63,915 nucleotides of DNA from NCBI GenBank assembly GCA_018829445.1, contig JAHJTV010000020.1:1-63915 (forward strand), written 5' to 3'. Shown piece after piece: positions 1 to 63,915 of the stretch. Each line of letters opens with the position of its first letter. Positions within the stretch are counted from its first letter, which is position 1. This DNA comes from a bacterium. GTDB taxonomy: Bacteria > SAR324 > XYD2-FULL-50-16. The translations under genes and the position numbers were made by a program. The notes beneath the pieces are model-generated. The model was not told where the DNA came from, did not search any database, and saw only the letters and a program-made list of their open reading frames with translations.

Positions 1-40
1 ACGCCATTACTTTGACTTAACTATTATTTGTTTAGAAAAA

Positions 41-105
41 GTAGGATGGGCTACTCGTTGCCCATCAATAGAAAGCAATGTTGGGCAACGAGTAGCCCAA
101 CCTAC
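41..105. repeat. REP-like palindromic repeat
   Basis: Two 24-base arms (41-64 and 82-105) are reverse complements with a single mismatch, separated by a 17-base loop. The arms begin GTAGG and contain GGGCTACTCGTTGCCCA. This is the form of extragenic palindromic (REP/BIME-type) elements. It lies immediately before the truncated 5' end of the peptidase remnant, so it may mark an insertion or rearrangement point. No RAYT transposase is visible in the window, and a second copy of the same sequence was not found. Confidence 0.7.
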
Positions 106-125
106 GAGCAGATGCAAATTTCTAA

Positions 126-712
126 CCGGACAATGCTGATTTGAAGAAGAACTATGAACAGGATAAATTGTCTGTGGGAAAAATTTCATCAGGATACCGA
201 TGCTGGGAAAAAAATAGAAGCAACAGACGTACTTCGACGAATCATATGGGAAAGGCAATTGATCTTTGGATTAACAAAAATGGAAGTCGTCCAACGGTTT
301 TTAACGAAAAAAAGCAGCTTGTGACAAAGTCAGGGACGTCGTTAAAAACAATATGAACGGTCAAATTAGATGGACTAATAGTGATCGTCTTTCTTTAGAA
401 CCTGGTTCGACAGGGTGGGCTACTACTTGGGTTCATTTAGATGTCCGCACATACAATCGAGCTAAGTTTTTGAAAGATAGCTTTTTCTGCAAAAAATCAA
501 GTGACTTGGATGGAAAATCTCTTAAAGAACTGAAAAAATGCCCTTTTCAAAACACATTCATATCAAGAGGAATGATGGACAACAGTAAAAAATCAAATAT
601 TAATATCTTTGCTAAGATAACAAATAAAAAGGATGAACTCAAGGTTGTGTTCGGACAAACGAAGAACCAATCAACCCTACCAACCCCAGGTGTTGAAAAA
701 GGGAATTCCTGA
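126..712 (+). pseudogene. Truncated, frameshifted M15-type DD-peptidase-like remnant
   Basis: Two overlapping reading frames together encode one recognisable domain. The first (open from 126) carries SGYRC, then STNHMGKAIDL, which matches the SxHxxGxAxD zinc motif of M15/Hedgehog-fold peptidases. The second continues with CDKVRDVV (from 320), SLEP and TTWVHLDVR, which supplies the downstream WxH motif. The frames meet around 305-319, in a run of seven A's, so a one-base indel there would restore a continuous protein. The 5' end is closed by a stop at 123-125 next to the palindromic repeat, so the N-terminus is missing. The tail after about 480 (Lys/Asn-rich) is not recognised. Family assignment is from motifs only; a sequencing error in the homopolymer could account for the frameshift but not for the missing N-terminus. 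Confidence 0.5.
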
Positions 713-721
713 TATCTTATC

Positions 722-1579
722 TCAATAATGCTCTTTATAATCCAGGCTGATATCCAAGGCTTTGGCTGAATGGGTCAGAGCTCCAACTGAGATAAAATCG
801 ACACCGCAGGCGGCAACTTGCCCGATATTTTCCAGGGAAATGCCTCCCGATGCTTCTGTTATTGCGCGGTTATCAATTAGTTCAACTGCATTCCTCAGCT
901 CTTCGACCTTCATGTTATCCAATAAAATAGCATCAACCCCGATTTCCAGTATCTCTTTGACCTGTTCAAGTGAATCGGCTTCAATCTCAATCTTTGTTGT
1001 GTGAGGAATCTTACTCCTGATATCTTTAAGGACTTCTCCAATTGATTTTTTTTGTGATTTGAGTATGGCTAAGTGATTATCCTTAATCAAAACGGAATCT
1101 GACAGGTTAAAGCGATGATTACAGCCACCTCCCATTTTTACGGCATATTTTTCGAACACCCTTAACCCCGGCGTGGTCTTTCGGGTATCCAACACTCTTG
1201 TGTGATTATTAACCTTATGTACCTCCCCGACAAATCGTCGGGTTAAAGTGGCAATACCGCTCAGTCTTTGCAGAAAATTTAAGGCAACTCGTTCAGCGAT
1301 TAGGATGTGTCTTGAATTCCCTTTTATTTTTGCGATGACAGTATTCTTATCACAATAATCGCCATCGGCTTGTATGGAAATCCATTCAATGGAGGGATCA
1401 ACCAGTTTAAATGTTCGTTCCGCAACAGGAAGACCGGCGATAACCCCTTCTTCTTTTAACAGAATTTCAAGTTCACTTTCCGCCTCTGCGGGAATAATGT
1501 TCTCGGAGGTAACATCGCCCCATGAATAATCTTCAAGAAGGGCATTTTTAACTATTGGATCGATGAGTATCGGATTCAT
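722..1579 (-). CDS. nadC: Nicotinate-nucleotide pyrophosphorylase (quinolinate phosphoribosyltransferase)
   Basis: Converts quinolinate and PRPP to nicotinate mononucleotide, CO2 and pyrophosphate, the last step of de novo pyridine-ring synthesis. The 285-residue length is normal for NadC. Visible family signatures are LNFLQRLSGIAT (about residue 100), TRKTTPGLR (about 133-141), KMGGGCNHR (about 148-156), KIEIEADSL and the C-terminal ASGGI and SVGALTHS segments. It is the third gene of a tight operon: nadB ends two bases upstream of its ATG, so all three steps from aspartate to NaMN are co-transcribed. The assignment is secure. Confidence 0.97.
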   Translation of the reverse strand: MNPILIDPIVKNALLEDYSWGDVTSENIIPAEAESELEILLKEEGVIAGLPVAERTFKLVDPSIEWISIQADGDYCDKNTVIAKIKGNSRHILIAERVALNFLQRLSGIATLTRRFVGEVHKVNNHTRVLDTRKTTPGLRVFEKYAVKMGGGCNHRFNLSDSVLIKDNHLAILKSQKKSIGEVLKDIRSKIPHTTKIEIEADSLEQVKEILEIGVDAILLDNMKVEELRNAVELIDNRAITEASGGISLENIGQVAACGVDFISVGALTHSAKALDISLDYKEHY

Positions 1580-1581
1580 AT

Positions 1582-3162
1582 TTAAAAATTGTGTTTATCC
1601 GTCGAATAGGTGCGAGTGATGGGATATAAAAAGGATTTCTTGTTTTCCGGGAAGTCGGATCGATAGTGGCTTCCCCTGCTTTCTTCCCGCTGCAGGGCTG
1701 AAAGGGCAATTAATCTGCCCAGGTTCTTGAGCATGTGTAACTCTATTTTTTCCGGTGTGAAATCTTCATTAAACACCAGCGGGTAGTTTCTCAGCTGATC
1801 AAGCAAATCCACCAGGGACTCTTTATTTCGAATCAATCCGGCTTTTTTCCACATCATCTGCTGGAAGTCTGCCAAACTCAACTCGTTTTTGTGAGCACTA
1901 TAAACACTATTCAATGGAATCGAGTGATCATGAACCGAACCCCACATTTTTGGAAGTTGCTTTCGATCTTCAATTATTGAGTTGGCCACCTGCATCGAAA
2001 AAACCGCACATTCCAGCAGTGAGTTACTGGCAAGTCGGTTTGCCCCGTGAACACCTGTCCTGGAAACTTCTCCACTGACATATAGGCCTCTCACATTTGT
2101 TCTACCATTAAGATCACTGGTAACACCGCCTATCATATAATGAGCCACCGGCGTCACGGGAATGGGATCTTTCCTGATATCAATGTTGTGCTTGAAACAA
2201 CTGTTAAAAATGGTGGGAAACCGCGTTGTGAGCTTAACCGGGTCAATTTGGGTGGCATCAAGAAAAACTTTTGATTGCGGGGTTTTGGATAATTCATTGG
2301 CAATGGTACGGGCGACGATATCTCTCGGAGCCAGATCCTTTAGGGGATGAATACCTTCCATGATAGCTTTGCCGGATTGATTGCGAAGAACAGCTCTCTC
2401 ACCGCGAACAGCCTCGGAAATTAAAAAATTGGGAACCCCGGGTATACAAAGACCAGTAGGATGAAATTGAAAAAACTCCAAATCGGATAACTCAGCGCCG
2501 GCTAAATAAGCCAGAATGTTGCCTTCACCAGTTGCAGTCGCAGGATTGCTTGTAAACTGGAAGAGCTGGCCAGCGCCTCCTGTAGCCAGAACTATCTGGT
2601 TACACCCAATAAAAGCCCTGTTTCCATTGGAATCAAAGTATTCAACTCCCTCAAGCTGACCGCCTTCATTTATAATTTCAACAACATGAGAATTCTCAAG
2701 TATTGTGATGTTTGGATGTATGGACGCACTCTTGGCAAGTGCCCGTTGAATCTCAGCACCTGTAGCGTCTCCTCCGGCATACAGAATTCTGGGGATACTG
2801 TGAGCTCCTTCCAGCCCCAACAGATAGGAACCCTTATCGTCTTTGTCAAATAGGACACCCAGATCTATCAGTCGTTGAATGGATTCTTTGCTTTTATTGG
2901 ATAATACTGAAACGGCTTCTTTATCACACAATCCACGGCCGGCAGACAGGGTATCGTCTATATGCAGATCTGACGAGTCTTCAGAGCTCCAAACTGCAGC
3001 AATGCCACCCTGGGAATGCTGCGTATTGCTGTCACATAGTTTTTTCTTTGTTAATACTATAACAGGTGTTTTATCTGCCAGACTGACGGCAGCCAAAAGC
3101 CCTGCCAAACCGCTTCCAATGACAATTACGGGCAGGTTGCTACGAAATGTTTTTATCGCCAT
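1582..3162 (-). CDS. nadB: L-aspartate oxidase
   Basis: FAD-dependent oxidation of L-aspartate to iminoaspartate, which NadA condenses with dihydroxyacetone phosphate. The N-terminus has the dinucleotide-binding motif VIGSGLAGLLAA (residues 15-26), followed by NTQHSQGGIAAV, the flavin-contacting segment of the fumarate reductase/NadB flavoprotein family. The active-site-type segments EFFQFHPTG, SEAVRGERAVL and TGVHGANRLASNSLLE are present. Length of 526 residues is typical. It sits between nadA (17-base gap) and nadC (2-base gap). Succinate dehydrogenase flavoproteins share the fold, but length and neighbours fix NadB. Confidence 0.97.
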   Translation of the reverse strand: MAIKTFRSNLPVIVIGSGLAGLLAAVSLADKTPVIVLTKKKLCDSNTQHSQGGIAAVWSSEDSSDLHIDDTLSAGRGLCDKEAVSVLSNKSKESIQRLIDLGVLFDKDDKGSYLLGLEGAHSIPRILYAGGDATGAEIQRALAKSASIHPNITILENSHVVEIINEGGQLEGVEYFDSNGNRAFIGCNQIVLATGGAGQLFQFTSNPATATGEGNILAYLAGAELSDLEFFQFHPTGLCIPGVPNFLISEAVRGERAVLRNQSGKAIMEGIHPLKDLAPRDIVARTIANELSKTPQSKVFLDATQIDPVKLTTRFPTIFNSCFKHNIDIRKDPIPVTPVAHYMIGGVTSDLNGRTNVRGLYVSGEVSRTGVHGANRLASNSLLECAVFSMQVANSIIEDRKQLPKMWGSVHDHSIPLNSVYSAHKNELSLADFQQMMWKKAGLIRNKESLVDLLDQLRNYPLVFNEDFTPEKIELHMLKNLGRLIALSALQREESRGSHYRSDFPENKKSFLYPITRTYSTDKHNF

Positions 3163-3179
3163 TTTTTTAAAAAGAGGGA

Positions 3180-4319
3180 CTAACTGAGATCAAGCATGCG
3201 ATTCAGGGCGATTTTTGCGTCCTGTTTTATGTCGTTTGCAACAGTTATCTTGTTTAAAATATTGCCTTCCAATAGATTTTCCAGAATCCAGGTGACATGT
3301 TCAGGACGTGTGATGTTCATTGAATCGCACACACATGTTTTTTCATTGATAAACTCGATCCTCTTCCCATGGCTTTGCGACAGGTTTTTTGCCAGACGCC
3401 GAACCAGATTGGATTCGGTTCCAATAGCCCAGTGATTAAAGGACGTTGAATCTTTTATGGTCTTAATTATTCCATCAGTAGATCCGCTATAATCTGATTC
3501 AGCCAGAATCTCTTCCGGGCATTCAGGGTGGACTATTACTTTTATATCCGGATGGGACTCTCTCAATTTCCTGATCTCCTCAATTTTAAAATGACAATGA
3601 ACAGGACAGCATCCATTCCATAAAATGATCTGTGAATCCAGTATTTCTTCTCTGGAGAGGTCGCCGTTTTCGCTGTTTCGATCCCACACTTTTATTTTAT
3701 GCTTTGGAATTCCCAATGCATTGGCAGTATTTCGTCCCAAGTGCTGATCCGGTACAAATAGAACTCGTTTTCCCTTATCAGCCGCCCATTTTAAAATCTT
3801 ATGCGAATTGGAGGAAGTGCAGACTGTTCCATTATGTCTACCGCAGAGGGCTTTTAGTGAAGCCGTGGAGTTGATGTAGGTAATGGGAATAAAACTATCG
3901 ATGCCGCAGACATCAGTAAGATAATCCAGGCATTTTTCCACCTCGCCGGTTTTTGCCATATCTGCCATTTCACAGCCAGCGGTGAATTCAGGTAATATCG
4001 TTATCTGATCGTCATTCGTCAGAATATCAGAACTTTCTGCCATGAAGTGCACACCGCAAAAAATAATAAATTTCGCAGAGGTTTTTGCCGCCTGTCGAGC
4101 TAAATACAGGGAATCCCCGGATAGATCACTGAATGAATAGGTTTCATCACATTGATAGTGATGGGCAAGGATAATAACATCATCTCCCAATTTGGATTTT
4201 GCTTCTAATCCTCTTCTGATGATTTCTGTTTGAGGTTGGTTTTTGTATATCTGAGGTAGGGAAGACATCCATGTCTGGGCGCTCAGTTTGACTTCTGAGC
4301 TATTAAGTTGTTTGGTCAT
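3180..4319 (-). CDS. nadA: Quinolinate synthase
   Basis: [4Fe-4S] enzyme that condenses iminoaspartate with dihydroxyacetone phosphate to quinolinate. Conserved segments include ILAHHYQ, FCGVHFMAE, NGCCPVHCHF, VHPECPEE, GTESNLV and a C-terminal CVCDSMN. The three family cysteines that bind the cluster lie in the first, second and last of these Cys segments. The 379 residues exceed the shortest bacterial forms (about 300-350) through an N-terminal extension of about 40 residues. It is the first gene of nadA-nadB-nadC, with a 620-base upstream region shared with the divergent rpsU. Confidence 0.97.
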   Translation of the reverse strand: MTKQLNSSEVKLSAQTWMSSLPQIYKNQPQTEIIRRGLEAKSKLGDDVIILAHHYQCDETYSFSDLSGDSLYLARQAAKTSAKFIIFCGVHFMAESSDILTNDDQITILPEFTAGCEMADMAKTGEVEKCLDYLTDVCGIDSFIPITYINSTASLKALCGRHNGTVCTSSNSHKILKWAADKGKRVLFVPDQHLGRNTANALGIPKHKIKVWDRNSENGDLSREEILDSQIILWNGCCPVHCHFKIEEIRKLRESHPDIKVIVHPECPEEILAESDYSGSTDGIIKTIKDSTSFNHWAIGTESNLVRRLAKNLSQSHGKRIEFINEKTCVCDSMNITRPEHVTWILENLLEGNILNKITVANDIKQDAKIALNRMLDLS

Positions 4320-4939
4320 TTTTTGAGATTAACTTGATTTTGACAAATAAGTGAAGGTTTTGGTGAACAAAATTGTCAATTCAATGTGTTCATCTTATTA
4401 ATGCTATCATTTCATCTTGAGATTGATCCTAAACTGAGTCGTGTCACTAAATGCCTAACTTTATTCGAAGAGTCCGGTACCCAATTAAGGTTTGCATCAG
4501 GTTTTTTGAATCACGTAAATCTCAAGCCCTGGCTAGATAATCAAGGAATTGACTGATCACTATCGATTATTGATTTGTCCGACTTTCATCTGCTCGAACC
4601 TGACCGTCTATTTGTCACCGATACAAGGAAATTTGTAGTGTAAACTGAAGTTTTCAGGCAGAAGAACTATTTCAGGATATTGGAGTTACTGTTTGACTTT
4701 AAATGTATGATCTCAGTCATTACAATGACGCTATTCATAGAATTTGTTTAAAAACATGCGGAAATTTTTTTTCACAGAGCATAAAATTTAATAATATCAA
4801 CTTTATTTGGACAAGAGCTACAAAGCCCAATAAAAACTCTTGGTTTGACCGATTGAATTTATTATGGTGCAATAAGTGATTAATCAAAACCTGAAACCTG
4901 TTATCCTTAACCTACAAATTTAAAAAGAGAGAACAATAT
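4320..4939. other. Divergent intergenic region between nadA and rpsU
   Basis: These 620 bases hold no convincing protein; the longest ATG frame looked at (from 4451) ends after 29 codons. The region must carry promoters for nadA (leftward) and rpsU (rightward). Only a moderate sigma-70-like rpsU site is visible. No NadR or NiaR operator and no NAD-type riboswitch was recognised by eye. Confidence 0.6.
4845..4873 (+). promoter_or_regulatory. Candidate sigma-70 promoter of rpsU
   Basis: TTGACC (4845-4850) and TGCAAT (4868-4873) lie 17 bases apart, with five and four of six consensus bases. The start of rpsU follows about 65 bases downstream. This is a by-eye match in an AT-rich region, so chance is a real possibility. 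Confidence 0.35.
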
Positions 4940-5149
4940 ATGGAAGTAAAAGTCGTTAATAATCAAGTTGAAAAGGCAATGCGCGAACTTAAAAGGCTGC
5001 TGATTCGAGAAGGGTTATTCAAAGAACTTAAAAAACGACGATACTATGCCAAGCCAAGTATACGGACTAAATTAAAAAGAGAGGATGCAGAAAAGACCAG
5101 GCACAAAGACAGGAAAAGAGCTGTAGCCAGGGCCCGAGTAATTATCTAG
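4940..5149 (+). CDS. rpsU: 30S ribosomal protein S21
   Basis: Small basic protein of the 30S platform that helps mRNA recruitment. The 69-residue sequence opens with MEVKVVNNQVEKAMRELKR and continues with EGLFKELKKRRYYAKPS and a basic KRAVARAR tail, all characteristic of bS21. AAAGAGAGAA lies just upstream as the ribosome binding site. In many bacteria rpsU precedes dnaG and rpoD; here it stands alone, followed by a stem-loop and a comF-like gene. Confidence 0.96.
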   Translation: MEVKVVNNQVEKAMRELKRLLIREGLFKELKKRRYYAKPSIRTKLKREDAEKTRHKDRKRAVARARVII

Positions 5150-5211
5150 TAGTATTTAGTGTCCGGTATACGACCCGCAACAATGCGTTTTAAAGAGCAT
5201 TCAGTAAAGTA

Positions 5212-5263
5212 AAAGCAATTAAAACAACGAGTAAACTTATTTTTCGCGACCCTTAATTGCTTT
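5212..5263 (+). terminator. Stem-loop after rpsU
   Basis: AAAGCAATTAA (5212-5222) is complementary to TTAATTGCTTT (5253-5263) with a 30-base loop. T-rich bases (GATCTTTTC) follow. The long loop and AU-rich stem make it a weak intrinsic terminator, but its position 60 bases after the rpsU stop fits. Confidence 0.4.
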
Positions 5264-5408
5264 GATCTTTTCTTTATCAGTTTTAGCAAAACTCGTATCC
5301 ACATTAGAAAAAGCTTGAATTGACTGATAAGTGCTTTGCAGGCTTGTCAGAAGGCCTTATTGTGCAGGTGGACGTTATTTGAAGCATCCATTATCAAAGG
5401 AAAAAGCA

Positions 5409-6092
5409 GTGCTGCTGAAAATTCCTAAATGGTGTCTTGAATGCAATAGGTATATAACCAGTCTCCAAACGTCCCAGTCCCCTTTCCTTTGTAAATACTG
5501 TTATAACCAATTACCAGCAATAAACGACAGAATCTGTTTGAAATGTGGCGGCTACCATAATGCTGTTAATTGCAGGATTGAATGGGCAAAAAACATTGTC
5601 GATTTTTCGGCTGTTTTCCCTTATGAAGATCCCGTAAACCACTGGATTAGCAGTTTTAAGTATTCGAGAAACATTATCTACGGCAGGCTCCTGCGAAATT
5701 TTGTAACAAACTGGTTTGAAACCAGCTTGGAGAAACTAACTCATGTCGATATTCTCACTCCGGTGCCGATGCACTTTTCAAATCTTAACTCCCGTGGATT
5801 TAACCAAACTTCTTTCTTAATAGCCCGTCAGAAGAGACTAAAAAGTTTTGATTCGGTATTGAAAAAAAGAAATCGAACCACTCAACTGGCTGGAAAAAGC
5901 AAACAGGAGCGGCAGGGAATATTAAAAAATGTGTTTACAGTAAAAGAAGGGATAAAAGGGAAAAATATTCTTTTATTTGATGATGTTTGTACCACCGGGC
6001 AGACATTGTCCGAGATTAGCAATATGCTGAATATTGCCGGAGCAAATCGGGTTGATTGCCTGGTATTGTGCAGATCGATGAGGTTTAACTAA
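5409..6092 (+). CDS. ComF-family phosphoribosyltransferase-like protein
   Basis: The N-terminus holds a double zinc-binding pattern (CLEC, CKYC, CLKC, NC), as in ComF/GntX proteins. The type-I phosphoribosyltransferase core follows, with the PRPP loop ILLFDDVCTTGQT near residue 200 and the upstream segments VDILTPVPMH and RGFNQ. ComF homologues act in DNA uptake or are of unknown housekeeping role. I chose the GTG at 5409 because AAAGGA lies nine bases upstream and the protein then begins right before the first zinc knuckle; an in-frame ATG at 5331 would add 26 residues that look unlike the family. No competence genes are adjacent. Confidence 0.85.
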   Translation: MLLKIPKWCLECNRYITSLQTSQSPFLCKYCYNQLPAINDRICLKCGGYHNAVNCRIEWAKNIVDFSAVFPYEDPVNHWISSFKYSRNIIYGRLLRNFVTNWFETSLEKLTHVDILTPVPMHFSNLNSRGFNQTSFLIARQKRLKSFDSVLKKRNRTTQLAGKSKQERQGILKNVFTVKEGIKGKNILLFDDVCTTGQTLSEISNMLNIAGANRVDCLVLCRSMRFN

Positions 6093-6098
6093 TTCAGA

Positions 6099-7262
6099 TT
6101 AACCCCTGTATTTTTTCAACATGATATCTTTATAAAAAAAGCCAAGGATCTCATGGTATGAATATCCTGTTTCAGCCATCTCTTTGGCTGACCATTGACT
6201 CAATCCGACTCCATGTCCATTCCCCTTCCCCTTGAAGTAAAATCCACCCGGTACCTTGATAACATCAAACAGTAGACTCTGAATCCGTTTATATCCTGCA
6301 TTTTGCCTGAATGTTTTGGCCTGTAGCCGATATTTTGGGGAATGATTAAACTCAAGCAGTTGAACTCTTCCGGACGGATTGTGATTCAGGATTGTAACAT
6401 CAGAAATTTTAGTTATTCTTATTCCTGATTTGATTAAGATCTTTTTTAATTCACTGTCGGACAAAGTTGCCTGCCAATAAAATTTTGGGTCAGATTGCCC
6501 ATAGGGAACCGATCTGCTTTTTAAGTAAGGAAAAGAACCGTTCCAGAGTGAGCCTGGATCTTCTGTTACGCCACCACAATTTGAATGATAAAAGGTTAAT
6601 GCCAGTTGTCCGTTATGGCTGACTATAATGCCCTGCGTGGATTGAACAGCATAATTTCCTCTTTTATCGGAAATATTAAACCCCTTGTAAACCTGGTCGA
6701 ACTGTCCGGAAGTAATGTGCCAGGCGCTGTTTATCTGCTTTTCCCTTTTATACAGGGCAAAAGTACGGGAGATAATCGATTGCGCTTTAACGACTTCAAT
6801 GGGCCAATTTGTGCTTATTTCAGCATTTAGAACGCCTTCAAGATAGGACTCAATTGGTATGTGATTAATGACATAAAATCCGTTTTTCGCTGACAGCAGT
6901 TCAATTTTACCCAGATATCTTCGCTTAAAATCGGAGTTGGTTTTTTTTACCTGGATTACTTGTGAACTGCTGAATTCCATGCTGTCTATCTTTACCAGGT
7001 GTCCATTGACAATGAATCCTTTCTCACTCGCAGCAGGCTTTATTAAGACACCAGAAGATGCTGCTTTGCTGAGTTTTACCTTATTGGATTTTAAAGCAGC
7101 ATCGGAACTTAACCTGATTCCTCCGGTAGCCTTAAATAAGAGCACTTTTAAGATGGGATTGGTATATTCCGCGAAGGTATTCTGTCCCGGAATCATCAAC
7201 ACGCACACCAGAGTGACAATTGAACAGACTGCTTTGATTATGGAATGAATCGGATTATTCAC
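6099..7262 (-). CDS. SpoIID/LytB domain protein, exported
   Basis: The 387-residue protein has a hydrophobic N-terminal signal segment (about residues 8-31) and then the SpoIID/LytB signature: IESYLEGVLNAEI, WPIEVVKAQSIISRTFAL, TFYHSNCGGVTEDP and the C-terminal GNGHGVGLSQWSA with EILGFFY. SpoIID-type proteins are lytic transglycosylases or amidase enhancers that act on denuded peptidoglycan. In this non-sporulating context the role is probably cell-wall remodelling. It converges with comF (6-base gap). The substrate is not deducible from sequence. Confidence 0.9.
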   Translation of the reverse strand: MNNPIHSIIKAVCSIVTLVCVLMIPGQNTFAEYTNPILKVLLFKATGGIRLSSDAALKSNKVKLSKAASSGVLIKPAASEKGFIVNGHLVKIDSMEFSSSQVIQVKKTNSDFKRRYLGKIELLSAKNGFYVINHIPIESYLEGVLNAEISTNWPIEVVKAQSIISRTFALYKREKQINSAWHITSGQFDQVYKGFNISDKRGNYAVQSTQGIIVSHNGQLALTFYHSNCGGVTEDPGSLWNGSFPYLKSRSVPYGQSDPKFYWQATLSDSELKKILIKSGIRITKISDVTILNHNPSGRVQLLEFNHSPKYRLQAKTFRQNAGYKRIQSLLFDVIKVPGGFYFKGKGNGHGVGLSQWSAKEMAETGYSYHEILGFFYKDIMLKKYRG

Positions 7263-7526
7263 TTGATTAACGGGTTTTTATTTTGATCAATAATTCTATC
7301 TTTTTAATCGACGAGTCTTTTTGCTCGCAAACTCGTGAAAAAAACAACTTCTCCCCTTACAAGGGACAATATCAATAGTGTGCTCTTGAAGAAAATCATT
7401 ATATAAAAAATAACATTTCACCAAAGTTGGCTTACAAATGCAGTTAATAAGCCTAATTAGCAGATTCAATCGTAAAATGACATAGTACAATATGAACCTG
7501 ACATGAGCAAACATTTGTTACTGCAC

Positions 7527-8501
7527 CTATTTTCGATCTTTCGGCTCCAATATTTTAATTCGTTTATTTTTCCCCATAATGATTCTATTTCCCTTGAGAT
7601 CAATGGTCCAATTGCCTTGTCCTGACTGTACCAGTTTATAGATTCGCTCAACAGTATTCCTGGTGATTTCCTGCTGATTATAAAAGATCAGAAAACGGTG
7701 AATTAACTCTTTGCCGAATAAAGGATTACACTCGGTAATAGTTTTATAGGGAAGCTCGACTGTTTCGTAAATGTCTGTCGGAATCTGGTCATCAAAAAGT
7801 TGGTTTAGATAAATCGACTCGTCATTGAGAGCCAGGAACTTTTCCAGGAGTTTCCCCCCTGCGCATTTATCCATGACAGGGGCGATCTGATTGCGGATCA
7901 GATTTCTAGTATAATCATTTGAAAAATTGGATTGATCTTCGCACCATTTCTGATTAATTCGCTCTAGATAGTCTTTGAGTTCCTTTTTAGGGGTGTTGAG
8001 CAAAGGTCTGATATAGGGTGGATTACTCACTTTAATTGGATTTAGTGAGAACAACGATGTACCTCTCATCATTTTCCACAATTGGGTTTCAACCAAATCA
8101 TCCAGATGATGCCCCAATGCTATTTTATTAAACTTGAGCCTGATTAGGATCTCCTGAAGATGCTTGTAACGCCATTTTCTGGCATTGTTTTGCAATCCCT
8201 TCTCCCCTTTAAACTTGTCCGATCTTATAACAGAACAAGGGATCCCTTCGCTTGAAGACAGTTCTGTTACAAAGGCTTCTTCCTCGTCGCTTGCATCTCG
8301 TAATCCATGATGGAAATGGACCACGTGCAACTCAAGATTCATTATCCGTCGAAAAGATGCCAGCAAACAAAACAGACTGACGGAATCGATTCCTCCACTG
8401 ACACTGACAATAATTTTGTCATTGGATTCTAACAGATTATGCTGAGAAGCAAATTGGTAAATCCCGTAGTTAAACTTTTCAAGATAGGATTTTGTCTGCA
8501 T
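7527..8501 (-). CDS. tilS: tRNA(Ile)-lysidine synthetase
   Basis: Modifies C34 of the tRNA-Ile CAU anticodon to lysidine, which lets it read AUA. The PP-loop ATP pyrophosphatase motif SVSGGIDSVSL is at about residues 33-43, followed by VVHFHHGLR, NNARKWRY, LGHHLDDLVET and MMRGTS. The 324 residues give the catalytic domain and a short C-terminal part. TilS is normally single-copy and essential. Its stop lies 264 bases from the SpoIID start, in the same direction. Confidence 0.95.
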   Translation of the reverse strand: MQTKSYLEKFNYGIYQFASQHNLLESNDKIIVSVSGGIDSVSLFCLLASFRRIMNLELHVVHFHHGLRDASDEEEAFVTELSSSEGIPCSVIRSDKFKGEKGLQNNARKWRYKHLQEILIRLKFNKIALGHHLDDLVETQLWKMMRGTSLFSLNPIKVSNPPYIRPLLNTPKKELKDYLERINQKWCEDQSNFSNDYTRNLIRNQIAPVMDKCAGGKLLEKFLALNDESIYLNQLFDDQIPTDIYETVELPYKTITECNPLFGKELIHRFLIFYNQQEITRNTVERIYKLVQSGQGNWTIDLKGNRIIMGKNKRIKILEPKDRK

Positions 8502-8620
8502 GTGAGCTCAGATATGGGTTACAAGAATTTTGATACTGTGTTAGCAACCATATTTTAATATTCCAACTATTTCCGAGCTTATTCAACCTCAGCAGGGAAA
8601 TTGATTGAAAAAAAGATGGA

Positions 8621-8875
8621 TCACTCCTGGACTGTAATATGATATTTTGACAACACCTTTTTGTCCATCTTTGCACCTAAAATGCATTGATCAAAGAATT
8701 CCAGACCAATATTCAAGATCAATTTCAATTTTACATTTTCGTAAATCTTTACTAATTTGCATTTAATCGTTAGACTGTAATGAATACTATGACTTGTGTT
8801 GAGATAGTATAAAAGTTGGTTAACCTTAAATTTAAAGGTCAATTCCGGAGGATTTGAGAATGGTTGATAGTTCAA
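8621..8875 (-). pseudogene. Possible PilZ-like C-terminal remnant
   Basis: This 84-codon frame contains a segment (KCKLVKIYENV then LNIGLEFFDQ and a terminal KYHITVQE) that resembles the second half of a PilZ domain, with the usual hydrophobic-Gly-x-x-Phe beta strand near the end. The RxxxR part that binds cyclic di-GMP is absent, and the frame would have to start inside the divergent response-regulator gene. It is therefore either a decayed fragment or a chance frame. Confidence 0.2.
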
Positions 8876-9252
8876 ATATCAGCATTTTGGTTGTCGATGA
8901 TGAACGGTTTATTCTGGATAGTCTGACAGGATTTTTGGAAGACTATGACTTTCAGGTTTCCAGGGCAGAAAGTGCAGAGGAGGCTTTGGAGGTACTCAAA
9001 GAGAAAACCTTTCAAGTTGCTGTCATCGATCTGCGTCTTCCCGGGATGAGTGGTGATCTTTTGATACAAAACATTAACAAGCAGTACCCACAAATCAGAT
9101 TTGTTATCCATACGGGGTCGGTGGGTTATGTTTTATCTGAAGATCTTAAATCAATTGGAATGAAACTGAATCATGTTTTTTTCAAACCCATGCCGGATTT
9201 GACCGTATTGGTTGAAACCATCTTGACCTTGGTTAATAATAACGATGAATAA
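8860..9252 (+). CDS. Single-domain response regulator (receiver only)
   Basis: A CheY-like receiver domain fills almost all of the 130 residues. The acidic pair is in ILVVDDE, the phosphoacceptor Asp in VAVIDLRLPGMSG (about residue 55), a Thr in FVIHTGS and the conserved Lys in FFKPMP. No output domain follows, so it must act by protein contact or phosphotransfer. The ATG at 8860 is eight bases after GGAGG (8847-8851), which is preferred over the in-frame TTG at 8854. No kinase is adjacent. Confidence 0.88.
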   Translation: MVDSSNISILVVDDERFILDSLTGFLEDYDFQVSRAESAEEALEVLKEKTFQVAVIDLRLPGMSGDLLIQNINKQYPQIRFVIHTGSVGYVLSEDLKSIGMKLNHVFFKPMPDLTVLVETILTLVNNNDE

Positions 9253-9374
9253 ACAGTTTTTAATCCAAAAATAGATAGATATCAGAATCGATTACTGTTT
9301 TAATATGAGCATTTAATCCATCAGTGATCGCTTTGTATCCCTCCTCAAAACTCATAATAAGCATTGAAAAAGAT

Positions 9375-10574
9375 ATGAAAAAAGTTGTTGTGTATAGCAA
9401 AGACTACTGTCCTTACTGTCATAGGGCAAAAGACCTTCTGTCTTCCAAGAACGTAAAATTTGAAGAGATTCGAATAGATATTTTCCCTGAAAAAAAGGGA
9501 GAAATGATGACACTTTCAAATGGGAGAAAGACAGTTCCCCAAATCTTTATCGGTGACTATCATGTCGGTGGCTGTGATGACTTGTTTGATCTGGATAAAG
9601 AAGGCAAGCTGGATGAACTCTTACAAGTCTCTGCAGAAAAGGCAGAAACAGTTCATAGAGAGCTTATTATCCTGGGATCAGGACCTGCTGGTTATACTGC
9701 TTCTATTTACGCTGCAAGGGCAAATCTTTCCCCGCTCATTATCACCGGGTCTCAAAAGGGTGGTCAACTGACAACCACAACAGAAGTCGAAAATTTTCCC
9801 GGTTTTCCCAAGGGAGTTGATGGTAATACGCTGATGATGCAAATGGAGGAACAAGCAAAGCGGTTTAATACGGAAGTAATGTTTGGTGAGATTCAAGAGG
9901 TTGATTTATCAAACCGACCATTCAAATTATCAGACGGATACAAAGATTATACCTGTGATGCCCTGATCATTGCAACGGGCGCGTCTGCAAGATATCTGGG
10001 GCTGGACAGCGAAACCGAATATCGAAACAAAGGTGTTTCGGCGTGTGCAACTTGCGATGGTTTCTTTTTTAAGGGTGAAAAGGTGGCTGTCGTTGGTGGT
10101 GGAGATACAGCATTGGAGGAAGCTTCCTATCTGGCGAACTTTTGTAAGCAGGTGGTTTTGATTCATCGGCGAGATGAGTTAAGAGGAAGCCAGGCCATGC
10201 AAACAAGGGTGTTGAATAATACCAAAATCATAATTGAATGGGATTCTGTTATTGATGACATTGTTGGAGATAAAGAGAAACTGACGGACGTAAGGATTAA
10301 AAACGTTAAGACAGGAGAGAAGAAAAACTTGGGAGTAACCGGATTGTTTGTGGCCATTGGACACAAACCAAATACTTCTCTTTTCCAGAATTATTTGGAT
10401 ATGGACGATAAAAAATATCTGACTCCCAGACCGGGAAGTACGGCCATGAATGTTGAAGGGGTTTTTGTTTGTGGTGATGTTATGGATAGCAAATACCGTC
10501 AAGCTGTTACGGCAGCCGGAACCGGCTGCATGGCTGCAATTGATGCAGAAAGATGGCTGACCAGTCAGAAATAG
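9375..10574 (+). CDS. Glutaredoxin-thioredoxin reductase fusion
   Basis: The first 85 or so residues are a glutaredoxin domain with the CPYC active site (KDYCPYCHRA) and the TVPQIF and GGCDDL glutathione-site motifs. They are followed by a complete low-molecular-weight thioredoxin reductase: GSGPAGYTASIYAARA (FAD site), CATCDGFFF (redox-active CxxC), VVGGGDTALEEA (NADPH site) and GVFVCGDV. A single enzyme could thus pass electrons from NADPH through the flavin to a tethered glutaredoxin. The start at 9375 (MKKVVVYSK) is chosen over an in-frame GTG at 9324 because it begins exactly at the domain. No separate trxA is nearby. Confidence 0.93.
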   Translation: MKKVVVYSKDYCPYCHRAKDLLSSKNVKFEEIRIDIFPEKKGEMMTLSNGRKTVPQIFIGDYHVGGCDDLFDLDKEGKLDELLQVSAEKAETVHRELIILGSGPAGYTASIYAARANLSPLIITGSQKGGQLTTTTEVENFPGFPKGVDGNTLMMQMEEQAKRFNTEVMFGEIQEVDLSNRPFKLSDGYKDYTCDALIIATGASARYLGLDSETEYRNKGVSACATCDGFFFKGEKVAVVGGGDTALEEASYLANFCKQVVLIHRRDELRGSQAMQTRVLNNTKIIIEWDSVIDDIVGDKEKLTDVRIKNVKTGEKKNLGVTGLFVAIGHKPNTSLFQNYLDMDDKKYLTPRPGSTAMNVEGVFVCGDVMDSKYRQAVTAAGTGCMAAIDAERWLTSQK

Positions 10575-10587
10575 AATAGTTTCCTCC

Positions 10588-10607
10588 CGGGAAACAAACG
10601 TTTCCCG
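10588..10607 (+). terminator. Short stem-loop after the reductase gene
   Basis: CGGGAAAC and GTTTCCCG form a perfect eight-base stem with a four-base loop (AAAC), 13 bases after the stop codon. No T-tract follows, so termination is only suggested. It separates the reductase gene from the flgB promoter. Confidence 0.45.
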
Positions 10608-10656
10608 TAACACCACCTTTGGCCACCGCATAATAAATCATCTCTTATTTCATTCC

Positions 10657-10672
10657 TGGTCTTCTCTTTGCA
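10657..10672 (+). promoter_or_regulatory. Sigma-54-like (-24/-12) promoter of the flgB operon
   Basis: TGG (10657-10659) and TTGCA (10668-10672) have the exact spacing of the TGGCACGN4TTGCW consensus, although the CACG part is not conserved. It lies 70 bases before flgB. Sigma-54 control of basal-body operons is well known in several Gram-negative groups, and a better-matching site occurs before flgF. Confidence 0.5.
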
Positions 10673-10741
10673 TTTCTTTTTACAAAATAAAAATGCCTTA
10701 AGGATTTTATTCACTCAAAAAACCAGAACACGAGGGCTAAC

Positions 10742-11161
10742 ATGACAGTTAAGTTATTTGATAAAAACCTCACAATGCTGGAAAAATCAATGGAATTAAG
10801 ATCACGAAGGAATTCCATGATAGCCGCAAACGTTGCAAATAGAGAGACTCCAGGATACCGGGCTCAGGATCTGGTTTTTGAGAAGGAATTGAACAATGCT
10901 CTGCACAGCGATCAACCCGGTCCTTTAAATGTAACTGATCAACGCCATTTTGACGGTGTGCGGCGCGAAGCAATTGAAGATGTAACAGGAACACAAATCA
11001 ATAGTTTTAATCCTGATCCAAGAACTGATGGCAATACTGTGAGTCTGGACAAGGAGATGGCAAAACTGGCTGAAAACCAGTTGATGTATGAGGTTTCAGT
11101 CAGATCGATTAACTGGAAGCTTAGACTATTGAAATCAGCTATTATGGAAGGAGGTAGATAA
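10742..11161 (+). CDS. flgB: Flagellar basal-body rod protein FlgB
   Basis: Proximal rod subunit. The 139-residue protein shows RRNSMIAANVANRETPGYRA (the N-terminal rod/hook signature ANNxAN-TPGY) and the C-terminal DKEMAKLAENQLMYEVSVR helix typical of FlgB. GAGGG precedes the ATG. The stop overlaps the flgC start (TAATG), indicating coupled translation. Confidence 0.96.
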   Translation: MTVKLFDKNLTMLEKSMELRSRRNSMIAANVANRETPGYRAQDLVFEKELNNALHSDQPGPLNVTDQRHFDGVRREAIEDVTGTQINSFNPDPRTDGNTVSLDKEMAKLAENQLMYEVSVRSINWKLRLLKSAIMEGGR

Positions 11162-11601
11162 TGTCATTACTAGATACCATGGAAATTAGTTCTTCAGGGT
11201 TATCGGCCCAGAGAACAAGAATGAAAACCATTTCCAGCAACATAGCCAATATAAACACAACCAGGACGCCCGGCGGCGGGCCGTACAGAAGGAAAGATAC
11301 GATTTTTGCAGCCATGCCATCCAATAAAAGTTTCCATGAAGAACTTGTTGCACAGGAAAAAGATGATGGGACCAGGCATGTTAAGGTTGTAGGAATTGTC
11401 GAAGATAGCAGGCCTCCAAAAATGATATTTGACCCCAATCATCCGGATGCCAATGAGGAAGGATACGTAGAGATGCCCAATATTGATCTGGTAGAGGAAG
11501 TAACCAATATGATGATTGCCAAACGATCTTTCGAAGCAAATGTCGCTTCCATAAATGCTACAAAACACATGATTACAAAAGCCTTAGAAATCGGGAAATA
11601 G
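11161..11601 (+). CDS. flgC: Flagellar basal-body rod protein FlgC
   Basis: Second proximal rod protein, 146 residues. The N-terminal SGLSAQRTRMKTISSNIANI with TPGGGPYRR and the C-terminal VEEVTNMMIAKRSFEANV followed by MITKALEIGK are FlgC signatures. A strong GGAGG lies inside the end of flgB just before the ATG. Confidence 0.97.
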   Translation: MSLLDTMEISSSGLSAQRTRMKTISSNIANINTTRTPGGGPYRRKDTIFAAMPSNKSFHEELVAQEKDDGTRHVKVVGIVEDSRPPKMIFDPNHPDANEEGYVEMPNIDLVEEVTNMMIAKRSFEANVASINATKHMITKALEIGK

Positions 11602-11681
11602 GCTGTGAACTACTGATATAACGATAATCATCAACAAAAATTGAATTGACTGTCCCAATTAACGACAGATAGAGAATACCA

Positions 11682-12023
11682 ATGACCGAGATTAGCAAAA
11701 TTGACTTACTGAAGATTGATGCAAAGCTTAAAGCAAGAAAGAATCTGAATCAACAACCCATCAGTAAGGCCAAATTCGAAGACCAGCTGTTACAAACCGT
11801 AAAAAAACTCGAAACCATGGGTAATGAAGTAAATGCAATGATGGAAAGTAGCGGAATACAAGCCAAGAATAAACTGGATATCAGCGGTAACCACAGAAAA
11901 GAGTTTCTAAACAGCATCGATAGCGTAGTGGAAAATTTTTCCGCAGCGGGAAAATCTTCTCTCAAAACCGCTAAGACTGTAGCTGCTCAGTATGGATCGA
12001 TGAATAAAAACAAACCAGTATAA
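11682..12023 (+). CDS. Unrecognised small protein in the flagellar operon
   Basis: I do not recognise this 113-residue, Lys/Asn/Ser-rich, predominantly helical protein. It has no signal peptide or membrane segment. A stretch near residues 30-50 (KAKFEDQLLQTVKKLETMGN) loosely resembles the helical core of FliE, encoded next, but the C-terminal FliE motif is absent, so a diverged FliE-like duplicate is only a guess. It lies between flgC (80-base gap) and fliE (46-base gap) on the same strand, so it is almost certainly co-transcribed with the rod and export genes. Confidence 0.65.
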   Translation: MTEISKIDLLKIDAKLKARKNLNQQPISKAKFEDQLLQTVKKLETMGNEVNAMMESSGIQAKNKLDISGNHRKEFLNSIDSVVENFSAAGKSSLKTAKTVAAQYGSMNKNKPV

Positions 12024-12069
12024 AAGAAGTAAAAGACCTGATTCATTATCAAATTGATAGGTATTTCAA

Positions 12070-12369
12070 ATGGCAAATTTAATTCAGAACTCTATATCAA
12101 GTCTTCAACCGGCAAAAACTGTCAACCCCGCAACTCCTCGTTCAGCTGCGAAATCCATTGCGACCTCTTTTGAAAAGATGTTTGATGAGGTTAATAATGA
12201 TCAGATGGTTGCCGAAAAAAAGGTTGCTGAAACAATAATCGATAAGAAAAAAGATATCGCTGGGGCGATGATTGCAATGGAAAAAGCTGACGTATCACTC
12301 AGGATGTTGATGGCGGTTAGGAACAAAATCGTGAACGCTTATCAAGAGATGATGAGAATGCAGGTTTAA
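12070..12369 (+). CDS. fliE: Flagellar hook-basal body complex protein FliE
   Basis: Joins the MS-ring/export gate to the proximal rod. Length of 99 residues is typical. The conserved C-terminal block with MEKADVSLRMLMAVRNK, then a terminal IVNAYQEMMRMQV, is diagnostic, as is the preceding SFEKMFDEVNNDQMVAEK segment. It lies immediately upstream of fliF, as in most flagellar operons. Confidence 0.95.
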   Translation: MANLIQNSISSLQPAKTVNPATPRSAAKSIATSFEKMFDEVNNDQMVAEKKVAETIIDKKKDIAGAMIAMEKADVSLRMLMAVRNKIVNAYQEMMRMQV

Positions 12370-12422
12370 TTTTTGCCCTTACACTTTAAATAGTTCATCA
12401 GCTAAAAAAGGATTGATTAAAA

Positions 12423-14054
12423 ATGGCCGAACAAACTGCTGATAGGTATATGTCTGATTTTCAGACTCAATTCCAAAACTTCTTTCAAGGATTGACAACA
12501 GCTAAGAAAATCTTTCTGTTTTCTGCCCTTGGCGCTATTCTAATTGGATTGATTTCGTTTGTTTACTTTTCCCAACAGGTTACATGGGCACCACTTGTCA
12601 GCGGGGTTACGCAGCAGGATGCCGGAAACATAGCACGTAAGCTTGAAGAATTAAATATTGAATATGTCCTTCAACCGGGCGGCAACACCATCCTGGTTCC
12701 TGCGTCATCTGTTGATAAGGTGCGTCTTGATATCGCCTCTTCAGGAATTCAAATGGGAGGAGTGGTTGGTTTGGAGATTTTTGATGAAAGTAACTTCGGA
12801 GCCACGGAATTCCAGCAACGCATCCAATATAAAAGAGCATTAGAGGGTGAACTGGTTCGTTTGATAACCCAAATCAATGTTATTAACTCAGCAAAAGTAA
12901 ATTTGGCCATTCCCGAAAAATCCCTATTTTTAGATGAAGAGAAACGTCCAACGGCTTCGGTCGTTGTTGACGTCCCGAATAATGCCCGATTATCTCAAAA
13001 AGAAGTGAATACCATTCTTAACCTGGTATCCGGGGCGATTCCCGGGATGATTCCGGAAGATGTTCGTGTTGCGGATCAAAGCGGTGCACTCCTATCAAAA
13101 GGACTCACTGATCCTGATAACTCAGAAGCCAGGAATAAGAACTATTATTATCAACAATTGGTTGAACAGCGATTGCAGGATAAACTTGTAACTCAATTAG
13201 AAAAAATTACCGGTCCTGACAGAGTTGAAGTAAGGGTTTCTCTCAAAATGGATTTTGATTCCAGTGAAATTACCGAAGAGTTGGTTGATCCCGACCTGTC
13301 TGCCATTTTGAGTCAGGAGGTGGCATCCGAAGATTCAACCGGTTCAAGGTCTATTCCTGTTGGTGTTCCCGGTGTGACTTCAAATTCTCCTGAGGTTAGG
13401 GCAGGTGCAAGTGAAGTCGCCAACGTCTCAAATGTCAACAAAACAACCAAGCGAACCAATTATGTAAATAGTAAACGCAACATCAAAAGCTCGAAATCGG
13501 CAGGCAGAATTCTGAGAATGAGCGTTGCGGTATTACTTGATGGTCGTTATGAATATATTCGCGATGAAAGCGGTGAGGTTGTCGGTAGTTCTCAGTATAT
13601 GCCAAGAACGCCGGAAGAGATGGAAACAATTGAACTGATAGCTAGACAAACCGTTGGATTTGAACCGACACGGGGCGATACCATCTCAGTAAAAAATATG
13701 AAGTTCTCCAAACCTCTGGTGGAACAAGAGAAACTTAAGGCTCACCAACGTGATGCGACTAGAAAATTCATCATAGACTTGATCCGATTCGTCCTGGTAG
13801 GTGTGATTATCGTACTGCTTATCTTCATGGTGATCCGTCCAATGGTACAGAAACTCTCTGCAAAACCGGAAGATCTGGATCTGCTTATGGGATTACCTAC
13901 CACAATTGGAGAACTGGAAGGAGAAGAACTCGAAATACCGACGGAAAAAGAAACCGGTATTCCACCAAGGGACAAAATTATCGAAATTGCAAGGCAAGAT
14001 CCTCTCAAAACTGCTACACTTATCCGAAACTGGCTGCGTGAGAAGAAAACCTAA
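12423..14054 (+). CDS. fliF: Flagellar MS-ring protein FliF
   Basis: Forms the inner-membrane MS ring that seats rotor and export gate. The 543-residue protein has TM1 at about residues 30-50, the ring-building motif with FSQQVTWAPLVSGV, then LNIEYVLQPGGNTILVP and RIQYKRALEGELVRLI. After the Ser/Asn-rich periplasmic loop (about 290-350) comes TM2 (about 455-475). The C-terminal cytoplasmic tail with ARQDPLKTATLIRNWL is the segment known to bind FliG, so a FliG must exist although it is not encoded next. Confidence 0.97.
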   Translation: MAEQTADRYMSDFQTQFQNFFQGLTTAKKIFLFSALGAILIGLISFVYFSQQVTWAPLVSGVTQQDAGNIARKLEELNIEYVLQPGGNTILVPASSVDKVRLDIASSGIQMGGVVGLEIFDESNFGATEFQQRIQYKRALEGELVRLITQINVINSAKVNLAIPEKSLFLDEEKRPTASVVVDVPNNARLSQKEVNTILNLVSGAIPGMIPEDVRVADQSGALLSKGLTDPDNSEARNKNYYYQQLVEQRLQDKLVTQLEKITGPDRVEVRVSLKMDFDSSEITEELVDPDLSAILSQEVASEDSTGSRSIPVGVPGVTSNSPEVRAGASEVANVSNVNKTTKRTNYVNSKRNIKSSKSAGRILRMSVAVLLDGRYEYIRDESGEVVGSSQYMPRTPEEMETIELIARQTVGFEPTRGDTISVKNMKFSKPLVEQEKLKAHQRDATRKFIIDLIRFVLVGVIIVLLIFMVIRPMVQKLSAKPEDLDLLMGLPTTIGELEGEELEIPTEKETGIPPRDKIIEIARQDPLKTATLIRNWLREKKT

Positions 14055-14078
14055 GCTTCGGAGTATAAAAATAGAAAC

Positions 14079-15002
14079 ATGGAAATTTTCAATCCTCCAA
14101 ATTTTTCGGATGATTCAGCTGAAACAGGAGTTTCAGCTGAAATATTAGATAGCTATGATTCATTTGCAGGCCCTGCAGATCAGGCGGAAAGTTTTGTTCC
14201 CAATATTCTGGAAGAAAAAACCTATGGAAAAAAGAAGAAGGTAGACTATTCGGATTTTAATTCAGCTGAATTTAATGAAGTTGATACTTTGTTAACTAAT
14301 GTTGAAGAATATTCAAGGCGGATCCGCGAAGATGTTGATAAATATGCCAGGAACGTAAGGAATGAAACCGACCTGTTTCGATCTGAAACTGAAATGGAAC
14401 TGGCAAACGCTCTGATTAAGAGAATCGAAGCAGAGAAACAGGCCGCCGAGATAATACAAAATGCTGAAAATACAAGAGATGAAATACTAAATCAGGGTAG
14501 AGAGGAAGGTTATCAGGCTGGCTTTGCCGAGGGGCTTGCCAAACAAAAAGAAGAAAACGAAACTAACACGGGTGCTGTTTTAAACCTTCTGAATGAGCTG
14601 CAAACCCTTAGAAAAAGTATGATGCGGAAAAATGAGGAACAGATAGCCCGTTTGAGTATGTTGATTGCACAAAAAGTGGTTCACAAAAAATTGACAACGG
14701 AAAAAGAACTGATCCTGGAAATGTTAAAAAGCGCCATGCAACATTTTGAGGGCATGGGAAATATAAAAATCAAACTGCATCCGATTGAATTTGATTTTAT
14801 AGCTGCCAATCAAAACGAACTGAAAAAATACCTCGATGAAGATCAAGTGATAAACGTGAGGGCTGATCAAAAGATAAATCCCGGGGCTCCGTTAATTGAA
14901 AGTGATTTTACCGTGGTTGATCTCGATCTGAATAAACAGTTCAAAGAGATTAAAAACAAAATTGATGAATGCGTTGAGGACAGAAGAATCTTATTTACCT
15001 AG
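14079..15002 (+). CDS. fliH: Flagellar assembly protein FliH
   Basis: Stator/regulator of the export ATPase FliI. The 307 residues comprise a poorly conserved acidic N-terminus, a long coiled coil (about 90-190) containing GREEGYQAGFAEG (the GxxxG-like FliH repeat) and a C-terminal region with LSMLIAQKVVHKKL and IKIKLHPIEFDFI resembling the FliH/V-ATPase E-subunit domain. It directly follows fliF (24 bases) where fliG would be expected, and precedes fliI. Confidence 0.88.
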   Translation: MEIFNPPNFSDDSAETGVSAEILDSYDSFAGPADQAESFVPNILEEKTYGKKKKVDYSDFNSAEFNEVDTLLTNVEEYSRRIREDVDKYARNVRNETDLFRSETEMELANALIKRIEAEKQAAEIIQNAENTRDEILNQGREEGYQAGFAEGLAKQKEENETNTGAVLNLLNELQTLRKSMMRKNEEQIARLSMLIAQKVVHKKLTTEKELILEMLKSAMQHFEGMGNIKIKLHPIEFDFIAANQNELKKYLDEDQVINVRADQKINPGAPLIESDFTVVDLDLNKQFKEIKNKIDECVEDRRILFT

Positions 15003-15030
15003 TCAGAATTAATCTTTTCGTGAGCCAACC

Positions 15031-16365
15031 TTGTTTGATTTCGATCCATATATTGAACTGATAGATAAAACACAAACCGAAAAAATCGAAGGCAAAGTCG
15101 ATGAGGTTATAGGCTTTTTAATCAAAGCTCATAACCCCGGTTTAAGGATTGGAAGCAGCTGCAATATCATTGATTCAAATACCAATGCGATCATTGCCGG
15201 AGAAGCCGTAGGCTTTAAAGACGACAAGATTCTGGTAATGCCTTTGGCAGATATCAGAGGAGTCGGTCCGCAAAGCAGAATTGTACCCACCACAGATCAA
15301 CCTTTTGTCCCCGTTGGAAAATCACTCCTTGGAAGAACAATTGATGGGCTGGGAAACCCGATTGACGGTTTGGGACCCATCGAAGCAGATGAGAAAGTAG
15401 CGTTATACAGGGAACCAATTAATCCTCTTTTGAGAAGACGAATTGATGCACCTTTGGACGTGGGTATCAAAGCGTTAAACGGCGTTCTGACAGCAGGTAA
15501 AGGTCAGCGTCTGGCGATTCTTTCAGGGTCCGGGGTTGGAAAATCGGTTCTGCTGGGAATGATGGCCAGAAATACAACAGCTGATGTGAACGTGATCGCA
15601 CTGATTGGCGAGCGTGGAAGAGAAGTAAAAGAGTTTATCGATAGAGACCTGGGTGAAGAGGGTTTAAAACGTTCCATTGTAGTTGCTGTAACGTCGGATC
15701 AGTCGCCCCTGGTTAGGATCAGAGGTGCTTTTCTGGCAACCGCTGTTGCAGAATATTTTAGGGAAAAAGGCAAAGATGTTCTGTTAATGATGGACAGTGT
15801 AACCCGATTTGCCATGGCACAAAGGGAGATTGGTCTTGCGGTTGGAGAACCCCCCACGACAAAAGGATATCCCCCTTCAGTTTTTGCCTATCTTCCCAAG
15901 CTGCTGGAGCGAGCCGGAAATTCCGATTCAAAGGGATCACTAACCGGGTTCTATACAGTACTGGTAGAAGGTGATGACCCCCTTGATCCTATAGGGGATG
16001 CGGTTCGTTCTATTGTCGATGGACATATTTTGTTGGATAGAGAGATTGCGGCCCAGGGACATTATCCGGCCGTTGATGTTTTACGATCCAAAAGTCGTGT
16101 GATGGTTGATGTGGCATCAACGTCTCATCAGGAAAATGCAAAAAGGCTGATTCAGACTCTTTCCACGTACAAAGAAGCGGAAGACCTGGTAAATATCGGA
16201 GCTTATGTGAAAGGATCAAATCCGAGAATCGATTATTCCATAAAAAAAATCGAAGAGATCAACGGGTTTTTACAGCAGGGGATTTTTGAGAGCGCTTTGT
16301 TGCTTGAAAGCGAAGCGATGTTGGAGCAGATGTTCCTTGATTACCCTTTTAAACAGAAGAGATAG
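15031..16365 (+). CDS. fliI: Flagellum-specific ATP synthase FliI
   Basis: Hexameric ATPase of the flagellar type III export apparatus. The Walker A motif is LSGSGVGKSVLL (about residues 168-179); ALIGERGREVKEF and VLLMMDSVTRFAMAQREIG (Walker B region) follow, as do the FliI-type GEPPTTKGYPPSVF and GSLTGFYTVLVEGDD. Length of 444 residues is normal. The start must be the TTG at 15031: the frame is closed at 15010 and there is no ATG or GTG between, so initiation may be weak or coupled to fliH. No fliJ follows. Confidence 0.96.
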   Translation: MFDFDPYIELIDKTQTEKIEGKVDEVIGFLIKAHNPGLRIGSSCNIIDSNTNAIIAGEAVGFKDDKILVMPLADIRGVGPQSRIVPTTDQPFVPVGKSLLGRTIDGLGNPIDGLGPIEADEKVALYREPINPLLRRRIDAPLDVGIKALNGVLTAGKGQRLAILSGSGVGKSVLLGMMARNTTADVNVIALIGERGREVKEFIDRDLGEEGLKRSIVVAVTSDQSPLVRIRGAFLATAVAEYFREKGKDVLLMMDSVTRFAMAQREIGLAVGEPPTTKGYPPSVFAYLPKLLERAGNSDSKGSLTGFYTVLVEGDDPLDPIGDAVRSIVDGHILLDREIAAQGHYPAVDVLRSKSRVMVDVASTSHQENAKRLIQTLSTYKEAEDLVNIGAYVKGSNPRIDYSIKKIEEINGFLQQGIFESALLLESEAMLEQMFLDYPFKQKR

Positions 16366-16454
16366 TCGGTGCCAATAATCACACTACAGCGAAAGTACCA
16401 CGGTCATTCCATAACCCTCTCAAGACGGCAACTGTTCAAATCCAACCGGACACA

Positions 16455-16979
16455 TTAAACAATAAGCTTTTTTATTTTTTTTAGGAATTCGTCTTTCTCC
16501 TTAAGATTAGTCTTTAAAACCAGAATAATACCAAATTCGCTTTTCAGATGGTGTATAATTCCGCAGAGCATGCACCCTAATGGCAGATTAAGCATTGATG
16601 CTGTCCGTTCATCAATGGGGTAAAAGCCGTCTTCATCGGGTAACTCAGTTTTTACCAGTTTTATTGCACTTTCAATTTCTCGAATAGTGATGTTTTGAAG
16701 ATAGGATACGATCTTTTTGGGTATGTATCCCTTGTTTATCATAATTCCCGCCTGATGCGTCATGGTATCTGTTGTATTTGCCATAACAGCAACGGTTGCT
16801 TTAACATCATGATTCCGCATGATTTTTAAACAATTTGCCAGCAGGTCTTTTGTTAATTTTTGATCGCTAATCAGGTAGGGTGTTTCCTTTTTTACTTCCG
16901 GCGCAGAGTCAACTTTTCTCTGTTGAAAATACTGATTTTCACCCTTTAAACTCTTATTAAACAGATTAAATAACGCCAT
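16455..16979 (-). CDS. Unrecognised 174-residue protein
   Basis: I do not recognise this protein. It is soluble, with a charged N-terminal stretch (about 1-35), then a helical domain with KDLLANCLKIMRNHDVKATV and GIMINKGYIPKKIVSYLQNI, and a segment LPLGCMLCGIIHHLKSEFGI containing a CxxC pair. It converges with fliI (89-base gap) and diverges from the EamA operon. Nothing links it to the flagellum except position. Confidence 0.6.
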   Translation of the reverse strand: MALFNLFNKSLKGENQYFQQRKVDSAPEVKKETPYLISDQKLTKDLLANCLKIMRNHDVKATVAVMANTTDTMTHQAGIMINKGYIPKKIVSYLQNITIREIESAIKLVKTELPDEDGFYPIDERTASMLNLPLGCMLCGIIHHLKSEFGIILVLKTNLKEKDEFLKKIKKLIV

Positions 16980-17071
16980 CGTATTTCCATAAAATATGAT
17001 TTAGATCACTCCGGTTTTTGACTATCATTCTTCTTCATTTTGACCTGAAAATCAATGTTTTTTTGACAGTC

Positions 17072-17096
17072 TGAACTTCTATTTGTTAGAAGTTCA
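17072..17096. promoter_or_regulatory. Perfect 10-base inverted repeat, candidate operator
   Basis: TGAACTTCTA (17072-17081) and TAGAAGTTCA (17087-17096) form a perfect palindrome around TTTGT. A TTGACA hexamer (17063-17068) stands just upstream, so the palindrome would cover the -10 region and start point of a promoter for the transporter and hydrogenase-like genes. Dimeric repressor operators have this form. The matching -10 hexamer is poor, so the promoter itself is uncertain. Confidence 0.45.
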
Positions 17097-17238
17097 ATTG
17101 AAGGAGGAGGATTCCATCGGTGAATACAAAAAGGATGAGTTTAATCAGCTTTTTGAATACATGCGTTATTTCAAGGTTTGTTTGATTGCTTTACATTGAA
17201 TGCAAAATGGTGAAGTGAACTTGGAAATTCAATATTAC

Positions 17239-18153
17239 ATGTCAAACCAGAGAAAAGCATATATTTGGGGAATAATAGCCGTCGGCTTTTGGTCGACGGT
17301 TGCTTCTGTTTTTAAATTAACGCTAAACCATATCGATCCGATTCAACTACTTTTTTATTCCAGTTTGTTCTCACTGATTTTTTTGTCGCTCATAATAACC
17401 ATTAAAGGATCTTTTCATCAGCTGCTTGCCGTTTCAAAAAAACAAATTACTATCTCTTTGTTGCTTGGCATATTAAATCCTTTTTTGTATTACCTGGTTT
17501 TATTCAAAGCATATGACCTGTTACCAGCCCAAGAAGCACAACCCATCAATTTTACCTGGGCATTAATACTAACTTTTTTATCAATCATTATCCTGAAACA
17601 GAAGATCAGGATGATTGAAATCTTGGCTGGCTTTGTGGGTTACTTCGGTGTACTCATTATCTCAACTCATGGAACTCTCACCAATTTCCAGTTTTCAAAC
17701 AGCCTTGGTGTGTTGTTGGCACTATTGAGCACCGTAATCTGGGCATTATATTGGATTTATAATACAAAAAGTGCCATTGATCCGGTCTTGGGGTTATTTC
17801 TCAATTTTTTGTTTGGTGTTCCGCTAATTTTTTTAGCCTGCTTGTTTTTCTCTGATTTTAATGTCAATTTTGAAGGCCTAGTGGGTTCTGTTTATGTAGG
17901 TGCGTTTGAAATGGGTATAACTTTCGTTTGCTGGTTGACTGCTCTTAAACTTTCGGAAAACACTGCAAAGATAGGGAATCTTATTTTTATTGCTCCTTTT
18001 TTTTCATTGGTATTGATTCAACATTTTGTAGGTGAAGAGATCCTTCCTTCAACCTTTATAGGTCTTATTTTTATAACTGTAAGCGTTCTTATGCAAAGAA
18101 TTCCTGTAAAAAACGCCCCTCAAACGGAAGGAGTGGTCAGGAATGAACAATAG
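17239..18153 (+). CDS. EamA/DMT-family transporter
   Basis: About ten hydrophobic helices fill 304 residues in two repeats of five, as in drug/metabolite transporters of the EamA family. FWSTVASVFKLTL in the first helix, QEAQPINFTWALI in the middle and SENTAKIGNLIFIAPFFSLV in the second repeat are typical. The substrate cannot be predicted. I prefer the ATG at 17239 (MSNQRKAYIWG), which fits relatives, over the in-frame ATG at 17200. Its last 11 bases overlap the start of the 54-codon ORF, so it may share an mRNA with the hydrogenase-like genes. Confidence 0.88.
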   Translation: MSNQRKAYIWGIIAVGFWSTVASVFKLTLNHIDPIQLLFYSSLFSLIFLSLIITIKGSFHQLLAVSKKQITISLLLGILNPFLYYLVLFKAYDLLPAQEAQPINFTWALILTFLSIIILKQKIRMIEILAGFVGYFGVLIISTHGTLTNFQFSNSLGVLLALLSTVIWALYWIYNTKSAIDPVLGLFLNFLFGVPLIFLACLFFSDFNVNFEGLVGSVYVGAFEMGITFVCWLTALKLSENTAKIGNLIFIAPFFSLVLIQHFVGEEILPSTFIGLIFITVSVLMQRIPVKNAPQTEGVVRNEQ

Positions 18154-18307
18154 GTGTAACATACCTCTTCAAAATACCATTTTCCTTATTCTTGAAAAGC
18201 AAAAAAGATGTGAGACAAAAACAGGAAAGGAGATCTGGAAGAAGTTGTTTGATGAGAATGATTCAATTCGGATACTGAAAACAAAAGATAACGTACTGGA
18301 AGTATAA
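18143..18307 (+). CDS. Hidden 54-codon ORF coupled to the hydrogenase-like genes
   Basis: ATG at 18143 opens a 54-residue frame that ends with TAA at 18305-18307. It overlaps the transporter gene by 11 bases and its stop shares a base with the next ATG (TAATG), so both ends show the tight packing of real operon genes. GGAAGGAG lies about ten bases upstream of the ATG, with GTCAGG closer. The product is a small soluble, charged protein starting MNNRCNIPLQN, with two cysteines (residues 5 and 23) and a helical KTGKEIWKKLFDEND segment. I recognise no family. It may be an assembly or anchoring factor for the adjacent complex; that is inference from position only. Confidence 0.6.
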   Translation: MNNRCNIPLQNTIFLILEKQKRCETKTGKEIWKKLFDENDSIRILKTKDNVLEV

Positions 18308-19317
18308 TGGAAAACAGACTACCTAGGAGAAAGTTCATCCAACAAATGATAATCGGAAGCTTATCAGTTCCAACACTACTGGAACTAATGACTTCCAGTT
18401 TGCTGGCTATTACGGAAACGCCGAAGCAGCCAATCATATGGTTGCAAGGACAAAGTTCGGGAATTCATCGTTCCGGGATATGGAGTTATCCTGGGTTTCA
18501 TTCCTACATCTCTGAGCATTTTTCCATTCTGTCAGCCGATACGCCGAATCTGAATTCAATCGCTCTGGAACTGTCTGATAGAGGAAAGCAACATATTCTA
18601 ATTCTGGATGGTTACTTTTCAGATGATTTGGATGATCCCATCAATAATCTGCTAAAAGATCTCATTGTCATTTCCAGGGCTGTAATTTTGCTAGGTAATG
18701 AAGCAGCATATTGCTCAAAAAAACCTGAAGGGTTTTTAAATCTGGAAACAGAACTTTTGCATCTGGTAGAAACGCCATTTTTAAAACTGCCGGGAAATCC
18801 AGTACCTATCAGACACCTGGTGGGCTCTCTTAATCACATGATTCTGTACGATTTTCCAAAACTTGATGAGCACAGACGACCAGTCATGTTTTATTCACAA
18901 AGGATCTGCGAACGCTGTCAATTCAGGGGTGATTTTGAGCAGGGAAATTTTGTTCGCTATTTTGGCCAGAAAGAGGGCTGCTTGTATTGGCTGGGATGCA
19001 AAGGACCCATTACCAGAAATTCCTGTGCAATCGAAAAATGGAATGGAACATCAACCTGGTGTGTTAGTGCTGGAAGTCCATGCACCGGGTGTTCCGAGCC
19101 TGATTACCCTGATAATAATGGTTTGGGGTTATTTGGTCAGATTTCATCAGAAAGTGCGCCAATTAATTCATTTTTTATAAGAAACTCATCAACCCTGGCC
19201 CAGGGAGCATTTGCAGTTACTGTTTCCGGGGTTGCCATTCATGCCATATCCAGAAAAACCTCCTCTTCGCTAAAAGACGAGTCTTATTTTAACATTTCGG
19301 AGGATGAGAATGTATAG
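18307..19317 (+). CDS. [NiFe]-hydrogenase small-subunit homologue lacking proximal-cluster ligands
   Basis: The 336-residue protein has a Tat signal (PRRKFIQQM, residues 6-14) and aligns with HyaA-type small subunits throughout. By comparison with E. coli HyaA, the four ligands of the proximal [4Fe-4S] cluster are replaced by Ser51, His54, Glu132 and Asn164 (PIIWLQGQSSGIH, LLGNEAAYC, LKLPGNP). The distal-cluster ligands remain as Cys201, Cys204, Cys225 and Cys231, with Cys201 at the usual His position (FYSQRICERC). The medial cluster has Cys240, Cys259 and Cys262, plus Cys252 at the proline that normally keeps it [3Fe-4S], so a [4Fe-4S] medial cluster is expected. A C-terminal hydrophobic anchor (AFAVTVSGVAIHAI) is kept. 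Without a proximal cluster it cannot take electrons from a Ni-Fe site. The frame is intact, so decay is unlikely. Confidence 0.9.
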   Translation: MENRLPRRKFIQQMIIGSLSVPTLLELMTSSLLAITETPKQPIIWLQGQSSGIHRSGIWSYPGFHSYISEHFSILSADTPNLNSIALELSDRGKQHILILDGYFSDDLDDPINNLLKDLIVISRAVILLGNEAAYCSKKPEGFLNLETELLHLVETPFLKLPGNPVPIRHLVGSLNHMILYDFPKLDEHRRPVMFYSQRICERCQFRGDFEQGNFVRYFGQKEGCLYWLGCKGPITRNSCAIEKWNGTSTWCVSAGSPCTGCSEPDYPDNNGLGLFGQISSESAPINSFFIRNSSTLAQGAFAVTVSGVAIHAISRKTSSSLKDESYFNISEDENV

Positions 19318-20773
19318 CACTCTGATTGATCGTTTGCCCCGAATTGAAGGTTATCTGAGGGTCGTGTTGTCGCAAACGGAGACAAAAAATGAGATCCTTC
19401 TAAAAAGTGGACTGTCCACGCATCTCGATTTGAATCTTCAGGAAAGGTTTCCTCTTGAAGCGCTACACCTTACTCAATCATTGTCAGAACATTCATGTGT
19501 TGCCCACGCAATAGCATCTGTATCAGCCCTTGAAGATTACCTGAAGATCTACCCAACCGAGACAGGCCTTAGAATTCGACAAGTTCTGCTGGATCTCTCT
19601 ACCATTCGATCCCACATTTATCATTTCTACTGGGAAATCTTACCCGGGTATTTAAATTTTGAGCATTATGAGCAGTCATCGAAAAACGAACCCATGTTTT
19701 ATTTCGGGCAATTGCGCAGGGAAAAGGAGAAAGGTGATTTAGACCTGGAAACGGGGAAAAAGCTATTGAGTAGCATCTCAAAAGCAGCCAAGGTCATCGA
19801 TTTACTTCAGAAAAGCATGACGCTATTTGGGGGTAAATACCCGGTTATTATGAATCAGATTCCAGGTGGAGTGTCAAATTTCTCCCTGTCAAGAAGCTTG
19901 AATATGACAGTAATCCGCAATCTGGAACTGTGCAAATCTTTTATAGAAGAGACCTGGCCTTTGGATTTGAAAGAGTTCGTTCAAAATATACCAAATTCAA
20001 CCCTTGTATTAGAGACTAATCCAAATTTGATTAGTTTTGGCTCCTTGCCGATTGAACAAAATAAAGGGAAGACCTCAAATTATTCGGAAGGCGTTTTGCT
20101 CAAAGGGAAACTGGAGCCTGTCAACGAATTAAAGATAACTGAAACCTTGACAGACACCTATTATTTACCAACAGATAAATCCGACAACAACCCGCAAAAA
20201 TTGTATGCCTTGAATAAACCGGGAGCAAGAACCTGGATCAAGGGAGCTCGCTACAATGAGCAGACCATGATTACAGGTGCCCTTTCTCGTATGATGATTA
20301 CACATCTGGTTGGGGGAAACCTGGAAATCAGTGATATTATCAGTCAGATGATTGATGATCTTGAACTCACTTTTGAATCTCCTAATTGCACAGCCAGCCG
20401 CCTACTATCAGAGGTATTGGAAGGTCGAATCTATCTTAAGAATATTTTTAAGAACCTCTTTGAGATTAGTGGCGATTCAGATACGAACCGTAAAACCCGC
20501 TTCAACTTTTCGCCGGAAGGTGTTGGTATCGGAAAAATTGAATCTCCAAGCGGATCATTACTTCATCAAGTTTATATTTCAAACAGTCGGATTAAAAAAT
20601 ATGTGATTATTTCACCGATGAATTGGAATTTTTCTCCCGGGGACGAAGAGGGTAAAAAAGGGGTGGTTGAAACTGAACTAAATCAATTGACAAAAGCTCG
20701 AGACCTGACTCCTATTATGATCGCACGGCATCTTCATTCATATAATGCTCAGATTCTGGACGGAACACGGTAA
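19310..20773 (+). CDS. [NiFe]-hydrogenase large-subunit homologue lacking all Ni-Fe cysteines
   Basis: The 487-residue protein retains large-subunit landmarks: RIEGYLRV (residues 11-18, normally RIEGH), HAIASVSALED (66-76), TLFGGKYPVIMNQIPGGV, RTWIKGARY and MNWNFSPGDEEGKKG. The first active-site CxxC is replaced by Ser59 and Ser62 (SEHSCVAH), and the C-terminal DPCxxCxxH by NAQILDGTR, giving Gln481, Asp484 and Arg487. The chain stops exactly where the maturation endopeptidase would cut a normal subunit, so no processing tail remains. A Ni-Fe(CN)2CO centre cannot be bound in the known way. The ATG at 19310 is six bases after GGAGG (19299-19303); the gene overlaps the small subunit by eight bases. 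No hyp maturation genes are in the window. Confidence 0.9.
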   Translation: MYSTLIDRLPRIEGYLRVVLSQTETKNEILLKSGLSTHLDLNLQERFPLEALHLTQSLSEHSCVAHAIASVSALEDYLKIYPTETGLRIRQVLLDLSTIRSHIYHFYWEILPGYLNFEHYEQSSKNEPMFYFGQLRREKEKGDLDLETGKKLLSSISKAAKVIDLLQKSMTLFGGKYPVIMNQIPGGVSNFSLSRSLNMTVIRNLELCKSFIEETWPLDLKEFVQNIPNSTLVLETNPNLISFGSLPIEQNKGKTSNYSEGVLLKGKLEPVNELKITETLTDTYYLPTDKSDNNPQKLYALNKPGARTWIKGARYNEQTMITGALSRMMITHLVGGNLEISDIISQMIDDLELTFESPNCTASRLLSEVLEGRIYLKNIFKNLFEISGDSDTNRKTRFNFSPEGVGIGKIESPSGSLLHQVYISNSRIKKYVIISPMNWNFSPGDEEGKKGVVETELNQLTKARDLTPIMIARHLHSYNAQILDGTR

Positions 20774-20780
20774 AAAAGGG

Positions 20781-21332
20781 ATGAAAATTCAATTTCTAGT
20801 GTTAAAAATATACTCAAGTATCATTAAGCGAATTCACAGTTGGGGGCTATTATCCCTAATACTGTTAATTTATCTCTCTTCTCTGGCGATCAAGCTTCCC
20901 ATAATGGTAACTCTTTTCAGTCGATTGGGACTAATGACCCTGCATGTTTTTTGCGGATTTATAACAGTGTTTTTTCTCATTATCATGGCCTATAATTTTT
21001 TATTGGACACAATTTTTAAAAAAGATAGTCCGGGTGATGAGAAAAAAAAAGGTTCAGGTATTCTATCACCTCATGAATCTGGCAACAGGTTTTTGGTTGA
21101 ATTGCTATTTTACAGTTCTTTTTTTGTAGTTTGTTTTCTTGGAGTGGTTTATTACGTTATAAAAGAATTTTCCCTACAGGGAACCTATTTCAGTCAAAAC
21201 GTTGCTTCTTTGGCTCATGTAATTGTCGGATGGTTTTTTATATCGATTGTATTTATAAGGTATTACCTCAAAATCACTCAATGGTTCAGTGACGTATTCC
21301 AGTATCTCCGGGAGAATGAAGCCCAATATTAA
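20781..21332 (+). CDS. HyaC-like membrane cytochrome b subunit
   Basis: Four hydrophobic helices in 183 residues match the cytochrome b anchor of group-1 hydrogenases, which passes electrons from the distal cluster to quinone. His19 (RIHSWG), His55 (MTLHVFCG) and His146 (LAHVIVGW) correspond to three of the usual four haem ligands. The fourth, 14 residues after His146, is Arg160 (FIRYY), so perhaps only one haem is fully ligated. The start at 20781 follows an A/G-rich stretch; an in-frame ATG at 20745 would overlap the large subunit. Placement directly after the two hydrogenase-like subunits supports the identification despite low sequence conservation. Confidence 0.75.
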   Translation: MKIQFLVLKIYSSIIKRIHSWGLLSLILLIYLSSLAIKLPIMVTLFSRLGLMTLHVFCGFITVFFLIIMAYNFLLDTIFKKDSPGDEKKKGSGILSPHESGNRFLVELLFYSSFFVVCFLGVVYYVIKEFSLQGTYFSQNVASLAHVIVGWFFISIVFIRYYLKITQWFSDVFQYLRENEAQY

Positions 21333-21365
21333 TCCCCATTTTCCATATATCCCAGATTTGAAGCA

Positions 21366-22052
21366 ATGAATCCACTGGAACTCACAGGTCGGACTCGTTC
21401 CCACATAAAACAGCACGAAAATCCCCGTTTTGCAGCCCAAACGGAAACGGTAGCGGCTTTTTTTGATATGAAAACGGCTGCAGCACGTGAAGGCATTAAA
21501 TTGCATCCCTTCAGCGCCTTCAGAGATTTTAATACTCAATTAAAAATCTGGAATAAAAAATATCAAGGAGAGCGGCCCCTTTATTCGCAGTCAGGGAAGC
21601 TAATTGACTACGCTTCTTTATCCAAACCGGAGTTAATTCACTACATTCTTTCCTGGTCAGCTTTGCCTGGTGCGAGTCGACATCATTGGGGAACCGATAT
21701 TGATGTCATAGATCTGGCAACAATAGATGAGCATTATCAGGTAGAACTCTTACCGGAGGAATCGGAAAAAGGAGGAGTGTTTTATCACTTACACTGCTGG
21801 TTAGATGAGAATATGCATCGATTTGGCTTTTTCAGACCTTACCAGAAATACAATGGCGGTATCAATCCGGAACCATGGCATTTAAGCTATGCTCCCATAT
21901 CAAATCGTGCCCTTGATCTTTTAACCATTGAAATACTGGAAGAGACAATCAAGACCGAAGATATTCATGGAAAAGAGTATGTGCTGGAGAATCTGCCAAC
22001 CATTTACAGAACCTACATCGTCAATATATGTAAAGGTGATGGTTTTCTCTAA
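21366..22052 (+). CDS. M15B-family D-alanyl-D-alanine carboxypeptidase-like protein
   Basis: The VanY-type zinc motifs are present: ASRHHWGTDIDV (SxHxxGxDxD, about residues 108-119) and EPWHLSY (WxH, about 176-182), which supply two His, one Asp and the catalytic Glu. PFSAFRDFNTQLKIWNKKY matches the YRS/FR-type substrate region. The 228-residue protein has no obvious signal peptide, unusual for an enzyme that trims periplasmic peptidoglycan peptides. It begins 33 bases after the cytochrome gene and is probably in the same transcript. Confidence 0.87.
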   Translation: MNPLELTGRTRSHIKQHENPRFAAQTETVAAFFDMKTAAAREGIKLHPFSAFRDFNTQLKIWNKKYQGERPLYSQSGKLIDYASLSKPELIHYILSWSALPGASRHHWGTDIDVIDLATIDEHYQVELLPEESEKGGVFYHLHCWLDENMHRFGFFRPYQKYNGGINPEPWHLSYAPISNRALDLLTIEILEETIKTEDIHGKEYVLENLPTIYRTYIVNICKGDGFL

Positions 22053-22077
22053 TAATCTAAAGAACGGAATTTCATGA

Positions 22078-22356
22078 CAGAACTTAAACAATGCAGGAAA
22101 ATTTCATGATGCCATTGGTATTGTGATAGGGGAATGTGTGAATTGTACTCCAAAAAAAATTGATCCGGGATTTTATAGAGAGAGAAGCCTTGAAGATATC
22201 ATTTTTGATATATTTGAGCACATGGGAAAACCGACTATTTACGGGCTGCCCCTGGGTCATACAAGAGATATTGCAACAATTCCGTTAGGTGTTCACGGAT
22301 TGCTGGACGCTACGAAGGGAACATTCAGTATTATCGAAAAAGGAGTAGTCGAATAA
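22078..22356 (+). pseudogene. C-terminal fragment of LD-carboxypeptidase (peptidase S66)
   Basis: The frame is open from 22078 and reads NNAGKFHDAIGIVIGEC, then GLPLGHTRDIATIPLGVHG and a terminal FSIIEKGV, the last third of muramoyltetrapeptide LD-carboxypeptidases (normally about 300 residues). The nucleophile Ser domain is missing and the frame is closed by a stop at 22075, directly after the M15B gene. The only starts are GTG (22123) or internal codons. It looks like a deletion remnant. The catalytic Glu/His part alone would be inactive. Confidence 0.75.
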
Positions 22357-22565
22357 GCACAGAAGTCTTTTCTTAGTTTTTGAAACGACTCACATAAAAC
22401 TTGATATAGAGGATTTTTCAGCAAGCCTGATTAGGCAAGATGGTGCAGGAAAGGTATGTATGCAGGATAACCCCCAACCTTTACAGATCCTGCATCATAA
22501 ATGTCTGCAAAAACAATAGTCCTCCTATTCATCCATAGAATAATGCACTGAACAAGTTGTTTTGG

Positions 22566-22605
22566 AACTGGAAAGAACCCTTCTGACAGGGTCTCTTTTC
22601 CAGTT
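22566..22605. terminator. Bidirectional stem-loop between the peptidase fragment and fliW
   Basis: AACTGGAAA...ACCCT pairs with AGGGT...TTTTCCAGTT with a small internal mismatch and a short loop (TCTGAC). It overlaps the fliW stop codon and separates convergent genes. There is no proper T-tract on either side, so it could also be an RNA-stabilising 3' end. Confidence 0.5.
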
Positions 22606-23107
22606 AAACAGCTTGTTTCTGCAATGTTTCTTTAGAAGATGCAAGAGACGTTTTTCCAATTTCGTCATCAACCTTATCTTCCGTCGATTGAATAAGCTTC
22701 TCACGAGTTGTGTATTCCGTATCAACAAGAACAAACTGATGTCCTAATCTTTGCGTTGGATTGATGATCAGCGGTCCTTGCAGATTTACCGTCACTTCAT
22801 GAATATTTCTCGACATTGTTACAATGCAATACACCAACAGGTTTTCTGTTGAATCTGTTTTGATCAGTTTTAAATCGTCGCGAGTCACATCAAAATGATA
22901 ATCGGGTTTGGAAATGAGTGGATCGACCACTACAAAAGCCAATGCCGGATTATCAAGTGATTGAAGCATTCTGAACGGTATTGCTCGATCTTCGTCAATG
23001 AATGTAAAACGAGTACAGTCAGGGAAGCCAAGAGGACCGTCCGGGAAGATAATAATATCTTCTGATTTAACATCAATCTGTCCAAAACGAGTTGTATCAA
23101 ATCTCAT
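22604..23107 (-). CDS. fliW: Flagellar assembly factor FliW
   Basis: FliW binds CsrA and releases it when flagellin is secreted, coupling filament export to translation. Signatures include IIIFPDGPLGFPDC, FTFIDEDRAIPFRMLQSLDNPALAFVV (split across about residues 38-64) and NLQGPLIINP. I start at 23107 (MRFDTTRFG), where AGAGG is seven bases upstream, giving 167 residues; an in-frame ATG at 23137 lacks a binding site. The tail after about 135 is longer and more charged than usual. It is the last gene of flgM-flgN-flgK-flgL-csrA-fliW. Confidence 0.95.
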   Translation of the reverse strand: MRFDTTRFGQIDVKSEDIIIFPDGPLGFPDCTRFTFIDEDRAIPFRMLQSLDNPALAFVVVDPLISKPDYHFDVTRDDLKLIKTDSTENLLVYCIVTMSRNIHEVTVNLQGPLIINPTQRLGHQFVLVDTEYTTREKLIQSTEDKVDDEIGKTSLASSKETLQKQAV

Positions 23108-23202
23108 TTTTGAGCCTCTAAATTGAGGTTGTCCCATTAGTAGGGAGTTTTCCGGGCGTTAAGCCCGAATTTCTACAAAAAAAATGATTGGAAAATGAAT
23201 TA

Positions 23203-23436
23203 TTACTTTTTCCGTTTCCAAATATCAGTCAATGCTTTCAGACTTAAAGGACTCTGCTGAGCGGCCAGTCTGTTTTCATCTTGAATTCTCTGGTAGATTT
23301 CTTCTCGATGAATGCTATATTTTTTGGGAGCCTGAATGCCCAGTCGAACCTGTTTGCCTTTGATTTCCAATACTTGGATCTTGATATCATCTCCAATCGT
23401 GATACTTTCTCCCAACTTCCTTGTTAAGATGAGCAT
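23203..23436 (-). CDS. csrA: Carbon storage regulator CsrA
   Basis: RNA-binding repressor that blocks ribosome access at GGA motifs. The first 50 residues ([43 protein letters not shown]) are canonical, including the basic and beta-strand residues that contact RNA. The 77-residue length is slightly extended at the C-terminus, as in many flagellar CsrA proteins. The ATG at 23436 has GGAGG six bases upstream; the apparent earlier start is a GTG within that binding site. It sits between flgL and fliW. Confidence 0.97.
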
Positions 23437-23437
23437 T

Positions 23438-23455
23438 TTCACCCTCCATGGTGAA
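23438..23455 (-). promoter_or_regulatory. Predicted CsrA-binding hairpin over the csrA ribosome binding site
   Basis: In the csrA mRNA, UUCACC and GGUGAA form a perfect six-base stem around the loop AUGGAG. This places GGA in a hexaloop directly over the Shine-Dalgarno sequence, two bases before the AUG. High-affinity CsrA sites have exactly this form (ANGGA in a small hairpin loop), so CsrA probably represses its own translation. This is read from the sequence; binding is inferred. Confidence 0.6.
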
Positions 23456-23551
23456 GAAAGAACTTTGAAAACCAGATATCACGAGGGATATCTTCAGCCC
23501 AATTATAGGTCTATTCTAAGCAACTTTAATCATAAGCACTATAAATTGGGA

Positions 23552-25336
23552 TCACCTTAAAAAATCAATCAATGTCGGTTGGATTAATTTGGCAGAGGCG
23601 TCTAAAGCTGTCTTATGCTTTAGTTCTGCTTTGTTTAAATCAACCGCTCCTTTCGCCAGATCCATATCTTCCAGTTTGGACAACTCCTCCCTTCTGAAAT
23701 CCATGTTCTTTTGGATTCTCTCTTCGCTGGATTCCAGCTCTTTAAACGTAGAACCAATCTGGCTTCGGAATTTAAGTACCTGGTTAATGGACTTATCAAT
23801 ATCATCAATACTCTTCATAACTGACAATTGATCATCATCTTTTAAAGCCTCTGATAATCGGTTCAGCATGTCGAATACATCCGCAGTGCCTTCATCAACC
23901 GGGTCCTTCTTAAATAGTTGCTTTGCATTTATATTCAAAGCAACTTTGATACCATTATCAACGAGAACCTCTTTAATCTGTTCATTCCCTTTATATTTAA
24001 CGAATTCGTTTTCCCTAAATTGGAATTCCAACCCTTCTCTGAAGAACGGATCCTGGTTTGCCTTAAATTCCAGATCAACTTTGTTGCTGGCTTTTCCTTC
24101 AGGATTGAAGATTTCAGTCTTTCTATTTAAAACCTTGGGCTGAGACCATGTTTTCCCGCCATCATCACTTATGATGATCTGGGCCAACCCAAATGTTCCA
24201 CCCTTGATTACGCGAACCAGGTAGTTGTCTTTGGAAAAACCGTTGAATACCGCTTCATATTCAGCTGGATCTATCTCAATATCCACTCCAGTATCTGTTC
24301 CCTCTTCAGCTTTGGCAGCAGTTGCAGCATCCCCTGGCATCCCAATCTGTTCGAAGTTCATTCGATTAAAAAAACCGGTCGTATCCTCCCCAAATTGGAG
24401 GTTTATGCCCTTAGTCGGGTACAGATAAATAGAGTTGTCAATTCCGATGTCCCCGGCAATTTTTGTCTTAAACCCAATCGGAGAATGGGGATCTTCAACA
24501 TAGCCATCTTCTGCAATGGCTGCATCGTTAATCTTTTTTATGATCTGTTCAATCGATTCTGTTCCATCAAGAACAATGACGATTTTCTTGGGAAGATTGT
24601 TCTCCCCTTCAGTCTCATCAATTGAGGGGGAAGCAGGTTTTTTTTCGTCCGTTATTTTTGCATCTTCTGCTTCTTCCATCCCTGTCGGCTTGTCTGCCTT
24701 TTGTTCGGCATCCAGTTTTTCTAACTGGCTTAATTTATCTTCAGATTGATATTCGGGAGTTTCATTCAAATAAAGGGTAAATGAGCCAGGCAGTATTCCA
24801 TTCAAAGGTTCACTTTGATTAATCGGAATAATTTTCTCCGCACTCTTAATGCGGGCACCGAAGAATTTAACAACCGGATCTGTAATTTCTGAGCTCACTT
24901 CCAGTGGTTTGGTAAATGTTTTTGTGCCTGCAAAAAGATAAAGTTTTCCCTCTTTTTTATTCCCAAGATCAATTAAATCTTTGGTGATGATTTTTATTTC
25001 ATTGGCCAGAGTACTTCTGTTTTCCTTTGTGGAGGCTCCGTTTGCACCTTCAAGTGCGAGATCCTTGACATGTCTTAGGGCTTCTCCAATCTGTTTGATG
25101 GTTTCTTCGTTGGTATTTAACCAGACTTTGTCCGCACTGATGTTTTTTTCCAGTGTCTTAGAGTGGTTAATCGATGTTCGAAAATCCTGAACCTTTGCCG
25201 CACCTACCGGATCATCGGATGGTTTGTTCAATATTTTGCCATTCGAAATGCCAACCATTAGCTCCTGCAGTTCCTCGGAATTTGTATTCAAATTCTTCGT
25301 TACTGCATTATGTTTGGTTAATTCGGTTACACGCAT
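23552..25336 (-). CDS. flgL: Flagellar hook-associated protein 3 (FlgL)
   Basis: Hook-filament junction protein. The N-terminal flagellin-like D0/D1 region (SEELQELMVGISNGKILNKP, DDPVGAAKVQ) and the C-terminal helix (LDASAKLIQPTLIDFLR) flank a large variable middle, giving 594 residues against roughly 300-420 in well-known FlgL proteins. Residues about 193-250 form an acidic, low-complexity stretch rich in Glu, Lys, Asp and Pro, probably a surface-exposed linker. It follows flgK by 47 bases. The flagellin gene itself is not in the window. Confidence 0.92.
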   Translation of the reverse strand: MRVTELTKHNAVTKNLNTNSEELQELMVGISNGKILNKPSDDPVGAAKVQDFRTSINHSKTLEKNISADKVWLNTNEETIKQIGEALRHVKDLALEGANGASTKENRSTLANEIKIITKDLIDLGNKKEGKLYLFAGTKTFTKPLEVSSEITDPVVKFFGARIKSAEKIIPINQSEPLNGILPGSFTLYLNETPEYQSEDKLSQLEKLDAEQKADKPTGMEEAEDAKITDEKKPASPSIDETEGENNLPKKIVIVLDGTESIEQIIKKINDAAIAEDGYVEDPHSPIGFKTKIAGDIGIDNSIYLYPTKGINLQFGEDTTGFFNRMNFEQIGMPGDAATAAKAEEGTDTGVDIEIDPAEYEAVFNGFSKDNYLVRVIKGGTFGLAQIIISDDGGKTWSQPKVLNRKTEIFNPEGKASNKVDLEFKANQDPFFREGLEFQFRENEFVKYKGNEQIKEVLVDNGIKVALNINAKQLFKKDPVDEGTADVFDMLNRLSEALKDDDQLSVMKSIDDIDKSINQVLKFRSQIGSTFKELESSEERIQKNMDFRREELSKLEDMDLAKGAVDLNKAELKHKTALDASAKLIQPTLIDFLR

Positions 25337-25383
25337 TTTTAATTAGCTCGATATAAGGTTCAACTGTTTATTATCCAGTTAAG

Positions 25384-27108
25384 TTACATATTCACCAAAG
25401 TCTGTGTCATCTGATCGACAGTCCCCAAAAACTTGGCTGAAGATTGATACGCTCTCTGGTATTTGACCATGTTTGTCATCTCCTCATCCAGATTCACAGA
25501 GGAAATGGAATCCCTTAAGGCTTCATACTGCTCAAGCATCTGATTGTGAGTCTTTAACCCCTTTTGAGCATCCTGGACTTTTAAACCGATGTCAGTAATC
25601 TGGGAATTATAAAATTCATCAAATGTGATGGTTTCTTCGTTCATGGTTGATTTAAATTGCAGGTCGGCAATTTCAGTAGCAATAGTATTGTCGCCCGGAA
25701 TTAAATCTGATCCTGCAACAATCTTCATTTCATCTTCAACTAATTCCGGTGCAATATAAATATCCTCTGCCCCTCGATTCACATGAAAAAAACAATTAAA
25801 ACCCATTACAGCCATAACATTTGTTTCATCTTTTCCAAAAATAAACTGCTTCCCAAGTCCGGAAGTTATGGAAACCGATCCATCCGGGTTGAGGTAGGCC
25901 TTTATTTTATTGACATCCTTGAGGACTTCTACTCCCTCTTCTGTTGTGGTATAACCACCGGCAGCCCTGTTTATCTTCTCAATGATTGACTCGATTGTGT
26001 CAATGCCTGCCACAACATTGACGGATATGGTTTCTTCGATCTCCTTTTCCTGGTTGAGAATCTTCAGGGTAAAGTCCCCGGATTTTAAATAGGGCAAGGG
26101 ATTGGTCAGCTGTTCGCTGTCAAATTTGTATGCGCTGGTTTCATCAAGCTTAATCCCATTTATACCGGTACCCCCTGAATGGGCATTATTGACTCTGAAA
26201 GCAAGTTCCTGCGCCAATTCGTCCAGATCCTGCTTGTACTTATTGATACTGTTATCACGCTGGTTAATCATCTCCTTCAGACTTCCGGTTTTTAAGATAT
26301 CCGTAATATCCGTTTTGATACCAGGCGGATTAGTGAGACCGATTCTGACATTCCCCTTCTCTTCAGCAACAAGATATGGGGCCAACTCATAATTTTCCCT
26401 GCCATGTACCAGGTGCTGGCCATTGGGAATCTGAATTTCCAGAGTGCCCCTGGGCCCTTCAAACCATTTGATTTCTATCTTCCCGGAAAGTTGCTGCAAC
26501 AAAACTTCTCTTTGATCACGGGCATCGTTTGCCGGGAGAGCACGATTTTCCAGTTGCTCTACCTGCTTATTGAGCATGGCAATTTCGCGAGTCGTCTGGT
26601 TGATATCCAACAACTCTGCTTTAATTCGACCGTTAAGGCTCTCGTTGAAATCTGTGAGTCTCTTGTTGAATGATCTGAAGTCTTCAGCCAGTTTCATACC
26701 TTTTGATAAAAGCGCTTTTCGGTGTGTTCCGCTTTCAGGTTCGGTTGCCACAGAACTCCAGGCCCCCCAGAATTCATCCATTGAGCCACGAAGTCTTGTT
26801 CCTTCAAGATCGGTGTAAATGATTTCAGCTTCAGTCAGAATTTTCTCCTTTGCCTCCCATGATCCAACGTTGGTTTGTTCATCCACTACTTTCTGTTTGG
26901 TGAATCCATCCTGGATTCTACGGATGTTTTTTATGTCTACACCAGTTCCCTTTCCATCACTCATGGGTCTGGACGCAGCTTGGTTGACTTCCTGTCTTGA
27001 AAATCCCTCCGTGTCGACATTGGCGATATTATGCCCCGTAGTCGCTTGCCCCATTTGAGAGGTTGACAGTGCCTTTTTCCCTATTTCAAAACTACCAAAC
27101 AGTGACAT
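25384..27108 (-). CDS. flgK: Flagellar hook-associated protein 1 (FlgK)
   Basis: First junction protein between hook and filament. LSTSQMGQATTGHNIANVDTEGFSR-like N-terminus (about 13-37) shows the rod/hook signature NIANVDTEGFSRQ, and the C-terminal VNLDEEMTNMVKYQRAYQSS with FLGTVDQMTQTLVNM is typical of FlgK. The coiled-coil LNKQVEQLENRALPANDARDQRE region (about 180-203) is also a family feature. Length of 574 residues is normal. Confidence 0.95.
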   Translation of the reverse strand: MSLFGSFEIGKKALSTSQMGQATTGHNIANVDTEGFSRQEVNQAASRPMSDGKGTGVDIKNIRRIQDGFTKQKVVDEQTNVGSWEAKEKILTEAEIIYTDLEGTRLRGSMDEFWGAWSSVATEPESGTHRKALLSKGMKLAEDFRSFNKRLTDFNESLNGRIKAELLDINQTTREIAMLNKQVEQLENRALPANDARDQREVLLQQLSGKIEIKWFEGPRGTLEIQIPNGQHLVHGRENYELAPYLVAEEKGNVRIGLTNPPGIKTDITDILKTGSLKEMINQRDNSINKYKQDLDELAQELAFRVNNAHSGGTGINGIKLDETSAYKFDSEQLTNPLPYLKSGDFTLKILNQEKEIEETISVNVVAGIDTIESIIEKINRAAGGYTTTEEGVEVLKDVNKIKAYLNPDGSVSITSGLGKQFIFGKDETNVMAVMGFNCFFHVNRGAEDIYIAPELVEDEMKIVAGSDLIPGDNTIATEIADLQFKSTMNEETITFDEFYNSQITDIGLKVQDAQKGLKTHNQMLEQYEALRDSISSVNLDEEMTNMVKYQRAYQSSAKFLGTVDQMTQTLVNM

Positions 27109-27230
27109 TATGGATTAATGTTTATAATTATAGTCTTATCCGGTTATGGATGAATAAATAACGTATGCTTCGACAGTAAGCACAATCACAGATAGTAATT
27201 CTAGTTTTATTCCAAAAAGCCGGTTAACAA

Positions 27231-27743
27231 TTAAATCGATTTTTTTAAGAAACAGGCTCCAGTAGGTTTTGTGATTATACCCTTACCGGAGTAGGTGGAA
27301 GTCCTGTTAAAGGATTTATCTATTACTCCCTGTATCTCATTAAAACATGCAATTCTGGCAATCGCGGTTTCAGCATTCCTTTTTCCGACAGGCCTGATCT
27401 CCTTAATTAAATTCAGCAGTGACTGTCGCAGTTCCAGCAGTTTTTTTTGATCTTCCCCCTTGCTTTGTTGTATGACATCTTTCAAAGAGATATTGGCCTT
27501 GAGCCTGAATTCCTTTTTATAAGTCTCCATTATCACCAGCCGGTCTCTTTCCAATTCGAAGATTCTTTTTGTGGCAAAATCACGAATGGAATGGATTTCT
27601 TTCAGTTCACCCAGACTGCATGAGGCTGGCAATTGGTTTTCTCTTCCCAGCACTTCGTGCAAAACAGTGTGAATTTCAAGTTGAGATTCCAGATTGGCAA
27701 TAAGGTTCTTAATACAACCATCTGATTCATATACAGGTTCCAT
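27231..27743 (-). CDS. flgN: FlgN-family flagellar chaperone
   Basis: A 170-residue, mainly helical coiled-coil protein located between flgM and flgK, the standard place of FlgN, the export chaperone of FlgK and FlgL. Conservation is low, but IKNLIANLESQLEIHTVL and AIARIACFNEIQGVID fit the FlgN helices and length. The Gly/Ser/Thr-rich tail probably is flexible. The assignment rests mostly on position and helical pattern. Confidence 0.75.
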   Translation of the reverse strand: MEPVYESDGCIKNLIANLESQLEIHTVLHEVLGRENQLPASCSLGELKEIHSIRDFATKRIFELERDRLVIMETYKKEFRLKANISLKDVIQQSKGEDQKKLLELRQSLLNLIKEIRPVGKRNAETAIARIACFNEIQGVIDKSFNRTSTYSGKGIITKPTGACFLKKSI

Positions 27744-27799
27744 CCTCAGCCTCTTCTCAAACTGAATTAGTCTAATGACATTGAGTTTCTTTTATTGAT

Positions 27800-28093
27800 C
27801 TAAGAAAGATCTTCAATGAGAGAATCCTTAAGAAGTTTTTCAGCAAGCTTCTCATTGTCGATTTTATATTCACCGTTTTTGATTTTCTCCCGTAGTTCTT
27901 TTATCTTCTTCAAGTTCATGTCAGGTTCAGCTTCAATTTTTGAGCGAAGTTTATTCACCACAAAATGATCTGTAACCGACTTTTTCTGTACAGAAGATTT
28001 ACTGGAATCTGTTTGAGCAGCTTCCTTTTCTTTCCCCTTTTGAATGCCTTTATCCTGAATTGGAATTTTGGGCACTTGACTTTCAATTTTCAT
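27800..28093 (-). CDS. flgM: Anti-sigma-28 factor FlgM
   Basis: Inhibits FliA until it is exported through the finished hook. The disordered N-terminal half (Lys/Gln/Ser-rich) and C-terminal helical half with VNKLRSKIEAEPDMNLKKIKELREKI and GEYKIDNEKLAEKLL match FlgM. The ATG at 28093 is chosen because GGAGG lies five bases upstream; the frame's earlier start includes part of that site. It is first in its operon, behind a sigma-28-like promoter, which gives the usual negative feedback on late genes. Confidence 0.92.
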   Translation of the reverse strand: MKIESQVPKIPIQDKGIQKGKEKEAAQTDSSKSSVQKKSVTDHFVVNKLRSKIEAEPDMNLKKIKELREKIKNGEYKIDNEKLAEKLLKDSLIEDLS

Positions 28094-28147
28094 ATTAACC
28101 TCCAAGATTAATATCTCGAATCAAACGTGGAAATATTTTCTTATTCT

Positions 28148-28174
28148 TTATCGGTTTGATTGAGTAAAACTTAA
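28148..28174 (-). promoter_or_regulatory. Sigma-28 (FliA) promoter of flgM
   Basis: Read on the minus strand, TTAAGTTT (28174-28167) and ACCGATAA (28155-28148) are separated by exactly 11 bases. The FliA consensus is TAAAGTTT-N11-GCCGATAA, so 14 of 16 positions match. It stands about 55 bases before the flgM start and marks flgM-flgN-flgK-flgL-csrA-fliW as a late-class operon. Confidence 0.8.
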
Positions 28175-28375
28175 GCATGTCGGCAAAAAACTCCTAATAA
28201 GGTATGGTAACAACCTAGGTGAAATTCAATTGATTCGCACACTCAAGCATTTTTAAACTTTTAGTTACACAACAGATTTCAAAAATATTCAGTTTAATAA
28301 TTTTGGTATATTTAAGATAAGAGATAGATTGTATACCATCTCTTATAATCTTTATCGGTATTCGATGGCAAAACT

Positions 28376-28702
28376 TTAGCTCTTTTTGGTTTGTTCATAG
28401 ATTAAGTCACTTAGACCCAATGCTCGGTTTTGTGAGATTAGTTTTGCGTAGTTTTCATCCAGCATATCCTGGAAGATTTCTTCCCCGCGACCGCCAGTCA
28501 ACAAAGTTTCTTTATCACTTGAACTACGCATTACCTGGATGAGTTTGTGAACAAATATTTCTTCAAATCCGTCACATGCATCCCTTAGTTTTTTATTATA
28601 TGCTTTGGTGTCTTCCTGATTGAATTGAGCCTTTCGCAGCAGATTTTTACTCAATTTTGATTGATTAAGTTGCTGGAACATAGCTTCCGTATCTAGTTTC
28701 AT
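28376..28702 (-). CDS. flgJ: Rod-binding protein, FlgJ N-terminal type
   Basis: The 108-residue protein corresponds to the rod-cap half of FlgJ: DACDGFEEIFVHKLIQVMR, TGGRGEEIFQDMLDENYAKLI and LGLSDLIYEQ. The peptidoglycan-hydrolase domain of enterobacterial FlgJ is absent, which is normal for many non-gammaproteobacteria. The start at 28702 (MKLDTEAMF) has AAAGG nine bases upstream; ATG at 28708 is an alternative. It directly follows flgI (about 13 bases). Confidence 0.92.
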   Translation of the reverse strand: MKLDTEAMFQQLNQSKLSKNLLRKAQFNQEDTKAYNKKLRDACDGFEEIFVHKLIQVMRSSSDKETLLTGGRGEEIFQDMLDENYAKLISQNRALGLSDLIYEQTKKS

Positions 28703-28715
28703 TGTCATCAACCTT

Positions 28716-29840
28716 TTACTTAATAATTAGTTCTGCCTGTAACGCACCGGCGGATTTGATGGTTCTCAGCACTTCCAGTAAATCAGCATTTGAAATTCCA
28801 ATTTTATTCAATCCATCAACCACCTCTTTGATATCAACCCCGCCTTTAAACAGAATGACACCATTTTCAAAAACCGGTGGAGGCGGAACCTCTCGTTGTG
28901 CAGTTTGCAAAACAGACACCGGTTCAGGAGTTTCATCACCAATTTTGATGTTAAGATTTCCAAATGAGATGGCAATGGGCAAAATCTTTACATTGGTTCC
29001 CATGACAACGGTTCCTGTTCGTTCATCAAGTACAACTTTGGCTATGGTATCAGGTTCGATTTCCAGATTTTCGACCCTCGAAATCAACTCTACTGCTTGT
29101 CCCAAGTAGCTTGCAGGAACCGATACCTCAACAGTACCAGCATCTACAGCTCTGGCCGAACCATCTCCCAGTGACTTGTTAATCGCCTTGGACAATCTGA
29201 AAGCGGTTGTAAAATCGGCATCTCTCAGATTCAAGAACAACCTGGTTCTAGAATTCAGATCAATGTCTATCTCTCGTTCAACCAACCCACCTCCGATGAC
29301 AAAACCAACCGTAGGGACGATGCTTCTTCTCGGGTCAAATGCATATTCAGCCGCACCAATTTGTGACCTGCCAGTCGGGAGTTCCACCCCCATCGGGATT
29401 CCTACGATCGGACCTTGTGCCACGGCATATACCTCCCGGTTATGACCTCGAAGGGGGGTTACAAACAGAATTCCGCCCCGCAATGAAATTGCATCACCAA
29501 CTGCGCTAACGGTAACATCCAGTTTTTGTCCCTGTTTGGAAAACGGTGGTAAAGTGGCGTTAACCATAACCCCTGCAATGCTCCTTCCTTTGATTTCATT
29601 GGGGGTAATTGAGATTGCCATCCGTTCCAGGGCGTTTCTCAAGGGTTTTCTTGACATTAGGGATTCCTGGGAGTCCCCGGTTCCGTTTAAACCAACAACA
29701 ATACCAAATCCGGAAAGCTGATTATCTCTCATCCCCCGGATTCCGGCCAAGTCTTTTACTCTGACGGCATAGAGCTGCCCGGAACATATACAAAACAATC
29801 CAATTAGTATCAGTATCTTCGTGTAGTGGTTCTTTATCAT
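28716..29840 (-). CDS. flgI: Flagellar P-ring protein FlgI
   Basis: Periplasmic ring around the rod. A cleavable signal peptide (about residues 1-25, ending QLYA) precedes VRVKDLAGIRGMRDNQLSGFG. GLNGTGDS, KLDVTVSAVGDAISLRGG and VVLDERTGTVVMG are family hallmarks, and the C-terminal VDGLNKIGISNADLLEVLRTIK completes the protein at a normal 374 residues. Confidence 0.97.
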   Translation of the reverse strand: MIKNHYTKILILIGLFCICSGQLYAVRVKDLAGIRGMRDNQLSGFGIVVGLNGTGDSQESLMSRKPLRNALERMAISITPNEIKGRSIAGVMVNATLPPFSKQGQKLDVTVSAVGDAISLRGGILFVTPLRGHNREVYAVAQGPIVGIPMGVELPTGRSQIGAAEYAFDPRRSIVPTVGFVIGGGLVEREIDIDLNSRTRLFLNLRDADFTTAFRLSKAINKSLGDGSARAVDAGTVEVSVPASYLGQAVELISRVENLEIEPDTIAKVVLDERTGTVVMGTNVKILPIAISFGNLNIKIGDETPEPVSVLQTAQREVPPPPVFENGVILFKGGVDIKEVVDGLNKIGISNADLLEVLRTIKSAGALQAELIIK

Positions 29841-29978
29841 AGTTCGTACGCATTATCAGATTGGCAAATTTAAAACACGTCTGCTTATAAATACCAATGC
29901 ATTTGCTATACCTTCCATTTACCTTGAAGACAGAATATTGGTGAATTAGGATTTGTGTGGTAAAAGCTGAAGAGTATC

Positions 29979-30016
29979 AAGGGGGAAAGAGAGGGGTGAT
30001 TTTCTCTTTCCCCCTT
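29979..30016 (-). terminator. Strong stem-loop between flgH and flgI
   Basis: AAGGGGGAAAGAGA (29979-29992) and TCTCTTTCCCCCTT (30003-30016) form a perfect 14-base stem with a 10-base loop, 19 bases after the flgH stop. No T-tract follows on the minus strand, so it is more likely to be a partial terminator or an mRNA-stabilising structure that sets the level of flgI and flgJ. Confidence 0.6.
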
Positions 30017-30034
30017 AATATAAATGGATTGATG

Positions 30035-30829
30035 CTATTGAGTGCTGACAGGTTGAGATTGAGATGAGCCTGGCGTCGCTATATGACTTATCCGATCAAG
30101 TAATCCCGCTTTTTTCTGACCGATAAGAGGTGCCAGATTTAACATTGATTTAGCTAACATCTGACGTTTTATTTTTGGTTCGAATCTGGCCAACTTGATG
30201 GCAGGTACTTCGTTTGCCTCGTTTACATCCACCGGTCTGATAATCCCTTTGACTGTTGTGACATAGCGGATGGTATTCTGTTGCCGATAGTCAACTTTTT
30301 CTCCCACAATTACCATATTTCCATTCGGTAATACGGATTGCACATAAGCTGAAATGGATCTCAATGAGCCCAGCACTTCGTTTTGCTCCTCTGTCGCTTT
30401 CTCCATTCCAGTCATCGCTTCAATCACCTGAGTAGCCTGTCCCGCTTCTTTCTCTCCGGCTGTCGTAATAGGCGTTGGTACGGGGGTAGTTGGAATATCT
30501 TTCGGCTTAGCAACTGTAATAACATCCTGCAGATTGGTAATTTTAACCAGATCGCCCCTGAACCTGGCCCGGTGATCTCTCAACAGGTTCCCCCATGAGG
30601 CTTCATCGACCCACAATGATCCTTCATAGCGGCTTTGGCTAACAGGGATCGGCTTTCTATTCCTATAGCTTTTATTTTTAACTTCTTCATAGTTGCTGAT
30701 CTGTTTATTCTCCTGGTTTGTTGGAGGTTTAGGCAGGTCAACACTATTTTCGGAGCAGGAACTCAGGAAACCGGTAAATATTCCCAACACAACTAGAATA
30801 AAGAAGTTAGATCTGGTCATATTATACAT
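30035..30829 (-). CDS. flgH: Flagellar L-ring protein FlgH
   Basis: Outer-membrane lipoprotein ring. The lipobox FLSSC is at about residues 21-25. GSLWVDEASWGNLLRDHRARFRGDLV-type segment (about 70-95) and VLPNGNMVIVGEK are FlgH signatures. The C-terminal region (about 200-264) departs from the enterobacterial form and seems longer. Together with FlgI it implies a Gram-negative envelope with an outer membrane. Confidence 0.93.
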   Translation of the reverse strand: MYNMTRSNFFILVVLGIFTGFLSSCSENSVDLPKPPTNQENKQISNYEEVKNKSYRNRKPIPVSQSRYEGSLWVDEASWGNLLRDHRARFRGDLVKITNLQDVITVAKPKDIPTTPVPTPITTAGEKEAGQATQVIEAMTGMEKATEEQNEVLGSLRSISAYVQSVLPNGNMVIVGEKVDYRQQNTIRYVTTVKGIIRPVDVNEANEVPAIKLARFEPKIKRQMLAKSMLNLAPLIGQKKAGLLDRISHIATPGSSQSQPVSTQ

Positions 30830-30881
30830 ATCTCAACTTATAAAATGGGTGTTTACATTCATTTTAAATCTTCAGTTATAG

Positions 30882-31859
30882 TTACAATGCGACTTCCACG
30901 CTATTTTCATCGATTACAGTTGCATAGATGGTTCTATCACCGGTAAGGGGACGCACGGGTATAACATCACCTCTTTTTCCCTCTTTTAAAGCCTTAACCA
31001 GATTAGTTAGTAGCAGGCTTTTCGTTTTATAAATAAGTTTAACCGGTGCTCCTTTTTTGATAATAATAGGGCGTTCAACAAGTGTTGTTTCAACTGCCTC
31101 ATTCTTAAAAATATCTCTTTTAGCCTGTTTCCCAACAACAAATTCCGATTCTGAAACAAATCCTACCTTCTCTTTGGAAATATTTTTTTTAGCAGAGGTA
31201 AGATAGTCTTCTGTAATTTTATCTCCCCGGGCTATTTTTTCTTTTGCCACAAATACTTCATCAAATACTTCGGCTTTTGCCCTTACAAATAGTTTTTTAA
31301 TCTCCTTACCGTCGACGAACAGTTTCAAACTCCAGGTTGCATATCCACCAATCTGGTTTTTTGCTCCTATTCGGACCATTTCATAAGAAACGTTGCCCTT
31401 GGGGATATATAGTTCGTTAAATTTTGATTTAATGGTAATCTTAACTTCATCATAATCCTTAAATTCATTACGGATCTCTTTTAAAGCCAGATCATGCTGC
31501 TGCTTTTCGCTAATTTTGATAGAGGCACGACTGATCATTGCTTTCGATGGCAATATCAAGTTAATTTGCCGGGTTGATTCGAATGCATTGACGTTTTTTC
31601 TGATTTGGCCATGGGAAATATAAAGTGATCGACCAGGTATTGGTGATTTTCCGATTTCTATTTTCGCCAGTTTTTGAATGGTCTCAACATCAAATCCATC
31701 CAGTTCAGCTATATCCCCTAATGAATAGTATTCATTATATACAATGGATTCCGGCAGTACTCGTATTTCGACTGAGTTGATATCAGCTTTTGAGTATAGT
31801 GTGAGTATGATCAGGATGAGCCAGGTGTTAGTAAAAACGAACCATTGTGATCTTTTCAT
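30882..31859 (-). CDS. flgA: Flagellar P-ring assembly chaperone FlgA
   Basis: Periplasmic chaperone for FlgI. A signal peptide (about 1-25) precedes an N-terminal domain and a SAF-type C-terminal domain with VFVAKEKIARGDKITEDYL and ARRDIF-like KQAKRDIFKNEAV, then RPIIIKKGAPVKLIY, typical of FlgA. The 325 residues are somewhat longer than E. coli FlgA because of the N-terminal domain. Ten bases separate it from flgG. Confidence 0.9.
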   Translation of the reverse strand: MKRSQWFVFTNTWLILIILTLYSKADINSVEIRVLPESIVYNEYYSLGDIAELDGFDVETIQKLAKIEIGKSPIPGRSLYISHGQIRKNVNAFESTRQINLILPSKAMISRASIKISEKQQHDLALKEIRNEFKDYDEVKITIKSKFNELYIPKGNVSYEMVRIGAKNQIGGYATWSLKLFVDGKEIKKLFVRAKAEVFDEVFVAKEKIARGDKITEDYLTSAKKNISKEKVGFVSESEFVVGKQAKRDIFKNEAVETTLVERPIIIKKGAPVKLIYKTKSLLLTNLVKALKEGKRGDVIPVRPLTGDRTIYATVIDENSVEVAL

Positions 31860-31868
31860 GGGGTTTCC

Positions 31869-32657
31869 TTACCTGAGAATATTTACAGCTGTTTGAAGCA
31901 TATTATCAGATGTTTGAATCGATTTTGAATTAACTTCATATGCCCTTTGGGCAACAATCATGTTAACCATCTCATCCACGACGCTGACATTTGATTTTTC
32001 CAGGAACTGTTGACTTAACATTCCGATTCCCTCGGAACCCGGATCAGTTACATTGGGAGTACCGGAAGCACCGGTTTCCATATATAAATTCTTTCCAATG
32101 GGATTTAATCCGGCAGGATTGATAAATTTGGCTAATTGAATGTTACCGATATTATTGGGTGTCGGATCATCTCCAATGAGCACTTGCACTCGTCCTTGCT
32201 GACCGATAATAATCTTGGTCGCTTCCGGAGGAATGATGACTTCGGGTTCGATGGGATAGCCATCTGAATTAACAATACGTCCATCTGCATCCCGTTGCCA
32301 GGCACCATCTCTGGAGAATGCAATGGTTCCATTAGGTCTCAATACACGGAAAAAACCATCACCATCGATACTGAGATCAAGATCATTTCCTGTATGCATC
32401 AGGTTTCCCTGGGTGAATATTTTCTGAGTTCCTACCAGTTTCACCCCATGTCCTTTATGGAGCCCTGTGGGCGAAATTGTATTCGAGGATGTATTGGCTC
32501 CCGGCATAATCTCGTTCGAATACAGTAAATCCTGAAAATTGGTTCGGGTTTGTTTGAATCCATTTGTATTGACGTTGGCCAGGTTGTTGGCAATCGTGTC
32601 GATTTGTGACTGTTGACCTTTCATACCGGTTGCAGATGTAAAAAGGGATGTCATCAT
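31869..32657 (-). CDS. flgG: Flagellar distal rod protein FlgG
   Basis: The 262-residue protein opens with SLFTSATGMKGQQSQIDTIA followed by NNLANVNTNGFKQTR, the FlgG signature. GDGFFRVLRPNGTIAFSRDG-type segment and the C-terminal SNVSVVDEMVNMIVAQRAYE with TSDNMLQTAVNILR complete it. It follows flgF by 27 bases. Confidence 0.97.
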   Translation of the reverse strand: MMTSLFTSATGMKGQQSQIDTIANNLANVNTNGFKQTRTNFQDLLYSNEIMPGANTSSNTISPTGLHKGHGVKLVGTQKIFTQGNLMHTGNDLDLSIDGDGFFRVLRPNGTIAFSRDGAWQRDADGRIVNSDGYPIEPEVIIPPEATKIIIGQQGRVQVLIGDDPTPNNIGNIQLAKFINPAGLNPIGKNLYMETGASGTPNVTDPGSEGIGMLSQQFLEKSNVSVVDEMVNMIVAQRAYEVNSKSIQTSDNMLQTAVNILR

Positions 32658-32684
32658 GGCTGTCGGCTCCGTTAATTGATTTTA

Positions 32685-33455
32685 CTATATTCGTGCTATT
32701 GAAACAGATTTGTTATCCAAATCGTCCACAGAACGCATTGCTTTTTGAGAAGCTTCGTAAGAACGATTTACCGTTATCATCTTTACCATTTCTTTTACAG
32801 AATCCACATTAGATCCTTCCAAAACTCCCTGGTGGATTACAGGTCGGTCGATTATGCTGGGTTTCTGATCAGTGCTGGAAGGTACCCAGTAAGAATTCCC
32901 TAACTTGGTCAATCGGGCAGGTTCGTCAAAATTCATGATTCTAAAAAATCCCACCTCTTTTCCATCAACAACCACGGCTCCATCTTTTCCAACGGAAAAT
33001 TCTTTCCCCTCAATCTTTAAAGGTCCATTTTTGCCCAGCACTTTATGCCCGGCACTGGTAGTTAAATACCCCTCGGCATCTTTATAAAACTGTCCATTCC
33101 TGGTAAACCGTTCACCATAGGGAGAATCTACCACAAAAAAGCCTTCGGACTTAAGTGCCAAATCCAACGGATTATCAGTATCTTTAAAGATTCCCTGTTG
33201 CATTGACGGAGAGACATGATCCGGTTTAACGAATGATGTTCCTCCCCTGCTGTAAGGTGAAATGAATTCTTCATGAGCAAATAGTTCCTCTTCGGACTCA
33301 AGGTCTTGTCCAATCATTTCATTGTAATACTCACGAAACAGAACCCGGTCCGACTTATAACCACTGGTATTAACATTGGCCAGATTGTTGGCAACAGCGT
33401 CTATTTGACGCTCTTGACCTTTCATGGCAGACAGGAGTGTGTAAATGGAATCCAT
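32685..33455 (-). CDS. flgF: Flagellar proximal rod protein FlgF
   Basis: Rod protein paralogous to FlgG. SAMKGQERQIDAVANNLANV with NTSGYKSDRVLF at the N-terminus and NVDSVKEMVKMITVNRSYEA at the C-terminus fit the hook-basal body family. Its position as partner of flgG and its shorter, more divergent sequence make FlgF the likely identity. It is first in the minus-strand basal-body operon, with the sigma-54-like site about 110 bases upstream. Confidence 0.92.
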   Translation of the reverse strand: MDSIYTLLSAMKGQERQIDAVANNLANVNTSGYKSDRVLFREYYNEMIGQDLESEEELFAHEEFISPYSRGGTSFVKPDHVSPSMQQGIFKDTDNPLDLALKSEGFFVVDSPYGERFTRNGQFYKDAEGYLTTSAGHKVLGKNGPLKIEGKEFSVGKDGAVVVDGKEVGFFRIMNFDEPARLTKLGNSYWVPSSTDQKPSIIDRPVIHQGVLEGSNVDSVKEMVKMITVNRSYEASQKAMRSVDDLDNKSVSIARI

Positions 33456-33565
33456 AGTACTCTTTAGCTGGTTGTTATTATGGAAAATTTAGCACCAAAT
33501 TAAGTTTTGCCCCGATTTTAGTCGCTATTTTTCGTGATTTACGGATCATTTTTAGACTTTGATAA

Positions 33566-33581
33566 TGCAGAGGGCATGCCA
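33566..33581 (-). promoter_or_regulatory. Sigma-54 (-24/-12) promoter of the flgF operon
   Basis: On the minus strand the sequence TGGCATGCCCTCTGCA matches TGGCACGN4TTGCW at 10 of the 12 defined positions with exact GG-to-GC spacing. A start near 33555 would give a leader of about 100 bases before flgF. It implies activation by an enhancer-binding protein of the FlrC/FleR type, none of which is encoded in the window. Confidence 0.7.
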
Positions 33582-34023
33582 GTTAATTTTTATGATAACC
33601 GCCGGGTTTGCAGTGGTAATTCAAAATTCATGCATTAAACAATAATCCAATCAGATAACCACATGCATATCGCAGTTTAAAAAACAAATCGCATGGAATG
33701 GTTAGTAAAAGCTTACCAATATTCCGATAATCAGTTAGGGCGGGTGACAAAAATCTATGGAATAGATATCATTGAGAAATTTAGAGTTATTGTTCAATAA
33801 ACATAATGCCAAAGCACATAAGAAGGTTTATATAAAGTCATTATACAAGGCTTCACATCAGGCTTTGAGAGAATTGTGATGCTTAGGTTAATGGCATTAA
33901 TGATGACTTGATCGCTAATTTGCAATATAATCGAGAAAATAACCTATAAGGTAATTATCCAGTTCATCTGGGTTAGGTAATTCAACTTTTGTTTTTAATC
34001 TTTTAAGTCACAGTCACTTCGGG
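33582..34023. other. Intergenic region upstream of flgF and a histidine kinase
   Basis: These 442 AT-rich bases hold no gene that I can see. They divide the leftward flgF operon from the rightward kinase gene and probably hold activator sites for the sigma-54-like promoter, but no clear inverted repeat was identified. Confidence 0.5.
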
Positions 34024-36072
34024 ATGTATTTAAAAAAAGATATTAAAATATTGACAATAGATGATGAATCTCTGATTCGTGAAAGCATCGTTGACTACCT
34101 TGAAGACAGCGGGTTTGAGGTGCTACAAGCCGAAAACGGTCGAATAGGGTTGGAAGTCTTTAGGAGTGAACTCCCGGACATCATATTGGTTGATCTTCGT
34201 ATGCCTGAAATAGACGGCTTGGATGTCTTGACAACGGTAACGAAGGAGGCTCCTGCTACTCCCATTATCGTGATATCAGGAACCGGTGTAATTCAGGATG
34301 TGATCGATGCATTGCGTCTGGGAGCATGGGATTATCTGGTAAAGCCAATCAGTGACCTGGCAGTGTTGGAACATGCAGTCAATAAGTGTCTTGAAAGAGC
34401 TGAGCTTCTAAAAGAGAACCAGCGTTACAAAGAAAACCTGGAAGTGGAAGTAAAGGCAAGTACCGCAGATCTGGTAAACCAAACAAAAGAGTTATTAAAG
34501 GCCAAAGAGGCAGCTGAAGAAGCTAATTCAGCCAAAAGCCGTTTTTTAACGACAATGAGTCATGAACTGAGAACGCCAATGAATGGTGTCCTTGGGATGG
34601 TGCAGTTAGCCTTGCTTTCGGATCTGACAGATCAACAAAGATATTATCTGGAGACTATCTCACAATCTGGCAGAGCGTTGATGGACATTCTGAATGAGAT
34701 TCTGGATCTTTCCAGAATCGAGGCAAACAAGATTGAATTGGAGTCGTTAGAGTTTAACCTGGGAGAAACTCTGGAAAGCATAGTCCGACTTTTCTCCGGA
34801 TCAGCGGATGCCAAAGGTCTTTATTTTAATTGTCGAATTCCCATCCATATTCCGGTAGAACTGATTGGTGATCCTAATCGCTTAAACCAGATTCTTTCCA
34901 ATTTAATTGCGAATGCTTTGAAGTTTACCGAGAGTGGTGAGATTAATTTGACGATCAATAAGCTAAAGGAAACTGAAGATAGCGTTAATCTCTTCTTCGG
35001 AGTTTCTGATACGGGAATTGGCATTTCGCAGGAAAAACTGAATATTATCTTTCAGCCATTTTCCCAGGTTGATAATACAACAACCAGGAAATATGGCGGG
35101 ACAGGATTAGGGTTGACGATAGTGAAGAGCCTCGTTGAGCTGATGGGTGGCACGATTAATGTTGAAAGTGAAGTTGGGGCAGGATCTACTTTCTGGATTA
35201 GCTTACCCTTTAAAAAACAGAAAAAAGCATTGAAGGAAAATACCATACCTGATTTGTCGGACAAAAGAATCCTCATTATAAACAATCACCAAGTCAGTAG
35301 AGATTTCCTTGAAAGACAGACAACCCAGTGGAAAATGGCAAATAAGGTTGTAACTTCCGGCAAAGATGCCATCAAACAGTTGAAGATTTCCGAAGAAAAG
35401 GAAAAACCGTTTGACGCTGTTATTATCGACTATCAATTGCCTGACATGAACGCCGTTCAATTGATTAACAAGATCGAGACGGAAACCAATTTGCAGAAAT
35501 CGAAGATTATTGTCATGACAGCCATTCAATTTGATGCCGTCCAGAAAGCAGCGAACGATTGTGGTGTCAGGCATTGTCTGGTCAAGCCGATTGTCCAGAC
35601 CTCCGTGTTACTAAGAGCATTACTGGATGTATTTAAGATCAAGGAATTGGATGAGCCTGCTGGGGAAAAAGCGAATAAATCAATAGTTAACAAAAGAAGC
35701 CATAATTTGTTAATTGTTGAAGATGATCTGGTTAATCAGCAGGTCATTGTAGGCATGCTTGAAAAAATAGGTTTTTCCGTTGATATTGCATCCGATGGTA
35801 AAGAAGCTCTGGAGTGTTGTATGGAAAAATCCTATGATATGATATTCATGGATTGCCTCATGCCGGAAATGGACGGATTTGAAGCAACCAGTGAAATACG
35901 AAATATGGAAAAGAGTGGTATTATGACCGGCCATGTTCCCATTGTTGCTTTTACTGCTAAAGCAATGAAGGGGGATCGGGAACTCTGTTTGGTTGCCGGA
36001 ATGGATGACTATTTGACAAAACCTGTAAGACTTGAAGACCTTCAAAAGGTTACAAGCAAGTATCTAAATTAA
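34024..36072 (+). CDS. Soluble hybrid histidine kinase, REC-HisKA-HATPase-REC-REC
   Basis: A 682-residue cytoplasmic protein without membrane segments. Domain order: receiver 1 (about 7-125; [19 protein letters not shown]), coiled coil, HisKA ([11 protein letters not shown], about 178-188), HATPase with [24 protein letters not shown] and GGTGLGLTI, then receiver 2 (about 415-540) and receiver 3 (about 560-682; [20 protein letters not shown]). Receiver 2 keeps the Asp in [10 protein letters not shown] but has INNH where the acidic metal-binding pair belongs, so it is probably not phosphorylated. With a receiver in front it may be controlled by another kinase. No DNA-binding output. Confidence 0.92.
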
Positions 36073-36111
36073 AAACGCTATACACACAACTGGTTACAAA
36101 AGTTCTAATTT

Positions 36112-36402
36112 ATGGAAGCCAAGATTATAATCAATAGAGATCAATTACTAGAGATTTCTGAAAGAAAAGTAAAACTACTTCAAAGTGTCATCAGTCAATT
36201 TGAATATATCGAATCAAATCCTGTATTTATTGAAGAGATCAGTGAAGCCTATCTGGATTTGGATCTTTCTGAAACTGAATTGATTAATGAAGAAGAAAAA
36301 AAAATAGCTTGTCCCGAATGTGCGTTTGAATGTTGCCAGATTCACAGCTTTTGTATGGCTTGTGGAGCTAAACTGCCAAATCCGTTCGGTATGGCAGTTT
36401 AG
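36112..36402 (+). CDS. Small protein with C-terminal zinc ribbon
   Basis: The 96-residue protein has a helical, acidic N-terminal two-thirds and a C-terminal CPEC...CCQIHSFCMACGAKLP segment with paired CxxC motifs that probably bind zinc. I recognise no family. It follows the kinase gene by 39 bases on the same strand and may be co-transcribed, perhaps as an adaptor, but no function can be assigned. Confidence 0.6.
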   Translation: MEAKIIINRDQLLEISERKVKLLQSVISQFEYIESNPVFIEEISEAYLDLDLSETELINEEEKKIACPECAFECCQIHSFCMACGAKLPNPFGMAV

Positions 36403-36514
36403 AGTTCGTTAACTAATAAATAACCTGGGATTTAATTTCCTGAAAAATATTTTTATGACATCAGAATATTAATCCCCAGCGAGCTTATGCTACGCCTCTT
36501 TTTCTTCAAATTCA

Positions 36515-38869
36515 TCACCGTATTTTTGAATACTTAAACATATTTTCCTCGGTCAGTTCCAAAAGAAAGGTGCCTTTAAGGTATTGAGTTTTCAAAAGTA
36601 CCTTGGCAAATGGTTTGATAACCATTCTGCTAAATGCATTCTTCAATGGTCGAGCACCATATTTATCATCGAATCCGGAAGCAATAATTCGATCTCGAAA
36701 ACTCTGCTGCAATTCGACTTCAATCTCCTTACCGGAGAGCTTTTGATTCAACAATTCAAGCTCTCTTTCCATAATGGCATTGATAACCTCTTTGGACAAA
36801 GACTCAAAATACAAAATTTCATCCAATCTCCCAATTAATTCAGGTTTTAAATAACTCTCATGGGTTTTAAGATTTGAAGTACAGAAAATTACCGTATTCT
36901 TGAAATTAACGGTTCTTCCCTGAGTATCGGTTAATCTCCCGTCATCAAGAATCTGCAACATAATATCACTGAAATCGATGTGCGCTTTTTCTATTTCATC
37001 AAACAGAATAACACTGTAAGGATTAAGCCGCACGGCTTCTGTGAGGACACCTCCCTTCTCGTATCCGATATACCCCGGAGGGGCTCCTATGAGTTTTGCT
37101 ACTGAATGCTGTTCACTATATTCACTTAAATCGATTCTTATAAGATGTCTTTCATCTCCGAATAAAAACTGGGCCAGGGCTTTAGCTGTTTCTGTCTTTC
37201 CAACTCCGGATGGCCCCATCAACAGAAAACTCCCCAGAGGTCGGCTTTGATCCGATAAACCGGCATGAGCTGCAATCAGGGTATCCGCGATCTCTGTCAG
37301 CGCCTTATTCTGCCCAAAAACTCTTGAACTTAAATAATCGTTCAATCCCAGCAGATTTTCCTGCTGTGTTCTCAGGATACGTTCAACAGGAACGCCAGTT
37401 GACCGCGAGATAACCTCTCCGATATGTTGTCTGCTCAATTTCCAGGACACATCATATTTCAGAAGCTCATTCTCTACATCTGGGATTTCTCCGTATTTTA
37501 AACGGGATGCTATTTCAAAATCACCTTCGGTTTCCGCTTTCTGCAATTGAAATTGCATCCGTTCCAATTGTTGCTTTAATTGGGATACTCTCTTTAAATC
37601 AAGGACTTTTTGATCCCATTTTCCCTTTTTCTCACTAAATTCTTCCTCGGAAGAGGTAATCTCCTTAACTAATTTTTTATCATTGGGGTTTGCTTTCGCC
37701 AATATCTTCTTACTCCGAATTGAAGCTTCAAGTTCCTCCAATTCGGGAGGTAAAGAATCAGCACTTAGCTTTAACCCGGCTGCAGCTTCATCTATTATAT
37801 CTATTGCCTTATCAGGCAGAAAACGATCAGAAATGAATTGATCCGACAGATAAGAAGCAGATACAATAGCCTCTTCTGTTATCTCAATACCATGATGGAT
37901 TTCCAGTTTTTCCTTTAAACCCATCAGTATTTGAATAGTATCATCCTTACTTGGCTCTGCTACCCGCACTTTATGGAATCTCCTTTCCAGGGCGGAATCG
38001 GATTCGATATATTTTTTGTACTCTTCTTGGGTAGTAGCTCCGATACAGTTGAGCTCCCCCCTTGATAAAGCCGGTTTTAGAAGATTGGCAGCATCCATTG
38101 CCCCTTCTGTTTTACCGGCGCCAATCAACAGATGAATTTCGTCGATAAAGATTATTGCTTCTCTACCCTTATTTTTTATAAAACGAACCAGCTGATTAAC
38201 CCTCTCCTCAAATTCCCCGCGAAATTTGGTTCCAGCCATCAGTGATCCAATATTTAAGGCATAGATTGTTTTGCCCAGGATAATATCAGGCACCTGGTTT
38301 TTTTGAATCAGGCCGGCCAATCCCTCAACAATTGCCGTTTTTCCTACACCGGGTGAGCCAACCAGAACTGGATTATTTTTTGTTCTTCTGCACAATATTT
38401 CCTGCACTCTTCGAATTTCCGTGGCCCTCCCGATAACAGGGTCCAATTTGCCTTCATCTGCTAAACGGTTTAGATTCTCCAGAAATTCAGGTGTTTCATC
38501 CTCAACTGTTTCAGGGATCTCCATTGACAGCTGAGGAAAGAATTTTTTTAAGTGACGAAGTAAATCTGCTTCGATTATGTTTTCTCTTCCTGCTTGGATA
38601 GCATCAGAGGAAGCCAAGGTAAACCATTCAGAAAGTTTTGAAGAGGGGCGGATGTCAGCTAGTGAAATCCTTTCCATTGTTGGAAGCTGATCTAATAAGC
38701 CTTTAACCAGTTTGAGATCCTCTTTGAGATGCTTCGAGGAGACAGAGGAGGGATTTTTAACAAGTCCCCACAACAGATGCATTTCTGTAAGCTCGCTATT
38801 TTTTCGTTTTAACGCTTCCGCCTGGGCAAGTTCAATAGAGGCTAATACTGTAGAATCAAAATTGTTCAT
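36515..38869 (-). CDS. ClpB-type AAA+ disaggregase, unusually short
   Basis: Two AAA+ modules are present: D1 with [15 protein letters not shown] (Walker A), [10 protein letters not shown] (Walker B) and arginine finger SALERRF; D2 with [15 protein letters not shown] and [12 protein letters not shown] ClpB-like N-domain and a coiled-coil M-domain (about 400-500, ending [15 protein letters not shown]) mark it as ClpB rather than ClpA/C, and no ClpP-binding IGF-type loop is seen. It has 784 residues against about 860. About 25 residues are missing between the sensor TSNL and [11 protein letters not shown], where the usual sequence is RPEFxNRxDE. It may be a specialised paralogue; another clpB elsewhere is possible. 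Confidence 0.87.
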
Positions 38870-39185
38870 TTCAAATCTCCGTTTTTATTTTTATAATACT
38901 ATTTTAAGTGAATGTGATTATACTGAAGTTGTATTTGATTTCTGCGTTTTTAAAATCTTTTTCACGGTTTTGATAAAACATCCTCAACTTTTTTGTAAAT
39001 CTATGAAACAGCCTAAACACTTCTTCGATTTGTATTGAATTATTTTGCTGACCATCGGGATTTTTTTAGTCAAGTTTTTTGTTTGATTGCATTAATTCTA
39101 ATAAACGTAAAAATTTTTATCAGGTATAGAAGTTGTTGCAAATTGAATACCATGCTTAACAAAATTATAATATCATATACTTACA

Positions 39186-39420
39186 CTACATAAAAAGTGC
39201 CATAGGCCAAAATGGCAGATCTGATATCTGAGCAATAAAATCAACCGGAGATACATCACCAAAAACAGCATTGAGTGCAGCCTCTTATGGTTTTATTGAT
39301 GGCAGGATTCTCCTGTAAAGGATAGCGTGTAATATTAAAGAATTCCAGAACGTACCCTTTTTTATAGAAATGATATGTCGTAACAGGCAAATCGAAAAAT
39401 AGATTAATTCACTGCGGATA
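39186..39420 (-). pseudogene. Possible decayed IS3-type transposase end
   Basis: On the minus strand one frame reads GYVLEFFNITRYPLQEN and, after a frame change, ALNAVFGDVSPVDFIAQ. This resembles the end of IS3-family integrase-type transposases (YIEFYN...R...LGYLSPVDFE). The resemblance is short and by eye. The rest of the 572-base gap between clpB and the peptidase gene shows nothing recognisable. Confidence 0.25.
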
Positions 39421-39441
39421 ATTTCATCAATAGGAGTATAC

Positions 39442-40869
39442 ATGTCGTTTGATACCGAAACACTAAAAAGGTTTATAAATGATAAATGGGATCATTCAAT
39501 TATTCAGAACCTTTCAGATTATATTAAAATTCCGAATAAATCCCCTGCATTCGATAAAAACTGGCAGAATAATGGGTTCATTGATCAGGTAGTAAAAAAT
39601 GTTGCTGAATGGTGTCAACAGCAGAATGTTTTTGGATTGAAGCTATCCATCGAAAGAATTGAAGGGCGAACGCCTTTACTATTCATCGATGTGGATAGTT
39701 CAGGAAACGATAGCGATTCAGTTAAGACCGTATTGCTTTATGGCCATCTTGATAAACAACCTGAAATGGTTGGTTGGGATGAGGATAAGGGCCCCTGGAA
39801 GCCTGTTATGATCGATGATAAATTGTATGGCAGGGGAGCTGCTGATGATGGTTATGCGGTTTTTTCTGCCATTACTGCTATTAAAGCCTTACAGGAACAA
39901 GGAGTACCTCATGCCCGCTGTGTTCTGATCATAGAATCGTGTGAGGAGGGTGGAAGCAGCGATCTACCCTTTTACATCGATAAGCTTCAGAATAAAATCG
40001 GGACACCGGATTTGGTTATCTGTCTCGATTCCGGATGTGGAAATTATGATCAACTCTGGCTTACGACATCACTTAGGGGTGCGATCATCGGAGAATTGAG
40101 TGTTGAATTATTGAAAGAGGGGATTCATTCCGGTAACGGTGGGGGGGTTATCGCTTCAAGTTTTCGAGTTTTAAGGGATATCCTGGACCGCCTTGAAGAC
40201 ACAAAAACCGGTAGGATTTTAATTGATGGAGTTAATAGCGCAATTCCTGATAAACGAGTTCTTCAGGCAGAAAAAGCTGCCGAGGTATTAGGAAAGGACT
40301 TTGAAAAATCATTCCCTTTACTCGAAAATGTTAAAATGGTTTCTGATGATCCAAAAGAGCTTATTCTGAATCGTACGTGGCGTCCAAGCCTTTCCTACAC
40401 GGGTATTGATGGCATTCCCAATTCATCTGAGGCGGGGAATGTTTTACGACCCTTTACATCAATGAAATTATCCTTGCGTCTTCCTCCCACAATTGACGCC
40501 AAAAAAATAATTAACCACTTGAAAGAGATACTTGAATCCAAGCCTCCCTATAATGCAAAAGTCCAGTTTAAGGTACTTGACAGCACCAAGGGCTGGAACT
40601 CTCCCGAATTAAGTGGATGGCTTGAGAAAGCTCTGGATGAGGCTTCTTTGACCTATTTTGGTAGAGGTCCAGTATTTATGGGTGAAGGTGGTTCAATTCC
40701 ATTTATGAATTTACTGGCAACCAAGTTTCCTGAAGCCCAGTTCATGATAACCGGTGTGCTGGGTCCACATTCCAATGCACATGGACCCAACGAGTTTTTA
40801 CATATTCCTACGGTAAAGAAACTAACCTGCTGTATAGCCCAGGTGTTGTCTTCACATGCCGTGACATGA
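39442..40869 (+). CDS. M20-family metallopeptidase (dipeptidase-like)
   Basis: Zinc-dependent cytosolic peptidase, 475 residues, of the CNDP/DapE-like M20 family. The metal ligands are visible in order: His in LYGHLDKQP (about 113), Asp in GRGAADDGY (bridging, about 136), the Glu pair in ESCEEGGSS (about 171), Asp in CLDSGCGN and His in SNAHGPNE near the C-terminus. The dimerisation lid domain lies between about 215 and 380. GTATAC-less upstream sequence contains AATAGGAGTATAC, giving a good binding site (GGAG) before the ATG. It is monocistronic. Confidence 0.92.
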   Translation: MSFDTETLKRFINDKWDHSIIQNLSDYIKIPNKSPAFDKNWQNNGFIDQVVKNVAEWCQQQNVFGLKLSIERIEGRTPLLFIDVDSSGNDSDSVKTVLLYGHLDKQPEMVGWDEDKGPWKPVMIDDKLYGRGAADDGYAVFSAITAIKALQEQGVPHARCVLIIESCEEGGSSDLPFYIDKLQNKIGTPDLVICLDSGCGNYDQLWLTTSLRGAIIGELSVELLKEGIHSGNGGGVIASSFRVLRDILDRLEDTKTGRILIDGVNSAIPDKRVLQAEKAAEVLGKDFEKSFPLLENVKMVSDDPKELILNRTWRPSLSYTGIDGIPNSSEAGNVLRPFTSMKLSLRLPPTIDAKKIINHLKEILESKPPYNAKVQFKVLDSTKGWNSPELSGWLEKALDEASLTYFGRGPVFMGEGGSIPFMNLLATKFPEAQFMITGVLGPHSNAHGPNEFLHIPTVKKLTCCIAQVLSSHAVT

Positions 40870-41357
40870 TCTATGCATTTGGCATAGCTGTAAAAAGCTA
40901 TGGATTTAATTTACGGAGTCATATAAAAAATACAATCTGGAGTCTGCAGTTTTACCGGATGCGTTTTGAATTCTTATGTTACCTATTTTTTTTTTAACCT
41001 TGGATTAACCAGAGAATGGTTGTCTTAAATCTGAATGATATAATTGAATTGAAATAGGTCAAACAAACAGAGGATACTTTTTATACCTTGTTATCTATGA
41101 TTTGATAACGTACTATCTTGCGTATGCGATAATAGTTAATTGATAATCCTTGCAAATCTTTTGCTGACAGGGATACAAAGTAACAAGATATAAGTCATTG
41201 AAGGAAGTTCATCTGATTGAATAAGGTTTCGACCAGGAGGTAGAATGATGTTTTGTGTTAATCTATCGGTATAAGTCTTCATTTGAATTAAGAAAAAAAA
41301 TCTTTGAACCGCATTGAGCAAGATTGATACGTCTAAGATCTACTGTACTTAGAGCTT
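40870..41357. other. Intergenic region, no gene seen
   Basis: The 488 bases between the M20 peptidase and the next kinase are AT-rich and full of stops. A 61-codon frame on the minus strand (41136-41321) resembles no protein and has no ribosome binding site. No strong stem-loop was found. Confidence 0.5.
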
Positions 41358-43067
41358 ATGTATAGAATATTGATTGCAGATGATAATGAGAGCATTCACA
41401 GAGATTTTGAGAAGATACTCTCATCGAAAACTGAAGAAAATGAAGAGATGAGAAATCTGGAACGGCAGTTGTTTTCGTCAGATGTACGAAAAGAGCGCTA
41501 CCAGATTCATCTCACAAAGGGCTTTGCAATTGATCATGCTTATCAAGGAGATGAAGCCTTGATAATGGTCAGACAGGCAGCCGCAGAAGAGAATCCTTTT
41601 TCATTGATCTTCATGGATATCCGGATGCCACCCGGATACAACGGGATCACGACAGTCTCCAGAATCTGGCAGGAGTTTCCGGACATTGAAATAGTCTTAT
41701 GTACAGCTCATTCAGACTATACATTAGAAGAAATTGTCGCAGAATTGGGTATGACGGATCAACTGATGTTTATTCGGAAACCGTTTGATAGTGTCATGGT
41801 TATCCAAATGGCATTGGCGCTTACAAAAAAATGGTCGCTCAGTCAAAAAACAAAACAATATATCAAAGAGTTAAAAGGGACAAACAAGCAGTTAAAAATT
41901 GCCAAAGAACAAGCAGAGGCTGCAAACGAAGCTAAATCGGATTTTCTTGCCAATATGTCACATGAATTGAGGACACCCATGAACGGTGTACTTGGGATGG
42001 CTGAAATCGTTTTGCAGTCGGATTTATCTCCAAAGCAACGGGACAGTATTGAAACCATTTTCAATTCCGGTCGGGCTCTACTTAAGATATTAAATGACAT
42101 TTTGGATCTATCAAAAATTGAAGCTGAGAAGTTTGTCATCGAGGAGCTGGATTTCAGCCTTGCCAAGATAATCAAGGGCATTATCAATCTTTTCTCGGTA
42201 ACAGCTGAATCCAAAGGACTGATACTTAATTATTCGATCGACAAGAAAATATGTGATTCTTTGCAGGGTGATCCCAATCGGCTAAACCAGATCCTATCAA
42301 ATCTATTAGCAAACGCACTGAAATTTTCAAAAGAGGGGGAAGTCAATCTCAGTATCACAATGGTGGAGGAGGGGGAAAAGCATATCAAATTGAAATTCGA
42401 AATCAGCGACCAAGGCATAGGTATTCCTAACGACTCTATCAATAAAATTTTTCAGGCTTTTACTCAAGCTGACACTTCTTCCACCAGACGTTATGGTGGA
42501 ACGGGTTTAGGCTTGCCCATCGTAAAAAATCTGGTGGGATTAATGGGAGGAGAAGTAGGTGTTAAAAGCAAAGTTGGGGTTGGAAGTCAGTTTTGGGTTA
42601 CACTGCCCTTTATTAAAAAGGATTCTGTACAGATTCATGACCTGTCCGTCTATGAACCATTAGAGACTGTTTCCAAATCAAAATCGGGAAAAAACAAGAA
42701 ACTGCTGGTAGTGGAAGATGACAAAGTTAATCAAGCTATCATGACCGGTATGCTAGAGAAGCTGGGATACGATGTGGATATCACCTCCAACGGGATTGAA
42801 GCTTTAAACAACCTCAAGAAAAACAAATATGATTTAATATTTATGGATTGTCTGATGCCTCAAATGGATGGTTTTGAAACAACCACAATTATCAGAAAGT
42901 TGGAAAAGAAACAACACTCCCTATCAACCATACCGATTGTTGCAATAACTGCTAAGGCAATGAAAGATGACAGGCAAAAATGCCTTGAAATCGGTATGGA
43001 TGAATTTATTACTAAACCAATTCTAATGAAGGATTTGAAAAACGCCCTGGTAAAATTTAATCTTTAA
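41358..43067 (+). CDS. Soluble hybrid histidine kinase, REC-HisKA-HATPase-REC
   Basis: A 569-residue cytoplasmic protein. The N-terminal receiver (about 1-160) is of an expanded type with an insertion after the first helix; its Asp lies in [13 protein letters not shown] and the Lys in FIRKPFD. Then come HisKA ([15 protein letters not shown]), HATPase ([35 protein letters not shown]) and a C-terminal receiver ([28 protein letters not shown]). It closely parallels the kinase at 34 kb, lacking the degenerate middle receiver. No response regulator with an output domain is adjacent. Confidence 0.92.
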
Positions 43068-43194
43068 AAATTTGTCTCTCTTGATGTTTTAAAGACAAGA
43101 TAATCGAAAAAAGCTTTATTCCCCATTTTCAGGATATTTACATCTCAAATGGTGTTTTTGTGACAGAAGAAAACAGTGCTTTTACCAGCTTCTA

Positions 43195-43581
43195 TTAATC
43201 CAGTACATGATTGTCTAAAATGAAACAGGTGAATGATCCTTTAAAAACCGGCACGCCATCTCTGGTCACCCCAACATCAACAAATCTTTTTTTCTTATCT
43301 GTACTGCTAATGATTGCCTCAGCGATAACGGTATCTCCAACTCTGACAGGTTTTAAGAATTTGGATTCGGAAGAGCCGAGAACCACGTTGGGATCGTTAA
43401 CAGCTAACATCGCCGCATAATCCGCCAATCCAAAAATAAATCCCCCGTGAATCAGCCCTTTTTCATCAACGGCCATTTTTGAGGAAGTGATTAATTCGAT
43501 TCTGCTGTAATTTGTTTTTAATTCTAAAGGGTTGCCGCATAGCGTTGGATCAATAAGTTTATGGGTCCTGATTGAATTCAT
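43195..43581 (-). CDS. Hotdog-fold thioesterase (PaaI/4HBT type)
   Basis: The 128-residue protein has the family motif with EKGLIHGGFIFGLADYAAM (HGG followed by an acidic residue in the long helix) and FLKPVRVGDTVIAEA, the usual strands of acyl-CoA thioesterases. The acyl substrate cannot be inferred. The ATG at 43581 is taken as start; an in-frame GTG at 43593 is possible. It lies between two kinase genes and shows no operon partner. Confidence 0.85.
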   Translation of the reverse strand: MNSIRTHKLIDPTLCGNPLELKTNYSRIELITSSKMAVDEKGLIHGGFIFGLADYAAMLAVNDPNVVLGSSESKFLKPVRVGDTVIAEAIISSTDKKKRFVDVGVTRDGVPVFKGSFTCFILDNHVLD

Positions 43582-43682
43582 TTGCAGTCTCACAATTATG
43601 TGTAAATGGGTTATAGTTTGAACTTGAATGGAATATGTTTTAATATTGATGAATGCTGTAATATTTGGAATTGATTTCTAAC

Positions 43683-46481
43683 TTAAGCTTTCATAATGGT
43701 CCATTTTTCGATGGCGTCGGATAAGGACTTTATATTAATTGGCTTCGAAATGTAGTCATTCATTCCAGCTTCAAGGCATTTCTCCCTATCACCTTTCATG
43801 GCATTCGCGGTCATTGCGATAACAGGTATGTCGTGATTTAAAACCCTGCTTTCCTGGTCCCTGATATGCCTTGCTGCATCATAGCCGTCCATTTCCGGCA
43901 TCTGACAATCCATTAATATCAGATCATATTCAGCTTTTTCAAGGGTCTCAATCGCCTCTCTGCCGTTGTTTGCAATATCAGCATCATATCCTATTTTACT
44001 TAGTACCTTCAAAGCAACTTTCTGGTTGATTTTATTGTCTTCGACCAACAGTAACCGTATGATATTTTTCCCTTTTTCATCAACATTATGCCTTGTAACA
44101 ATCCCGGCTTTTGAGGATTCACTTGATGCTTCAAAGCCGAGGACTATTAAAAGAGTTTTATAGAGCTGGGATTGTCTGACCGGTTTTGTCAGATAGGCGG
44201 AAAAACCTGCTTTCTCAAATCGAACAGCGTCGCCTCGTTCTCCCATGGAGGTGAGCAATACCAGCGCGGTTTGGTTAATAACGGGGTTACTCTTGATCTG
44301 TTTTCCCAGTGTTTCCCCGTTGATGCCAGGCATGAATTTATCAAGAATTGCTATATGAAAAGGCATTTCCTGATAGACTGCATTTTTTAGTTTGAGCATG
44401 GCAACATGAGCATTTTCTGAAGTCTCAACATCAACATCCCAGGTAAAAAGCAGATTGGAGAGCATGGCGCGTGAAGAAGCATTATCATCCACAACCAATA
44501 TTCGCTTTCCACTTAAGGATTTTTCCGATCGATCCTGGCTACCTGCTCTCTTTTGGATAATCTGCTTTTCAAAAGGGATTATGAACCAAAATTGTGACCC
44601 TTCACCGATTCTGCTTTGTACGCCGATTTCACCTCCCATCAGCTCCACGAGTTGTTTGGATATGGTTAAACCTAACCCAGTACCTCCATATTTTCGAGTA
44701 GTCGAGCTATCAGCCTGTGTGAATGACTCAAACAGAGAATCGATCTTGTCTTCGGGGATGCCAATTCCAGTATCATAAACATTAAAGTGAATTTTGGCTA
44801 TATGATCGCTTTCGGATAACAGGCTGACTTTTAATACAATCTCCCCTTTTTTAGTGAATTTTATGGCATTACCAATTAAATTAGTCAAAATCTGGCGTAA
44901 TCGTCCCGGATCACCTTTCAATTGAGACGGAACGTTGTTGTCTACGGAACTGATTAATTCGGTATCGGGACTATCGATCCTAACCGCCAGGATATCGATC
45001 ATGTTTTCCACGGTGGAATGGAGGTTAAAGTCACTTTGTTCCAGCTCCATTTTTCCGGCTTCAATCTTGGAAAAATCCAGGATGTCATTGATTATGGTTA
45101 ACAGGGAATCTGCACTGTCCTTTACAGTTTCCGCACATTCTTTCTGTTCTGTTGTCAAATCGGTATTGAGTAGAAGATGAGTCATCGCCATAACTCCATT
45201 CATGGGTGTCCGAATTTCATGACTCATATTGGCTAAAAACTCACTCTTGGAACGATTTGCCTTATCAGCTGCGAGTACCAGCTGCTTCTCCCTTTTTAAC
45301 GCTTCCTCCAACTTAAGATTGGCTTCTTCAGCTTTTTGTCGTGCCAGATTTGCATCCTCCATCATCGCCAGTACTTCTTTACGGCTTTCTTCGATCTTTT
45401 CATTACGTTCTTCCAGCTGTTGACTGTACATTTCTGCCACACCTTTGGAGTACTTTAGCAGTTCTTCGGTTTGCTTTCGTTCTATGATGTCTATCATAAT
45501 CCCTCGAAAGCCCACGACACTGTTATTATTTACTATGGGAGCAGAATACTGAAGTACCGGAAAAGTACTGCCATCTTTGCGAAGGGCGATATATTCAGCT
45601 GAATCTGATCGTTCATTATTGCGAACTCTTTCCAGATTCTTTCGCAATTTCTCTTTTTCCTCTTCAATGAAAATATCAAAAAAGGTTAACCCGCTTTCAA
45701 GCTCCTTGTTTGTCAGACCAAAGTATTCAAGCCCATATCTATTCATAAAATTGAACTTGGTCTCCCCATCAATTTCAAAAATAACCTGGGGCAGATTATT
45801 TGCAAATTCAAAAAAGTTGACTTCACTTTGCCGTAAGGCATCTTTTGTATGTTTTTGATCCGTTATATCAATTGAAACGGCTATAATTCCGGCAATTTGC
45901 CCTTCAGCATCGTAATAGGGAGCTTTGGAGCTCAATAACCAACCGGTTTTACCGTTCAAAGTGGTGAACTGCTCTTCCAGATTGCAGATGGGCATTTTAT
46001 TGTCCAGTATTTTTTTGTCCTGCTCTTCCAACATTGTAGCCATTTCATCAGAGAAAAAATCGGAATCGGATTTTCCTTTAATGTCATCCTCAGCATTAAT
46101 CAACTGTAAAAAGGCAAAATTAGCATTGGTGTATTTGTGGTTTACATCTTTAAACAAAACATATGCCGGTATCGATGATAACAGGGCTTTTTGTCTCTCT
46201 TCCAACTCCCTCTGATTGTTTTCTTTAATACTGTTTCGTGATCTGGATAGGTGATGATAACGGAAGCGAAGAATCAAAATGATGAACAGGAGCCAGATTA
46301 AGACTAGAAAGGCGATGTGGAGATTGATAATCGACGGTTTCTGCTGAAAATTGAATTGATAGAAAATGGAGAAAATTGTAGCTATGCTGGTTATTGATAA
46401 AACAATGAATGTATAATAATAAACTTTAGAATGCTGGAGCGGTGAACTTAGTTGAGGTTCCATAGTGTCAACATTTCCCAA
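43683..46481 (-). CDS. Membrane hybrid histidine kinase with two PAS domains, BarA-like
   Basis: A 932-residue protein with two N-terminal membrane helices (about 24-43 and 52-72) and almost no periplasmic loop, so sensing is probably in the membrane or cytosol. Two PAS domains (about 95-215 and 220-340) are followed by a coiled coil (about 345-415), HisKA ([15 protein letters not shown]), HATPase ([16 protein letters not shown]) and two receivers ([10 protein letters not shown] with [22 protein letters not shown] with [12 protein letters not shown]). No Hpt domain is present, so phosphotransfer onward needs another protein. Confidence 0.93.
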
Positions 46482-47077
46482 TTTGTAGAAAACGCAAATT
46501 CTTATTTTTCACACCCCTGATTTGATGTGTCTTTAAACCATCAAGTTTACTCGTTATTATCAGGTGATATATAACGAGTAATGCCCTTTCGCTGATAACT
46601 CATTTGTGTTTAAAAGACTTAGTTAAGTGTATGAATTCAAATGATATATCCATTATCCGGCAAAACAAGAAATGGATTTTAGGTAAGTGGTCAGAAAAAA
46701 GCTCTACATCGTGCAATTATCCTTAAAACAGTAAAGAAATACAATAGCTTTTTAATTGAAAGACGACAGTTGCTGATTGATCTCTTCCAAATCCGGATAA
46801 AAAAATCGAGCTGGAACTGGGATATGATTTCTGACATGTCTTATAATCCAGTATTTTGGTCTCAAAACCATATCATTTAACAAACTCAAAGCTTTATCTC
46901 AAGCCATTTAAACTTGGGTTGCAGAGTGAGCATGGTACTCGTGCTCACTCTGCAACGAAAATAATTGTGGTGCTTACTGAATAGAAAAGTAGGGTGGGGG
47001 AAAACCAAAATGTTGTGAAAGCATTTGGCCTTATATTTTCGTGTCAGTACCTGCCGAAATAACGATGCAATGGATAT
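46482..47077. other. Intergenic region, no gene seen
   Basis: The 596 bases have no convincing coding frame. The notable content is the 15-base-arm palindrome at 46918-46956 and a GTAGGGTGGGGG string at about 46990, similar in flavour to the arm of the palindrome at 41-105. The region may be a repository of repeats. Confidence 0.5.
46918..46956. repeat. Perfect palindromic element
   Basis: GTTGCAGAGTGAGCA (46918-46932) and TGCTCACTCTGCAAC (46942-46956) are perfect 15-base inverted repeats with a nine-base loop TGGTACTCG. It lies in a gene-free stretch after the start of the kinase and before the unrecognised minus-strand gene. The G+C content of the stem is higher than the surroundings, as in REP-like elements or small stem-loop mobile repeats. 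No T-tract follows. Confidence 0.6.
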
Positions 47078-47887
47078 TCAGGCATTAGATTCATCCATGC
47101 AATCGGTGATTTTTTTTGACATTAATTTTAGTCCTTTCTCTCGCTCAGGCAAATCCTCTAAGAGAAGTTTCTTAAAGTACCGGGTTTCCAATTCGTTTTT
47201 AGATCTGAAATATCTCCACCCGATTCTAAATAATCCATTGAGACGTTTTTTCAGAAGAATAGATGACGCATTCGGGTTTTTGATATCTTTTAAAAGTTGA
47301 CCGGTTTCGGCTTGGGTAAGTTGGACAATGGATTTTTTAATGTGAGAATCCAGAATGGTAAAATCCTGATCATTCAGATATCTATCCCCTAAATCCAGGA
47401 TTTTCAGAGTCTTGGATATCTTTTTGGAGGCGCTATCATTGTCAGCGGCCAAAAAATAATCCAATTTTTTAATGACTGGATCCAGCAATTTGACAAATGG
47501 CAGTGTTATAATGGCTTTTGTATTAAAATGTTTTGGTTTATCAACAAGATGATTGAAAAAACTATTGGCTGTTGCAGGTGAGAAAAACACCCATATGACA
47601 AAATCAATCTCGACCAAACCACTTTGCTTCTCCTCGATAAACCCGTAAAACTTGGCTTCTCTCCTAAGAAACAGATCAAACTGATCCCAGGAACTGACAA
47701 TCGCATGTTGTTTTTTTAGATCTACCACATGGCTGTCTTCTGGAATCAGTTTCCATAGTGCCCCTGACATATCTTTGTTTTTCGTTTGAGACAATGCACC
47801 TTCCACTGTTTTTATATAAGCTTCAATGATGGGAAAAAAGAACTCGCCGAGTTCTTCAGTCGTTATTGAAAAATCCTTATCATCCAT
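47078..47887 (-). CDS. Unrecognised 269-residue protein
   Basis: I do not recognise this soluble protein. It is rich in Lys, Asp and Phe, probably helical, with aromatic segments LGEFFFPIIEAYIKTV near the N-terminus and IDFVIWVFFSPATANSFFNHL in the middle, the latter hydrophobic but probably buried rather than membrane-spanning. The C-terminal third (RLNGLFRIGWRYFRSKNELE) is basic. It is a single gene on the minus strand, bordered by long gene-free stretches. Confidence 0.65.
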   Translation of the reverse strand: MDDKDFSITTEELGEFFFPIIEAYIKTVEGALSQTKNKDMSGALWKLIPEDSHVVDLKKQHAIVSSWDQFDLFLRREAKFYGFIEEKQSGLVEIDFVIWVFFSPATANSFFNHLVDKPKHFNTKAIITLPFVKLLDPVIKKLDYFLAADNDSASKKISKTLKILDLGDRYLNDQDFTILDSHIKKSIVQLTQAETGQLLKDIKNPNASSILLKKRLNGLFRIGWRYFRSKNELETRYFKKLLLEDLPEREKGLKLMSKKITDCMDESNA

Positions 47888-48407
47888 TGTGTAAATAACC
47901 CTGTTTGATCCTGTTTTTGCCCTTTTATCTCAGAATAATACCATCTCTTATCAAGATATTCATGTTGCTGTTTTAATGATATAATAATAGCACGAATGGA
48001 AATATTAACAACTCATATACGTCTCGAATCAAGCGCCAGTATAACTTAATACTTCCTTTGAGCCATTTTCTGGTTCCTGGTAGCAAGCTGGGAGAACTAT
48101 TAAATCAAGTTTATCAATTGTTATGAATTGAATAAATCAACTTCAATATAAAAAAACTAGAAATCCATGCTGTTTAATGATAGGCTGTTATCAATCTCAA
48201 ATACGAAGCAGCTAAATTATAACGCCCGGAAACAAAATCAATATATTAGACTGCCTCAGAGACCGCGAGAACAAGAAAAGATGAGATAACTTACTGAACA
48301 CAGCATTGACATAATATCCGATTCTTCTCTGAATTGTTGATGAGACTACCTGTGTTTTTAATAACTTAACTCACAACCGGAATGATATGAGTCAAGTAAG
48401 GATGATT
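47888..48407. other. Intergenic region, no gene seen
   Basis: About 520 AT-rich bases divide the divergent unrecognised gene and the hemerythrin gene. No promoter of distinct type, repeat or RNA was identified. Confidence 0.45.
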
Positions 48408-48815
48408 ATGCCATTTATGGACTGGGACGAAATCTACAGTGTCAAAATTGGATCTTTGGATAAGCAGCATAAAAAAATCATTGATATGATTAATGATCTC
48501 CATGATCGTATAGCGGAGGGCGAAGACAGAAAAAAGCTGGATGAGATCCTGGTTCACTTAAGTGTCTATACGGTCAAACATTTCATCTATGAGGAGAGTC
48601 TATTTAAAAAACATGGCTATAAATATCAGCAGGAACACAAAAAGGAACATGATGAACTGGCAGAACGGGTAACAGAGTTCCACAAGCGACATACGATCCA
48701 AAAAAAAGGAATTCAGAAAGAGCTTTTGGAATTTTTCAAGAATCAGCTCCATAATCATCTTATAACCTATGATCAAAAATATTCAAATTTTATGTCAAAT
48801 CATGGTGTTAAGTAG
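48408..48815 (+). CDS. Bacteriohemerythrin
   Basis: Di-iron O2-binding protein, 135 residues. The ligand pattern is complete: His in SLDKQHKKII, His and Glu in VKHFIYEESLF, His in QQEHKKEHDEL, and His plus Asp in LHNHLITYDQKY. The start at 48408 (MPFMDWDEIY) has AAGGA five bases upstream and begins at the family's usual W-x-x-x-Y; the ATG at 48387 lacks a good site. In flagellated microaerophiles such proteins serve O2 storage, delivery or aerotaxis. It is monocistronic with a clear terminator. Confidence 0.95.
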   Translation: MPFMDWDEIYSVKIGSLDKQHKKIIDMINDLHDRIAEGEDRKKLDEILVHLSVYTVKHFIYEESLFKKHGYKYQQEHKKEHDELAERVTEFHKRHTIQKKGIQKELLEFFKNQLHNHLITYDQKYSNFMSNHGVK

Positions 48816-48917
48816 AATGTTTATTAAAACACAGCTATATTTTATTGATTTCCTTCCCTTACGAAGTTTTGTATAGATTTCGCATACCTCAAAAACATAT
48901 CAAAAAATGATGGGATT

Positions 48918-48954
48918 AAAAACGCATCGACTCTAACTTTGTCGATGCGTTTTT
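48918..48954 (+). terminator. Rho-independent terminator
   Basis: AAAAACGCATCGAC (48918-48931) and GTCGATGCGTTTTT (48941-48954) form a 14-base stem with a nine-base loop, ending in a T-run followed by AATATTTTATT. It lies about 100 bases after the hemerythrin stop. The flanking A and T runs make it usable in both directions. Confidence 0.88.
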
Positions 48955-49164
48955 AATATTTTATTGAATTAATCAGTATTATTATTAATTGAATCATCTT
49001 ATCCGGTGTCAAAAATGGACTTGGAATCATTATAGCCGCTCGATAACTACAGGGAATTCCATTATGCACAATTTTATATGGAAGTGGGTTGTTCATACAA
49101 TTATGTGCCCTGGACTCACAAGTGAAATTCACCAGATATTTTTACTTTGAAAGCAGAAAAATCG

Positions 49165-50481
49165 ATGGGAATCATTCGTCAACTTTTCGATAAGTCCATT
49201 GCCAGCGGATTGAATCTAAAATCCGATAAAACAAAATCCAGGCAAAAAGTACTAACCTGGCAAGCTACTTTTGAAGATCGCACCCCAAAGTCAGAGGATA
49301 TCGTTAAAAATGTCAGCGGTTTACTTTTAAAATTTCCTGATTCTCCTGAATTTCTTGGTAAAAAACTAAAATATCCCAAGAAGAAAAAAAAGCGTCCGAT
49401 TTTCTTTAAACGGCCTCCAAATCTTGTAGAATTAAGAGACGAAGTAAACCGCTTTTCTGAATCAAAAGAGGTGTTGGATCCCAGGAGTAAAATCATCAAA
49501 TTGTTAAAAAAACATCCTTATTATCCTGATTTAAGAGCAATTAACGGTATACAGGTTTTTAACGATGCGCTGCAGAGTGGACTGGATCAGAAAAAACTGG
49601 GAGTTTTAGAGAATTCATTTGTAGAAATCGGATCTGCCGTTAATAACGGTGGTTTAAGCATCTTTAATGTTAGCTGGTTTATTAAGATTTACCTAAGATA
49701 TCTTGAATTATTAAGAGATCGTTACAATTCCGAATACAACTCCATAAAAGAAAGCGAATACACGGAAGTAAAAAAAGCAGCTGAATCCTTAAACAGGGCA
49801 ATATTACAGACTACTTCCATGATGTCCATTCGTGATAAGCTTGGAGGTTTGGCCATGTTAAATGCTAAATTGAAAGGATCCGTTTATATATCAAGCATTA
49901 TTGATGAAGAGGAGATCAAAGCAGCCTGTAAAGCTTCATTACAACATGATATGTCTCGATCGGTTGGAAATGGTAAAACGGCCAACTATGTAATTTTGGT
50001 AGTTTTAACCTTGGGATTGCTTATTGCCAGAATTCCGGTTTTGAAGCAGCTTGTAAGTGATTTACTTAAAAGTATACCGGACATTACAAAAGATCTTATT
50101 CTCCAAAAAAATATGATCAGCACGATGACAATTGTCACAGATTTTCAGCTTTCCATTGCCAGCGGTGACAAGGAAAAAAGCCGTCTGGTCGCTGACAGAT
50201 TATTCAATCGCTGTAAAAATGTGATTTCCCAACATCTTGAATACTCTATTTTAACAAAGCCCCAGGAAGTTGATCCCTTTTTGAAGGCAGCCTGGATTGC
50301 CAAGGAAAGCAATGGATTAATGAGAGAAGCAGAATATCGGATCAGGTTGGAAGAATCGTTAAAATATCTAAAAATCATAACAGGTAATCAAGGCAAAGTG
50401 AAAGGAGCATTTGAACTGGCTCGGCAACTGCAAAGCGATATCAGTTTTATAATGGCTGAATATGGATGGTCATTCTTTTAG
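49165..50481 (+). CDS. Unrecognised 438-residue protein with a central membrane-like helix
   Basis: I do not recognise this protein. The N-terminal third is very basic with a KKKKKR run (residues about 70-75). A helical region includes RDKLGGLAMLNAKL, and a hydrophobic stretch NYVILVVLTLGLLIARIPVL (about 275-295) could cross the membrane once. The remainder is helical with DFQLSIASGDKEKSRLVADR. The ATG at 49165 is chosen over an in-frame TTG at 49147; neither has a strong binding site. It is a single gene, bounded by the hemerythrin terminator and rluA. Confidence 0.65.
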   Translation: MGIIRQLFDKSIASGLNLKSDKTKSRQKVLTWQATFEDRTPKSEDIVKNVSGLLLKFPDSPEFLGKKLKYPKKKKKRPIFFKRPPNLVELRDEVNRFSESKEVLDPRSKIIKLLKKHPYYPDLRAINGIQVFNDALQSGLDQKKLGVLENSFVEIGSAVNNGGLSIFNVSWFIKIYLRYLELLRDRYNSEYNSIKESEYTEVKKAAESLNRAILQTTSMMSIRDKLGGLAMLNAKLKGSVYISSIIDEEEIKAACKASLQHDMSRSVGNGKTANYVILVVLTLGLLIARIPVLKQLVSDLLKSIPDITKDLILQKNMISTMTIVTDFQLSIASGDKEKSRLVADRLFNRCKNVISQHLEYSILTKPQEVDPFLKAAWIAKESNGLMREAEYRIRLEESLKYLKIITGNQGKVKGAFELARQLQSDISFIMAEYGWSFF

Positions 50482-50691
50482 CAGCCCATTTACGTGATGT
50501 GGATGCGAGCATATCTACATCCTTAACCATTAACTGTCAGATAGTCAGAGACAGACTGGCATGTATAATGATTGATCGTTGAAAGCAGATATATTCTTAT
50601 TAAAACTCTGTGTGTTAATCAAATGACAGTTCTACTTTCCATGGTTTTCTGCTAGACACCAATTAGTTGTTTACAGGTTATAAATCTATCA

Positions 50692-51345
50692 ATGTTTCCA
50701 TTAGATATCATTTATCAGGATAATCATCTCCTGGTTGTTAATAAACCGGCTGGGGTGCTTATTCAAGGTGATAAAAGCGGGGATAAATCCCTGTACCATC
50801 ATGTTCAACACTATCTAAAGACAACTCTTAATAAACCGGGGAATGTTTATCTAGGTTTGGTGCATCGGTTGGATAGACCGGTATCGGGAGTAGTCGTATT
50901 CGCAAAGACCTCCAAAGCAGCTTCAAGACTGTCCGAACAATTTCGTAAAAAAACGATTAAAAAGTCATATATCGCTCTGGTCAAAGGGAAAATTCCCACT
51001 TCCGGTACGCTGGTGGACCAAATCGAACGAATGGGAGTAACAAGCAGAATCGTAACGGATGGAACCGGTAAGGATGCAAAACTGAGTTACAGGAGACTAT
51101 TGTATCAAAAAGAGATCTCCCTGGTGGAAATCCAATTGGAGACTGGCCGACATCATCAAATACGCATACAATTTTCAAATTTAGGATTTCCGATTTTGGG
51201 TGATTTTAGATACGGTTCAAAGGAAAAATTTCCATTAAAAGCCATCGCACTTCATGCTCATTCTCTTCAGATCACTCACCCCACCACGAAGGAAAGCATG
51301 ATATTCTCCTCTAATCCCAGTGAGTTATGGCCGTTGGTGCCATAA
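50692..51345 (+). CDS. RluA-family pseudouridine synthase
   Basis: Isomerises uridine to pseudouridine in rRNA or tRNA. The 217-residue protein begins with IIYQDNHLLVVNKPAGVL, has the catalytic Asp in LVHRLDRPVSGVVVFAK (residues about 58-74) and ends with LETGRHHQIRIQFSNLGFPI and GDFRYG. There is no S4 RNA-binding domain, as in the short RluA/RluC-like or TruC-like group. The exact site modified cannot be told from sequence. Confidence 0.93.
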   Translation: MFPLDIIYQDNHLLVVNKPAGVLIQGDKSGDKSLYHHVQHYLKTTLNKPGNVYLGLVHRLDRPVSGVVVFAKTSKAASRLSEQFRKKTIKKSYIALVKGKIPTSGTLVDQIERMGVTSRIVTDGTGKDAKLSYRRLLYQKEISLVEIQLETGRHHQIRIQFSNLGFPILGDFRYGSKEKFPLKAIALHAHSLQITHPTTKESMIFSSNPSELWPLVP

Positions 51346-51760
51346 TAGCCAGATCGTGGACAGAAATTGATTTGATTATAATGACTGTTAATGATACAAA
51401 ATGACTTGAAATAGTAGTGTCATGAGATTAAGAATGAAATGATTGAATAGGATACTAATCCTAAAAAAACAGTTGTAAAGACAAATGAACTTTGATAATT
51501 AACATGTATTCAACTGGAATAAGGATATTCTAAGGCTTCACTCAAAGCTGATAGCGGGTATACAAATCCGAAGGAAGCTTGATTCGATACTCTCAGGCAG
51601 TAAAATATATTCAGGTAACGTTTTCAAGTGGGCTTTAAGACATCAATTTGCATTCGTTTATTTTCTGCTGACAGTCCAGGCTTAACCAATTACTGGATAA
51701 GAAACCATTCCGAAATAGTCAATATTTATGGTCAATACAAACCTTTGTTAAGAGGGAGAT
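51346..51760. other. Intergenic region, no gene seen
   Basis: The 415 bases between rluA and the next small gene are AT-rich with stops in all frames. No repeat or structured RNA was recognised. Confidence 0.45.
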
Positions 51761-52159
51761 ATGTCAAAAGAAGTTATTATCGAAAAAAAGGAAGTAACAT
51801 TTTATGAAATTATCAAAGTTGGACCAAAAGTGGATGGATTCTCAGATAATAAAAGAAGAGATGCATTGAGAAGTAGTTACGGTCCTTATCTCAAGATTTT
51901 TGATGGACCTTCTGTCGAGTCAGAAAACTTTTTTACTGAACTGTTCAGGCAAATCGAAACTTACGAAGATTTGGCTGCCGTCGAAGTCAGCCCGGAACTT
52001 GACGAGAAGACGATTAGAAGAATAGTAAATAATGATCTGGGAGTACAGGTAATACAACCCAGGTTTTCCGGGTCTTCGTTTATAAGATATATCGCCTATA
52101 CACTTTCCGATTTAAATGAAAGACCTATGGATTTGGTGAATCAAAAAAGAGCCAGTTAG
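51761..52159 (+). CDS. Unrecognised 132-residue protein
   Basis: I do not recognise this soluble protein. It starts after a good ribosome binding site (GAGGGAGAT) and reads KKEVTFYEIIKVGPKVDGFS, then acidic and mixed alpha/beta sequence, ending SSFIRYIAYTLSDLNERPMD. There is no signal peptide, Cys motif or membrane segment. It stands alone, followed by a stem-loop at 52199-52232 and the convergent LysR gene. Confidence 0.6.
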   Translation: MSKEVIIEKKEVTFYEIIKVGPKVDGFSDNKRRDALRSSYGPYLKIFDGPSVESENFFTELFRQIETYEDLAAVEVSPELDEKTIRRIVNNDLGVQVIQPRFSGSSFIRYIAYTLSDLNERPMDLVNQKRAS

Positions 52160-52198
52160 TGTTTATGAGTTAATTAGTCTCTTTTCCTGAATGGTTTA

Positions 52199-52232
52199 AT
52201 AAGGGATGTTTTTGTACCCTGTCATCCCTTAT
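52199..52232. terminator. Stem-loop between convergent genes
   Basis: ATAAGGGATG (52199-52208) and CATCCCTTAT (52223-52232) form a perfect ten-base stem with a 14-base loop between the 132-residue gene and the LysR gene. No T-tract; position suggests a shared 3' structure. Confidence 0.5.
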
Positions 52233-52276
52233 GCCCCCTATCATATCCCTCTTTACACCCCCATGATTTGATTAAA

Positions 52277-53176
52277 TTAAATCAGCTCTTCTTTACTCTT
52301 TAGATAACTTGTAAATGCTTCATGTAGCGGAGATGGAGTTCTGTTTTTGTGTCGAATAAGGTAAAAGCAGCGTTTGAAACTTAATCCATCAATTTTCAAG
52401 GCCTTCAAAGTATTATTGTTAAGATCATCTCGTATGGAAACCGGAGATAGGATGGAAACTCCCAGGTTGTTTTTTATACCTTGGATTACCGCAGTTGTGT
52501 TTCCCAGTTCTGCAACAATATTCAATTGATCATATTTTAATGCTCTTTTTCCCAGACTTTCCTGAATCGATTTTAACGTACCTGAACCTTGTTCCCGAAT
52601 GATAAAGGGTTCATTTTTCAGTTCCTCAATCATTATTGTGTTTCTGGAACTCCAAGGATGGTCAACTGGAACAATGAGATACATCTCATCATCAATCAGC
52701 TTTTCCTGAAGTATTTTATTATGATGACATTTGGTTCCAATAATTCCCAATTCGGCTTCACCGATCAGGACATTATCCATTATCTCTTTCGAATCTGCTA
52801 TTGTCATGCTGATAGTGATATCGTTATACAATCTCCGAAATTCACCTATCAATTTCGGCAGAATATAACCGCCTGGAATCGTGCTGGCACCAATAGTCAG
52901 ATTCCCTTTGAACAGCCCTTGAAAACCGGCAATTGCGGTTTCCATTTCCTCCTTAAGTTTGATCAACTTGCGGGCGTACTCAAATAACAGCAACCCGGCT
53001 TTTGTCGGAAGAGCCTTTTTATCAACTCGATCGATCAAAGGGCATCCAAAATAGTCTTCCAGATTTTTTATGTGATTGCTAACGGTGGGCTGAGATATAT
53101 GAATAGCCTCAGCCGCTTTTGAAAAACTCTCCAATTTTATCACTTCGTAAAAAACAGATAATTGCCAGATGTCCAT
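52277..53176 (-). CDS. LysR-family transcriptional regulator
   Basis: The N-terminal winged helix (MDIWQLSVFYEVIKLESFSK, IHISQPTVSNHIKNLE) is followed by the substrate-binding domain with LTIGASTIPGGYILPKLIGEF and PFIIREQGSGT. The GASTIPGxYxLP and GSGT motifs resemble the CysB-like branch often annotated as selenium-metabolism-associated in deltaproteobacteria. No selenium or sulfur genes are near, so the regulon is unknown. Length of 299 residues is normal. Confidence 0.92.
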   Translation of the reverse strand: MDIWQLSVFYEVIKLESFSKAAEAIHISQPTVSNHIKNLEDYFGCPLIDRVDKKALPTKAGLLLFEYARKLIKLKEEMETAIAGFQGLFKGNLTIGASTIPGGYILPKLIGEFRRLYNDITISMTIADSKEIMDNVLIGEAELGIIGTKCHHNKILQEKLIDDEMYLIVPVDHPWSSRNTIMIEELKNEPFIIREQGSGTLKSIQESLGKRALKYDQLNIVAELGNTTAVIQGIKNNLGVSILSPVSIRDDLNNNTLKALKIDGLSFKRCFYLIRHKNRTPSPLHEAFTSYLKSKEELI

Positions 53177-53540
53177 TGAATAGTGGTCTGTTATATGATT
53201 AAGGGTAGCGCGTATGCATGTCCCCGATAAACCTACTTGATACCAAAATTGATATTATATATCAGAACAGCTAATAAAAGAAATTATAGAGTATTCTGTT
53301 CTAATAAAAAATGACTTGTCCCACAAAAATGCAACTTGCATGTTTAGCACGAGTTGATTCTCAGAAAAGTCAGAAATGGATTAGAATTGGGTGAACTTAG
53401 AATCAAAAAACAGAAGAGTGTAATTTAGACAATAAAACCCTGTTTGTTTTGTCATCCGTTTTGTAACATAGGATTGAGTTAGTTGACTGTGAAATGCCGA
53501 AGAAATGACTGGGCTTTAAGTGAGAACAAAGAGAGTATGA
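53177..53540. other. Divergent intergenic region between lysR-type gene and kinase
   Basis: The 364 bases contain no gene. LysR regulators often autoregulate from such a region through T-N11-A boxes, but no single convincing box could be picked by eye in this AT-rich sequence. Confidence 0.4.
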
Positions 53541-54641
53541 ATGAATACGGACAACAAAGTTTTTAAGATACTGATCGTTGACGACATACCTAAGAACATC
53601 CAAGTAGTAGCAAATGTGTTAAAGAACGAGGGGTATAAAATGACATTTGCCAGGGATGGAAAATCAGCTTTGGAAAAAGTACGTTCAATCGAATATGACT
53701 TGATATTGCTGGACATCATGATGCCTGAAATGGACGGTTTTGAAGTTTGTTCTCATCTAAAAAATGATCCGAAACATAACTCAATTCCGGTTATTTTTTT
53801 AACCGCAAAAAGTGATACAGCCAGTATCGTGAAAGGATTAGAATCAGGAGCGGTTGATTATATTAATAAGCCCTTTAATCATGCTGAGCTCATTGCCAGG
53901 GTACGAACACAGTTGCAAATGAAGCAAATCAGAGAAAAACTGGTTGAAGCCAATGCAACCAAGGATAAATTTTTCTCTATTATTGCCCATGATTTAAGAA
54001 ACCCGTTCAATCACCTACTAGGATTTTCCGAAATCTTGCTCAACAGATTTGAATCACTCTCAAATACACAAATAATCAAATTTATTAATAATATCCACTC
54101 CTCTGCTCAGAATATGTACAGACTTTTAGAAAACCTTCTGAGCTGGTCGAGCGTGCAGTTAGGTACCTTTGATTGGTTACCTGTAAAATTCAATGTCAAT
54201 CAGGTTGTTAACGAAACAATTGACTTACTGAAAGCACAAGCTTTTGGCAAAAAAGTCAGCCTCAATTCCAATCTGGAATCAGAGTTTACTGCATATGGTG
54301 ATGTTAATATGATTACAACAGTGGTTAGAAATTTAATTTCCAATGCAATCAAATTTACACCCGAAAATGGTCGTATCGATATCAACGCTTTGATAAAAGA
54401 TACTTTTCTTAATATTTTTGTAAAGGATTCAGGAGTTGGCATCTCGGAGGAGAATAGTAAGAAGCTATTTCAAATCAGCAATAATTTTTCATGTAAAGGG
54501 ACAAATGATGAGGTCGGTACCGGCTTGGGACTCATCTTATGTAAGGAATTTGTTGAAAAAAACGGTGGGAAAATATGGGTTGAAAGCAAAGTGGGAGAAG
54601 GGAGTCAGTTTTGGTTTACCATTCCCATAAATCGCACCTAA
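53541..54641 (+). CDS. Soluble REC-HisKA-HATPase response-regulator kinase
   Basis: A 366-residue protein without membrane helices. Receiver (about 8-125; [27 protein letters not shown]), short coiled coil with VEANATKDKFFSII, HisKA with AHDLRNPFNHLLGF, and HATPase with VVRNLISNAIKFTP, DSGVGIS and GTGLGLILCKEF. Sense input must come via phosphorylation of the receiver by another protein or through the coiled coil. It is followed closely by tatD (48 bases). Confidence 0.92.
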   Translation: MNTDNKVFKILIVDDIPKNIQVVANVLKNEGYKMTFARDGKSALEKVRSIEYDLILLDIMMPEMDGFEVCSHLKNDPKHNSIPVIFLTAKSDTASIVKGLESGAVDYINKPFNHAELIARVRTQLQMKQIREKLVEANATKDKFFSIIAHDLRNPFNHLLGFSEILLNRFESLSNTQIIKFINNIHSSAQNMYRLLENLLSWSSVQLGTFDWLPVKFNVNQVVNETIDLLKAQAFGKKVSLNSNLESEFTAYGDVNMITTVVRNLISNAIKFTPENGRIDINALIKDTFLNIFVKDSGVGISEENSKKLFQISNNFSCKGTNDEVGTGLGLILCKEFVEKNGGKIWVESKVGEGSQFWFTIPINRT

Positions 54642-54689
54642 TATTTTTCATTTTTTGTATTTATTAATAAATATTTTTTAATTTCTCCT

Positions 54690-55469
54690 GTGATCGATAC
54701 ACATTGTCATTTGGATTGTTCCGAATTCGAAACCGATCGTGACCAGATTCTGGAAAGATGTGAAAGAACAGGTATTAATAAAATAGTTATACCAGGTGTA
54801 ACAGAAAAAGGCTGGGACACTATTTTATCCCTGTCAAAAAGTAAGTATAATCTCCATCCGGCTTTGGGATTGCACCCCTGCTTTTTGAACAATGTTGATC
54901 AATCCTCTTGTCAGAATCTGGAGCGTTTTCTAAAACAGGACGCGAGTATCGTCGCTGTGGGCGAAACAGGACTGGATTTTTTCATAAAGGATTATGACGA
55001 ATCCCGTCAGATGGAGTTTTTTGAAAACCAAATTGAATTAGCAAAGGACGTGGGATTACCTCTCATTTTGCATGTAAGAAAAGCTCATGATCAGTCTGTT
55101 AAACTTATGAAACAAAAAAGATTCGACCAAGGCGGCATTGTGCATTGCTATTCCGGCAGTCTGCAGCAGGCTAAACAATACCTGGATCTTGGCTTCAAGC
55201 TGGGGATTGGCGGGGTTATTACCTATGAACGATCGCACCGGCTGCAAAAGATTGTCAAAGAATTATCTCTTTCAGCCTTTGTATTAGAAACCGATGCTCC
55301 TGATATCCCACCATTCGGACGAGCAAGAACGAGAAACAGCCCGGAATATCTGCTTGAAATCTTTGAAGCATTCGCATCATATAGAAGTGAAAATGCTAAG
55401 ATCATTAAAAGGCAAATCTTAATGAACACAACTGAAATTTTACCCAGACTGGATTTAAGCAGTGAATGA
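54690..55469 (+). CDS. TatD-family metal-dependent hydrolase
   Basis: Amidohydrolase-fold nuclease, 259 residues. Metal ligands are visible in DTHCHLD (residues 3-9), AVGETGLDF (Glu, about 91-99), LILHVRKAHD, GIVHCYSG and LETDAPDIPP. GTG at 54690 is the start; the protein begins MIDTHCHLD as expected. It overlaps the following tcdA by eight bases. Members act as 3'-5' exonucleases or D-aminoacyl-type hydrolases; the specific substrate is uncertain. Confidence 0.93.
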   Translation: MIDTHCHLDCSEFETDRDQILERCERTGINKIVIPGVTEKGWDTILSLSKSKYNLHPALGLHPCFLNNVDQSSCQNLERFLKQDASIVAVGETGLDFFIKDYDESRQMEFFENQIELAKDVGLPLILHVRKAHDQSVKLMKQKRFDQGGIVHCYSGSLQQAKQYLDLGFKLGIGGVITYERSHRLQKIVKELSLSAFVLETDAPDIPPFGRARTRNSPEYLLEIFEAFASYRSENAKIIKRQILMNTTEILPRLDLSSE

Positions 55470-56175
55470 TTTCCATGAAAGAACCAGACTCTTAATCGGA
55501 GATAAAGGTTTAAAGAAAATAGCATCGAAAAATATTTTCCTGGCTGGATTGGGAGGCGTAGGGGCCTATATCGCCGAAGCCCTCGTCAGAGCCGGTGTAA
55601 TTCATCTAACCATGCATGATGCCGATATCGTCAGTGTATCCAATATTAACAGGCAACTGATTGCTTTAAACTCGACTCTGGGCAAAAAAAAAGTTGATGT
55701 CATGGAAGCAAGATTGCTGGACATTAATCCCAATTGCATCTGTAAAACGCAGGATTTTTTTATCACTAAAGAGACCATGCCCGATGTTTTAAAAGACGAT
55801 TTTGATGTGATTATCGATGCTATTGATGTCTTTAACTGTAAGCTTGCCTTTTTGCACTTTGCATACCAAAAACGTTCCAGATTGTATTCCAGCATGGGAG
55901 CAGGAAACAGGGTAGATCCTACCAAAATCAGAACGGGAGATCTGTTTGAGTCAAGACATTGTCGTCTGGCAAAAATTCTTCGGAAGAAGCTTCGCCATTC
56001 AGGTATTGAAAGTGGCATTAAGGCGGTATGGTCGGAAGAGATAGGTCATGCTCCCGGAATTATGGAGGAGGGCAAAAACAGGGCAGTGAATGGCAGTATT
56101 AGTACAATTCCCGCGATCTTTGGGTTGACCATTGCCGGACTGGTCATTAATGACATCCTGACTGATATTGAATAG
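55462..56175 (+). CDS. tcdA: tRNA threonylcarbamoyladenosine dehydratase (TcdA/CsdL-like)
   Basis: E1-like ThiF-fold enzyme that cyclises t6A37 in tRNA. NIFLAGLGGVGAYIAEALVRAG (nucleotide-binding, about residues 24-45), SNINRQLIAL and the C-terminal AVNGSISTIPAIFGLTIAG are characteristic, with RLLIGDKGLKKI at the N-terminus. The 237 residues are slightly shorter than E. coli TcdA and no zinc-type CxxC is present, as expected for this branch. The GTG at 55462 overlaps tatD, indicating translational coupling. Confidence 0.92.
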   Translation: MNDFHERTRLLIGDKGLKKIASKNIFLAGLGGVGAYIAEALVRAGVIHLTMHDADIVSVSNINRQLIALNSTLGKKKVDVMEARLLDINPNCICKTQDFFITKETMPDVLKDDFDVIIDAIDVFNCKLAFLHFAYQKRSRLYSSMGAGNRVDPTKIRTGDLFESRHCRLAKILRKKLRHSGIESGIKAVWSEEIGHAPGIMEEGKNRAVNGSISTIPAIFGLTIAGLVINDILTDIE

Positions 56176-56221
56176 AGGCTTTAAGTCCAGGAACCTACAG
56201 TTTGACTGCAATGTCGGCTCC

Positions 56222-56497
56222 TTACCGTATTTTCAATTGATTAATAAACATTCTTTTTGCAATTACAATGGCATGCTCTTCATCAATACCGATCCTGTTA
56301 TAAACCTGTTTAAAGAGATCATCAACCAGTCTCATATCTTTAGAATCGGAAAGATCATCAAATACAAAGTATTCACTTTTACAGGAACCGCAAATTCGTA
56401 TACGATCTAAATCATCTTTATCCAGGAGCTCTTTGTTGTATACCTGCCCCCTGGTTTGAGATCCGCATTGTTTGCAAATCTGGGCGATATGTTTCAT
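56222..56497 (-). CDS. Small zinc-ribbon protein
   Basis: The 91-residue protein has an N-terminal zinc ribbon with CKQCG (residues 8-12) and CGSCKS (about 36-41), followed by an acidic helix-rich tail. AAGGA lies ten bases before the ATG. I do not recognise a specific family. It converges with tcdA and diverges from creA. Confidence 0.65.
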   Translation of the reverse strand: MKHIAQICKQCGSQTRGQVYNKELLDKDDLDRIRICGSCKSEYFVFDDLSDSKDMRLVDDLFKQVYNRIGIDEEHAIVIAKRMFINQLKIR

Positions 56498-56690
56498 GGT
56501 TGTTTTTCCTTCTGTGTGGTCATATGGCCGATAAATATTATAATGGAATTGTCTAGACTTTAGCAGGAACCTGATTGAATCTCAAGCACCATCTTTATTT
56601 TTATCCTTCTAAAATATAAGGTTTTTATATGTATTTTTTAGGAATAACCTTGTATGGAATTATAAACACTGACCGATTTGGAGAAAACAA

Positions 56691-57152
56691 TTGAAAAAAC
56701 TTACATTACTAATCATGTTTACTCTGTTATTTCCCTTGCTGTGCTGGAGTGAAGAGATCGGTAGCGTTGATACCGTATTCAAATTTGTAGGGCCAAATCA
56801 TAAAATTGTAATTGAGGCTTTTGATGATCCCCAGGTGCCGGGAGCCACCTGCTATCTGAGCCGAGCGAAAAAGGGAGGGATTACCGGAGGATTAGGACTG
56901 GCAGAGGATCCCTCAGACGCTTCCATTGCGTGCAGACAAACCGGGCCGATTCAATTAACACCTGATATCCTGTCAGGAAAACTGGATGGCACCCAGGTTT
57001 TTAAAAAAAGCACATCCATTCTATTTAAAAAAATTCAGGTCATCAGGTTCTATGATAAAAACCGTCATGTGCTTGTTTATCTTACATACAGTGATAAGTT
57101 AATTGAAGGTTCTCCCAAAAATAGCGTTTCTGCCATACCTCTGGTCAACTGA
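56691..57152 (+). CDS. CreA-family exported protein
   Basis: The 153-residue protein carries a signal peptide (about 1-20, ending CWS) and then the CreA core: [26 protein letters not shown] start, [42 protein letters not shown] and [20 protein letters not shown]. The two cysteines may form a disulfide. The start is TTG at 56691 with GGAG seven bases upstream. CreA proteins are periplasmic and of unknown function. Confidence 0.93.
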
Positions 57153-57333
57153 TAATTAATTTTGGAACAGAGGTGATGGCAAAATCCGTATTATAAAAAT
57201 GGAACTCAAACCAGGATGGGTTTATTCGATTTATATTGAATTCTTAATTCCCTTTTCTTAACCTGATAACGAAAATGCTTTCAGTTGAATTTTTCTTCTC
57301 TCGGATCATTAACCATATTTCGATTTTAACGGC

Positions 57334-60300
57334 ATGAAATCCAGCAGTTATATAAAAAATCCAGGTGGAGATCGAAATAAAGGCGAATCCGTTGGCTCGG
57401 GGGAAGCAACCAAAGTTGTTCGTTTTATCAATCTGGTTCCTCCAAGCTCAATTCAGGATGTTGAAATTCTTAAAGATATTATCAACAGTCGAGGATTCAC
57501 CGTTGATTTTTCTGAATTCAAGATTACCAGTACAAAAGTTCAAAAACGTCTTATCAATGCGGGACAAAAAGATGGCCCAAGGGAACGAGTTTCCATTGAA
57601 GAAAAAGTAGACATTAACAGCAATTATAAATATCTACGACAAATATCATGGAGAGTGCTGAAAGAAGTTAATAATGTTCTGCTAGTTCAAATGGGTCAGA
57701 TAAAAGGAATTCCCTGTTCTTTACCTTTAGTCTTTTCCGAAATTCTTGCAGAAAAACGAAAGATTCTTGTAGCCGGACTGACTAATCAATTGATGGTCCA
57801 ACTGATATCAAAACCGGATCTGAAGTTTAAAACCATTCCTGAGCCCATAGCAAAGAATAATTTTCTAAAACAAAAAATACTGGAGCGGGCTGACAGGGAA
57901 AAATCGATGCAGGCCATAGCACGTTCAATGCAGGACTTCTCCGGAATAGACCAATCATTGAGGGAGAAATTGGCAGAGATTTCTTCCGGTAATAGAATCA
58001 TTTTAACCGATGAAGAAGCTGTTAATGTTATTTTAATTGCTGATCTTTATACTCGTTACCTGCCACTATTTCAGACCTTTCAAAACGAGATCAATTCACG
58101 TAGTGCTGCTGTTGCTGCCTTGTCTAGCCAATTTGTCGATATGACCCAGGGGATGAGCACAGAAAAGCTGATAGATGCTTTCAAAAATTATCTAATTGAT
58201 GATGATGGAGGGGAAGCTTTCGCCAGTGAAAATAACAGTCAGCTATTCAGTTACTTGTACAAAAAAGCCCAGACTATTGATGAAAAACGACTGAAGATCG
58301 GGGATATGCCTCTGACTCGAGCCGAGCTTTTTGGTATTATGAGAAGCATGATATCCCTGGCCAGAAGTCAAATCGACCCCGATCTCTGGAAGCAGTGCCT
58401 GTTTTTCTTCAGATATGACGATATCAATACCTCTAAAAGAGAGAATATTAACACGGTTGATGTTCTGATTTCAGATATCAATTCAAAGATACAGGTTCAT
58501 CGTTCGGCTTCTACCCAGAGCTTGCTTGAAATACACTTAATAAATAATATTCATCGTTTCATCACCGGGAGAAAGGTATTAATCAGTAAGTCGAATCTGA
58601 CCGAGACTGAAATGAATATTATCCGATCCGTTGTGGTGCCCAATCTTTACCAGCCCGGCAATCAGAACTCCTCACCGGAATCGGTCAGGTTGTTTTTGGG
58701 GATGCAGGACAGCCTGGCAAACTTGATTAATCCCATTCATACCGTTTCCAGGGTCTATGGTTTTCTTATTGGCAGACGCTTGCGAGAAAGTGTTCAGAAA
58801 TTTCTAAAGCCCGGTTTGAGGGAACTACTTCAACGTTTTGGTGGAAATTTCTTCAGTATTTTTTTCGAAATGGTGGTTCAGGAAACAGGGATTCCCATTT
58901 CAAGGAATCAATTTGCCCAATGGCTGGAATCAAAACAATATTTTAAAAACCTGAAGGAACTGGGATACATAGCCAATAAACTTGAAACACATTACGATTC
59001 GTATTTAAAAACGGATGTTCTTATGGAAACAGGAGAATCCTGTTTTTCCAACACATATTCGGAGGCGTCCTTCAAGGAGGACTATCTGACCGCACAAAAA
59101 ACCTTCAATGATTTCATAAATAGTCTGAGAAAAGAGGGAACCGGTTTTTCCAAAATATTATCCGATTTTCTCGATACTGGTAATTACAACCTGAAATCAC
59201 AGGATTTCCACGATTATGTTAAGAAAAAAACCATCTATAAAACGTTTCAGGAACTTGTAATTCAATCCTGTGTCGAAATTAAATTCAATTTAAAAAAACT
59301 GGCAGTCAGTAGAAAAGTCATTTTAAAAATCCCTTTGGAGTTTGAATCTCTGCTTCTAATCGAGAAAATTTTCCCAATATCGGTCGAGGAGGAGGAACTT
59401 CAACTCCATTTAATTGCCATTCCGGTCAAATCAGCAGATGAACTGGAGGCGACTTCAAAGATTTTTTCTAAAAATTTCATAACGGTTTTGAAGAGAAGTT
59501 CGGAGATTGAGACCAAAGAATTGCTGCGAGCAAATCGCATTCTACGTATCTATCAGAAGGTCAACCTGGATTATATCCGCTATATTTCTATTTCTATCAT
59601 CGATCGACAGATTAACAGTACTATTTTAAAAATTCGTCAACAGAAAAACCAAACTCCCAATCATATCAAATATCACTTTACTAACTATGAAAAATTGATC
59701 ATCGGAAACGTAAAAAAATTAAACCTTGGGAAATTGATACAAATAGACAAAAACAGGAAGTCGAAAGAGGTTTTTTATAGTTTGGCTATTGCAGAAGTAC
59801 TGCAAGCTGTCATATTTTTTAGATCCGCAAACCATAAAATCAGGGATTACCGGACTACTATCAATCAAATTAGTCAAATGATGGAACGATATACGAGTAC
59901 GCTCGGTGAAGATTACCATTCATTGACATATATAAAACAAATCAAAAAATTTGATGAGATGCTGGCTACATCCATTGATGAATTTAGCGAAAATGTCCTT
60001 AACCTGATTACCATTCTGGCTAAAAAAATCCATAAGACCGTACGTAAAAGCATCGAAAACAATGGTGTAATGACACAGGTTTATAAACAATGGCAGGAAA
60101 ACAATCCTTCCAGGGAGGACAAAATAGGGTTTTATGTTCCATTCATGAGAGAAAATAAAAGCAGTTATGATGACAAACTTTTTTCGGAAATTGCTAAGGC
60201 GCGAGAAATTCTGTTGAACATCAAACGCAGAAAATGTCTTATCATCATTCCTGACAAACTCCAAGAGGATCAATTACGGTTTATAATCGAAATTGGAACA

Positions 60301-60447
60301 TTTATCAAAGAAAGGGATATCGATATTAAGATGTACGTTGAAGTCGGTGGACTCAGCAAAGACAGTATCGAAGAACTTTCCAAGGTGTTCTACCCGGGAA
60401 ACTTTTTCAGGATAGATCGCTTAAAGCCTGTTATGCAACAAACCTAA
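57334..60447 (+). CDS. Unrecognised 1037-residue protein
   Basis: I do not recognise any family in this large protein. It has no signal peptide and no membrane helix; it is mainly helical, Lys/Ile/Asn-rich, with few cysteines. The N-terminus reads VVRFINLVPPSSIQDVEILK, the middle has segments such as FMRSMISLARSQIDPDLWKQ-like helices and SLANLINPIHTVSRVYGF, and the C-terminal 100 residues (KCLIIIPDKLQEDQLRFIIE, YVEVGGLSKDSIEELSK) look like an alpha/beta domain. The extended intact frame shows selection. A small gene follows 41 bases later, probably in the same transcript. It could be a structural or signalling scaffold, but this is a guess. Confidence 0.8.
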   Translation: MKSSSYIKNPGGDRNKGESVGSGEATKVVRFINLVPPSSIQDVEILKDIINSRGFTVDFSEFKITSTKVQKRLINAGQKDGPRERVSIEEKVDINSNYKYLRQISWRVLKEVNNVLLVQMGQIKGIPCSLPLVFSEILAEKRKILVAGLTNQLMVQLISKPDLKFKTIPEPIAKNNFLKQKILERADREKSMQAIARSMQDFSGIDQSLREKLAEISSGNRIILTDEEAVNVILIADLYTRYLPLFQTFQNEINSRSAAVAALSSQFVDMTQGMSTEKLIDAFKNYLIDDDGGEAFASENNSQLFSYLYKKAQTIDEKRLKIGDMPLTRAELFGIMRSMISLARSQIDPDLWKQCLFFFRYDDINTSKRENINTVDVLISDINSKIQVHRSASTQSLLEIHLINNIHRFITGRKVLISKSNLTETEMNIIRSVVVPNLYQPGNQNSSPESVRLFLGMQDSLANLINPIHTVSRVYGFLIGRRLRESVQKFLKPGLRELLQRFGGNFFSIFFEMVVQETGIPISRNQFAQWLESKQYFKNLKELGYIANKLETHYDSYLKTDVLMETGESCFSNTYSEASFKEDYLTAQKTFNDFINSLRKEGTGFSKILSDFLDTGNYNLKSQDFHDYVKKKTIYKTFQELVIQSCVEIKFNLKKLAVSRKVILKIPLEFESLLLIEKIFPISVEEEELQLHLIAIPVKSADELEATSKIFSKNFITVLKRSSEIETKELLRANRILRIYQKVNLDYIRYISISIIDRQINSTILKIRQQKNQTPNHIKYHFTNYEKLIIGNVKKLNLGKLIQIDKNRKSKEVFYSLAIAEVLQAVIFFRSANHKIRDYRTTINQISQMMERYTSTLGEDYHSLTYIKQIKKFDEMLATSIDEFSENVLNLITILAKKIHKTVRKSIENNGVMTQVYKQWQENNPSREDKIGFYVPFMRENKSSYDDKLFSEIAKAREILLNIKRRKCLIIIPDKLQEDQLRFIIEIGTFIKERDIDIKMYVEVGGLSKDSIEELSKVFYPGNFFRIDRLKPVMQQT

Positions 60448-60488
60448 GAAATGGAATTCTTTTCTAATATTATTTATAAGGATTTATC

Positions 60489-60737
60489 ATGAAGCATTCA
60501 CACGATTTTGTGGAGAACTATGACGGTTTACTCGGTTTTGGACTGGACAGGGAAACAGACGAGAAAACAATAACCTGTTATCTTCAGAAGTTTTCGGATG
60601 ATGAGTTATTAAAAGTACTGATTAAACGACTGACAAATGATGAGCTGGAAGAAATTTTTGCCATGATTACGCGAATGATGAAAAATCATTTTTCTGAACC
60701 GGAGTACCATCAGTATTTTTTGAAGGAGGAGGATTAG
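60489..60737 (+). CDS. Small conserved-looking acidic protein
   Basis: The 82-residue protein begins MKHSHDFVENYDGLLGFGLD and is acidic and helical, with LQKFSDDELLKVLIKRL. It resembles small cytoplasmic proteins of unknown function annotated in deltaproteobacteria, by memory only. AAGGA lies nine bases upstream of the ATG. It follows the 1037-residue gene. Confidence 0.65.
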   Translation: MKHSHDFVENYDGLLGFGLDRETDEKTITCYLQKFSDDELLKVLIKRLTNDELEEIFAMITRMMKNHFSEPEYHQYFLKEED

Positions 60738-60771
60738 TATCTCATTTTTTTGATGGAGACACAGCCTTTTT

Positions 60772-60800
60772 GAGCCGGAATTCCTACTAAAGACCGGCTC
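60772..60800. terminator. Stem-loop between convergent genes
   Basis: GAGCCGG (60772-60778) and CCGGCTC (60794-60800) form a GC-rich seven-base stem, extendable by AGCC/GGCT across an internal loop. It lies between the small acidic-protein gene and the convergent ppdK. No T-tract is present on either strand. Confidence 0.5.
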
Positions 60801-60835
60801 TGGGCTTAAAAGTTCCATCCGGGAAAAAGATGCAA

Positions 60836-63571
60836 TTATTCTGTTCTCATGGGATACAAAAGCTCGGCATGAGCGGCAGCCAGTCGTGCTACCGGAACTC
60901 TGAACGGAGAACAGGAAACATAATCCAGACCCAGTTGATGGCAGAACATAATGGAATTGGCTTCCCCTCCATGTTCACCACAGATTCCTATCTCCAAATC
61001 CGGGTTTCTGCTCTTACCCTTTTCCACGGCTATTTTCATCAAGGCACCAACTCCTTTTTGATCTATTATTGCAAACGGATCTTCGGTTATGATTCCTTTT
61101 TCCATGTATTCAATCAGAAATCCGGCTTCTGCATCATCTCTTGATATACCGTAGGTGGTCTGGGTCAGGTCATTGGTCCCAAAGGAGAAAAATGAAGCGT
61201 GTTGAGCAATATCATCCGCAGTCAGCGCAGCTCTTGGAATTTCGATCATGGTACCGAATTTATAATCCAGATCCAGATTTTGCTCTTTTAAAACCTTTTT
61301 TGCTTCATTTTCCAAAACCTTCCGCTGGATTTTCAACTCGTTCTCATGGGCGGTTAGTGGAATCATAATTTCCGGTTTAACATGAATCCCCTCCTTTCTA
61401 ACCAGACAAGCTGCCTCAAATATCGCTCGTACTTGCATTACGGTTATTTCCGGTAAATGGATACCTAATCTGACTCCCCGTAGACCCAACATGGGATTGG
61501 ATTCCTGAAGATTCTCAACCCGTTTTAGAACACTTTCTTTTTCTCTTATTTTATCGAGATATTCATCAATTTCACTTAAGGTATCTGCATGCTGAAGCCG
61601 AATCTTAAGATCGGTCAACTCTCTCAGCAGGCTAGTATGGTTAGGCAGGAATTCGTGCAATGGCGGATCCAATAATCGTATGATCACCGGTAAACCTTCC
61701 ATCACCCTGAATAGTTCTGCAAAATCGTTTCGTTGGAAGGGTAGTAGGATTTCCAGGGCTTCGTTGCGTTCAATGGGAAGGTCAGTCATTATCAGCTTGT
61801 GAACATGCGGTAATCTGTTAGTTTCAAAAAACATATGTTCTGATCTGCATAAACCAATGCCTTCAGCCCCGTATTCCAAAGCCCGTTTTGCATCTTCCGG
61901 ATAGTCAGAGTTTGCCCTGATTTTCAGTTTTCTTATACCATCAGCCCAGACAAGCAATCTTTTCAGCCAGGGATCTTTTATATCGGGCACCTTTGTAGGC
62001 AATTTGCCAAGAAAGACCTCTCCGGAGGTTCCGTCGATTGAGATCCACTCTCCCTCCTTTACAACTTTTCCATCAACCTTGATGATGCGGCTGTTCAGAT
62101 CAATCTCAAGAGCGGCAACACCAACCACTGCCGGTTTACCAAACTGCCTGGCTACCAGGGCAGCATGGCTTGTGCGTCCGCCTCTGCTGGTTAAAATACC
62201 CCTGGAAGCTAACATTCCATGAACATCATCTGGCTTGGTTTCGGCTCTGACCATGACAACCTCCTTTCCTTCCTTAGCCCAGGATTCAGCTAAATCAGCA
62301 TCCATGGCAACCACTCCATAGGCAGCACCGGGAGATGCGTTGATACCTGCTGCAAGGAGGTTTCCTGCTTCCCGTGCGATATGCAGGGTTTCTCTGCCGA
62401 ATTGAGGATGGAGAAAAAAATCGACCTGCTCGGGGGTCACTCTCATAACCGCTTCCTCCTGGGAGATCAAACCCTCATCAACCATATCAGCGGCAATACG
62501 GACGGCAGCCTGGGCGGTACGTTTGCCATTCCTGGTTTGTAGCATCCAGAGTTTGTTTTTCTCGATTGTAAATTCTATATCCTGCATCTCACGGTAATGC
62601 GTTTCCAGTACCTGAGCAATTCGTTCCAACTCCTGGTAAGCCTTGGGCATCTCTTTCTTTAGCTCTGAAATGTCATTTGTCATTCGAATCCCGGCGACAA
62701 CATCCTCACCCTGTGCATTAACCAGGTAATCCCCTTCCAGGAATTTTTCACCTGTTGAACCACTTCTTGTCATGGCGACACCAGTCGCGCTATCGTCCCC
62801 CAGATTACCAAAAACCATTGTCATGATAGTAACAGCTGTTCCCAGATCATGTGGAATGCCGGCTGCGTTTCGATAATCAATGGCTCGTTTCCCGTTCCAA
62901 CTGGCAAAAACGGCTTCCGTTGCCAGGTTAAGCTGCTCATAGGGATCTTCAGGAAAATCGTGTCCGGCCTGGCGCATGAATATCCATTTGAATTTTTCAG
63001 TAACAGCTTTCCAATGATCTGCCTTCAGATCCGAATCGGATTTTGCCCCTGCATCTCTTCTTATTTCAGTGATGGTGTCTTCAAACATCTCATCCGGCAT
63101 ACCCATGACTACGCTACCAAACATTTGAATCAGCCTGCGATATGCATCGTAAACAAAGCAAGGATTATTAGTCATTTTTATCAAGCCGTTCGCCGTTTTA
63201 TCGTTTAACCCAATATTGAGTACAGTATCCATCATTCCAGGCATAGACTGTTTTGCACCCGACCGACAGGAAACAAGCAAAGGATTTTTACTGCCGCCAA
63301 ACTGTTTTCCCGTTCTGTCTTCAATTATCTTCATAGCTGCCACTACCTGATTCCACATGTCTTCAGGATAGGTTTTATCGTTTTCCAGGTATGCATTGCA
63401 TGCTTGCGTAGTGATGGTAATGCCATGGGGTACTGGTATGCCGATACGTGTCATTTCAGCCAGGTTTGCCCCCTTTCCTCCTAATAAAGCACGAACATCA
63501 TCAAAATCTCCACCTATCGATTTTCGAATCTCTTCAATCTCATCAAAAAAATAAACCCATTTAGTAGCCAT
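60836..63571 (-). CDS. ppdK: Pyruvate, phosphate dikinase
   Basis: Interconverts pyruvate, ATP and phosphate with phosphoenolpyruvate, AMP and pyrophosphate. The 911 residues have the ATP-grasp domain (LLGGKGANLAEMTRIGIPVP, about 28-47), the swivelling domain with the phosphorylated His in SRGGRTSHAALVARQFGKPA (about 460-480) and the PEP/pyruvate-binding barrel with GLCRSEHMFFE, MLGLRGVRLGI, SFGTNDLTQ and ICGEHGGE. AGGAGC precedes the ATG. It allows gluconeogenic or pyrophosphate-linked glycolytic flux, a common anaerobe trait. Confidence 0.97.
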   Translation of the reverse strand: MATKWVYFFDEIEEIRKSIGGDFDDVRALLGGKGANLAEMTRIGIPVPHGITITTQACNAYLENDKTYPEDMWNQVVAAMKIIEDRTGKQFGGSKNPLLVSCRSGAKQSMPGMMDTVLNIGLNDKTANGLIKMTNNPCFVYDAYRRLIQMFGSVVMGMPDEMFEDTITEIRRDAGAKSDSDLKADHWKAVTEKFKWIFMRQAGHDFPEDPYEQLNLATEAVFASWNGKRAIDYRNAAGIPHDLGTAVTIMTMVFGNLGDDSATGVAMTRSGSTGEKFLEGDYLVNAQGEDVVAGIRMTNDISELKKEMPKAYQELERIAQVLETHYREMQDIEFTIEKNKLWMLQTRNGKRTAQAAVRIAADMVDEGLISQEEAVMRVTPEQVDFFLHPQFGRETLHIAREAGNLLAAGINASPGAAYGVVAMDADLAESWAKEGKEVVMVRAETKPDDVHGMLASRGILTSRGGRTSHAALVARQFGKPAVVGVAALEIDLNSRIIKVDGKVVKEGEWISIDGTSGEVFLGKLPTKVPDIKDPWLKRLLVWADGIRKLKIRANSDYPEDAKRALEYGAEGIGLCRSEHMFFETNRLPHVHKLIMTDLPIERNEALEILLPFQRNDFAELFRVMEGLPVIIRLLDPPLHEFLPNHTSLLRELTDLKIRLQHADTLSEIDEYLDKIREKESVLKRVENLQESNPMLGLRGVRLGIHLPEITVMQVRAIFEAACLVRKEGIHVKPEIMIPLTAHENELKIQRKVLENEAKKVLKEQNLDLDYKFGTMIEIPRAALTADDIAQHASFFSFGTNDLTQTTYGISRDDAEAGFLIEYMEKGIITEDPFAIIDQKGVGALMKIAVEKGKSRNPDLEIGICGEHGGEANSIMFCHQLGLDYVSCSPFRVPVARLAAAHAELLYPMRTE

Positions 63572-63852
63572 TTTTTGCTCCTGTTATGAAGATTAAAAAA
63601 TGAGTTTTATTGAAACCGATCTTATCAGAAAAAAACAGATCTCTTCTCAATTAAAGATTCACTTGCCCTCTGCACGGTCGAACTCTTAAATCAAAACAGA
63701 GGAACACACTTGGTTGGTTGAGCGGGGTCCACTAAAAGTTTCCATGGCCGTTTGCTCTATCATTTATAATACTTATTCTGATTATTTACTATTGACAGCC
63801 TCTTGCGGAGTACGTATGTTCACTTTATGAATATATTCCAAAGGAGGTCGTC

Positions 63853-63915
63853 ATGGCTCAAAACAAGGTTCAATTTCAAGAAGGCATGTGCCTTCACGAA
63901 TTTATAGAAAAATAT
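63853..63915 (+). mobile_element. Start of a probable IS1595-type transposase (cut by window end)
   Basis: Twenty-one codons are visible, starting MAQNKVQFQEG after a strong AAGGAGG (63841-63847, five-base spacing). The opening resembles IS1595-family transposases, which continue with a zinc ribbon and a DDE domain. A GGGGTCC string at 63724-63730 could be part of the left inverted repeat, but the right end is outside the window, so this cannot be confirmed here. Confidence 0.5.

What the first reader, a model, noticed from the sequence alone, without database searches (positions are those of the whole stretch)
18307..21332. Hydrogenase-like trio with no Ni-Fe site and no proximal cluster
The large subunit has Ser59, Ser62, Gln481 and Asp484 where the four Ni-Fe cysteines belong, and ends exactly at the usual maturation cut. 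The small subunit has lost all four proximal-cluster ligands. Distal and medial clusters, Tat signal, membrane anchor and a cytochrome b remain. Loss is confined to the catalytic end in both subunits while all three frames are intact and overlapping, so this looks like a repurposed complex (redox sensor, or electron transfer between an unknown partner and the quinone pool) and not a dying hydrogenase. NuoD of complex I is a precedent for a hydrogenase fold without Ni-Fe, but it is not of this membrane-bound group-1 form.
Basis: partly seen in the sequence, partly recalled or inferred. Interest (0 to 1): 0.95.

Follow-up and report, generated by a model that had tools for sequence, protein, structure and literature searches.

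The report
Hydrogenase-derived complex lacking its hydrogen site
A trio of bacterial genes descended from a hydrogen-splitting enzyme has, in all 17 genomes where it was found, lost the residues that hold the nickel-iron site and the neighbouring iron-sulfur cluster but kept those for two other clusters, so it is predicted not to use hydrogen and likely passes or senses electrons at the membrane for an unknown partner.

Summary
In all 17 bearing genomes, both subunits have no cysteine at any of the eight Ni-Fe and proximal-cluster positions, while the distal site is Cys4 (canonical: His+Cys3) and the medial site has four cysteines. Wider sets agree: 70 large-subunit rows (69 distinct) and 78 small-subunit rows (75 distinct), with one stray cysteine in each set. 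The family forms one branch with support 100/100 and, in the searches run, lies only in the SAR324 phylum, in two of its families. Nine of the 17 genomes show no HypD, so Ni-Fe maturation looks dispensable. Three of the eight vacated positions are newly fixed (large Ser59 and Asp484, small Glu132) and five drift. I read it as a hydrogenase-derived, membrane-anchored two-cluster electron relay or sensor whose partner and direction are unknown. In 13 of 17 genomes it sits beside flagellar export genes, at different loci in the two families: a lead, not proof. Complex I and Ehr also have hydrogenase folds without Ni-Fe, but this family is exported, group-1-like, and has lost the proximal site too. 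dN/dS could not be measured.

The parts
18307..19317 (+). small subunit (336 aa): RR (Tat-like) motif, vacated proximal site, Cys4 distal and four-Cys medial sites, C-terminal helix
18457..18468 (+). codons of Ser51 and His54, first two vacated proximal-cluster positions
18700..18702 (+). codon of Glu132, third vacated proximal position; Glu or Asp in 75 of 78 rows and 17 of 17 genomes
18796..18798 (+). codon of Asn164, fourth vacated proximal position (varies)
18907..18999 (+). distal cluster ligands Cys201, Cys204, Cys225, Cys231 (Cys201 replaces the usual His)
19024..19092 (+). medial cluster ligands Cys240, Cys252, Cys259, Cys262
19310..20773 (+). large subunit (487 aa from this ATG; the open frame has an ATG at 19304), no Ni-Fe ligands, no maturation tail
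19484..19495 (+). codons Ser59 to Ser62, first vacated Ni-Fe cysteine pair
20750..20761 (+). codons Gln481 to Asp484, second vacated Ni-Fe cysteine pair
20781..21332 (+). cytochrome b-like membrane subunit (open frame from 20745; likely start 20781), two conserved His
   Evidence: (Pfam match below its cut-off)
12423..16365 (+). flagellar fliF, fliH-like and fliI genes upstream; neighbourhood, not part of the complex
   Evidence: fliH named by position and cluster, not by a family match
21366..22052 (+). VanY-like D-Ala-D-Ala carboxypeptidase gene, downstream neighbour in 7 of 8 loci of family f1

Best explanation
The trio is a membrane-bound complex descended from group-1 [NiFe] hydrogenases that has lost the ligands for the Ni-Fe site and the proximal cluster, is predicted not to split or make hydrogen, and likely works as a two-cluster electron relay between the quinone pool and an unknown periplasmic partner. 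Shown by sequence: loss of both ligand sets, Cys4 distal and four-Cys medial sites, an RR export motif, two conserved cytochrome b histidines, open large-subunit frames in 17 of 17 genomes, and presence in genomes where HypD was not found. Inferred: both sites carry [4Fe-4S] clusters; electrons pass between quinone, haem b, distal and medial cluster; the emptied catalytic end, with Ser59, Asp484 and small-subunit Glu132 fixed beside the ancestral Glu13, His66 and Arg314, is a docking or ligand site and not a redox site, because it would be too far from the medial cluster without a new cofactor. Direction of flow and partner are unknown.
Against: No partner gene is shared by both branches. No biochemical data. 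dN/dS not measurable. The large subunit is less conserved than a canonical one between the same two genomes (61% against 84%). The cytochrome b match is below Pfam's cut-off, its TM1 His is present in only 4 of 9 rows, and it is the least conserved of the three (39% window to G047). The AF2 model of the small subunit's Fe-S part is poor and no dimer was modelled. An RR motif is seen in 59 of 78 small-subunit rows; many of the other 19 begin downstream of it.
Confidence: 0.5

Rival explanations
1. Redox sensor for motility: the clusters would report the redox state of the quinone pool and the emptied catalytic end would pass a conformational signal to flagellar export or the motor.
For: Beside fliH-fliI in 7 of 8 f1 genomes and beside fliR-flhB in 6 of 9 f3 genomes, two different flagellar loci; both sets are export-apparatus genes. 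No trio beside the fliI loci of 2 f3, 6 f4 and 1 f2 genomes examined.
Against: G045, G003 and G008 have it elsewhere, and G010's contig is too short to tell. Housekeeping genes share the f1 block. Flagellar genes occur in 51 of 52 genomes, with or without the trio. The catalytic end would face the periplasm (inference from the RR motif). The chance of such adjacency was not computed.
Confidence: 0.2
2. A new enzyme: the old Ni-Fe cavity binds another substrate or cofactor around Ser59, Asp484, Glu13, His66, Arg314 and Glu132 and exchanges electrons with the medial cluster.
For: Three of eight vacated positions are newly fixed and the second-shell Glu, His and Arg are kept.
Against: No conserved metal-ligand set at the proximal positions in both branches. 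By the edge distances and 14 angstrom limit quoted in PMC4771823 the gap to the medial cluster would be too long without a new cofactor (my inference).
Confidence: 0.15
3. A decaying hydrogenase or a passive remnant kept by chance.
For: The large subunit diverges faster than a canonical one; dN/dS could not be measured.
Against: Open frames in 17 of 17 genomes, invariant cluster cysteines in 17 of 17, two long branches from one origin.
Confidence: 0.05
4. An accessory or decoy partner of the cell's working hydrogenase.
For: The window's own genome has two hydrogenases with all four cysteines on other contigs.
Against: Eight of 17 bearing genomes show neither HypD nor a canonical hydrogenase match; a ninth, G049, lacks HypD but has a canonical fragment at a contig end.
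Confidence: 0.04

Closest known systems
Group-1 membrane-bound [NiFe]/[NiFeSe] hydrogenases (D. vulgaris NiFeSe, D. baculatum NiFeSe, E. coli Hyd-1, C. necator MBH)
   Different: No Ni-Fe ligands, no proximal ligands, no maturation tail, distal Cys4 instead of His+Cys3; present without HypD
Ehr complexes and complex I NuoD (group 4-like)
   Same: Hydrogenase-fold large subunit without Ni-Fe ligands; Ehr described so in a passage of PMC6349859; P0161 and P0162 show Ser-Ser-Ser-Gly at the four positions
   Different: Those carry PF00346/PF00329-type subunits and, from recall, are cytoplasmic-side and keep the proximal (N2-like) cluster; this family carries PF00374 only, an RR export motif, and has lost the proximal site
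Regulatory H2-sensing hydrogenases (HupUV/HoxBC; recalled)
   Same: A hydrogenase dimer used, possibly, for sensing
   Different: From recall, those are cytoplasmic and keep the Ni-Fe site; here it is lost

Membership tests
Group-1 [NiFe] hydrogenase | Four cysteines holding Ni-Fe in the large subunit | tested here: not met
   0 of 4 in 17 of 17 genomes; one stray Cys in one of 70 rows
Group-1 [NiFe] hydrogenase | Proximal cluster ligands in the small subunit | tested here: not met
   0 of 4 in 17 of 17 genomes; one stray Cys in one of 78 rows
Group-1 [NiFe] hydrogenase | Distal cluster with His and three Cys | tested here: not met
   Cys4 in 78 of 78 rows; His+Cys3 in 9 of 9 canonical rows
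Group-1 [NiFe] hydrogenase | C-terminal extension removed at maturation | tested here: not met
   1 to 3 residues after the fourth position. Weak criterion: three canonical SAR324 large subunits also end at the cut site
Group-1 [NiFe] hydrogenase | Large and small subunit folds of this group | tested here: met
   Pfam, fold comparison
Group-1 [NiFe] hydrogenase | Twin-arginine export signal on the small subunit | tested here: met
   RR motif in the window and in 59 of 78 rows; most others start downstream of it. Export itself untested
Group-1 [NiFe] hydrogenase | Cytochrome b subunit | tested here: inconclusive
   Pfam 27.1 bits against cut-off 30.1; two conserved His in 9 of 9 aligned rows
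Group-1 [NiFe] hydrogenase | H2 oxidation or production | not testable with these tools
   needs the purified complex
Ehr / complex I (group 4-like) | Ni-Fe ligands lost from a hydrogenase-fold large subunit | tested here: met
   (works like, not a member)
Ehr / complex I (group 4-like) | PF00346-type large subunit | tested here: not met
   only PF00374 matches; P0161/P0162 carry PF00346
Ehr / complex I (group 4-like) | Antiporter-like membrane subunits in the operon | tested here: not met
   none among the genes read beside the window trio; by reading and family matches, not a dedicated search

The most novel reading that the evidence does not exclude
A SAR324-wide pseudo-hydrogenase in which the electron-exit half of a group-1 enzyme became a quinone-wired redox sensor that gates flagellar protein export or motility, signalling through an acid-lined pocket where hydrogen was once split.
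Probability: 0.12. Interest if true: 0.93.

Novelty: new variant of a known kind. Interest (0 to 1): 0.78.

Why it matters
Hydrogenase folds without Ni-Fe are known from complex I and Ehr. This family took another route, in the exported group-1-like form: it gave up the catalytic end together with the cluster next to it and kept the far clusters. It is maintained in two families of an abundant uncultured phylum, including genomes in which no HypD was found. If confirmed it is a second way for a hydrogenase to become a different redox machine. It is also an annotation trap: two named relatives in public records are called 'nickel-dependent hydrogenase large subunit' (P0040, P0041), which would overstate H2 metabolism in SAR324.

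Tried and rejected
dN/dS: dS was undefined (saturated) in all but two of the pairs printed, so no ratio is claimed. A shared replacement cofactor at the proximal position: rejected because three of the four positions differ within and between branches; a flavin-type loop in the small-subunit N-domain was considered by eye and dropped for the same reason. Acyl-CoA dehydrogenase as partner: after the trio in 7 of 9 f3 loci, not found in the f1 loci searched, so not a general partner. Flagella as a predictor of the trio: uninformative, since FlhA and FliG each match in 51 of 52 genomes. Plasmids: 107 records matched, all under 60% identity; the five listed were at 24-25% and are annotated as hydrogenases. 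Promoter scan: 18 promoter-like sites against 16.3 expected, no signal; 10 terminator-like sites against 5.5 expected, not followed up. Papers: searches over an open-access library listed no title or abstract start that describes this family; most subscription journals and preprints are not in that library. Passages only were seen of PMC9031357 and PMC4782131, PMC6349859, PMC4771823 and PMC4747160; all other papers were seen as search listings only. Limits: protein searches scored only the 7997 and 7996 candidates sharing most words, so counts are lower bounds; the fetched relatives are draft genomes, and the window's own genome is 92.97% complete with 5.35% contamination.

Full report

It is a family. 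Protein searches returned 56 and 76 hits, then 81 with a profile. With nine deeper members taken from genomes, 70 large-subunit rows form the family; one pair is the same gene and six rows are fragments, so 69 are distinct. Position by position: C1 is Ser in 62 of 65 readable rows, Gly 2, Thr 1; C2 Ser 44, Thr 8, Asn 7, Ala 3, Gly 2, Leu 1 of 65; C3 mixed (Gln 34, Ser 14, His 8, others, and one Cys in P0042) of 68; C4 Asp 63, Glu 4, Asn 1 of 68. The ancestral Glu (61 of 62), Arg (69 of 70) and His (63 of 65) remain. Only 1 to 3 residues follow C4 (several genome-derived rows are cut at the match end). Of 78 small-subunit rows (75 distinct) none keeps the proximal set (P0112 has one Cys). The distal site is Cys4 in 78 of 78 against His+Cys3 in 9 of 9 canonical rows. 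The medial site has its three cysteines and a fourth in 78 of 78, against a Cys at the fourth position in 2 of 9 canonical rows. That fourth position is where entries 7odg and 7odh carry P242C. Since NiFeSe-type enzymes also have it (recalled), it may be inherited and is not claimed as an innovation. Tabulated genome by genome, both subunits of all 17 bearing genomes have 0 of 8 vacated ligands, distal Cys4 and four medial cysteines.

One origin, one phylum so far. A tree of 31 family and 18 canonical large subunits separates them with 100/100 support and splits the family into two supported branches (100/98 and 100/100). In 52 genomes of the window's phylum the family is in 17: 8 of 10 in its own family f1, 9 of 10 in f3, 0 of 1 in f2, 0 of 31 in f4. 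Named records of f1 loci are MAGs called SAR324 cluster bacterium, Candidatus Lambdaproteobacteria, Deltaproteobacteria or bacterium. Among 383 genomes searched with a profile, those 17 score 517 bits or more and the next match 336. Of the next 14 best matches outside the phylum, 13 were fetched and all 13 have the four cysteines (12 by pattern, L126 read); G298:C5 was not read. A scan of 84,980 species genomes found 17 loci: 7 of the family and 10 others, of which 7 show all four cysteines, 2 are partial with the two they cover, and 1 (L022) could not be judged at its second pair. That scan used two peptide patterns and missed f3, so absence elsewhere is only as good as these searches.

Independent of hydrogenase. 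HypD is found in 8 of the 17 bearing genomes (in G046 below its cut-off) and missing in 9: G002, G003, G004, G005, G006, G009, G010, G048 and G049; HypF is below its cut-off in the same nine. Five of the nine are at least 91% complete. G049 carries a canonical fragment at a contig end, so its missing HypD may be incompleteness; the other eight show no canonical match. These are drafts, so single absences are weak and the pattern is the evidence. The window's genome itself has two hydrogenases with all four cysteines. So the trio appears neither to need Ni-Fe maturation nor to serve only a working hydrogenase.

Constraint. Large-subunit frames are open in all 17. dS is saturated, so dN/dS is not measurable. 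Between window and G047 the large subunit is 61% identical, the small 72%, cytochrome b 39%, FliI 85%, FliH 66%; the canonical C19 large subunit is 84%. The family evolves faster than a canonical enzyme, which counts against strong overall constraint, while the cluster cysteines do not change at all. Among the eight vacated positions three are now conserved (large Ser59 and Asp484, small Glu132; 16.6%, 11.9% and 22.7% of columns are as conserved or more) and five are not (44-72%).

How it likely works. The kept parts are the electron-exit half of a group-1 hydrogenase. A passage of PMC4747160 says that changing the distal Cys3His site to Cys4 in D. fructosovorans cost about 95% of H2 oxidation, and that P242C in Hyd-1 turns the medial cluster into a 4Fe4S centre, probably of more negative potential. 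The corresponding residues are natural here, so the relay is likely tuned for another couple. From the edge distances quoted in PMC4771823 (7.7, 10.6, 11.1 angstrom; limit near 14) I infer that the medial cluster could not reach the old Ni-Fe position in one step. Hence the emptied end is more likely a docking or ligand site, and electrons would enter or leave at the medial cluster through a partner. This part is inference.

Neighbourhood. In f1, 7 of 8 loci lie just after fliH-fliI, G045 being the exception. In f3, 6 of 9 lie beside fliR-flhB (five of these contigs also show flhA and flhF), next to an S24/LexA-like gene present in 8 of 9, with an acyl-CoA dehydrogenase gene after the trio in 7 of 9. 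G003 and G008 show no such flagellar neighbour in the stretch held, and G010's contig is too short. The two flagellar loci are different. The trio is absent from the fliI loci examined of 2 f3, 6 f4 and 1 f2 genomes and of G045, and from ten flhA loci examined. The double placement is suggestive, but its chance probability was not computed, flagellar genes are near-universal in the phylum, and housekeeping genes share the f1 block. It is kept as a rival and as the novel case.

Known relatives. A passage of PMC6349859 describes Ehr complexes as lacking the residues that coordinate Ni and Fe. P0161 and P0162, with PF00346-type domains, show Ser-Ser-Ser-Gly at the four positions, so such loss has happened more than once. 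The present family differs in its exported group-1-like form and in the lost proximal site. SAR324 papers seen by passage mention group 1d hydrogenases in aquifer genomes and flagellar genes (PMC9031357; PMC4782131); none of the passages seen describes this family.

Noticed in passing
L088 2855-4054 (+), L089 3432-4646 (-), L090 2855-3994 (+): A second, shorter (about 380-404 aa) hydrogenase large-subunit-like protein without the four-cysteine set and with no small subunit seen beside it, next to a DnaQ-like exonuclease gene, in three f1 genomes (Pfam PF00374 5.3e-10 for the L090 copy).
   Followed up: partly
L073 7229-7876 and matching genes in L065-L068, L070-L072: An S24/LexA-like gene sits between the trio and the flagellar genes or beside the trio in 8 of 9 f3 loci; it may regulate either side.
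   Followed up: partly
L079, L085, L086: Canonical four-cysteine hydrogenase large subunits in SAR324 that end exactly at the maturation cut site, with no tail; possible near relatives of the family's ancestor.
   Followed up: no
window 16455-16979 (-): A 174-aa open frame between fliI and the EamA gene with no Pfam match at E 0.001, shared with G046 and G047.
   Followed up: no
window 12423-16365 and 22604-29840: The trio lies inside a largely flagellar region: fliF, fliI, fliW and flgL by family match, others by reading.
   Followed up: partly
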